From Chlorobiota bacterium (lineage in GTDB: Bacteria > Bacteroidota > Bacteroidia > Bacteroidales > Prolixibacteraceae), in contig JAADGO010000021.1 in assembly GCA_013152355.1 (NCBI GenBank), positions 1 to 36,150 of the forward strand: a stretch of 36,150 bases of DNA. The letters are read 5' to 3'. This document shows positions 1 through 36,150 of this stretch, one piece after another. Made by a program: the position numbers and the translations under genes. Within the stretch, counting starts at the first letter, position 1. Every line of letters starts with the position of its first letter. Below the pieces are notes generated by a model. That model saw nothing but the letters and a program-made list of their open reading frames with translations, was not told the DNA's origin and ran no database searches.

Positions 1-1355
1 GAAGTTATAAAAATTCATCCAAACTGGTAGCATTCTTTGGCCGTGTTAATATGAATGTCAATGATGTATTCTTTATGACGGCCAGTGCCAGATACGAAGG
101 GTCGTCCCGGTTTGGTGCAGACAACAAATGGGGTTTGTTCCCGGCCATTGGTGGTGGGGTAGATTTAGCCAGTTTTATAGATGCTGATTATATTGACAAC
201 CTTAAATTACGTGCTAATTATGGTTTGACAGGAAACCAGCCGTCACAAAATTACCTTTCGTTGCTTCGTTTTGGCCCTCAGGGCAATTTCTTCTATAATG
301 GGACTTTTGTACCAGGTTATGGGCCGGTAAGCAATGCTAATACGGACCTGCGCTGGGAAAAGAAAGGTGAAATAGATATCGGGGTTGATTTTTCATTCTT
401 TAAATCCAGGCTGTATGGTTCTTTCGACTATTATACAAGGACAACAACAGATTTATTATTCCAGTATGAAGTACCGGTTCCTCCAAACCTCTATAATATA
501 GCATGGCTGAACCTGGGGAATATAAAAAGCAGCGGACTGGAATTATCACTTTCCTGGAATGCCGTTAGGAAAACAGATTTTTCCTATAGCTTGACTTTTA
601 CCCCTTCTTACAGTCTTGAAAATACACTGGTTTCCCTTTCCGGGGAGTATAATGGTGCAGAACTTTCTTATGGAATACGCGACCTGGGTGCCATGGGTGC
701 TCCCGGTCAAAGTGGCGTGCCACTGGTAAGGGCAGAGGAAGGTAAGCCGTTCGGCCAGTTGTGGGCATTAGTGTTCAAAGAAATTGATCCAGACGGCAAC
801 CTGATTTTTGAAGATATAAACGGGGATAATACCATAGACCCCAGTGACAGGCAGGTAGTTGGAAACGGTTTGCCAGACTTTCAATTTGGATTTGGCAATG
901 ACTTTACTTACAAGAACTGGGATATGAGTATCTTTTTCCGTGGTGTATTAGGGCATGACCTTATTAATACCTATCGCGGATTTTATGAAGTACCTAACAT
1001 GATCGGGTCTTATAACCTGCCTAAAACGGCAGCAGATTTGAGAAACGCAACAACAGGTACGCTCTTGAATAACTCTTCAGGTGTTTTGTCAAGTTATCAT
1101 GTTGAGAATGCTTCTTTTGTTTCTCTTGATAACATGAGTATAGGTTATAACTTCACTTTGTCAGAAAAATCTGGATTCAGAAACTTACGGTTGTATATTG
1201 CAGGTAACAATTTATTCTATATTACCGGTTATCAGGGTGTGGATCCGAATCCAAGATATTCAGATGGAGGGAATCCGCTTATACCCGGTGTCGACAGAAG
1301 AAATACATGGTTTAGGACCAGATCGGTATCTTTTGGTGTAAAAGTTGGTTTATAA
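1..1355 (+). CDS. SusC/RagA-family TonB-dependent outer-membrane receptor, 3' part
   Basis: This is the C-terminal part (about 450 residues) of a SusC-type TonB-dependent transporter. Reading is open in frame from base 3, upstream of the first ATG at 51, so the gene begins outside the window. Visible family features are the barrel motif RYEGSSRFG just after the left edge, LTGNQPSQNY, the LWALVFKEIDPDGNLIFEDINGD-type segment ending in GDNTIDPSDRQVVG, the late ASFVSLDNMSIGYNF strand, and the terminal strand SVSFGVKVGL. In this family the barrel sits in the outer membrane and, with a SusD lipoprotein lid and TonB energy, imports glycans or peptides. The susD gene follows at once, so they are almost certainly co-transcribed. 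The substrate cannot be told. The plug and N-terminal domain are not visible. Confidence 0.95.
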   Translation, partial: SYKNSSKLVAFFGRVNMNVNDVFFMTASARYEGSSRFGADNKWGLFPAIGGGVDLASFIDADYIDNLKLRANYGLTGNQPSQNYLSLLRFGPQGNFFYNGTFVPGYGPVSNANTDLRWEKKGEIDIGVDFSFFKSRLYGSFDYYTRTTTDLLFQYEVPVPPNLYNIAWLNLGNIKSSGLELSLSWNAVRKTDFSYSLTFTPSYSLENTLVSLSGEYNGAELSYGIRDLGAMGAPGQSGVPLVRAEEGKPFGQLWALVFKEIDPDGNLIFEDINGDNTIDPSDRQVVGNGLPDFQFGFGNDFTYKNWDMSIFFRGVLGHDLINTYRGFYEVPNMIGSYNLPKTAADLRNATTGTLLNNSSGVLSSYHVENASFVSLDNMSIGYNFTLSEKSGFRNLRLYIAGNNLFYITGYQGVDPNPRYSDGGNPLIPGVDRRNTWFRTRSVSFGVKVGL

Positions 1356-1399
1356 TCCTGAAAAAAGAATATAATATGAAAACTAAAGAAAGAAATATA

Positions 1400-3091
1400 A
1401 TGAAAAAATCACTATTTCTAATCCTGTTTGCATTGATCGTGGCTCCTTTTCAGTCATTCCTTTTCAGTCATGTACCAATCTGGATGAAGAGCTGTTTGGT
1501 GAGGTTACACCGGACAATTTCTTCAATACAGATGAAGAGAATGTTTCGGCGTTGGGTGCTGCATATACGCAATTCAGAAATTTTGCTTCAGGTTTCCTTA
1601 CAGGATGTTAGTACTGACGAAATGGTAGTTCCCACCAGGGGGCAGGACTGGGATGATGGTGGAGTGTGGAGAAGGCTTCATTTGCATTCCTGGACAGAAG
1701 AAGACGGCTATACAGGTGGTGGATGGAATTTTGGTTTTGGTGGTGTAAATACAGCCAACAGGCTGATTTATCAGTTTCAGACCCTTATAGAAAGTGGGCA
1801 GGTAGAACAGTCCGTAGCAGATGCTTATATTGCAGAATTGGAAGCAGTACGAGGTTTCTTTTACTGGCAATTGATCGATTTATATGGCAATGTACCCCTT
1901 GTACTCGTACTCGATTTTGCCGGTGCCGATGCTTCACCTCCTACAGTCCCAAGAGCAGATGTCTATGCGGCTATTGTCAGCAATCTGGAAACTGCCGTGC
2001 CAAAGATGTCAAAAGCTGTAGATGGGACTACTTACGGACGTATGAATTATTATGCCGGGCAGACATTGTTGGCTAAGTTATACCTGAATGCAGGCGTTTA
2101 TTCCGGCACAACACAGTGGGACAAAGTGATTGCTGCTTGTGATGAGGTAATCAATTCAGGCAAATATTCTTTGGAAAGTAATTATTTTGCCAATTTTAAT
2201 GTGGAAAATTCCAGCTCGAAAGAATTTATCTTCGCTATTCCGTACGACCAGGTCTTTTACAAGGGATTTAATCTCGCTGTCAGGACGCTGCACTATGGTA
2301 GCCAGCAGACCTATGACCTTACTGCCCAGCCATGGAATGGCTTCTGTACACTGGAAGAATTTTATAACTCTTATGATGATGCCGATGTGCGAAAAGGGGA
2401 TGTAGGGACAACTAGCGGCCCTGCAACCAAACGAGGTAACTTTATTGCAGGATACCAATATAAATTGGGTGGAGGTTATGTTATGGACGATGGATTTGAG
2501 ACTCCTCAACCTGATCGCCAACCTGTACCTCTGCTTGGTGACCCTGATGGCGCCCCTCTTAATTTTGGTAATATGGGTTCAGGACAGCCTCAGATCAATG
2601 AATTGGGTCCCCAGGCATATCGCCAGGCGGGCGTGAGAATTGGTAAATGGGAAATAGGCATAGGAAGTATGCCCAATAACATGAGTAACGATTATGCTGT
2701 ATTCCGTTATGCCGATGTATTGTTGATGAAAGCAGAAGCACTATGGCGCAAGGGACAAGATGCCGAGGCTTTAATTCTGGTTAACCAGATAAGAAGCCGT
2801 GCAGGCGTGCCGGACCTGACTTCTTTAGATGGTGCATTGAGTTATGATATGGATGGCGGGATTGTACCCGGTGGGGAATTATTTAATGAAATAGGGCGTG
2901 AGATGTTTGCAGAGAACCACAGGCGGCAGGATTTGATCCGTTGGGGATTCTTTACTGACGTTGCCAAATGGGCACTTCCGTTCTATAATCCGGGTGATAT
3001 CCTTGTTGAGGATCCATATACCACCCTGTTCCCGATTCACAGAGATAAATTATCTGCTAACCCGAATCTATCACAAAACCCGGGTTACTAA
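1400..3091 (+). CDS. SusD/RagB-family surface lipoprotein with two compensating frameshifts near its N-terminus
   Basis: From about residue 69 on, the protein is a typical SusD: DVSTDEMVVPTRGQDWDDGG, the TPR-like VRGFFYWQLIDLYGNVPLV helix, and the C-terminal REMFAENHRRQDLIRWG and PIHRDKLSANPNLSQNPGY motifs. It should be the lid of the adjacent SusC. I prefer the ATG at 1400 (signal peptide MKKSLFLILFALIVAP) to the in-frame ATG at 1376. Between about 1445 and 1600 the open frame encodes unrelated sequence, while the neighbouring frame (1471-1602) encodes a normal SusD start: CTNLDEELFGEVTPDNFF, then NTDEENVSALGAAY and a helix. A perfect 14-base tandem duplication (1444-1471) creates the first shift; deleting one copy gives VAPFQSCTNLDEE with its lipidation cysteine. 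A second change near 1593-1602 returns to the original frame. As written, the protein lacks the lipobox and first helix, so it is probably non-functional unless the bases are assembly errors. Confidence 0.88.
   Translation: MKKSLFLILFALIVAPFQSFLFSHVPIWMKSCLVRLHRTISSIQMKRMFRRWVLHIRNSEILLQVSLQDVSTDEMVVPTRGQDWDDGGVWRRLHLHSWTEEDGYTGGGWNFGFGGVNTANRLIYQFQTLIESGQVEQSVADAYIAELEAVRGFFYWQLIDLYGNVPLVLVLDFAGADASPPTVPRADVYAAIVSNLETAVPKMSKAVDGTTYGRMNYYAGQTLLAKLYLNAGVYSGTTQWDKVIAACDEVINSGKYSLESNYFANFNVENSSSKEFIFAIPYDQVFYKGFNLAVRTLHYGSQQTYDLTAQPWNGFCTLEEFYNSYDDADVRKGDVGTTSGPATKRGNFIAGYQYKLGGGYVMDDGFETPQPDRQPVPLLGDPDGAPLNFGNMGSGQPQINELGPQAYRQAGVRIGKWEIGIGSMPNNMSNDYAVFRYADVLLMKAEALWRKGQDAEALILVNQIRSRAGVPDLTSLDGALSYDMDGGIVPGGELFNEIGREMFAENHRRQDLIRWGFFTDVAKWALPFYNPGDILVEDPYTTLFPIHRDKLSANPNLSQNPGY
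1444..1471. repeat. Perfect 14-base tandem duplication inside susD
   Basis: The unit tccttttcagtcat occupies 1444-1457 and again 1458-1471. Fourteen added bases shift the frame by two. Removing one copy joins the signal peptide directly to a lipobox cysteine (codon at 1471-1473) followed by TNLDEELFGEV, the usual SusD N-terminus. Confidence 0.93.
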
Positions 3092-3116
3092 CAGTAGTTT
3101 ATAGTTAAAATATTTA

Positions 3117-3157
3117 TAGAAAGCAGGCAATAATCATAATTGCTTGCTTTCTATTTT
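3117..3157 (+). terminator. Rho-independent terminator after the first susCD pair
   Basis: Bases 3117-3130 (tagaaagcaggcaa) pair with 3140-3153 (ttgcttgctttcta) in a 14-pair stem with one G-U pair and a 9-base loop, followed by four T. It lies 25 bases after the susD stop and separates susCD from the VCBS gene at 3217. Confidence 0.8.
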
Positions 3158-3216
3158 AAGGTCAATAAATTATTTATTTGTAGAATTTGCAATAGTTAAA
3201 TTCTTTACTGCACTCT

Positions 3217-6200
3217 ATGGGTTATAATAAATGTTGGGTAGTTGTGTCTATATTCCTGATATTCAACTTATTGCCGTCATGTGAGACGGACCGTCATGAT
3301 TTGGTGCAGCCCCCATTGTTTTCACTCCTCAATGAGAAACAATCCAATATTGGTTTCGTAAACCAGGTGGAATATACAGAAGAATACAATACCTATACAT
3401 ACAGGAATTTTTATAATGGTGCAGGAGTAGGCCTGGGCGACTTTAATAATGACGGCTTGCCCGATATATATTTTTGTGGCAATATTGTTGATAACAAGCT
3501 GTACATCAATAAAGGTAATTTTGTCTTTGAAGATGTTACAGAGCACGCAGGAGTGGCTTGTCATAATGTATGGTCAACAGGCGTAAGTATTGCTGATGTG
3601 AATGGTGACGGATGGCTGGATATTTACGTGTGTAAATCCGGAGATCCGCAACGTGGGCATCGTTACAATGAATTATTTATTAATAACGGAGACCTGACCT
3701 TCTCTGAAAAAGCTGCTGAATATGGGATTGCAGATATCGGACTGTCAACTCACGCATCATTTTTTGATTATGACAGGGATGGAGACCTGGATTGTTACCT
3801 CCTGAACAACTCTTTTCAATCGGTAACCAAATATGATATTAAACCCGGGCAACGGGAAATACGCGATACCCTGGGGGGTAATAAACTGTACAGGAACGAT
3901 GGAGGCCATTTTATTGATGTCAGTGAGGAAGCGGGTATATATGGAAGTAAGATAGGCTTTGGCCTTGGTGTAAGTGTCGGAGATATAAACCGCGATGGGT
4001 GGTTGGATATTTATGTGTCGAATGATTTTTTTGAACGTGATTACCTTTATATTAATAATAAGGACGGAACCTTTACCGAATCACTTGTAGATCAATTACG
4101 TGAGATAAGTTTAGGGGCTATGGGGGCAGATGTGGCAGATATCAATAATGATACTTACCCGGATATTTTTGTGACGGAGATGACTCCTGAAGGAAATTCC
4201 CGGCGGAAAACAAAAGCATTGTTTGAAAGTTGGGAAACCTATCAAAATAAACTAAAAAATGGTTATTACCGTCAATTTACCAGGAATGTACTTCAACTGA
4301 ATAACAGGAACGGTTCGTTCAGCGAGATTGGAAGGCTGAGTAATGTCAGTAGTACCGATTGGAGTTGGGGTGCCCTGATTATGGATATTGACAATGATGG
4401 ATGGAAAGATATCTTTGTTGCCAATGGTATCTTTAAAGATTTACTGGATCGCGATTATCTGGATTTTTATTCAAATCCGGCTATCATGCGGTCGATGATT
4501 CAAACAAAAGAAAAAGCCATTTTAACAATTATTGATAAAATCCCTTCAGAAAAAATTTCTAACTATGCTTTTCATAATAATGGAGGCCTCACCTTTACCA
4601 ACTTATCAGGTTTATGGGGTTTGAGTACCCCCTCATTTTCAAATGGTGCCGCCTATGGCGACCTTGATAATGATGGCGATTTAGACCTGGTTGTAAACAA
4701 TGTGAACATGCCTCCTTTTATTTATAGGAATGAAACACAGGAGAACCCGGAAACAAATTTTCTTGTTGGTTTGAAAGGAGCTGGGAAAAATACCGCAGCC
4801 ATCGGGGCGGGGGTCACACTCTACTTTGGCGGGAAAACAAGTTATCAGGAGCTTATGCCTATGCGGGGGTTTAAATCCAGTGTCGATAACCGGCTTCATT
4901 TTGGGCTTGGAGCTTCACAGGGCATCGATTCCCTGACTGTCAACTGGCCCGATGGGAAGTATACGGTAAACTATGATGTAGCAGTAAATCAATTTTTGGC
5001 CCTGGACGAAGAAAAACTAACTGGGAAACATGTACCTGCCCCGGAGAAACAGATTCCGCCTGTTTTTCAAAAAACGGACCAAATCAAAGGGCTTGGATTT
5101 ATACATAAGGAAAACGATTTTGTGGATTTTAAACGCGACAGGCTGATTTTTCAGATGTTGTCGAATGAGGGGCCTCATATCGCAGTGGGCGATGTAAACG
5201 GCGACCACCGGGACGACCTTTATATTTGTGGTGCGAAGGGTTATCCGGGAGCTCTGTTTGTCCAGGATGGCCATGGGTATTTCAAAAAAACAAATGTGCG
5301 TTTATTTGATGCGGATCGTATCTCGGAAGATACTGATTGTGCATTTTTTGATGCCGATAGTGATGGCGACCTTGACCTGTATGTTACCAGTGGCGGGAAT
5401 GAATTCCCACAAAGTTCCTCTGCCTTACGCGACCGGATGTATTTTAATAACGGGAAGGGGGTATTCTCAAAGTCTCAGCAAATGCTGCCGGTAGCTAAAT
5501 ATGAGAGCAGTTCTTGTGTGGAGCCGGCAGATTTCGATAAAGATGGCGATACAGACCTGTTCGTTGGAACCCGCCTGTATCCATTTTCTTATGGCGTACC
5601 GGTAAATGGTTACCTGTTGGAAAATGACGGGCATGGCAATTTCTCAAACGTATCAGGGGAAAGAGCTCCCGGGCTTTCACAGGTCGGCATGATTACAGAT
5701 ATGGCCTGGGCAGATATAGATAATGATGGGGATTCAGACATGGTGGTCGTTGGCGACTGGATGCCGGTAAAAATATTTGTAAACGATCAGGGGAAATTTA
5801 CAGACCAATCCGAAAAGTTTGGGCTGGCGAATACTGAAGGTTGGTGGCATGTAATTATTGCTAAAGATTTAAATGGAGACGGGAATGTGGATTTTGTATT
5901 AGGCAATCATGGATTAAATTCTTATTTTAAGGCTTCTGAGAAGCAGCCGGTAACCATGTATGTGAATGACTTTGATATGAATGGAAGCGTTGAGCAGGTC
6001 ATCTGTGCTTACAATGGGGATAAATCATACCCTGTGGTGATGAAAGATGACCTGGTAAAGCAAATCCCTTCCCTGGCAAGAAAATATAAGAAGTTTGAGG
6101 ATTACAAAGATCAGGGTATTCATGATATTTTTTCAGACGAAGTGTTACAGCGGGCAATTAAATTGAATGCACGTACCATGGAGAGTTGTGTAATGATCAA

Positions 6201-6540
6201 TACGGGGCAGGGGGTGTTTAACCTGAATCCCCTTCCTGTGGAAGCCCAGTTTTCACCGGTTTATGCAATACTTGCTGACGATTTTGACCAGGATGGGAGG
6301 TGTGATATTATCATCGGAGGGAACCAGTATAGGGCTAAGCCGGAGACAGGGATTTATGATGCCAGTTATGGCCTTTTCCTGCGGGGAGCCGCAGGTGGTA
6401 CATGGCAGGCGGTTTATCCTTCGGTTTCCGGGTTTTTCACCAAAGGGGAAATGCGCGATTTGGAGATACTGAATATTAATGGAACCCGGATAATTGTAGT
6501 TGTAAGAAATAATGATACTTTACAGTTTTATAAATTTTGA
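3217..6540 (+). CDS. VCBS/FG-GAP repeat lipoprotein with central ASPIC/UnbV domain (copy 1)
   Basis: This 1107-residue protein is predicted to be an exported lipoprotein: hydrophobic residues 7-19, then LPSC with Cys22. Residues about 60-500 hold FG-GAP/VCBS blades with calcium-loop motifs such as DFNNDGLPD, DVNGDGWLD and DINRDGWLD. An ASPIC/UnbV domain lies at about 513-600 (IGAGVTLYFGGK, RGFKSSVDNRLHFGLG, SLTVNWPDG), and a second propeller half (DVNGDHRDD, DADSDGDLD, DFDKDGDTD, DLNGDGNVD) runs to the end. The C-terminal region contains YDASYG, shared with the paralogues in this window. In Bacteroidota such proteins are often encoded beside susCD and some are mislabelled RNA-binding; the domains instead suggest an integrin-like, calcium-binding surface protein, possibly for adhesion or substrate binding. 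Intact and in one frame. It follows a terminator, so it probably has its own promoter, though I see no clear one. Confidence 0.93.
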   Translation: MGYNKCWVVVSIFLIFNLLPSCETDRHDLVQPPLFSLLNEKQSNIGFVNQVEYTEEYNTYTYRNFYNGAGVGLGDFNNDGLPDIYFCGNIVDNKLYINKGNFVFEDVTEHAGVACHNVWSTGVSIADVNGDGWLDIYVCKSGDPQRGHRYNELFINNGDLTFSEKAAEYGIADIGLSTHASFFDYDRDGDLDCYLLNNSFQSVTKYDIKPGQREIRDTLGGNKLYRNDGGHFIDVSEEAGIYGSKIGFGLGVSVGDINRDGWLDIYVSNDFFERDYLYINNKDGTFTESLVDQLREISLGAMGADVADINNDTYPDIFVTEMTPEGNSRRKTKALFESWETYQNKLKNGYYRQFTRNVLQLNNRNGSFSEIGRLSNVSSTDWSWGALIMDIDNDGWKDIFVANGIFKDLLDRDYLDFYSNPAIMRSMIQTKEKAILTIIDKIPSEKISNYAFHNNGGLTFTNLSGLWGLSTPSFSNGAAYGDLDNDGDLDLVVNNVNMPPFIYRNETQENPETNFLVGLKGAGKNTAAIGAGVTLYFGGKTSYQELMPMRGFKSSVDNRLHFGLGASQGIDSLTVNWPDGKYTVNYDVAVNQFLALDEEKLTGKHVPAPEKQIPPVFQKTDQIKGLGFIHKENDFVDFKRDRLIFQMLSNEGPHIAVGDVNGDHRDDLYICGAKGYPGALFVQDGHGYFKKTNVRLFDADRISEDTDCAFFDADSDGDLDLYVTSGGNEFPQSSSALRDRMYFNNGKGVFSKSQQMLPVAKYESSSCVEPADFDKDGDTDLFVGTRLYPFSYGVPVNGYLLENDGHGNFSNVSGERAPGLSQVGMITDMAWADIDNDGDSDMVVVGDWMPVKIFVNDQGKFTDQSEKFGLANTEGWWHVIIAKDLNGDGNVDFVLGNHGLNSYFKASEKQPVTMYVNDFDMNGSVEQVICAYNGDKSYPVVMKDDLVKQIPSLARKYKKFEDYKDQGIHDIFSDEVLQRAIKLNARTMESCVMINTGQGVFNLNPLPVEAQFSPVYAILADDFDQDGRCDIIIGGNQYRAKPETGIYDASYGLFLRGAAGGTWQAVYPSVSGFFTKGEMRDLEILNINGTRIIVVVRNNDTLQFYKF

Positions 6541-6633
6541 TAAACATTAGAACAGCATAAGCAGGTGCAAAGAAACAATCAGGTTTATGAGAAGAAGGGG
6601 AATAATGAAAATAAAAAACAAAACTTTATAAAG

Positions 6634-7275
6634 ATGAGAACAAAAAATCTTTGGCTTTTGCTGCTCTTGATTTTCGGGTCTGTCCTTTTCGGATGTTCCC
6701 CAAGAGCCAAATATGAGCGCCGGTTGAAGCAAGAACTTGCAAGTGGTGTGAGGCAAGATTCCCTGTTTATGGGATTATACCTCGGGATGCCACAATTGGA
6801 TTTTTATACCCATTGTTGGAAACTGAACCGGAGTGGGCTGATCAAACAAGGTCCGAATAACACAACGGTTGAATATAAATTGAAAAACGAATTAAAATAT
6901 CCGGCTACAATGTATTATTATCCTGAATTCTTCCAGCATAAAATTTATGAAATGCCGGTACGGTTTATGTATAACGGATGGACGCCATGGAATAAGAAAC
7001 TCTCAGCTGATAATCTCGAAAAAGATATATTAAAATGGTATAAGAAGATTTATGGCGATGGCTTTATAGTAGTATCTCACCCTAAATATGGGAAAGCCTA
7101 TGTGAAAATTGACGGAAACCGGCGAATCACTATATTTAAAGAGGATGACTCACACGTATGGGCAGTTTTTACAGACATGCTAGTAAAAAAGGAACTAGAC
7201 AGCCCTACCTCAAAAGCAGGCATAATCCAGGAAGAGATCACCAAAGAATTAGAAAAAAAGAATGCTTCTAAATAG
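6634..7275 (+). CDS. Small lipoprotein of unknown function
   Basis: I place the start at 6634 rather than the upstream in-frame ATG at 6565, because from 6634 the protein begins with a classical lipoprotein signal: MRTKNLWLLLLL, then LFGC with Cys21. The upstream extension is polar and low-complexity. The mature part (about 190 residues) has the motif LGMPQLDFYTHCWKLNRSG, an aromatic stretch around YPATMYYYPEFF, and a lysine/glutamate-rich C-terminal helix. I recognise no named domain. Its last 14 bases overlap the start of the next VCBS gene (ATG at 7262), which implies translational coupling, so it may be an accessory of that protein. It is expected to sit in the periplasm or on a membrane face. 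Confidence 0.82.
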   Translation: MRTKNLWLLLLLIFGSVLFGCSPRAKYERRLKQELASGVRQDSLFMGLYLGMPQLDFYTHCWKLNRSGLIKQGPNNTTVEYKLKNELKYPATMYYYPEFFQHKIYEMPVRFMYNGWTPWNKKLSADNLEKDILKWYKKIYGDGFIVVSHPKYGKAYVKIDGNRRITIFKEDDSHVWAVFTDMLVKKELDSPTSKAGIIQEEITKELEKKNASK

Positions 7276-10200
7276 GACTTTAATCAGGGTTATATGGTTG
7301 TTGATGCCACTATTTATATATAGTTGTGGTAAAAAGGCAGGAGAGCAGCAGGGAAAACATTTGTTTACACTTATGCCTGCTTCTGTTACACATGCAGATT
7401 TCGTTAATCATCTGGATTACGACAAACAACTAAAAAACAAGTTTAACATATATACCTACCGTAACTTTTATAATGGAGGAGGCGTGGGCTTAGGGGATGT
7501 GAATAACGATGGCCTCATCGATATATTTATGACCTCAAATATGGGCCCGAATGTACTCTATTTAAATAAGGGGGATTTTGAGTTTGAAGATATATCCCTT
7601 CGGGCAGGTATTACTGGCAAAGGGCAATGGTCAACAGGAGTCAGCTTTGCCGATGTCAATGGTGACGGGTGGCTAGATATATATGTTTGCAACTCCGGGA
7701 ATGTTGAAGGTGATGAACGTCACAATGAATTATATATTAATAACGGGGACCTTACATTCTCGGAAAAGGCAAAGGACTATGGTATAGGAGATAATGGCTA
7801 TTCTACGCATGGGGCATTTTTTGATTACGACAAAGACGGAGACCTTGATTTGTATTTGTTAAATAATTCTTTCAGGGCTATTGGCAGTTTTAACCTTAAG
7901 GAGAACCAGCGTTTTATACGTGATTCTATTGGTGGGGATAAGCTTTTTAGGAATGATAGTAATAAATTTACGGATGTTAGTGCCCAGGCGGGCATTTATG
8001 GGAGTGTGATTGGATTTGGGCTTGGTGTTACCGTTGGCGATATTGACCAGGATGGCTGGATGGATATTTATGTCTCTAATGATTTTTTTGAAAGGGATTA
8101 TATTTATCTCAATAATCACGATGGCACATTTAAGGAGGCACTCACGGATATGATGCCGTGCGTTTCTGCAGCCTCCATGGGAGCCGATATGGCCGATATT
8201 AATAACGACCGCTTCCCTGAGATATTTTCAACTGATATGATTCCTGAGCATGACGACCGTTTGAAAACAAAAACAACCTTTGATAGCTGGGACAATTACA
8301 GTTCTAATGTGAAAAATGGTTACCACCAGCAGTTTACACGCAATATGCTCCAATTAAACAATGCTGACGGCACGTTTAGCGAAATTGGCAGGCTGGCTGG
8401 CGTATATGCTACCGACTGGTCATGGGGAGCTCTGATCCTTGACCTTGACAATGATGGTTTGAAAGATCTTTTTGTGGCTAATGGTATTTACAAAGACCTG
8501 ACCGACCAGGACTATATAGAATATTTCTCAAATAGGGATATGGCTATGTCTATTGTATCAGGAAAAAAAGTAGATTACAAAACCTTGATTGATGCTATCC
8601 CCTCGGTTAAGATACCCAGTTATGCCTTTAAAAATATGGGAGGCTACAGGTTTCAAAACATGGCAACTCCCTGGGGGCTTGATACCCCAAGTTTCTCAAA
8701 CGGGTCTGCTTATGGAGATTTAGATAATGATGGTGATTTAGACCTGGTTGTAAACAATGTAAATATGCCCATGTTTATTTACCGCAATGAAACCAGCAAT
8801 CAATTGCCGGAAAATCATTTTTTAAAGGTAATAATAAAGGGTGAGCATGGAAATACTGATGCCATTGGTACTAAAATAACGGTTAAACATAAAGGTAAAT
8901 CTTTTTATCTGGAACAAATGCCGGTGCGCGGATTTAAATCAACGGTAGATTCCCGCCCTAACCTGGGACTGGGTCCTTTAACAATGGTAGATTCCCTTAT
9001 TGTTGAATGGCCGGATGGCCGGGTAACGGTAATGACAGATGTGCAAACAAATCAGACTTTGACTTTATATCAAAAAGATGCTCTTACAATGTCGTTGCAG
9101 ATGGTCGATTCTTTAGGCTCCCAAAATGATTTCTTTGAAGATATTAGTGCGGAGGGCAGAATAAATTTCCTTCATAAAGAAGATGATTTTGATGATTTTA
9201 AGCGGGAACGGTTAATCTATCACATGATGTCCACCGAAGGGCCGCGTATGTGCAAAGGCGATGTTAATGGGGATGGGTTGGACGATATTTATGTAGGAGG
9301 AGCCAAAGGACAGCCCGGCGCATTGATGATACAGCTTAAGAATGGTGCATTTGTACCGGTCGAAAAACCGTTGTTTGAGGCGGATAAAATTTCTGAAGAC
9401 ATTGATTGTGCCATGTTCGATGCAGACCAGGATGGCGACCTGGATTTATACGTGGCTAGTGGAGGCAATGAATTCCCCTCAAGTTCATCAGCGTTAAGCG
9501 ACCGTCTGTACATAAACAATGGCAAAGGGCACTTTGTTAAATCCGGGCAAATATTACCTGCGGGGAAGTATGAAAACACCTCCTGTGTACGTGCGGAAGA
9601 CTTTGATAACGATGGGGTGGTGGAATTGTTTGTCGGTATCCGCCTTAAGCCATTTTTGTACGGAGTCCCGGTAAATGGTTATTTACTGGAGAATGACGGC
9701 AAAGGGAATTTTACCAATGTAACATCTCAAATAGCCCCTGAATTACAGGATATTGGTATGATCCGCGATATGTTGTGGGAAGACGTTGACGGAGACGGGG
9801 ATAAAGATATGATTATTGCCGGAGACTGGATGCCTTTGAAAATATTCATTAATGAAAAAGGGGTATTTAAAGAAAAAAAGGACGCTTTTGGGGCAGGCAA
9901 AACACAGGGTTGGTGGAATTGCCTGGCTTCCGGAGATTTTGATAAAGACGGGGATGTGGATTTTATCGCTGGGAATCACGGCTTAAACTCAAGATTTAAG
10001 GCATCCGCAGAAAAACCTGTCAGTATGTATGTGAATGATTTTGACCTGAATGGTTCAGTAGAACAAATAATATGTGTTTATGATGGCGATTCATCTTATC
10101 CACTGGCTTTAAAGCATGATTTAATAAGGCAGTTGCCTGGGTTGGGAAGGAAATATAAGAAATATGAAATGTATAAATGCCAGCAGATAACAGATATATT

Positions 10201-10618
10201 TCCGCCGGAGCAATTAAAGAGTTCTATTCATTTGGATGCAAATGTTTTGGAAACCTCCCTGTTTATAAATAATGGGTCAGGCCAGTTTACAAGAAAATCT
10301 TTACCCGTTGAGGTTCAGTTTTCACCGGTTTTTGCGGCAGATGTTGCCGATTATAATGGTGACGGGAATCTTGATATTTTGCTTGGCGGGAACCTGTACA
10401 ATGTTAAGCCGGAGGTAGGGCGCTACGATGCCAGTTATGGTTCATTTTTATTGGGGGATGGCCGGGGAGGTTTCCGTAATATCCCACCGAAATTATCGGG
10501 GTTTCACCTTAATGGGGAAATCAGGGGTATCATGGAAGTCAAAACCACAGCCGGGGAGATAGTGGTGGCCTCACGCAGTAATGGGCCGTTACAGGTTTTT
10601 AAAGTATTAAGCAAATGA
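7262..10618 (+). CDS. VCBS/FG-GAP repeat lipoprotein with central ASPIC/UnbV domain (copy 2)
   Basis: This 1118-residue protein is a close paralogue of the product of 3217-6540, alignable end to end. The signal peptide ends in IYSC (Cys22). The N-terminal propeller has DVNNDGLID, DVNGDGWLD, DYDKDGDLD and DIDQDGWMD loops; the ASPIC/UnbV domain lies at about 518-603 (IGTKITVKHKGK, RGFKSTVDSRPNLGLG, SLIVEWPDG); the second propeller includes DVNGDGLDD, DADQDGDLD, DVDGDGDKD and DFDKDGDVD. A C-terminal RYDASYGSFLLGDG motif matches copies 1 and 3. It starts inside the preceding lipoprotein gene (14-base overlap). It is likely surface-exposed and calcium-stabilised; ligand unknown. Intact. Residues such as YTYRNFYNGGGVGLGD near the N-terminus are nearly identical in copy 1, which points to tandem gene duplication. 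Confidence 0.93.
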   Translation: MLLNRTLIRVIWLLMPLFIYSCGKKAGEQQGKHLFTLMPASVTHADFVNHLDYDKQLKNKFNIYTYRNFYNGGGVGLGDVNNDGLIDIFMTSNMGPNVLYLNKGDFEFEDISLRAGITGKGQWSTGVSFADVNGDGWLDIYVCNSGNVEGDERHNELYINNGDLTFSEKAKDYGIGDNGYSTHGAFFDYDKDGDLDLYLLNNSFRAIGSFNLKENQRFIRDSIGGDKLFRNDSNKFTDVSAQAGIYGSVIGFGLGVTVGDIDQDGWMDIYVSNDFFERDYIYLNNHDGTFKEALTDMMPCVSAASMGADMADINNDRFPEIFSTDMIPEHDDRLKTKTTFDSWDNYSSNVKNGYHQQFTRNMLQLNNADGTFSEIGRLAGVYATDWSWGALILDLDNDGLKDLFVANGIYKDLTDQDYIEYFSNRDMAMSIVSGKKVDYKTLIDAIPSVKIPSYAFKNMGGYRFQNMATPWGLDTPSFSNGSAYGDLDNDGDLDLVVNNVNMPMFIYRNETSNQLPENHFLKVIIKGEHGNTDAIGTKITVKHKGKSFYLEQMPVRGFKSTVDSRPNLGLGPLTMVDSLIVEWPDGRVTVMTDVQTNQTLTLYQKDALTMSLQMVDSLGSQNDFFEDISAEGRINFLHKEDDFDDFKRERLIYHMMSTEGPRMCKGDVNGDGLDDIYVGGAKGQPGALMIQLKNGAFVPVEKPLFEADKISEDIDCAMFDADQDGDLDLYVASGGNEFPSSSSALSDRLYINNGKGHFVKSGQILPAGKYENTSCVRAEDFDNDGVVELFVGIRLKPFLYGVPVNGYLLENDGKGNFTNVTSQIAPELQDIGMIRDMLWEDVDGDGDKDMIIAGDWMPLKIFINEKGVFKEKKDAFGAGKTQGWWNCLASGDFDKDGDVDFIAGNHGLNSRFKASAEKPVSMYVNDFDLNGSVEQIICVYDGDSSYPLALKHDLIRQLPGLGRKYKKYEMYKCQQITDIFPPEQLKSSIHLDANVLETSLFINNGSGQFTRKSLPVEVQFSPVFAADVADYNGDGNLDILLGGNLYNVKPEVGRYDASYGSFLLGDGRGGFRNIPPKLSGFHLNGEIRGIMEVKTTAGEIVVASRSNGPLQVFKVLSK

Positions 10619-10633
10619 GGAATCGAATATAGT

Positions 10634-10810
10634 ACACTGGTTAACGAATAATTATTTGCTGGTGTCAAGTCAAGTAAACTATGTCGCGTCCCCTCGGTAC
10701 CCCTGGCCCCCAGAGAGGAGACCCTTCGCTCCGGGGCTGTTCCCTTTAGGGGATTTAAGGGTGAGCGATGGTAATTAAAAAAAGACTTTTTATGCGTTAT
10801 TGACACTGGT
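10634..10810. repeat. Possible non-coding mobile or REP-like element in the 242-base gap
   Basis: The gap between two VCBS genes holds a C/G-rich core at about 10685-10770 (blocks such as ccctttaggggattta and gtacccctggccccc) that contrasts with its AT-rich surroundings and resembles interspersed intergenic repeats I know from Bacteroidota genomes. It is bracketed by an 8-base direct repeat, acactggt (10634-10641 and 10803-10810). Just inside lies an imperfect inverted repeat: taacgaataa at 10642-10651 and ttatgcgtta at 10790-10799 (9 of 10 matches after inversion). This would fit a small insertion with a target duplication, but three bases separate the right inverted repeat from the right direct repeat. 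No gene is seen here. Confidence 0.4.
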
Positions 10811-10860
10811 AGCACCTTAAAAATAACTAGCAGGCAGAATTATAATCTTGATTTATATTT

Positions 10861-13800
10861 ATGAGGAGTTTATTTTATCTTCCACATCTATTTCTACTTA
10901 TATTTGTTTTTTCCTGCAGCCCGGGAGGGAAAGAGAGAGAGTCTTTATTTACGCTTATGCCCCTTTCCCATACCCACATTGATTTCATCAACAAATTAAC
11001 AGAAACCGAGGAGTTTAATATCATTGAATACCTTTACTTTAATAATGGGGCAGGGGTTGCCGCAGGAGATATCAATAACGATGGGCTGATAGACTTGTAC
11101 TTTACTTCTAATCAACTTCCCAATAAATTATACCTGAACAGAGGAAACCTTAATTTTGAGGACATCACAGAAAAAGCCGGGGTGGCAGGAGAGGGTAACT
11201 GGGCAACCGGTGTTACTATGGCAGATGTGGATGGGGATGGGTTGTTGGATATTTATGTTTGCCATGTAGGGAATTATAAGGGATTGCAGGGAAGGAATCA
11301 GTTGTTCATTAATCAGGGTAACCTTACATTTAAAGAGGAAGCTCATAAGTACGGACTGGATTTCCAGGGGTTTTCGACCCAGGCAGCTTTTTTTGATTAC
11401 GACCTGGATGGAGACCTGGATATGTACCTGCTAAACCATTCGATACATACTTCACGCAGTTATGGCGGGGTTGCTTTGCGACTTGATAAGGATGTGCGTG
11501 CAGGCGACAGGTTGTATAGGAATGATGAGGTAGGTGGAAGGCGTTTCTTTCGCGATATTACCGGCCAGGCTGGTATCTACAGCAGTCAGATTGGTTATGG
11601 CCTGGGAGTAAATATATGTGACATCAACAACGATGGATTCCCCGATATTTATGTATCGAATGATTTCCACGAAAACGACTACCTGTATATCAATAGTGGG
11701 AATGGTACTTTTTCGGAGCAATTAACAAAAATGTTAGCGCATACAAGCAGGTCATCCATGGGTAACGATGTTGGGGATTTCAACAACGATGGGCTATTGG
11801 ATGTGATGGTTTTAGATATGTTGCCTGATGAGGAAGGAATTCGGAAACAATCGGGGGGGGAAGATGATTATGAACTTTTTCAATTAAAATTAAAATACGG
11901 TTATTATTACCAGTTTGTCCGTAATACCCTGCAACTCAATTTAGGTGGGGGGATGTTTAGTGAAATTGGGCGCTTGGCCGGGGTTTACGCCACCGACTGG
12001 AGCTGGTCGCCTCTGTTTTGCGATGTGGATAATGACGGATGGAAAGATATTTTTATTACTAATGGAATATACCGGAGAGCCAATGATTTGGATTATGTCA
12101 AATTTTTAACAGGAGGGAACAGGTATTTCCCGGCACAGGATAATAGCGGTGTCCCTGATCAGGTGTTATACGAGAAGATGCCCTCCGAATATCAATTATA
12201 TCTATAAAAATAACGGCGACCTCACATTCTCGAATATGGCAAAAGAATGGGGTTTCGACACCCGGTCGTATTCCAATGGGTCTACCTATGCTGACCTGGA
12301 TAATGATGGCGACCTGGACCTTATTGTCAACAACATCAATGCCCCTGCATTTATTTACAGGAATAATGTTGCAGCGCAGTTGGGCAACCATTTTTTATCT
12401 GTAGTACTTAAAGGGGGCGGTTTGAACACCCGGGGGGTAGGGGCACGTGTTACCTTGTATTATAAAGGGCAAAAACAGGTTGTTGAGCAATTTGCTACCA
12501 GAGGGTTTATGTCTGCCACTTCCGATGTATTACATTTTGGGTTGGGGCCGGTAAAAGCGGTAAAAGTGGTTGATTCAATGGTTGTACGTTGGCCGGGCCA
12601 GTCGGAACAAATAATAAAAGATGTCGGGGTTGATAAAAAGATCACTCTGGAGGTGAGAAATGCGGTGAAACCTGTAAGGAAAAATTATCGGGGGCAGGAA
12701 AAAAGGAAGTTGTTTGCGCCAACCCTGCTTCCCGGGCTGCAGTACAGGCATAAAGAAGATGCTTATACAGATTTTAAACAGGAACACCTGATTCCCCATA
12801 GCCTGTCTGCTGAGGGCCCTCCTCTGGCTGTTGGTGATGTAAATGGCGATGGATTGGACGATTTGTTCGTGGGGGGTGCGAAAGGGCAGGCAGCCATGAT
12901 GTTCATTCAACAAAATGACGGAACTTTCAAGGCACTGGACATGCCTGTTTTTATAAAGGAACGCTATACCGAAGATATAGATGCTGCCTTGTTTGATGCA
13001 GATGGCGATGGCGACTCCGACCTGTATATTGTACGGGGAGGCAATGAGGCAGCCATTGGAAATCCTTTGCTGGCTGATAGGTTGCTTATAAACGATGGGG
13101 AAGGAGGGTTTAATAAGTGTGCAAAAGGGGCATTGCCTTTTATGGCTTATAACGGGTCCTGTGTGCGGCCGGGCGATTTTGACGGCGATGGCGACCTGGA
13201 CCTGTTTGTGGGCTCAAGGTCTGTACCGGGTGCCTATGGATGGCCGCCCGGCCAGTTTTTACTTGAAAACAGTGGGCATGGCATTTTTAAGGATGCTACG
13301 GACGATAGGGCCAAAGGGCTAAAAAATGCCGGTATGGTTACTGATGCAAGCTGGATAGATTATGACCGGGATGGCGACCAGGATTTGGTATTAGTAGGCG
13401 AATGGATGAAGGTATGTATATATAGGAATGAAAAGGGGCATTTTACTGATGTAACCGGTGATGCCGGACTGGATGAAACATCGGGATGGTGGAACTGCAT
13501 ACAGGTAGCTGATGTTGACCGGGATGGAGATTTGGATTTAATAGGGGGCAACCTGGGGCTGAATTCGTTGCTAAAGGCTTCAACAAAAGAACCGGTAGTG
13601 ATGTATTTAAATGATTTTGATAATAGTGGGTCGTTTGACCAGGTGATCTGTTCCTATCAAAATGGTATCAGTTATCCTGTAGCTTCTAGCTTCTTTAGAT
13701 CAGCTGGCCAGTCAGATAACCGGCTTAAAGAAAAAGTACCCAAATTATTCTGATTTTGGAGGGAAGACAGCAACGGATATATTTGGTAAGGATATTTTGA

Positions 13801-14222
13801 ACCAATCCATTTTAAAAAAGGCAGTATTGTTAAAAAGTTGCCTGTTCCTGAACAATGGAGATGGGACTTTTGAAACTGCTGAACTTCCCAAAATGGCCCA
13901 GTTTTCCCCGGTTCGCGATATACTGGTTCGTGATTTTGACCTGGATGGAATGATGGATCTCGTCCTGGTAGGTAATGATTATGCTGTAAGGCCCTCTTTC
14001 GGCCGTTATGATGCCAGTTATGGATGGTGTTTATTGGGTGGGAAAGCCCATGAATATAATGTTTTGATGCCGGTAGGAAGCGGCCTTGTAATAAAAGGAG
14101 ATGCCAGGAGGGTACGCACTATCGAGGTAATGGGGAAACATTATATAGTCGTTGCTGTAAATAACGGAGGCCTGCAATTCTTTCAGCTATTACGGCAGGC
14201 GGCAACATCCCAGGCAGATTGA
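10861..14222 (+). pseudogene. VCBS/FG-GAP-ASPIC lipoprotein (copy 3), broken by two frameshifts
   Basis: This is the third tandem paralogue, now in three frames. Fragment 1 (10861 to about 12187) has a signal peptide ending VFSC (Cys19) and N-terminal propeller loops. It then ends early, while the next frame continues as NINYIYKNNGDLTF, as in the paralogues; a one-base gain (for example the g at 12187) or a two-base loss explains it. Fragment 2 (to about 13686) carries the ASPIC domain (about 12387-12650) and second-propeller loops. At 13680-13693 a perfect 7-base tandem duplication (tagcttc twice) shifts the frame; removing one copy gives VASLDQLASQITGLKKKYPNY, then SDFGGKTATDIFG, matching the family. 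Fragment 3 runs to 14222 and contains RYDASYGWCLLGG. Net shift is not zero, so no full protein is made unless the changes are assembly errors. The three pieces otherwise look well conserved, so any decay is recent. Confidence 0.9.
13680..13693. repeat. Perfect 7-base tandem duplication breaking VCBS copy 3
   Basis: The unit tagcttc is present at 13680-13686 and 13687-13693. Deleting either copy restores an uninterrupted family-like reading frame through the conserved LKKKYPNYSDFGGKTATDIF region. Confidence 0.92.
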
Positions 14223-14304
14223 AAAACATAAAATCTAAACAATCTTATAAGTAAAGTTTTATTTTAAATTCTGTTTTGTACCACTAATGGCCATGCGGAA
14301 ATTA

Positions 14305-17300
14305 TCAGTGGTAACTTTCCGTCCGGGTGTTGTACTCTTTCAAATAATCCTGATGCTCACGGTCAGAAGGGTAAGACTCATCGGAGCTGTATGGATAACG
14401 ACTCATACTGTGAAATGGCAAAGGCAATACTGTTTTCCCGGTGGCAGTATTCATATCCCCGTCTTTTACCCAACCCACGCTGTGGATCAAAAAGTCCCTT
14501 TTCCATCCTTTTGGTAATTCAGGTAAACTTCCGGCATCAAACTCAATGGATGTTTCATCTCCTGCATTTTTAATAATGTATTTATCGTCTGCTGCTGTAA
14601 GCAGGGGCAATACATCGCCGTAACGTGTATAGTTACCCAACAGGTCTCTCCATTTTTGTCCGGTTGAAACACTATCATAATCGAACCAATGAGGCCCATA
14701 CCTGCCACCTTTACGATAAGTGCGTGAGAATCCTCTGTAATGCAGGTCGGCGTAGCATGGGTCTAATATATTTGCATGGATGGGTGCCGATGGATTACCG
14801 TTCGAATAAAATATATAATCCCAATAGATTTCCATATTGGTACGTATTCGTATTCGTGTATCTGAAGCAGGTATTTTTCCTGAAAGGTCAACCACAATAG
14901 TTTTATCTTTTCCCATGGGGAAGCTGAGGTTATCAATGATTGTTTCCCATTCGCCTTCTTTATTTATTGCCTGAATGTAGGGCGGGACTAATTTTATCCT
15001 GCCCGATTGTGCAATGGATGCATTTATACTCGCATCAGACGGGAATATCCAGCCATTCAGGAAAAGGGTTAAGTTTTTAGAACTGTCAATTTCCCCCAGG
15101 TTTAAAACCAGGTCGGTTAGTTCTGTGACCCCCTGATATTCCGTAGGTTTTAAAATAGAGATGTAGTTATCATCCTTTTGGGAAATAAACGGAAGAAGGT
15201 TGTCGCCCCTCTTGTTGGTTGCAGATACAGGGAGGTGTTTCTCCCCTACCTGGAAAAGTTTGAACCCCGGGGTAGGAGAGGGCATAAACCGCTCGTCTAC
15301 GAAAACCTCAATTGAGTCCGGGTGGTCGAGTGCAATAAGTTGGATCTGGTCAGAATAGATGGTCTCCCACAGCTCGCCTGTAACCTGTATTTTATATTTC
15401 CCATCCTGTGGTTTTAATAATTCACCAGGAACTTTAATGTAATCCACAGAGGGCGCAGGACTGGCATATTTCATTGTTTTATCTCCTCCCATAATACCCA
15501 GTGGCATGCCAAGAGCGCTCCGCCACATAATGTCTTTGACAAAAACATATTTTTCGCCATCCCACGTATAAAGAAAAGGGCACGACCCTTTCAGGGATTG
15601 TTCTTCGATAAGGCTCTGGTCGGTTCCGGGGAAAAATATGTTTTGAGGAACGCCATTTGTCCATAAAATACGTATTACATCAGCTTTTGACCGGGGGCCT
15701 AACCCGAAAAGTATATTAGGGGTGGTTACAACTTTCGACTGGTATAAATTCCCGGCCCGCATTTCAATTTTGGCTCCGATCCCATAGTAATTATTCTTAC
15801 CACTTCCTGTCCTTAGTCCAACAAGTTTTATTTTTACGAAATGATTGTTGCTCCCTCCATCATTTCTCAGGAGATGGATGCCCCCATTCATCCCGGCAAT
15901 AACAACATCCAAATCCCCGTCTTCATTATAATCAAAAGTTAAAATCCCTTTGCCTGATTTTAACTCTTCAGGCAAAATGTCCTCTACAACATAATATGTG
16001 CCTGTTTTATCATTATGATAGAGGAATACGCCATTGCCATTTTCTGTATTTGATTTGCCGACAACAAAAAGGTCGAGATACCCATCGTTATCAAAATCGA
16101 GGAAAGAAGCATCGTATGCCTGGACATTCTGTAAGGTATGGGCCAAATCTTTTGATGTTTCGTCAATCTTAAAGCTACCATCCCCCTGGTTGCGGTATAA
16201 TTTACAGTTGCCTGCCTTAGATGATGTTACAAACAGGTCTAAAAAACCGTCATTATTATAATCCCCCACAGTAACGGAACTTGACCCTCCTTCACTTTTC
16301 AATCCGCTTTCTTCAGTAATGTCCTTAAAAATGCCTTGCCGCTGGTTAGAATACAGGGTGTTGGATGTATCTGTGTTTACCACAAAGAGGTCAATGTCCC
16401 CATCATCGTCAAAATCACCAAATGCTGCATCCGTGCTGGATACATCCCCACCGGATAAATTTGATGCTTTTGCCTGCTCAATGAAGGTGCCATCAGCATT
16501 ATTGCGGTAAAGCAGGTTTGAGTGTGGCCTGGTTACAAACAGGTCCAGGTCCCCATCATGGTCAAAATCAAAAAAAAGAGATTTGCCCCCCTCCGCTTTA
16601 TCCCCGACTCCGGCTTTATCTGTGACATCAATGAATGCCCCTTTGCCGGTGTTTTCATATAAGATATTAGCCCCGTTTTTAACTATATAAAGGTCAAGGA
16701 ACCCGTCATTGTTATAATCGGCAAATTTGGAAGAAATACCTATCCCCTGATGCCGGATACCTGCTTCTTCAGTAACATCTTTAAACTTCCCCCATTCATT
16801 ATTTAGTAAATAGGATTTATAACTTTTGGACTGGGGGTCAAAAAGCCCGAAGAACAGGTCAATATCCCCATCCCCGTCATAATCAGATGCAGAAAGGGGC
16901 ATAGGGTTTTTAACAGTTACATCAGTTTCTTGGCTTGACTTCCGGTTTTTTTGGAGGTCGAGCCCGGCAGATGATGTTATATCGGTGAACCGTATTGCTT
17001 CAAGTAAAGTTTTCCAATCGCCGGTTTGAACCCCTTTTTGTTGTTGGTCGAATGTTATTACAGGAGATCCGATTAAAGAGCCTCCAGGCCCTTTTAAATC
17101 CATGATCCCTGCCTGGTATGGAGAGGTTACTTTTAAATAATTGTGGAAAATCATAAATGAAACAGCAGCTTTGTCATTATTCCCGCCCTGTAGTGCAGCA
17201 ATTGTTTTATCGTAATATTCAACCGCCTCTTTTGGGAATTTAGGGAAAATCTTTTGCAGTTCTTCCATTTGGGCGAGGGCCTCACCGGCATGGTTTTTAC

Positions 17301-17856
17301 GAATCAGTATTTCAATTAAATTTAACCGGGGTACAATATTCCCGGGTGCATTTTTAATCAGTTCTTCTGTATATTCCTGTCGTTTTTGTAATGATTCTTT
17401 GTCTGTCGATGATGAGTATAATTCAGCGAGGTTGTATAATGATTTTACGTGGCCGGGAGAAAAACTGATCCCCTTTTCAAGCTCTTTAATCGCTTGTTCA
17501 GGCTTATTGCTCATCTCATACACTTTTGCCAATATCAGCCTTATATCCGGGTCTTTTGGGTTCATTTTAATGGCTTTGTTGAGCCATTCTTCTGCTTCCT
17601 GGTATTTACCCATTCTTAAATAAACAATCCCCAGGTTCGCATAACCCAATACTTCTGTTGGGTCAAGCTCTACAAGTTTCAGGAACTGCTCCTCGGCTTC
17701 CTTTATTTGATTCTCTTCAAGATAGGCTAACCCGAGTGTTTTTGTAGTAATCATTTCTCCTGCCGAAGCGGGGCTTTTACTTTTTTGTTGCTTACAGTTG
17801 TTGAATAAGAACGTGACTACCAGTAATATCAATAACCCAATATATTTGTATTTCAT
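14305..17856 (-). CDS. TPR - VCBS/FG-GAP - ASPIC/UnbV lipoprotein with long C-terminal extension
   Basis: This 1183-residue lipoprotein (signal ending FLFNNC, Cys21) has a layered architecture. Residues about 40-240 are tetratricopeptide repeats (LGLAYLEENQIKEAEEQFLK, LGIVYLRMGKYQEAEEWLNK). Residues about 300-660 are FG-GAP/VCBS blades (DYDGDGDID, DYNNDGFLD, DFDHDGDLD, DFDDDGDID). ASPIC/UnbV lies at about 669-745 (YGIGAKIEMRAGN, NILFGLGPRS). About 430 further residues begin with GSCPFLYTWDGEKYVFVKDI; I recall this tail from TPR-ASPIC proteins of other phyla, but its function is unknown. It is the last gene of the ten-gene minus-strand block, 7 bases after the second LivJ-like gene. TPRs suggest a protein-protein scaffold in the envelope. 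It is intact and converges on the plus-strand VCBS pseudogene across 82 AT-rich bases with no convincing terminator. Confidence 0.92.
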   Translation of the reverse strand: MKYKYIGLLILLVVTFLFNNCKQQKSKSPASAGEMITTKTLGLAYLEENQIKEAEEQFLKLVELDPTEVLGYANLGIVYLRMGKYQEAEEWLNKAIKMNPKDPDIRLILAKVYEMSNKPEQAIKELEKGISFSPGHVKSLYNLAELYSSSTDKESLQKRQEYTEELIKNAPGNIVPRLNLIEILIRKNHAGEALAQMEELQKIFPKFPKEAVEYYDKTIAALQGGNNDKAAVSFMIFHNYLKVTSPYQAGIMDLKGPGGSLIGSPVITFDQQQKGVQTGDWKTLLEAIRFTDITSSAGLDLQKNRKSSQETDVTVKNPMPLSASDYDGDGDIDLFFGLFDPQSKSYKSYLLNNEWGKFKDVTEEAGIRHQGIGISSKFADYNNDGFLDLYIVKNGANILYENTGKGAFIDVTDKAGVGDKAEGGKSLFFDFDHDGDLDLFVTRPHSNLLYRNNADGTFIEQAKASNLSGGDVSSTDAAFGDFDDDGDIDLFVVNTDTSNTLYSNQRQGIFKDITEESGLKSEGGSSSVTVGDYNNDGFLDLFVTSSKAGNCKLYRNQGDGSFKIDETSKDLAHTLQNVQAYDASFLDFDNDGYLDLFVVGKSNTENGNGVFLYHNDKTGTYYVVEDILPEELKSGKGILTFDYNEDGDLDVVIAGMNGGIHLLRNDGGSNNHFVKIKLVGLRTGSGKNNYYGIGAKIEMRAGNLYQSKVVTTPNILFGLGPRSKADVIRILWTNGVPQNIFFPGTDQSLIEEQSLKGSCPFLYTWDGEKYVFVKDIMWRSALGMPLGIMGGDKTMKYASPAPSVDYIKVPGELLKPQDGKYKIQVTGELWETIYSDQIQLIALDHPDSIEVFVDERFMPSPTPGFKLFQVGEKHLPVSATNKRGDNLLPFISQKDDNYISILKPTEYQGVTELTDLVLNLGEIDSSKNLTLFLNGWIFPSDASINASIAQSGRIKLVPPYIQAINKEGEWETIIDNLSFPMGKDKTIVVDLSGKIPASDTRIRIRTNMEIYWDYIFYSNGNPSAPIHANILDPCYADLHYRGFSRTYRKGGRYGPHWFDYDSVSTGQKWRDLLGNYTRYGDVLPLLTAADDKYIIKNAGDETSIEFDAGSLPELPKGWKRDFLIHSVGWVKDGDMNTATGKTVLPLPFHSMSRYPYSSDESYPSDREHQDYLKEYNTRTESYH

Positions 17857-17863
17857 CTGTTTA

Positions 17864-19045
17864 TTATTTAGGTGCTTTTGCCCGGAGAGCTACCGGGCAT
17901 CCGTCCTTTATTATCATTAAACCAACATCGCCGATACGGCTTCCGTTTACATCAAATTTTATTTCGCCTGTAACGCCGTTTTTATAATTTGTTCCTGCAA
18001 ATGCATCAACAATTTTATTGCGGTCGGGGCCTGCCCTCTTTATAACCTCGATAATAACATTTATACCATCGTAGGCAAAGGCAGCAGCTGCACCCGGTTG
18101 ATAACCATAGGCTTTTTTGAACTCCTTCTGAAATGCAATGCCTTTATCGGTAAACCAATGGCCTGAAGATACCAATATCATATCCTCAAAGATTGCCCAA
18201 TTTGGGCCCAATGCTTCTTGAGCATCCATAGTTGATAGTGCCCCAAAAATGGTTTGTGCCATATTCCGTTGCTTTAACATGGGTATTATTTTCGAAGCAA
18301 ATGGGGTATCTCCAAATAATACAATGCTTTTTCCACATCATTTTTTTCTATATCACTTAGGATTCCCGGAATATCTTTGCCAGATGATTTATACAAAAAC
18401 TGTTTGTCACTTGCAATATCCATTGAATCGGCAATTTTAAGGAAAGTATTAACCGCATGTTGAGAATCGTAATCGTTTGAGGCAATGATTGCCACATTTC
18501 CGGGTTTCCTTTTTATATATATTTCCTGAATCAAAGCAATTGCCTGTTGCCTGTCGTTTGGGATACACCTAAAATACCATGGGACGAAAGCCTGCGACCT
18601 GCGACAGGGTCATGTCGGTTGCCCGTGATGACAAAAAGGCTGTTCTGGTTTTTGCTGCCACTTGTTCAGCGAGATGCGCATTCCGCCCATCAAGAGCCCC
18701 CATTATTGCTAACACTTCATCTTCAAACACTAAGTTTACAGATTCTTTTGAGCCTGTTCCCCAGGGCCCCTCTGTTGAGCGGATGATTAGGTGGTATGGC
18801 CTGCCAAAATACCCTCCATTTTCATTGGCTTGCCGGATAGCTAATTCAGCACCGTGTTTCGCAGGCAGGGCTTCCGGACTGGGGATTAGAAGCCCGATTT
18901 TTACTATTTCGGCCTGATCTGTTTTATCTGCTGTTGTAGTGTGGTGTGAAGTGGCATGGCCTAAAGTCTGAGCCCCGGTTATGGCCGATCCGGACACAAA
19001 CACTATCAGTAAGCTGACTATAGATATAAACCTAAATTGAATCAT
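17864..19045 (-). pseudogene. LivJ-type periplasmic ligand-binding protein (Peripla_BP_6), second copy, frameshifted
   Basis: Three pieces together make a roughly 394-codon paralogue of the neighbouring intact gene (19133-20446). Piece 1 (19045 to about 18600) has a signal peptide and VKIGLLIPSPEALPAKHG, the start of a type I periplasmic-binding fold. At 18591-18604 a perfect 7-base tandem duplication (cctgcga twice on the plus strand) shifts the frame; removing one copy gives TLSQAFVPWYFRCIPNDRQ, aligning with TLTETRIPWVIRCISDDRQ of the intact copy. Piece 2 runs to about 18325, where a missing base (acaatgc where acaattgc is expected) shifts it back; the repaired sequence reads KAIVLFGDTPFASKIIPMLK. 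Piece 3 contains AAAAFAYDGINVIIEVIKRAG and GVTGEIKFDVNGSRIGD. The two changes cancel, but stops between them truncate the protein. The gene sits between an intact binding protein and the TPR-ASPIC gene in the same transcript order. Confidence 0.88.
18591..18604. repeat. Perfect 7-base tandem duplication breaking the second LivJ-like gene
   Basis: The unit cctgcga (plus strand) lies at 18591-18597 and 18598-18604. Removing one copy restores the LivJ-like frame across the conserved PWYFRCIPNDRQ segment. Confidence 0.92.
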
Positions 19046-19132
19046 GGCCCTTTTTTCAAACTCATTATTGGCATTTAACTTTTAACCTGATAATCCTGAT
19101 TGCCACTTTTGGGTGTTCCTGCTATTCCATTC

Positions 19133-20446
19133 TTATTCAGATGTACTTTTATTATTTGCCGGCTTATCATAGGTCAGTGGCGAAGGAGGGAAAAACACAA
19201 ATTTGCCATCGCGCACCTCAGCCATCCAAATTGAGCCGATATCATTCCAGGAGGCATCAAAGATAATCTTGCCGGTAACACCCTTATACCCCTGAAATGT
19301 TTTTAAGTCGGTAAGTACATCGCGGATAAGCACACGGTTAAGGCCTACTTTATGAATCGCATCAATAATAATATTCATTCCGTCATAAGCATGTGCCGCA
19401 AATACATCCGGTTCCATCCCATATTTGTCGTAATAATTTTTATTGAATGCTTGCAAAGCTGAGTCATTCAAAGTTGGATTATACTGGCAGGTAGTAACCA
19501 GGCCTTCGGCATCTTTACCGGCAATTTTTAAAAGCTCCGGCGACATGAGCCTGTCAGAACCAAATATGGGTTGTTTCATACCCATTTTCCGTATTTGTTT
19601 AATAATAAGTGCTGTTTCTTTTGCATTTCCCCAGAGGACAATGGCATCAGGAGATGAATCAATCATGCGTTGGATTTGGGTGGTAAAATCTGTATCACCC
19701 TCGGCATACCGTACCTCAAGAACAAGAGGATAACCAATACGAAGCACCGCATCTTTGAACTCCAGGATACCAACCCGCCCATAGCGGCTGTCTACACGCA
19801 ACACTGCTACCCGGGAATGCCCTTTTTTGCGGTAGATATAGTTTACCAAAGCATAACTACTTTGCCTGTCGTCTGAAATACACCGGATTACCCAGGGAAT
19901 TCGTGTTTCAGTAAGTGTAGGGTCGGGATCCCCGGTATTAACCATGGGTATTTCCAGTTTAAATGTCACTCTTAAAGCAACATGGGTATTTATACCATCA
20001 ATTGAACCCAGGAAAGCCCATACTTTCTCATCGTCCATTTTTACAACCTCATTGGCAGCAGCACCCCATAAACCCACATCGTTATGTGGCATTATTTTGA
20101 AAGGAAGGCCATTATAGCCACCTTTTTTATTAGCCTCATCTACGGCAAGGGTTGCCCCCTGCAGCATTTGAATGCCCTGTGGCACCATTGCTGAGCCTTC
20201 TAAAGGCCCTAAAAACCCAATCCTGACTTCGGTAAGGTCGGTAGGAGGGGCTTTTTCGCGTCCGGCACCGGTAAAAGCCTGTGGTTTATCAAAAAAATTA
20301 ATGTAAGCCTTCTGAAACCTGCCGTATGGTATCATATCATCAGGTGTTTTACCATAATTCATTTTATGCTCCTGGCCGTTTACATCCAACACAGAAAAAA
20401 GTATTGCAAAGATAAAAAACAACAATGCCTGAATTTTAGGTTTCAT
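19133..20446 (-). CDS. LivJ-type periplasmic ligand-binding protein (Peripla_BP_6), intact copy
   Basis: This 437-residue exported protein has an N-terminal signal peptide (hydrophobic residues 6-20, probable cleavage near VNGQE) and a type I periplasmic-binding fold from about residue 70: EVRIGFLGPLEGSAMVPQG, GATLAVDEANKKGGYNG, VWAFLGSIDGINTHVALRV, PDAIVLWGNAKETALIIKQI, AAHAYDGMNIIIDAI and GVTGKIIFDASWNDIG. Relatives bind branched-chain amino acids, amides, urea or aromatic acids and hand them to an ABC permease. No permease or ATPase gene is nearby, so here it may act as a sensor, scavenger or carrier for the cytochrome and propeller proteins of the same block. It lies 14 bases after the propeller gene upstream and is followed by a broken paralogue. 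The ligand cannot be predicted. Confidence 0.9.
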   Translation of the reverse strand: MKPKIQALLFFIFAILFSVLDVNGQEHKMNYGKTPDDMIPYGRFQKAYINFFDKPQAFTGAGREKAPPTDLTEVRIGFLGPLEGSAMVPQGIQMLQGATLAVDEANKKGGYNGLPFKIMPHNDVGLWGAAANEVVKMDDEKVWAFLGSIDGINTHVALRVTFKLEIPMVNTGDPDPTLTETRIPWVIRCISDDRQSSYALVNYIYRKKGHSRVAVLRVDSRYGRVGILEFKDAVLRIGYPLVLEVRYAEGDTDFTTQIQRMIDSSPDAIVLWGNAKETALIIKQIRKMGMKQPIFGSDRLMSPELLKIAGKDAEGLVTTCQYNPTLNDSALQAFNKNYYDKYGMEPDVFAAHAYDGMNIIIDAIHKVGLNRVLIRDVLTDLKTFQGYKGVTGKIIFDASWNDIGSIWMAEVRDGKFVFFPPSPLTYDKPANNKSTSE

Positions 20447-20460
20447 AATATGGTTTTTAG

Positions 20461-21612
20461 TTATTTAAGTTTTTCACCCCGGCATACACCTTTAGATGTT
20501 GCAAGCCAGATATTATCACCTTGTATGTCGACTCCACTTACAAAATTATGAGAAATTGAAGTGGGTGCATCCACTTCTTTTAGCCCAGAATCATTGGTTA
20601 TCAGTATTTTCCCTTTTTTACTGTTTTTATCTTTCTGGTAAGACACCCAGGTATCACCATCAAAACTACTTAATCCCAAATCAGTACAGAGCCATACTAC
20701 AGAGCCATCGGCCTTGACGAAGTTAATAAAGTTGCTGATTAACCCGCTATCGTGGTCAAAATAACCTTTCCAGTGTGTCCCGTCATAACGGCTTAATCCA
20801 AAGTAAGTCCCCACCCATAAGATATCGTCTGCGTAGGATACTCCTGTAGTAATATTATGTACCACGCCATCGTCAGGAAACAGGTCTATCTCCATTTCCC
20901 CATCGGGGTCAGTATAATCCCTGAACCCTTTTGTTTTGGGGTTGTACTCAATTACCCCGCCTCCCCATGCAGCAATCCATATTTTGTTGCCGCCGGCACA
21001 AACTCCATAAGTCCAGGGTTCATGCATGGGTGCATTCCTTTCTGTATAAATACCCCATTCTTCGGTATAGGTATCGTAATGCCCGGCTCCACCACCGGTA
21101 GCCACCCATACATCTTTCCCATCGCAAACAACCGAATAAATCACATCATTGGGGAGGCCACTGTTAAACTGGGTGAAAGTGTAAAACCTGCCTGCCGACC
21201 AGCGAGTTAGCCCTCCAAGAGTACCTATCCAGATATCTCCTGTAAGTTCGCTTACATCAATTGAGATCACCCCTGAATGAGCAAGGCCATCTTCTACGGT
21301 ATAAGTCTTCCACTCATTATTTTCATAAACTGCAAGGCCTGCATTTGTCCCAACCAGAACCCGTTCACCATCTATACGAACACAGAATGCTTTATCGGCG
21401 GGCAATCCGTCTTCCTTTGTAAATGTTTTCCAGTTGCCATAAACAGGCATCACCCCTAATTCTTTTTTTATATCAGTTTTAATACTTTTAGTAGCGGGTA
21501 CTTCTAAATCTGACTTGTTTACATCCGTTGTAAACCCTAAAAAACATCCTCCCAGAATTATTAAAGAAAATATTTTGGCTCCTGCTGCGAATTTTTGAAT
21601 TGTAGTTTTCAT
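20461..21612 (-). CDS. Exported two-component-regulator-type beta-propeller (Reg_prop repeats)
   Basis: This 383-residue protein carries repeated propeller strands of the type found in the sensor domain of Bacteroidota hybrid two-component systems: WKTFTKEDGLPADKAFCV, NEWKTYTVEDGLAHSGVISI, IWIGTLGGLTRWSAGRFYTF, DVWVATGGGAGHYDTYTEEW, ILWVGTYFGLSRYDGTHWKG and NIWLATSKGVCRGEK. There is no transmembrane segment after the propeller and no kinase, receiver or DNA-binding domain, so it is a stand-alone propeller, not a regulator. The N-terminus is hydrophobic, with LGGC at residues 20-23, possibly a lipobox, though the residues after the cysteine are also hydrophobic. It lies 32 bases after the cytochrome-propeller gene and 14 before the LivJ-like gene. 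Its likely role is an envelope binding or scaffold protein. Confidence 0.85.
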   Translation of the reverse strand: MKTTIQKFAAGAKIFSLIILGGCFLGFTTDVNKSDLEVPATKSIKTDIKKELGVMPVYGNWKTFTKEDGLPADKAFCVRIDGERVLVGTNAGLAVYENNEWKTYTVEDGLAHSGVISIDVSELTGDIWIGTLGGLTRWSAGRFYTFTQFNSGLPNDVIYSVVCDGKDVWVATGGGAGHYDTYTEEWGIYTERNAPMHEPWTYGVCAGGNKIWIAAWGGGVIEYNPKTKGFRDYTDPDGEMEIDLFPDDGVVHNITTGVSYADDILWVGTYFGLSRYDGTHWKGYFDHDSGLISNFINFVKADGSVVWLCTDLGLSSFDGDTWVSYQKDKNSKKGKILITNDSGLKEVDAPTSISHNFVSGVDIQGDNIWLATSKGVCRGEKLK

Positions 21613-21644
21613 TTGCTGATTATTTAAAAGGTCTAAGTGATGAA

Positions 21645-23657
21645 TTAATGGTATTCAGGGTCGTTTTTATAGTATTTTGCATCCCTTAAAGATTTAAGGT
21701 ATTCAACCAGGTCATTAAGTTCGTCTTTCTTCATATCGTTTGCTACGCCATGTTTGTCGTCATTATTAAATTTTGTCCATAATTCTTCAAGCGTGGCGGC
21801 ACGTCCATCGTGTAAATAGGGTGGCGATTCATAAATATTATTTAAATGGGGTACATCTAATAGCATAGGGTCATCTGTTTCAGACAGGGTGCCAACATCT
21901 GTCATTTGCTTATTTGTGAAATATGGTGGTGGGTGGCAGGTTGCACATTGGTTGTAAACCGGGATTTCTTCCCCGTAGTTTGTATGTGTCCGGTAATAAA
22001 TTTTCTTCCCTCTTTTCTGTGCCTCAGTTAAATGCCCTGAAGGGTTATACCTTAGGTTAGGTGGGTTTTTTATGCCGGTAACAATATAGGCAACCAGTGC
22101 ATCTAATTCATCGTAATCAAATGCTTCTGTTCTTGTCAATACCGTTGAGAAACGCATACCATCCTGTTTGTAAATACTTGAGTTTTTCCCATTCCATTTA
22201 TAAGGGGGGGTGTCTCCAATATCACGCAAACTTCGTGTGTTGGCAAGGTTTCTTCCCATATCTGCTCCTGCCATATTATATACAAGCCCATCCTCGTGCG
22301 AATCGGGGTGGCAGGTATAACAAGCATACTGGTACTGGAAAGTATGGCCTGCATTATTGAAAAGCCTGCGCCCTTTGCGTGCAACAGTTATCCTTGAAGG
22401 GCCATTAAGATTTATGGTTTTAATGGTCTCCAGGTTTTCCGTGCTAATAACAGCAATCCTGTCTTCTAACCTTTCGGCAACATAAAGGTTTTTCCCATCA
22501 GGGGAAAGCACCAGCCCTTTAGGGTTAGCTCCTGTTGGGATACGTTTCAGGACATAACGACTGCTGATTCCGAGGTGGTTTGAATAATAATCGAGTTTCT
22601 TTTGAGTTGACTCGGCAAGAAGCGTCCGTATTGCATTAAGGTCAATTACCGTAATTACATCAGCCCCCGAATGACTGATGAAAGCTTTTTGCCCATCCGG
22701 AGTAATGACTATGTCAAAAGGGTCAGGGTAATATGCATTTGGCTCATCTGTTAACAGCTGAATGACCCTGCCCTCATTGCCTTGTTCAATAATCCCAATA
22801 CCATGAGTCATCATCCACCCTTTTTCAACCTGAATAGAAGGGATTAAGTTTTTTGGGCGTATGAGTGTAGCAATAGCCATATCCCCTGATGGCGTAAATG
22901 CTACATTTTCCATTAAATATGCATTGTCGAACATTTTGCGTTCTTTAACCATTTGTGTAGCAGCATCAATTACTGTGAGTTCAGTTATAGGTGGAGTCTC
23001 AAATGGCATGGGTAGTGTTCGCCTGCTGGTTACATAAGCCTGGCTCCCATCGGGGGAAAAAACTGCAGCTACCGGGTTATTCCCTGCTACTAAGCGTTTT
23101 ATTTCAGTTTTAGTTTGCAGGTCGATAATTGAAACCTCAGATGAATACGAATCGACAACATAAAGGAATTTTTTATCGGGGCTGAATGCAAGTTCGGCCG
23201 GGCCGCTCCCGGTTTTCAGGGTATCAACTACTTTTAATAAAGAGAGGTCGATCTCATATACATTATCAGCCCACTGGTTACTGACAAAAGCTGTATTCCC
23301 GTCACTTTTTATTGCAACACTATGAGGCCTCTCTCCAACAGCTATTTTGCCTGTAACTTTGTTTGTTTGAGTATCTACAACCAAAAGTGCATCCCCATCT
23401 TGTGCAATCACATATAATTTGCTCCCATCGGGCGAAACAGCCATATTGAACGGCGATAAATAGTCTTCATTTATTAATTTCGCAACGATTCCATCTTTTT
23501 GTGTGTATACATGGCATGAAATACAATTCAACGGATGGTCGTCAACAGCAGTCATATAGTTAACATGTAGCCGAGACACTTTATGAACTGATATAATCAA
23601 TAAGCTAATTATTACCAGTCCACCAAGGATAAAAAATAATTTTTTATTCTTTTTCAT
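21645..23657 (-). CDS. YVTN beta-propeller fused to cytochrome-c-peroxidase/MauG-like module, three c-type haem sites
   Basis: This 670-residue protein has one N-terminal membrane segment (residues 7-24) and no lipobox, so it is probably anchored in the inner membrane facing the periplasm. A first haem motif, CISCH, is at 45-49. Residues about 60-430 form a YVTN/40-residue propeller (MAVSPDGSKLYVIAQDGDAL, VAIKSDGNTAFVSNQWADNV, LVLSPDGKNLYVAERLEDRI). The C-terminal third resembles di-haem cytochrome c peroxidase/MauG proteins: CYTCH at 446-450, CATCH at 571-575, and VPHLNNIYESPPYLHDGRAATLEELW, the usual late signature. Related proteins reduce peroxide or oxidise a partner protein; here the reaction is unknown. 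Its start overlaps the haem-propeller lipoprotein gene by 14 bases, which implies coupled translation and probably an electron-transfer partnership. Confidence 0.9.
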   Translation of the reverse strand: MKKNKKLFFILGGLVIISLLIISVHKVSRLHVNYMTAVDDHPLNCISCHVYTQKDGIVAKLINEDYLSPFNMAVSPDGSKLYVIAQDGDALLVVDTQTNKVTGKIAVGERPHSVAIKSDGNTAFVSNQWADNVYEIDLSLLKVVDTLKTGSGPAELAFSPDKKFLYVVDSYSSEVSIIDLQTKTEIKRLVAGNNPVAAVFSPDGSQAYVTSRRTLPMPFETPPITELTVIDAATQMVKERKMFDNAYLMENVAFTPSGDMAIATLIRPKNLIPSIQVEKGWMMTHGIGIIEQGNEGRVIQLLTDEPNAYYPDPFDIVITPDGQKAFISHSGADVITVIDLNAIRTLLAESTQKKLDYYSNHLGISSRYVLKRIPTGANPKGLVLSPDGKNLYVAERLEDRIAVISTENLETIKTINLNGPSRITVARKGRRLFNNAGHTFQYQYACYTCHPDSHEDGLVYNMAGADMGRNLANTRSLRDIGDTPPYKWNGKNSSIYKQDGMRFSTVLTRTEAFDYDELDALVAYIVTGIKNPPNLRYNPSGHLTEAQKRGKKIYYRTHTNYGEEIPVYNQCATCHPPPYFTNKQMTDVGTLSETDDPMLLDVPHLNNIYESPPYLHDGRAATLEELWTKFNNDDKHGVANDMKKDELNDLVEYLKSLRDAKYYKNDPEYH

Positions 23658-25098
23658 TTTTGTTCAGGCTTTTAATGGTGGGACTTTGCTCAGTTTCATA
23701 AGAATCTTCAACAGGAATGGAAACCGGAGGTTTCTTAACAGACAAAGGCACAACATTGTTAGGGGCAAGCTCAGGGTCCTGGTGGCAGCCTACGCAACCT
23801 CGCCGTTCAAACGGGCGAATCCATATCCAGCCTGAGGGCCCATATAAAATATTACCATCTTTATCAAGTGTTTGAAAGCGAATAGGCGTATCTGCAATTA
23901 CTTTCAGGTAAAAAGACCCATCGTCCTCAACAGGGACAATGCCCATACTTTTATCAATACCCAGTACCTCAACCTTAGTAGCTTTTGCATTGTCTGATAA
24001 ACCTGCATCATCCGGTTGTGCTATTACATTAATATCCTGGCAGAGCAGCAGCCCTGTTGATTTTTCCGGGTTAGTATCGTCAGGCAAATTTTTTGGCCTT
24101 GTAAAGGCTTCAACTAAAACAGGCTCAATAACGTAATAGCCCGGTTGTTTGTATATTGGGGCACCTAATGATTTATCCTCCACTGAAAAACTATATAGCC
24201 CAACCGGGCCGGCATCAGAGGGGCGGTAAGAAACAAGCATTCCCCCCGATTGCCTGGGTAAAACAGAATAAAAACTTCCTGTAATTCCTGAAGTAAGGTT
24301 AACCTTAGTAAACAACGGCCTGTTTTGATTAATAGAAATTATATCTCCACTATTTGGGTTACCGTTTTCCCATTCGATAAAGTAAACAAACCCATCTCCC
24401 GTTTCGTAAACCTGGTTATTCAGGATACTGCTACCCGGCCCTTTGTAAAATAATTCGGTTTTTGTACCATTGGGCCTTATTGCCATATACATCATATCGC
24501 CAGGTTGAGGGAACAATTGTTTAGTAAGCATCAATATACGGCCATCATGAAGTACAGTAGTGGTATAGTCGAAATGTGGTTGAAATGTAATTTGACTAAC
24601 ATTTGACCCGTCTAAATCCATGGTATACAAAGCATGTACCGGACCGGTGCCTGTTTCAGGCATTTGCCTGCTGAACACCAAACGGCCACCAGGAAGATAA
24701 GCTGGCCCGTAACAGGATTCTTCAAAATGGGTGATTTTTTTACTGGTTTTGTTTTCCAGGTTCATTTCCCATACCTGCCAGCTATCGTTTTCCTTTTGTT
24801 GTGCTGTGAAAAGCAAATGTTTTGCATCATACGAAATATCGGGGGAACAGGCAGAATAAAAATCAGGGGTCAGGATTATTTCAGGTACTCCTGGTTTGTC
24901 AGGGTTAATTGCTACTATCTGTGCTCCTTTATATTTGTGAGCTATGGCCTTCCCGTGGATGTCAAAATTGCCAGCGGGTACCCGGGTAAAAACAACCATG
25001 CCTTCAAGGGATTGATTCCTGCAGGAATTCAAACACAGGCTGGCTAATCCAATGGCAACAATATAACCAATACGGAAAATGATCTTCATAGGATTCAT
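23644..25098 (-). CDS. Beta-propeller lipoprotein with one c-type haem site, resembling part of hydrazine synthase alpha
   Basis: This 484-residue protein has a lipoprotein signal (SLCLNSC, Cys26), TolB/WD40-like propeller strands at about 30-330 (SPDISYDAKHLLFTAQQ, GPAYLPGGRLVFSRQM), then a beta domain with VPVEDDGSFYLKVIADTPIRF and GWIWIRPFERRGCVGCHQDP, haem motif CVGCH at 435-439. From memory this arrangement resembles the propeller plus middle domain of hydrazine synthase alpha-subunit-like proteins, which occur well outside anammox bacteria; it does not imply hydrazine chemistry here. A short polar tail of about 45 residues follows the haem site, so the full C-terminal haem domain of the true enzyme is absent. 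Its ATG overlaps the upstream stop (ATGA at 25098-25095), and its end overlaps the cytochrome-propeller gene by 14 bases. ATG codons 1 and 4 are both possible starts. Confidence 0.85.
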   Translation of the reverse strand: MNPMKIIFRIGYIVAIGLASLCLNSCRNQSLEGMVVFTRVPAGNFDIHGKAIAHKYKGAQIVAINPDKPGVPEIILTPDFYSACSPDISYDAKHLLFTAQQKENDSWQVWEMNLENKTSKKITHFEESCYGPAYLPGGRLVFSRQMPETGTGPVHALYTMDLDGSNVSQITFQPHFDYTTTVLHDGRILMLTKQLFPQPGDMMYMAIRPNGTKTELFYKGPGSSILNNQVYETGDGFVYFIEWENGNPNSGDIISINQNRPLFTKVNLTSGITGSFYSVLPRQSGGMLVSYRPSDAGPVGLYSFSVEDKSLGAPIYKQPGYYVIEPVLVEAFTRPKNLPDDTNPEKSTGLLLCQDINVIAQPDDAGLSDNAKATKVEVLGIDKSMGIVPVEDDGSFYLKVIADTPIRFQTLDKDGNILYGPSGWIWIRPFERRGCVGCHQDPELAPNNVVPLSVKKPPVSIPVEDSYETEQSPTIKSLNKNEKE

Positions 25099-26816
25099 GG
25101 ATGTACTATTTCAGATTCTTTTATTGTGATAAATTGCCCGGCCTTAATGTTTTCCAGCACCTGGGCCTTCCCTGATGGCCAGATAACTTCAATACTATCA
25201 ACCATTTCATTATTACCGAGGCCAAAATGTAACCTTGGGTCGTTTTGAGAAAGGTACCCACTTGAACTTTTCTTTTGGGTAAATTGTTTGATATCCCCGG
25301 AAACAACTGTTACTCTTGCGCCAACACCATCCCTATTGCTTTCATCTCCAATAAGTAGCAATGATATCCAGTTATTTTGGTTTCCCTTATTATTGCGAAG
25401 CAGTGACCCGGGGCCATTCAGGTTGACAATATAAGCATCAATATCCCCATCGTTGTCATAATCGCCAAAGCATGCTCCCCTGCCTACCAGTTCTTCCTTG
25501 AAGTAACTGCCCCGTTCTATAGAAACGTCAATGAATTTTCCTTCCCCATTATTCTCAAACAACTGGTCTTCCTGCCCATATAGATGTTTCAACTCGCCAT
25601 TCACCTTAAATAAGTCAAGGTCGCCATCATTGTCGTAATCCAGAAACGATGATGCCCATCCGACAAACTGGCCACATGCTACAGCAATCCCCGCATTGTA
25701 CGACATTTCACTAAAAACGCCACCCCCTTCATTTTTATATAAAGAACAATAAACATCATCTGAAACAAAAAGGTCGATTAAACCATCGTTATTATAATCG
25801 GCAAAGTCGACAGACATACTAATTGTTGATTCACCTACCTGGTTGAATGCCACTCCAGACATTATGCCCCGGTCTACGAATTTTTCGCCTTGTTCATTGT
25901 GATACAGGTAATTTACCATGTGGTCGTTTGATACGAAGATGTCAGTAAATCCATCGTTGTCGTAATCTGCAGCACCTACCCCCATTGCTCTGCCATCTTT
26001 ATTGAAAATACCCATTTCCATGGTTACATCCTTAAAAGTGCCATCGCCCTGGTTGTGGTATAATATGTCAGGTTGGCCATCGTAAGCCATAGGGCCAGGG
26101 AATCCATCGGGGGCATAATAATAGTTATATTTAGGGTCGAACTCGATATAGTTGCCAACATACAAGTCAAGGAAACCATCGTTGTCATAATCTAACCACA
26201 CGGCACCTACACTGCACTCATTTCCTCCCACACCTGCTTTTTTTGTCACATCGGAAAATTTTCCGTTGCCATTGTTATGATAAAGGACATTCACCCCGTA
26301 ATTGCTTACATATATATCGGGGTAGCCATCATTGTCAAAATCACCAACTGTTATTCCCATACCATACCCCCGGTCGCCTACCCGTGCTTTTTTTGTAACG
26401 TCTTCAAAAGTACCGTTCCCAAGATTACGGAATAAACGATTTTCAGAAGTTTTTACCGGCGGGTGGTCTTCATTATTAAGGCTTAAGCCCTCGGTAAAGT
26501 TGCCATTGCTTAAATACAGGTCTAAGTAACCATCCTGGTCGTAATCAAGGAAAGCAGCACCACCACCGACCGATTCTACAAGGTTGCTTAAATGGTCGTC
26601 TCCAATGGTGTGAGTGAAATTTATTCCTGAAGACTTTATAATTTCCTGAAAGTAGTCATCGTTTGCGGGGGGGAGGGTTAATTCAGCTTGTTTCGTGGTT
26701 GACGATGAAGATTTGTCTTTTGACTGGCAGGCAAACATAGTTATCACCAGTAAAAAAATGATCAAATTAAAATAAGGGCTAGGTTTAATAAACGTACTTC
26801 TTAGTTTCTCTGTCAT
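25095..26816 (-). CDS. CRTAC1-like VCBS/FG-GAP - ASPIC/UnbV lipoprotein
   Basis: This 573-residue lipoprotein (signal peptide ending TMFAC, Cys30) has the compact CRTAC1 layout. A GINFTHTIGDDH segment at about 63-75 precedes FG-GAP/VCBS blades with DYDQDGYLD, DFDNDGYPD, DYDNDGFLD, DYNNDGLID and DYDNDGDID calcium loops. The C-terminal ASPIC/UnbV domain spans about 485-570 (DGVGARVTVVSGDIKQF, SSGYLSQNDPRLHFGLG, SIEVIWPSGKAQVLENI). Proteins of this type are secreted or surface-bound; in bacteria their biochemical role is largely unsettled. It is half the length of the four big VCBS proteins in the window and is linked by a 4-base stop-start overlap to the haem-propeller lipoprotein. An 87-base gap separates it from the radical SAM gene upstream. 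Confidence 0.92.
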   Translation of the reverse strand: MTEKLRSTFIKPSPYFNLIIFLLVITMFACQSKDKSSSSTTKQAELTLPPANDDYFQEIIKSSGINFTHTIGDDHLSNLVESVGGGAAFLDYDQDGYLDLYLSNGNFTEGLSLNNEDHPPVKTSENRLFRNLGNGTFEDVTKKARVGDRGYGMGITVGDFDNDGYPDIYVSNYGVNVLYHNNGNGKFSDVTKKAGVGGNECSVGAVWLDYDNDGFLDLYVGNYIEFDPKYNYYYAPDGFPGPMAYDGQPDILYHNQGDGTFKDVTMEMGIFNKDGRAMGVGAADYDNDGFTDIFVSNDHMVNYLYHNEQGEKFVDRGIMSGVAFNQVGESTISMSVDFADYNNDGLIDLFVSDDVYCSLYKNEGGGVFSEMSYNAGIAVACGQFVGWASSFLDYDNDGDLDLFKVNGELKHLYGQEDQLFENNGEGKFIDVSIERGSYFKEELVGRGACFGDYDNDGDIDAYIVNLNGPGSLLRNNKGNQNNWISLLLIGDESNRDGVGARVTVVSGDIKQFTQKKSSSGYLSQNDPRLHFGLGNNEMVDSIEVIWPSGKAQVLENIKAGQFITIKESEIVHP

Positions 26817-26903
26817 ATTCAGTTAGTTAGTTAGAATGTAGCGTCTTGGTCCTAACAAAAATAATAAATAATTAAGATCATGGACAATATTACGACTAAA
26901 AAT

Positions 26904-27851
26904 TTAAAGCGTGCACGAACAATTAACCCGGGGGGGTATTTCCTGGTGCAGGTTCATTTGGGTTAATCTTTTTTTCCTCATCACCAGGCAATTATTGCAG
27001 GAGGAAAAGATGTCAATATCCCAGAGGTCGGCAAATACCGGCCCGGCATTCATTCTAATGCCATATTCAATCACATTTTCTAATGATTTGATGCCGGGTT
27101 GTTCAAAATAATTGCCTGCAGTTAAAGCATCCAGGGCACCATTACCTGACCTTACAGGGATAATTGTAGCAGATGAAACCCCGGTGCCGAATGCATAATC
27201 AATCGACTTTTTTGCCCATAGCACTCCTTCCGGTTCAGAAAGGAACGGAGGACGAAGCAGGATAAACGCACGTGATGAGATTCCATGATGGGCGAGGAAC
27301 CTGACGGAACGTTCGAAGTCGGCCAAATCCATTTTTTTATTAAGCCGTGGGAGTACCTCAGGATGTACTGTTTCAAGGCCTATTGCCACATGTAATTCAG
27401 GTTTTATCAGATGCTGGAAAAGCAAACAATTTTCATTTATAAAACCCGGGTGGCTTTCAACAATAACGGTTTCAAAATGATTAACCAACGAGGCAATTTT
27501 CCCATAGTCATTGGCAGGGATGGCCCTGTTATCAAAAAAACTGCCACTATTATACAGTTTCAGGTGCTTTGTTACTGGCAATTTTGATAGCGCAAACTCA
27601 ATTTGTGCCGGAATGGAACCTTCAGGTATTGGTTCATCAGTTGTGTTCTTCCAAAGGTCGCACATAAGGCATCGGAAAGGGCATTCGCTATTGGTTAATA
27701 AAATAGTTGAAACATTCTCGATAGCCCCCGAAACAGTACGCTCTTTTTCTATGAAATAACCATAAGGCTTTAACGGGTCGACCGGATTTTTCCCCCCACG
27801 CTTAGAAAGAATCCACTGGCCGTCAATTTGTGTATCCGGGAATTTACTCAT
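26904..27851 (-). CDS. Radical SAM protein, possibly of the COG1244/RaSEA-like group
   Basis: This 315-residue cytoplasmic protein has the radical SAM cluster motif CPFRCLMC (Cys57, Cys61, Cys64) that binds a 4Fe-4S cluster and S-adenosylmethionine. LKLYNSGSFFDNRAIP and VAIGLETVHPEVLPRLNKKM are typical barrel segments and, from memory, resemble the COG1244 group, whose archaeal members act with archaeosine synthase. The C-terminus has four more cysteines (285, 288, 311, 313; CxxC and CxC), which could hold a second cluster or zinc. It overlaps the AsnB-like gene by 8 bases, so the two are probably co-translated and may act on the same substrate. The subgroup assignment is tentative and the reaction is unknown. 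Alternatives are a peptide- or cofactor-modifying enzyme for the exported cytochromes. Confidence 0.88.
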   Translation of the reverse strand: MSKFPDTQIDGQWILSKRGGKNPVDPLKPYGYFIEKERTVSGAIENVSTILLTNSECPFRCLMCDLWKNTTDEPIPEGSIPAQIEFALSKLPVTKHLKLYNSGSFFDNRAIPANDYGKIASLVNHFETVIVESHPGFINENCLLFQHLIKPELHVAIGLETVHPEVLPRLNKKMDLADFERSVRFLAHHGISSRAFILLRPPFLSEPEGVLWAKKSIDYAFGTGVSSATIIPVRSGNGALDALTAGNYFEQPGIKSLENVIEYGIRMNAGPVFADLWDIDIFSSCNNCLVMRKKRLTQMNLHQEIPPRVNCSCTL

Positions 27852-29175
27852 AAATAGCCAGGAATTCCCGTCGGTAGTCTATTTCCTTTTCAGGGAAATG
27901 CCTGTTAAATGTATCCATGTTGGCTACGCCATGTTGGAACCGTCTTTTTGTAAAAACCGGCATATCCATTCCCGTAACGGTTTTAACGCCGCTTGCTACC
28001 ACCTGCCCTTTGAGTCCATAAAGTTTCTCATGGTCCCATTTTGTTATTTCAATAAATGGTATGCCTTCGGCTATTTCAATAACATTTTCTAATGTATAAG
28101 GGCTAAAACCTTCAAAACCCAGGATGTCGGCAGGAGTGTATGTACGCATATACCCTCTGCTTAAACCGCCGGAATAGGTTAAGGAATGTTTCATTTTCCC
28201 TACTCCCCAGCCTTCGTGGTATAACATTAAATTATTTAAGACACTTCGGATGGTTAATTCCGGATTCTCTTCAATTGGGTAATCCTTAAGGTTTTCGTCA
28301 CCACCATCGCCATCAATAATATATTTCCAATCGGGATAACGGGAGCGGATACCTTCAAGTACTGCTAAATTCATTGTGGCAGATTGTATGTCGAGAGGTT
28401 TGTAGTCTTCAACAACTTTTATCGTTTTTTTCCAATCCAATCCGGCTGATTTAATTTCAATGGGTTCGAGGAATAGTTCCATGCCCAGTGCTTTTAAAAA
28501 CTCCCGGGCTTGCTTCAGGTCTTCGCCTTTGCCTTCCACGCTCAAGGTAAATGCTTTTAGCCTGGAGGGGCTTTCTCCGAGTTCCCTCAGCGCATGATAA
28601 GTAAGTAAAAATACGGAGCCGCTATCAATACCTGCTGAAAAAGTGACTCCAATGGGGCCAGTTTGTGCCCTGAATTTCAACCACTTTTTAATTTCTTCGT
28701 ACAATGTACCGATATAATACTCCCCTAATTGCTCTATACTACTCGACTTGAACCTGTTACGTACCGGAGTAAAAAAACGCTGGTAAACCGGGCTCGGGTC
28801 GGGGCAGCCCAGTAATTCAATAGTTGTAATATAGTGGGCAGGAGCCATCCTTGTATACGATGGGTGAAACTGGTCGTCTAAACCCTCTTGTTTCAGGTAA
28901 TTGTGAATCGTATCAATACGCTCGGCAAGTATCAGGCATGGGCCGGCTTTTAATTTTGCTATGAAAAAACGCAACGGACGGCCAATTGACCTTGCCATTC
29001 TTATTGTTTTCCCTTCGACAGCAACGAGGGCAAACTGCCCGTCAATTTTGCGGACAGCCTGTGTGTCTCCTGAGTTAACAAGTTCAATTGCCTCTTCCTG
29101 CGACATGTTGTAGATTATGTTTTTGGAAGGGTCTGTAAGGTCTACAATTCGGTTTACATATTCGTGATTCATCAT
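27844..29175 (-). CDS. Asparagine-synthase-like ATP-pyrophosphatase with glutaminase-like N-domain lacking the catalytic cysteine
   Basis: This 443-residue protein has a degenerate class II glutamine-amidotransferase-like N-domain (about 40-110: KIDGQFALVAVEGKTIRMAR, SIGRPLRFF) but no cysteine at residue 2, so it should not hydrolyse glutamine that way. From about 150 it has an AsnB-type synthetase domain: the PP-loop SAGIDSG at 180-186 (usually SGGIDSS) and YIIDGDGGDEN, equivalent to the second nucleotide-binding loop of AsnB. It therefore probably adenylates a carboxylate and joins it to an amine, as in beta-lactam synthetase or lasso-peptide cyclase relatives, rather than making asparagine; this is inference. 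It starts MMNHEY, so either ATG is possible. It overlaps the radical SAM gene by 8 bases and follows an unknown lipoprotein gene by 20. Confidence 0.87.
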   Translation of the reverse strand: MMNHEYVNRIVDLTDPSKNIIYNMSQEEAIELVNSGDTQAVRKIDGQFALVAVEGKTIRMARSIGRPLRFFIAKLKAGPCLILAERIDTIHNYLKQEGLDDQFHPSYTRMAPAHYITTIELLGCPDPSPVYQRFFTPVRNRFKSSSIEQLGEYYIGTLYEEIKKWLKFRAQTGPIGVTFSAGIDSGSVFLLTYHALRELGESPSRLKAFTLSVEGKGEDLKQAREFLKALGMELFLEPIEIKSAGLDWKKTIKVVEDYKPLDIQSATMNLAVLEGIRSRYPDWKYIIDGDGGDENLKDYPIEENPELTIRSVLNNLMLYHEGWGVGKMKHSLTYSGGLSRGYMRTYTPADILGFEGFSPYTLENVIEIAEGIPFIEITKWDHEKLYGLKGQVVASGVKTVTGMDMPVFTKRRFQHGVANMDTFNRHFPEKEIDYRREFLAIYE

Positions 29176-29195
29176 TGTTTTCGATTTTTTTATCG

Positions 29196-29951
29196 TTATA
29201 AAGACTTAATTAAACGTTTATACCCATTTTGGGTTTTTACAGAAGAGGTGCTGCCGATTACTGCACTTAATTTTTGTTTCAGTTTTTTTGAAGCACCCTC
29301 ATCAAACCAGTTCATATTCCTTTTGATCGAATTGGTTAAACTATCAGTTAAAACCTCAAAATCTTCGCAAGGGTACTGTGATATTTTTCTTTGATTTTCC
29401 AGAGTCATATTAATACTTATCAGGTAAGCCATTTGAATAGATTCATAACCTTTTTGCATTTCTTTATCCTCAGGAATATCTGACTCATTAATTTTATCAG
29501 CAAGGTCAAGCATTTTTTGGGTTACAGTTATCCAAAATATATATAGGTGCACTAATTCGCGGTTATAATATTGTTTTTTCATCAATTGGTTCGTATAAAT
29601 ATTTATCAGGTCATCGTTCACTCCCAAAAAGTTACTAATCATATATGCTCTTTTGTGCAATGGGATTGAATTGTTTTGAAGAAATGATAAGTTTTCTATA
29701 TCAATCAACTTGGCGAATACTTTACCGGATTTTTTACTCCCTTTAACAGGAAGTGCATAAGGTTGGTTATTTTTTACTTTCAATAATACTGCATTCGCAA
29801 TAGAATAATCGGCAGCTGTCCAGGTTTTGTCGCAATCAGGCATTCCCAGTTTCTGCAATTCTTTCATACTCAAAGAAGTATCTTCTGGAGTTTTATTACA
29901 TGCACTAAAAAATAGTAATAATATTGATAAAGCAATTACCGGGTTTCTCAT
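29196..29951 (-). CDS. Lipoprotein of unknown function, first gene of the ten-gene block
   Basis: This 251-residue protein has a short lipoprotein signal, MRNPVIALSILLLFFSAC (Cys18). The mature part is predicted largely alpha-helical (LIDIENLSFLQNNSIPLHKR, YFNREL-like helices around MKKQYYNRELVHLYIFW, and a C-terminal KKLKQKLSAVIG helix). I recognise no named family. One cysteine pair is possible in the mature chain (PDCDKTW and QYPCEDF). It stands 20 bases before the AsnB-like gene in the same direction and probably opens that transcript, with a candidate promoter element just upstream. Confidence 0.8.
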   Translation of the reverse strand: MRNPVIALSILLLFFSACNKTPEDTSLSMKELQKLGMPDCDKTWTAADYSIANAVLLKVKNNQPYALPVKGSKKSGKVFAKLIDIENLSFLQNNSIPLHKRAYMISNFLGVNDDLINIYTNQLMKKQYYNRELVHLYIFWITVTQKMLDLADKINESDIPEDKEMQKGYESIQMAYLISINMTLENQRKISQYPCEDFEVLTDSLTNSIKRNMNWFDEGASKKLKQKLSAVIGSTSSVKTQNGYKRLIKSL

Positions 29952-29986
29952 TGTTTTGCTATTTTCAATTGCTAAAGAATGTTTGC

Positions 29987-29994
29987 CAAAAATA
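29987..29994 (-). promoter_or_regulatory. Candidate Bacteroidota -7 element for the ten-gene block
   Basis: On the minus strand the bases read tatttttg, matching the Bacteroidota -7 consensus TAnnTTTG. It would place a start of transcription roughly 30 bases before the ATG at 29951. No good -33 TTTG is seen at the expected spacing, so this rests on one short match. Confidence 0.3.
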
Positions 29995-30090
29995 AAAAGA
30001 ATAAATGAACCTTATGGAATTCAATGATGATTTTTGAAAGTACTATGGGAATAAAATAACTTCAACTTATACATCATTTTACAGACGACA

Positions 30091-33000
30091 CTAGTATTGA
30101 TAAAACAGGAGGCTGTCGTTATTAAGTGTAAACATGAGTATTTTATTCCCTGATGCTAAGTTTATACGGGCAATGTCCCTCACTTCGCCATTAATATTTA
30201 AACCGCTTTTAATATTTGGTAATTCTTCAAAATCCCCTGCTCCATCGCCAAGAAGCAACAAACCTCTGTTTGCATCAAGATGCCCGAACTTAATTCTCGC
30301 CCCATAAAAATTACCGGCAAGCAATAAATCCAGGTTACCATCATTATTATAATCTTCGGATTTCATAGCAAACACAGGTGATAATTGTGCAGGCAAAGGC
30401 AACTCTGACAACTCGAATTGATTGTTTTTTAAGTTTTTCAGGTAGCACGAACTAAAATTGTTTACCTCTAAAACAAAAGCATTGTCAAGTTCCTTTTTCG
30501 GGAAAATATCCTGGATTGCCTGGCCTGCAAATGATTTGTAAGTTGGGTATTTATTATTAATCTCCGGTATCTGTTCCCCCAGGTCGTATTTAGAATAAAT
30601 AGGATAGCTTTTACCATCCATATAATAACACATAACCGGGTCGAGGATACCATTGCTGTCAAAATCATTAGCATAAATAGTTGCAGGTTCTTCAGGTGTC
30701 GGTTTTACCTGAAAGTTTAATCCTACATTACCAAAAACATAGTCGGTATCACCATCCTTGTCAAAGTCGCCGGAACAGATGCTATTCCACCATCCTTTTG
30801 AATCTTCCATCCATTTCTGCCCGGTAATTTCTTCCATTGCCGAGCCGGTATTTAGGAATAACCTCACCGGCATCCATTCGCCAACCAAAATAAGGTCGGC
30901 CAAACTATCGCCGCTAAAATCTGTCCAAATTGCATCCGTTACCATTCCCGGATTCAGAAGCCCGATATTTTTGTCTTTTGTTACATCGCTGAAATACCCA
31001 TTCCCATTGTTCTCCAGGATATAACTTCTCGGAGCAATTGGATAGAGGCCCGGAGTTAACCTCCCACCTATAAAAAGGTCGGCATCGCCATCGTTATCAA
31101 TATCTGCCGACTTTACACACGACCCGCTTGTAATCATTTTGGGAATATGCTTTTGCGATTTACTGAAAAAGCCTTCCCCATCGTTTAAATACAAACGGTC
31201 CTGAAGTTTGCCTGAAGTAAGAGGGAATTCATTCCCCCCGCTTACTACATATAAATCGAGGTCGGAATCGCCGTCAACATCAACAAATAACACCCCGGTA
31301 TCTTCGCTCTCTTTATCGTTTTGGAAACATTCCATTTCCTGGAGTTCAAATGTGCTGTTTTTATTCTGAAGATATAAACTGCCCGGCGAATCTTTTGCGC
31401 CACCAATAAACAGGTCTTCCATCCCATCGTTATTCACATCTCCTTTGGTAATAAACGGCCCCTGGGTAGAGAGCAAGAATGGTAATAATGGTTGCTCTTT
31501 AAAATCAATAAACTCATTCTCTATGTGTTTAAATTGCAGAGGTAGCTTTTCTTTTACAGGTTCAAAAATAACTTGATAAGGCTGTTTGGTTTTTTGTCCT
31601 TTAAAAATGGCATTTTCATTATCGAGTGTGATGGTTTGGCCTGTTTTAATGTTATTGATTGTTTGCTCTTTCAGGTCGGGCCAGAGTACGGTGAGTTTAT
31701 CAATGGAGCTTGCCTTGCCCAGCCCAAAAACTAGAGTATGGCCCATGGAAGACATATAACCACGCGATGGGTAAAACTCTTGCGTATATGTATTATCCCC
31801 GCATGTTACATCAACCCTTGCACCAATTCCGCCTGTATTCATGCCACTTCCTTTTAGCTTGATTCTCAGGTAGTGGTTATTTGACATACGATCTGCATTA
31901 TTCCTGTAAATAAAAGCATATTCGTTGATGTTACTTACGATAATATCCATATCGCCGTCATTATCGAGGTCGGCATAAGCTGCCCCATTAGACAAAGTTT
32001 TTTTGTTGAAACCCCAGTCGTCCGAAATGTTTTGGAAGGTTAAATCACCATTGTTCCGGAACATGAAATTATTTATAATTGTGGGAGGGATTTTATCTAT
32101 AAATTCCATTCTGTTAATATGCTGTTCCCCCATTCGTTCTTTTAGTGTTTCGTTAACTGCAAGTGTAATAATATCCATGTGGGTATTATTTTTCCCGTAT
32201 CCATTACTAATAAACAAGTCTTTTAACCCATCATTATCGTAATCGCAAAATAACGCAGACCAACTCCAATTAGTTTTATAAATACCGGCATACTGCCCTA
32301 TCTCGGTAAAGTTCTCGCCATTATTGTTTAGTTGTAGCATATTACGGGTTGTTTGATGGTAAAACCCTGTTTTATCGAGTTTGGTTATTTTCTCATAATT
32401 ATCTGGGCCTGCCACAATCTTTTGCCCATAATTAGTTGCAGGCAACATATCTAAGGTTACTAAGTCGATAAATCCATCGTTGTTTATATCACCGGCGTCA
32501 CAACCCATTGATGAAAGGGATATGTATCTGCAATATTCTTCTAGTTTTTCAGAAAAGGTGCCATCTTGTTGATTGATATACAAATAATCCTGTTCATAAA
32601 AATCGTTGCAAACATAAATATCCGGCCAATTGTCGTTGTTGAAATCTGCTACTGCTACACCAAGCCCAAAATTTAAGACATTCGACAGGAATCCTGCTTC
32701 CTCGGTTGCTTCAATAAACCTGTCTCCGTTGTTTATGAAAAATTTCTGGCCATACTTCTCGCTCCCTTGCTTTTTTAATTGAGCTGATTCTTCTGTAAAC
32801 ATGGCAAACCTGTCAACAGAATGATTAAGTACAAACAAGTCCAGGTCTCCATCTTTGTCGTAATCAAAGAAGGTACTGTGGGTTGAATAGGCAGAGTCGT
32901 CAATTCCGTATTCACGGGCTTTGTCAGTAAAAGTAAGGTCTCCGTTGTTTATAAACAATATATTTTTCCGGAATTCGGGCCTTCCGTCAGTCGAACTGCA

Positions 33001-33387
33001 AACATAAATATCCAGCCATCCATCGCCATTTACATCAACCATGGTTGCTCCGTTATTCCATGTTTCGGATGCCGAAACCCCGGCTTTTTTCGAAATGTCT
33101 TCAAACTTAAAATTACCTTTGTTGAGGTATAAGCGGCTTTTTACTAAATTCCCGGTGAAATAAATATCAGGTAGCCCATCGTTATTTATATCCCCGATTG
33201 CAACTCCGGCCCCATTGTACAAATAGCTGTATTCAAGGATGTTGAACTCTTTAGATTCTTTAATTGTATTTCTAAAAGTGATTCCGGTTCTTTTATGAGA
33301 GAGGAAGGTAAATTGTTTTTTTTGCTTGCATGACAATACCGGAGTTATAATCAATAATATGAGAAATAGCTTAAGAATTTTGTTCAT
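30091..33387 (-). CDS. VCBS/FG-GAP repeat lipoprotein with central ASPIC/UnbV domain (copy 4)
   Basis: This 1098-residue protein is the minus-strand member of the large VCBS family of the window. The signal peptide ends in TPVLSC (Cys20). The first propeller has DINNDGLPD, DVNGDGWLD, DYDKDGDLD and DYDNDGLKD loops. ASPIC/UnbV lies at about 501-585 (GGIGARVDVTCGDN, RGYMSSMGHTLVFGLG, KLTVLWPDLKEQ). The second propeller has DVNNDGMED, DVDGDSDLD, DIDNDGDAD and DFDKDGDTD. In place of the YDASYG motif of copies 1-3 it has HLDANRG, so it is the most divergent of the four. It follows a SusC/SusD pair, as copies 1-3 do, supporting a shared job at the cell surface, perhaps substrate capture for the SusCD transporter. 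Intact. The 139 bases after it precede the ten-gene block. Confidence 0.92.
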   Translation of the reverse strand: MNKILKLFLILLIITPVLSCKQKKQFTFLSHKRTGITFRNTIKESKEFNILEYSYLYNGAGVAIGDINNDGLPDIYFTGNLVKSRLYLNKGNFKFEDISKKAGVSASETWNNGATMVDVNGDGWLDIYVCSSTDGRPEFRKNILFINNGDLTFTDKAREYGIDDSAYSTHSTFFDYDKDGDLDLFVLNHSVDRFAMFTEESAQLKKQGSEKYGQKFFINNGDRFIEATEEAGFLSNVLNFGLGVAVADFNNDNWPDIYVCNDFYEQDYLYINQQDGTFSEKLEEYCRYISLSSMGCDAGDINNDGFIDLVTLDMLPATNYGQKIVAGPDNYEKITKLDKTGFYHQTTRNMLQLNNNGENFTEIGQYAGIYKTNWSWSALFCDYDNDGLKDLFISNGYGKNNTHMDIITLAVNETLKERMGEQHINRMEFIDKIPPTIINNFMFRNNGDLTFQNISDDWGFNKKTLSNGAAYADLDNDGDMDIIVSNINEYAFIYRNNADRMSNNHYLRIKLKGSGMNTGGIGARVDVTCGDNTYTQEFYPSRGYMSSMGHTLVFGLGKASSIDKLTVLWPDLKEQTINNIKTGQTITLDNENAIFKGQKTKQPYQVIFEPVKEKLPLQFKHIENEFIDFKEQPLLPFLLSTQGPFITKGDVNNDGMEDLFIGGAKDSPGSLYLQNKNSTFELQEMECFQNDKESEDTGVLFVDVDGDSDLDLYVVSGGNEFPLTSGKLQDRLYLNDGEGFFSKSQKHIPKMITSGSCVKSADIDNDGDADLFIGGRLTPGLYPIAPRSYILENNGNGYFSDVTKDKNIGLLNPGMVTDAIWTDFSGDSLADLILVGEWMPVRLFLNTGSAMEEITGQKWMEDSKGWWNSICSGDFDKDGDTDYVFGNVGLNFQVKPTPEEPATIYANDFDSNGILDPVMCYYMDGKSYPIYSKYDLGEQIPEINNKYPTYKSFAGQAIQDIFPKKELDNAFVLEVNNFSSCYLKNLKNNQFELSELPLPAQLSPVFAMKSEDYNNDGNLDLLLAGNFYGARIKFGHLDANRGLLLLGDGAGDFEELPNIKSGLNINGEVRDIARINLASGNKILMFTLNNDSLLFYQY

Positions 33388-33438
33388 TTAAGATAGCTAA
33401 TTAATTTTAAACAACTTCGATAAAACTGTAACCCTCTA

Positions 33439-33446
33439 CAAAATTA
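33439..33446 (-). promoter_or_regulatory. Candidate Bacteroidota -7 element before VCBS copy 4
   Basis: The minus strand reads taattttg, which fits TAnnTTTG, about 50 bases before the ATG at 33387. It lies after the susD terminator, where a new promoter would be expected. No convincing -33 element is seen. Confidence 0.3.
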
Positions 33447-33476
33447 AAACTAAACAAATAATCGCATATTGCAAGT

Positions 33477-33516
33477 AAAAAAGAAAGACAAGTCGATATT
33501 GACTGGCCTTTCTTTT
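33477..33516 (-). terminator. Rho-independent terminator after the second susCD pair
   Basis: Bases 33479-33494 pair with 33501-33516 in a 16-position stem with two mismatches and a 6-base loop. On the minus strand the stem runs into six T (33482-33477). It ends the susC-susD transcript and separates it from VCBS copy 4. Confidence 0.75.
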
Positions 33517-33526
33517 GTAGGGAATA

Positions 33527-33561
33527 AGAGGCTGTTTAAACTTTATTTTTAAACAGCCTCT
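33527..33561. other. Perfect 14-base-pair hairpin between susD and its terminator
   Basis: Bases agaggctgtttaaa (33527-33540) and their exact inverse complement (33548-33561) flank a 7-base loop. It starts about 18 bases after the susD stop. No T-run follows it on the minus strand, so it is more likely an mRNA 3'-end stabilising or auxiliary structure than the terminator itself. Confidence 0.7.
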
Positions 33562-33578
33562 GACTTCATAATTAGTTT

Positions 33579-35174
33579 CTATTTTTTTACATTCCACCAC
33601 AGTCTGGTTGCACCATTGTCTGGCCCACCCAGAAGTGATTTTGCAGCCTCTACGCCTTCAGCATTCGTGTTGAATTCATTGTCGACAAAATCGATTCTAC
33701 GCATAGTTTCATTTTTGGCAACATCGGGGTTATCTGAGAAAAGCCTGTCGTACAGCTTCGGAAATTCAGTCCTTCTCACATCAGCCCATGCTTCCCAGCC
33801 ATCAGGGTATAGCCCCAGCCATTTTTGGGTAATAATTTGCTCAAGTTGCTTATCGGCACTGGAAGCAAATTTTACAGGTATGTCAGTCATTGGCTCCGGT
33901 GCATCATGTGTAGCAACAGGTGTGTTCATACTTTGCTGATATGCTGCAATAGCTGCAGCATCAACACCCCAGAAGGACAATGACATTTCGATACCTTTGT
34001 TATAAAACTCTTCAGCGCTTCCACCCATCGACCAACCGTTTAGGGCTCCTTCGGCTCTCAGGAAATACGCTTCAGATGCTAACAGAACCTCAATAGGGTT
34101 TTTGCCTTTATCGGTTGGGCTGGCCCAGCGTGGACCCATCGAAGAGAGCTTGTCATAATGCAAATCAGGAGCTGATAACCCGGGGATATCATATCCGTTA
34201 CGCAAACCTTTCCATACAGGCGAATCTGTACCGGCACTCTCTGCCGTAGGGCTAAAATAGCTTGGCAATCGCGGGTCGTCGTACCCTTTCAAAACACTTT
34301 CCATAGAAGCACTCATTCTAAATTCATTCCATGGGAGCATAATATTCAAGGCATTCCATGAATTGGGTGTTGTTTTAAAGATAGCATTTTGGTCGTTTGA
34401 CTCGATTACTCCTCCTGCAATAGCCTTTTCTGCCTCAGTCCTGGCTTTGCTTGGGTTTACATAAGAAATACGCATAGCAACTCTTAGCCTAAGAGTATTT
34501 GCAAATCTTTTCCAGCTGTTTATATCACCACCATAAATCTGGTCATTCGAACCAAAGGCATTCCCTCCTGAATGTGCATTCAATACACTTAGTGCATCAT
34601 CCAGTAAAACAAAGAAATCATTGTAAATAGATTCCTGGGAGTCGTATCCTACACTGGATTCCCCGTTGCCTACCTGCGAATAGGGGATAGGCCCCCAATA
34701 ATCAGTAATACGCTGGTACATAAAAACTTTCCATATTTGCAGGAGGGCATGTTGAGTTTCCATCCCGGCCACTTCGTTCTCCGGATCCGTTTCTTTTAAG
34801 ATAACAGCCATGTTGGCGGCTGCATTACCATAGAACCCACTCCAGGCTCCATCGAGCCATCCGCCTACAAGTATATACCTGTCGGATGGGAATTTAGTTT
34901 GAACATTGGAGTAGTATTGCGAATAAAGGTCGGCAAACAGGTTTTGAGAGGTTTGGAATGACCATCCATTCATTAGTCCTCTATACTGGCAATAAGCATA
35001 TACATTACCAATTGTGGCCTTATCGAGTTCTGCCAAAACCCTTGTATCGGTATTTATCTCTTCAAAATCTTCTGTACAGCCACTAAAAAGTACTGACACC
35101 AATATAGTAGCTAATAAGAAATTAAATATTGATTTTATTTTTATTTTCATTATTAAATCTTTTAAAAGGTTCAT
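33579..35174 (-). CDS. SusD-like lipoprotein, second type (PF12771-like)
   Basis: This is a SusD-like protein of about 520-530 residues. The first ATG overlaps the susC stop by one base (TAATG at 35174), but a second in-frame ATG at 35150 gives a tidier lipoprotein signal, MKIKIKSIFNFLLATIL then SVLFSGC with Cys25; either could be used. Motifs FADLYSQYYSNVQTKFPSDR, YQRITDYWGPIPYSQVGNG, SWKRFANTLRLRVAMRISYV, a late QLEQIITQKWLGLYPDGWEAW and the WWNVKK end fit the SusD-like 2 group (PF12771, as I recall) rather than the classical RagB type at 1400-3091. It should form the surface lid of the adjacent SusC. Intact; followed by a hairpin and a terminator. Confidence 0.92.
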   Translation of the reverse strand: MNLLKDLIMKIKIKSIFNFLLATILVSVLFSGCTEDFEEINTDTRVLAELDKATIGNVYAYCQYRGLMNGWSFQTSQNLFADLYSQYYSNVQTKFPSDRYILVGGWLDGAWSGFYGNAAANMAVILKETDPENEVAGMETQHALLQIWKVFMYQRITDYWGPIPYSQVGNGESSVGYDSQESIYNDFFVLLDDALSVLNAHSGGNAFGSNDQIYGGDINSWKRFANTLRLRVAMRISYVNPSKARTEAEKAIAGGVIESNDQNAIFKTTPNSWNALNIMLPWNEFRMSASMESVLKGYDDPRLPSYFSPTAESAGTDSPVWKGLRNGYDIPGLSAPDLHYDKLSSMGPRWASPTDKGKNPIEVLLASEAYFLRAEGALNGWSMGGSAEEFYNKGIEMSLSFWGVDAAAIAAYQQSMNTPVATHDAPEPMTDIPVKFASSADKQLEQIITQKWLGLYPDGWEAWADVRRTEFPKLYDRLFSDNPDVAKNETMRRIDFVDNEFNTNAEGVEAAKSLLGGPDNGATRLWWNVKK

Positions 35175-36150
35175 TAAAATCTAAGTTTCATACTGAAACC
35201 GTACTGTTTAGTAGTAGGAAGCCCAAATCCTTCCATCCCTTGTATATTGCCGGTACCCACGTTCATTCCCGGGTCAATTATTTTTGCAGCATTATAAAGG
35301 AAACCAAGGTTTCTTCCATAAAGAGATAACTGAATATCTTTTACCGGGCTGCCAGCACCAAATTTAATTGGGTAACTAACAACAATTTCCCTTAATCTAA
35401 TGTATGAAGCATCGTATGCGAAAGGCTCGCCTGTTGGTGTATTCCTGCCTCCAAGCGACTGCCAGTAAGCTTCAGCAGTTGTTTGTATGTCGTTTGGCCT
35501 GGTGCTGGTGATATTCCCATTGTCATCGTAGGTTGGGATAACCCCTTCTACAACCATTCCTTCACGTCCTTCGAGTGTATAATCTGAGAAACCGTCGCTG
35601 GCAAGGTTTGCCTCTGTGAATGAGAATATTGTCCCTCCCATCCTCATATCTATTACGGCACTCAAAGTAATATCTTTAAATTTAAGCGTATTGGTCAGTC
35701 CACCCATCCAATCCGGGTTTTTGTTCCCCATTCGAATTGTCTGTCCATCAGAAACCATAGGTAGCCCATTCTCATTAATAAGTATCTCGCCTTTATCGCT
35801 TCTTAAGAACCCTTTTGTATAGATTTCCCCCATTGGTTCACCTACAACAACCTTTACAGTAGTCATCCACGCTCTTCCGCGAATTGTGTATTCATCTAAT
35901 TCATCGGTGAGTTCAATAGCTTTGTTTTCGTTACGGGCGTAGTTAAATGCAATATCCCATGAAAAATCTTTTGCTTCGACAACTCCCATATTAACAGTAA
36001 ACTCGAAGCCTTTGTTTTGTATATTACCTGCATTAATATACCTGTTCCTATACCCTGACGCAACAGGTACCGGGATCCTAAGCAGCTGATTGAAGGTGTT
36101 TGTTTTATAAACAGTTAGGTCTAACCCCAAACGGTTATTAAACAGCCTGA
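35174..36150 (-). CDS. SusC/RagA-family TonB-dependent outer-membrane receptor, 3' part
   Basis: This is the C-terminal portion (about 325 residues) of a SusC-type transporter. The frame stays open to the right edge (RLFNNRLGLDLTVYKTNTF near the edge), so the gene begins outside the window. Family features are RYINAGNIQNKGFEFTVN, the DFSWDIAFNYARNENKAIEL strand, a late YIRLREIVVSYPIKF strand and the terminal YGFSMKLRF ending in phenylalanine, the usual barrel-assembly signal. The plug domain is not visible. It is coupled to susD by a TAATG stop-start. Substrate unknown. Confidence 0.94.
   Translation of the reverse strand, partial: RLFNNRLGLDLTVYKTNTFNQLLRIPVPVASGYRNRYINAGNIQNKGFEFTVNMGVVEAKDFSWDIAFNYARNENKAIELTDELDEYTIRGRAWMTTVKVVVGEPMGEIYTKGFLRSDKGEILINENGLPMVSDGQTIRMGNKNPDWMGGLTNTLKFKDITLSAVIDMRMGGTIFSFTEANLASDGFSDYTLEGREGMVVEGVIPTYDDNGNITSTRPNDIQTTAEAYWQSLGGRNTPTGEPFAYDASYIRLREIVVSYPIKFGAGSPVKDIQLSLYGRNLGFLYNAAKIIDPGMNVGTGNIQGMEGFGLPTTKQYGFSMKLRF

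Follow-up and report, generated by a model that had tools for sequence, protein, structure and literature searches.

A predicted glutaminase-less AsnB-like ligase paired with a RaSEA-like radical SAM enzyme in Bacteroidota and Verrucomicrobiota, in some lineages beside hydrazine-synthase-like genes

In archaeosine synthesis, ArcS and a radical SAM (rSAM) enzyme of the TIGR01210 type are joined in one complex and lysine is the nitrogen donor (PMC11298593): ArcS acts as a lysine ligase, and RaSEA next converts the conjugate, of which nothing but the nitrogen is left in place. Carboxylate adenylation by members of the AsnB family is also known from RiPP pathways, where PesC, TsrC, ScdTA and other asparagine-synthetase-like enzymes share a Glu-Tyr dyad. 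In PesC, whose substrate is a ribosomal peptide and which takes glutamine or ammonia, the dyad Glu363/Tyr368 has been assigned to adenylation, and the Y368F exchange abolishes activity (PMC13060819). Regarding hydrazine synthase (HZS), other substrates have already been suspected for the HZS-like genes of Planctomycetota and KSB1 (PMC10732223).

We analyzed a window, by which we mean the whole stretch of 36,150 nucleotides, in which an AsnB-like ligase gene and an rSAM gene are found together with an HZS-like module (Table 1). The two genes overlap by 8 nt (27844-27851) on the start side of the rSAM gene. As in the ArcS/RaSEA system, a ligase is paired with an rSAM enzyme of the TIGR01210 kind and the nitrogen donor would be something other than glutamine; unlike in that system, where ArcS is a relative of TGT, the ligase is AsnB-like, and the rSAM enzyme scores under the RaSEA cut-off. 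ArcS/RaSEA would thus be the closest reaction logic for the pair, as an analogy and not as a matter of membership.

Table 1. Genes of the ligase-rSAM pair and of the HZS-like module in the window
Feature	Position	Strand	Basis or remarks
AsnB-like glutaminase-less AMP-forming ligase, predicted	27844..29175	(-)	443 aa; motifs and fold
RaSEA-like radical SAM enzyme	26904..27851	(-)	315 aa; CxxxCxxC, TIGR01210 homology
FG-GAP / ASPIC-UnbV lipoprotein-like, first gene of HZS-like module	25095..26816	(-)	
HZS-alpha-like protein	23644..25098	(-)	PF18582 65.6 bits, above cut-off; one ERRGCVGCH haem site
HZS beta-gamma-fusion-like beta-propeller / multi-haem cytochrome c	21645..23657	(-)	NF052342
Propeller lipoprotein of HZS-like module	20461..21612	(-)	weak Reg_prop
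Solute-binding protein SBP1 of HZS-like module	19133..20446	(-)	Peripla_BP_6
TPR / FG-GAP protein of HZS-like module	14305..17856	(-)	1183 aa

The original prediction held that the ligase has lost the Cys2 nucleophile of glutamine-hydrolyzing AsnB, has an altered PP-loop (SAGIDSG) and keeps the motif GDGGDEN. After reading the complete reading frame, we found no cysteine near the N-terminus, and the first 36 or so residues are missing as well. The open frame continues upstream for only about 10 codons (453 vs 443 aa), too few for a later-start choice to account for the missing N-terminus. In the structure model, residues 4-6 align with residue 37 of human ASNS, 40 of beta-lactam synthetase and 39 of E. 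coli AsnB, which indicates that the glutaminase start bearing the nucleophile is absent; as modelled, the protein begins about 36 residues late, and the whole Cys2 strand is gone, beyond the cysteine alone. The PP-loop reads S180-A-G-I-D184-S185-G186, as had been stated, and follows the pattern S[AG]G[IV]DSG in 70/70 homologues (SAGIDSG, SAGVDSG, SGGIDSG or SGGVDSG), with the final Gly in all 70 and the canonical SGGxDS[ST] in none. Since the ‘SAG’ part varies among these relatives, it does not belong to the signature, which is the replacement of Ser/Thr by Gly at the end of the loop. The GDGGDEN motif (D288-G-D-G-G-D293-E294) is present, and is accompanied by the dyad E294/Y299, whose E-x4-Y spacing equals that of the PesC dyad, and by K410 (FTKRRFQHG), whose counterpart in a visual alignment is the Lys within WRQKEQFSDG of the same genome's own AsnB. 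Residues S180, G182, D184, S185, D288, G289, G291-E294, Y299 and K410 are each conserved in at least 98.5% of the 70 ligases. C124, in the stretch GCPDP, is invariant as well (70/70), despite the loss of the glutaminase cysteine.

Because the remaining catalytic residues are kept (D-G-x-G-G-D-E, E294-Y299 and K410), there is a high probability that the protein is an active AMP-forming ligase lacking a glutaminase of its own, and we dropped the reading as a pseudo-enzyme or regulator given the invariance of these residues. The modelled fold agrees with this picture, and the earlier description of a glutaminase-less AsnB-family ligase with intact ATP machinery stands. Using AlphaFold2 on 37 homologues, we obtained a model with a pLDDT of 80.9, with low confidence for a large part of residues 292-343, next to the active site. 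Foldseek matched it over its full length to ASNS, beta-lactam synthetase, AsnB and carbapenam synthetase (E 3e-13 to 1e-9), and VIA gave Z scores from 22.2 to 18.9, the Z 22 matches covering 344-376 residues (model 4..443). Searches of the solved structures by sequence, with single proteins and with profiles, returned no credible relatives; these came from fold comparison alone. Judged by the PF00733 fold of the model, the ATP-binding motifs and the Glu-Tyr dyad, the ligase belongs to the asparagine-synthetase superfamily. It shares with AsnB (TIGR01536, PF00733) the fold, the position of the PP-loop, GxGxDE, E-x4-Y and the Lys before the C-terminal helices, and differs from it in the absent Cys2 and N-terminal residues, the Gly that ends the PP-loop and the invariant stretches YTRM-PAH, GCPDP and YPIE-NPELT, unique to the ligases.

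Besides, the ligase stands apart from ordinary asparagine synthetases; placement with them would have refuted the original prediction. It gave 42.1 bits with Pfam Asn_synthase PF00733 (cut-off 21), in the PP-loop half only, and 41.8 bits with the NCBIfam model TIGR01536, vs a cut-off of 267.1; the best E value of that model was 3e-11 among 37 members of the family. The same genome also encodes a canonical AsnB (MCGI start, SGGLDSS, GEGADE; L122:773-2479), so that the ligase is an extra member, distinct from the housekeeping enzyme; another MCGI-type gene of this genome is spread over two frames (L123). We separated the family from ordinary AsnB by score gaps, a tree being unreliable at about 17% identity. 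Among the 345 Bacteroidota genomes sampled, 22 carry the ligase, each whole match reaching about 640 bits or more, and the only match below that level is one 85-bit fragment. In the phylum of the Verrucomicrobiota locus, it was found in 3 of 241 genomes, one of the three being the centre genome, while a scan of GTDB contigs gave 47 loci with 61-91% identity. No ligase was found on the plasmids scanned, and phage families gave no match. The pattern is kept at 53-91% identity across two phyla and hence is not due to chance; on this sequence evidence, the ligase forms a discrete family. The pair is without a Pfam or NCBIfam model of its own, and we found no publication describing it in the open PMC library.

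The rSAM partner carries C57-x3-C61-x2-C64, and CxxxCxxC is present in 68/68 partners. Four more cysteines toward the C-terminus (C285/C288/C311/C313) occur in about 94-98% of the members, which suggests an auxiliary cluster that a few of them have lost. TIGR01210 (RaSEA) matched 27/27 members scanned, with a best E value of 3e-35; the enzyme of the window gave 97.8 bits, below the RaSEA cut-off of 212, and by these profile matches it is a distant homologue of RaSEA. With such a score, the enzyme may well catalyze something other than a lyase reaction. When its structure model (pLDDT 94) was compared with solved structures, a queuine lyase came first (Z 17.2), in a tie with HydE and Elp3; HydE, biotin synthase and Elp3 fit the model almost equally well. 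In the ligase-rSAM neighborhoods, we saw neither ArcS or ArcTGT partners nor a link to tRNA or preQ0. Two RaSEA-like rSAM genes (about 30% identity) lie on the Streptomyces linear plasmids pFRL5 and pFRL3 (L133:13944-15059 and L134:13944-15059), in a P450 / SHMT / carbamoyltransferase / heptose cluster that has no annotated AsnB-like neighbor and looks like a natural-product pathway.

When the rSAM profile was run on the 345 Bacteroidota genomes, it found the same 22 genomes as the ligase plus one distant 79-bit match, so that co-occurrence in carrier genomes is 22/22. In 63 of 68 loci, the genes are directly adjacent on the same strand; in the other five they share the strand, with gaps of 270-2004 bp. 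The distance matrices of the two proteins correlate with r 0.894 (at most 0.205 in 500 permutations), a value that mainly reflects common inheritance. According to these results, ligase and rSAM almost certainly act in one pathway, and, being always together, they are likely to perform a single biosynthetic step not yet described, which supports the dedicated step with a radical SAM partner that had been proposed.

The neighbors of the pair differ between lineages. In context A, found in marine and sediment Bacteroidota including Maribacter, Lutibacter and Lutimonas, the order is ASPIC - HZSalpha-like - HZSbeta-gamma-like - propeller - RidA/chorismatase-like - SBP1 - [DAHP synthase] - SBP2 - TPR/FG-GAP - ASPIC2 - ligase - rSAM; the window has most of these genes in a rotated order. 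As in anammox hydrazine synthase and the HZS-like genes of Planctomycetota and KSB1 (PMC10732223), an alpha-like gene is followed by a fused beta-gamma-like gene; here, in contrast, the genes are far under the NCBIfam equivalog cut-offs (83 vs 800 for alpha, 246 vs 1250 for beta-gamma, NF052342) and stand in an ASPIC / SBP / TPR operon with the AsnB-like/rSAM pair. Context B, from sediment Bacteroidales, has genes for an S58 peptidase, a URO-D-family methyltransferase and a creatininase-like protein downstream of the pair, and the HZS-like module, where tested, at another place in the genome. In other Bacteroidota lineages (context C), a halogenase/QhpG-like flavoenzyme comes right after the rSAM gene; we counted it in 18 genomes, in two tree clades whose flavoenzymes belong to different subfamilies. 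In Verrucomicrobiota (G499 and G455), too, the HZS-like module is found close to the pair. With neighbors varying by lineage, context points to no single product. The DAHP synthase and chorismatase-like genes give a weak hint of an aromatic carboxylate substrate in context A, weak because a two-domain chorismatase is found in just 4 of the 35 carrier genomes, a count on which we also rejected it as a universal partner of the pair.

The computed fold, the retained catalytic residues, the lost start of the glutaminase, the obligate pairing and the contexts lead us to infer the ligase activity, the amine donor, the order of the steps and the lyase chemistry of the following model. The ligase would adenylate a small-molecule carboxylate and join to it an amine coming from elsewhere than its own glutamine hydrolysis. 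By analogy with archaeosine synthesis, this would yield an amino acid conjugate in the form of an N-substituted amide, in which the rSAM enzyme would then break or rearrange a bond; C-N cleavage is our first choice, and an ArcS/RaSEA-like lyase is possible. The product would be a cytosolic small molecule, handled by the HZS-like periplasmic redox module or by the flavoenzyme, depending on the lineage. We give even chances to the model as a whole, that is, an active ligase without glutaminase start in an obligate pair with a RaSEA-like rSAM enzyme and a chemistry of conjugates. The sequence of ligation and then radical cleavage, drawn from the archaeosine analogy, is put forward tentatively, with the balance somewhat against it, and a bacterial ArcS/RaSEA counterpart on an AsnB scaffold, donating an amine through ligation and radical removal of an amino acid, with a product serving as substrate or cofactor of a non-anammox HZS-like periplasmic complex, seems quite unlikely. 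C124 of GCPDP plays no part in the ligase-then-rSAM model, which counts against it.

One could argue that the ligase is a plain amidotransferase that uses free or separately delivered ammonia to make the primary amide of a small metabolite, with the rSAM enzyme acting earlier or later on a different part of the molecule. The E294-Y299 dyad and K410 of the amidating AsnB enzymes are kept, and PesC accepts ammonia in place of glutamine (PMC13060819); however, no glutaminase gene is conserved beside the pair in the neighborhoods compared, and the Gly in place of Ser/Thr in the PP-loop, together with the highly conserved stretch after GDGGDEN (KDYPIEENPELT), suggests a larger or different substrate, so we consider this reading improbable. 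A similarly low probability goes to the pair maturing the HZS-like module or supplying it with a cofactor, for instance a redox cofactor from chorismate-derived aromatics. In its favor, the pair is linked with the module in both Bacteroidota and Verrucomicrobiota, RidA/chorismatase-like and DAHP synthase genes are in the same operons, and the three genomes that have the HZS-like beta-gamma gene, among the 345 of Bacteroidota, are all pair carriers (about 2e-4 by chance with 22 carriers, by our own arithmetic and uncorrected for kinship). This gene was also present in 14 of 35 pair-carrying genomes, a set partly picked from genomes known to have the module. Nevertheless, 19 of the 22 sampled carriers are without the module, so the product of the pair has other uses, and the resemblance of the single-domain Rid-like gene to chorismatase is weak. 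Of the two, the pair is thus the more widespread, with the HZS-like module often as its client.

Intramolecular closure of an amide within one substrate, as done by beta-lactam synthetase, is highly improbable in our view. This enzyme (1MB9) is among the best structural matches, shares with carbapenam synthetase (1Q15) an AsnB fold, no working glutaminase and a match to the ligase over the full length, and likewise is without the glutaminase nucleophile. Yet identity to the ligase is just about 17% (12% for carbapenam synthetase), the E-x4-Y arrangement of AsnB is present, no clavulanate/carbapenem or other beta-lactam pathway genes are among the repeated neighbors, and a RaSEA-like rSAM enzyme takes their place as partner. 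Modification of a peptide or protein, whether RiPP maturation, lasso-like cyclization or action on a neighboring lipoprotein, is very doubtful. AsnB-like enzymes are known in RiPP clusters (PMC13060819), and one lineage has genes for a creatininase-like (MftE-like) protein and an S58 peptidase downstream. On the other hand, an all-against-all comparison of short ORFs (18-140 aa, ≤6 kb of the pair) revealed no conserved precursor peptide, with no short ORF common to more than 3 of about 64 loci; the gaps around the pair in the window measure 88 bp and 20 bp. Neither is there a leader peptidase among the neighbors recurring across lineages, and in many genomes the flavoenzyme is the sole constant neighbor. 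The nearby precursor gene that had been suggested was therefore not found, leaving the analogy with lasso cyclase unsupported, and a small-molecule substrate, by analogy with ArcS/RaSEA, would fit better than a lasso-type peptide.

These results name a sharply bounded enzyme pair whose reaction logic is open to test. They also place the non-anammox HZS-like proteins, an enigmatic group, in a conserved operon and provide them with a biosynthetic partner in the cytosol, and this linkage is the part most likely to surprise the specialist. Pair carriers include cultured marine Flavobacteriaceae (Maribacter, Lutibacter and Lutimonas), as well as Verrucomicrobiota; with operon and partner conserved, the function of the HZS-like proteins becomes approachable by genetics in cultured bacteria.

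Finally, in the window, SBP2 is apparently broken into ORFs 18569-19045 and 17864-18280, while in relatives the gene is uninterrupted and encodes about 374 aa, and a large FG-GAP/VCBS protein (10861-14222) is divided over three ORFs (10861-12207, 12149-13753 and 13797-14222), a pattern suggestive of frameshifts, errors of assembly or a pseudogene. The ERRGCVGCH haem motif of the HZS-alpha-like protein is lost in L129:9306-10745. In Verrucomicrobiota, the ASPIC-like and HZS-alpha-like regions are apparently fused (L120:5363-8296 and L132:11103-14753), judging by how long the ORFs are and where they lie. Near the pair, L007, L013, L015 and L016 have a URO-D/MtaA-like methyltransferase, and in L106:16376-18550 corrinoid-protein-like and corrinoid-activator-like genes, recognized by eye, adjoin the HZS-like module.
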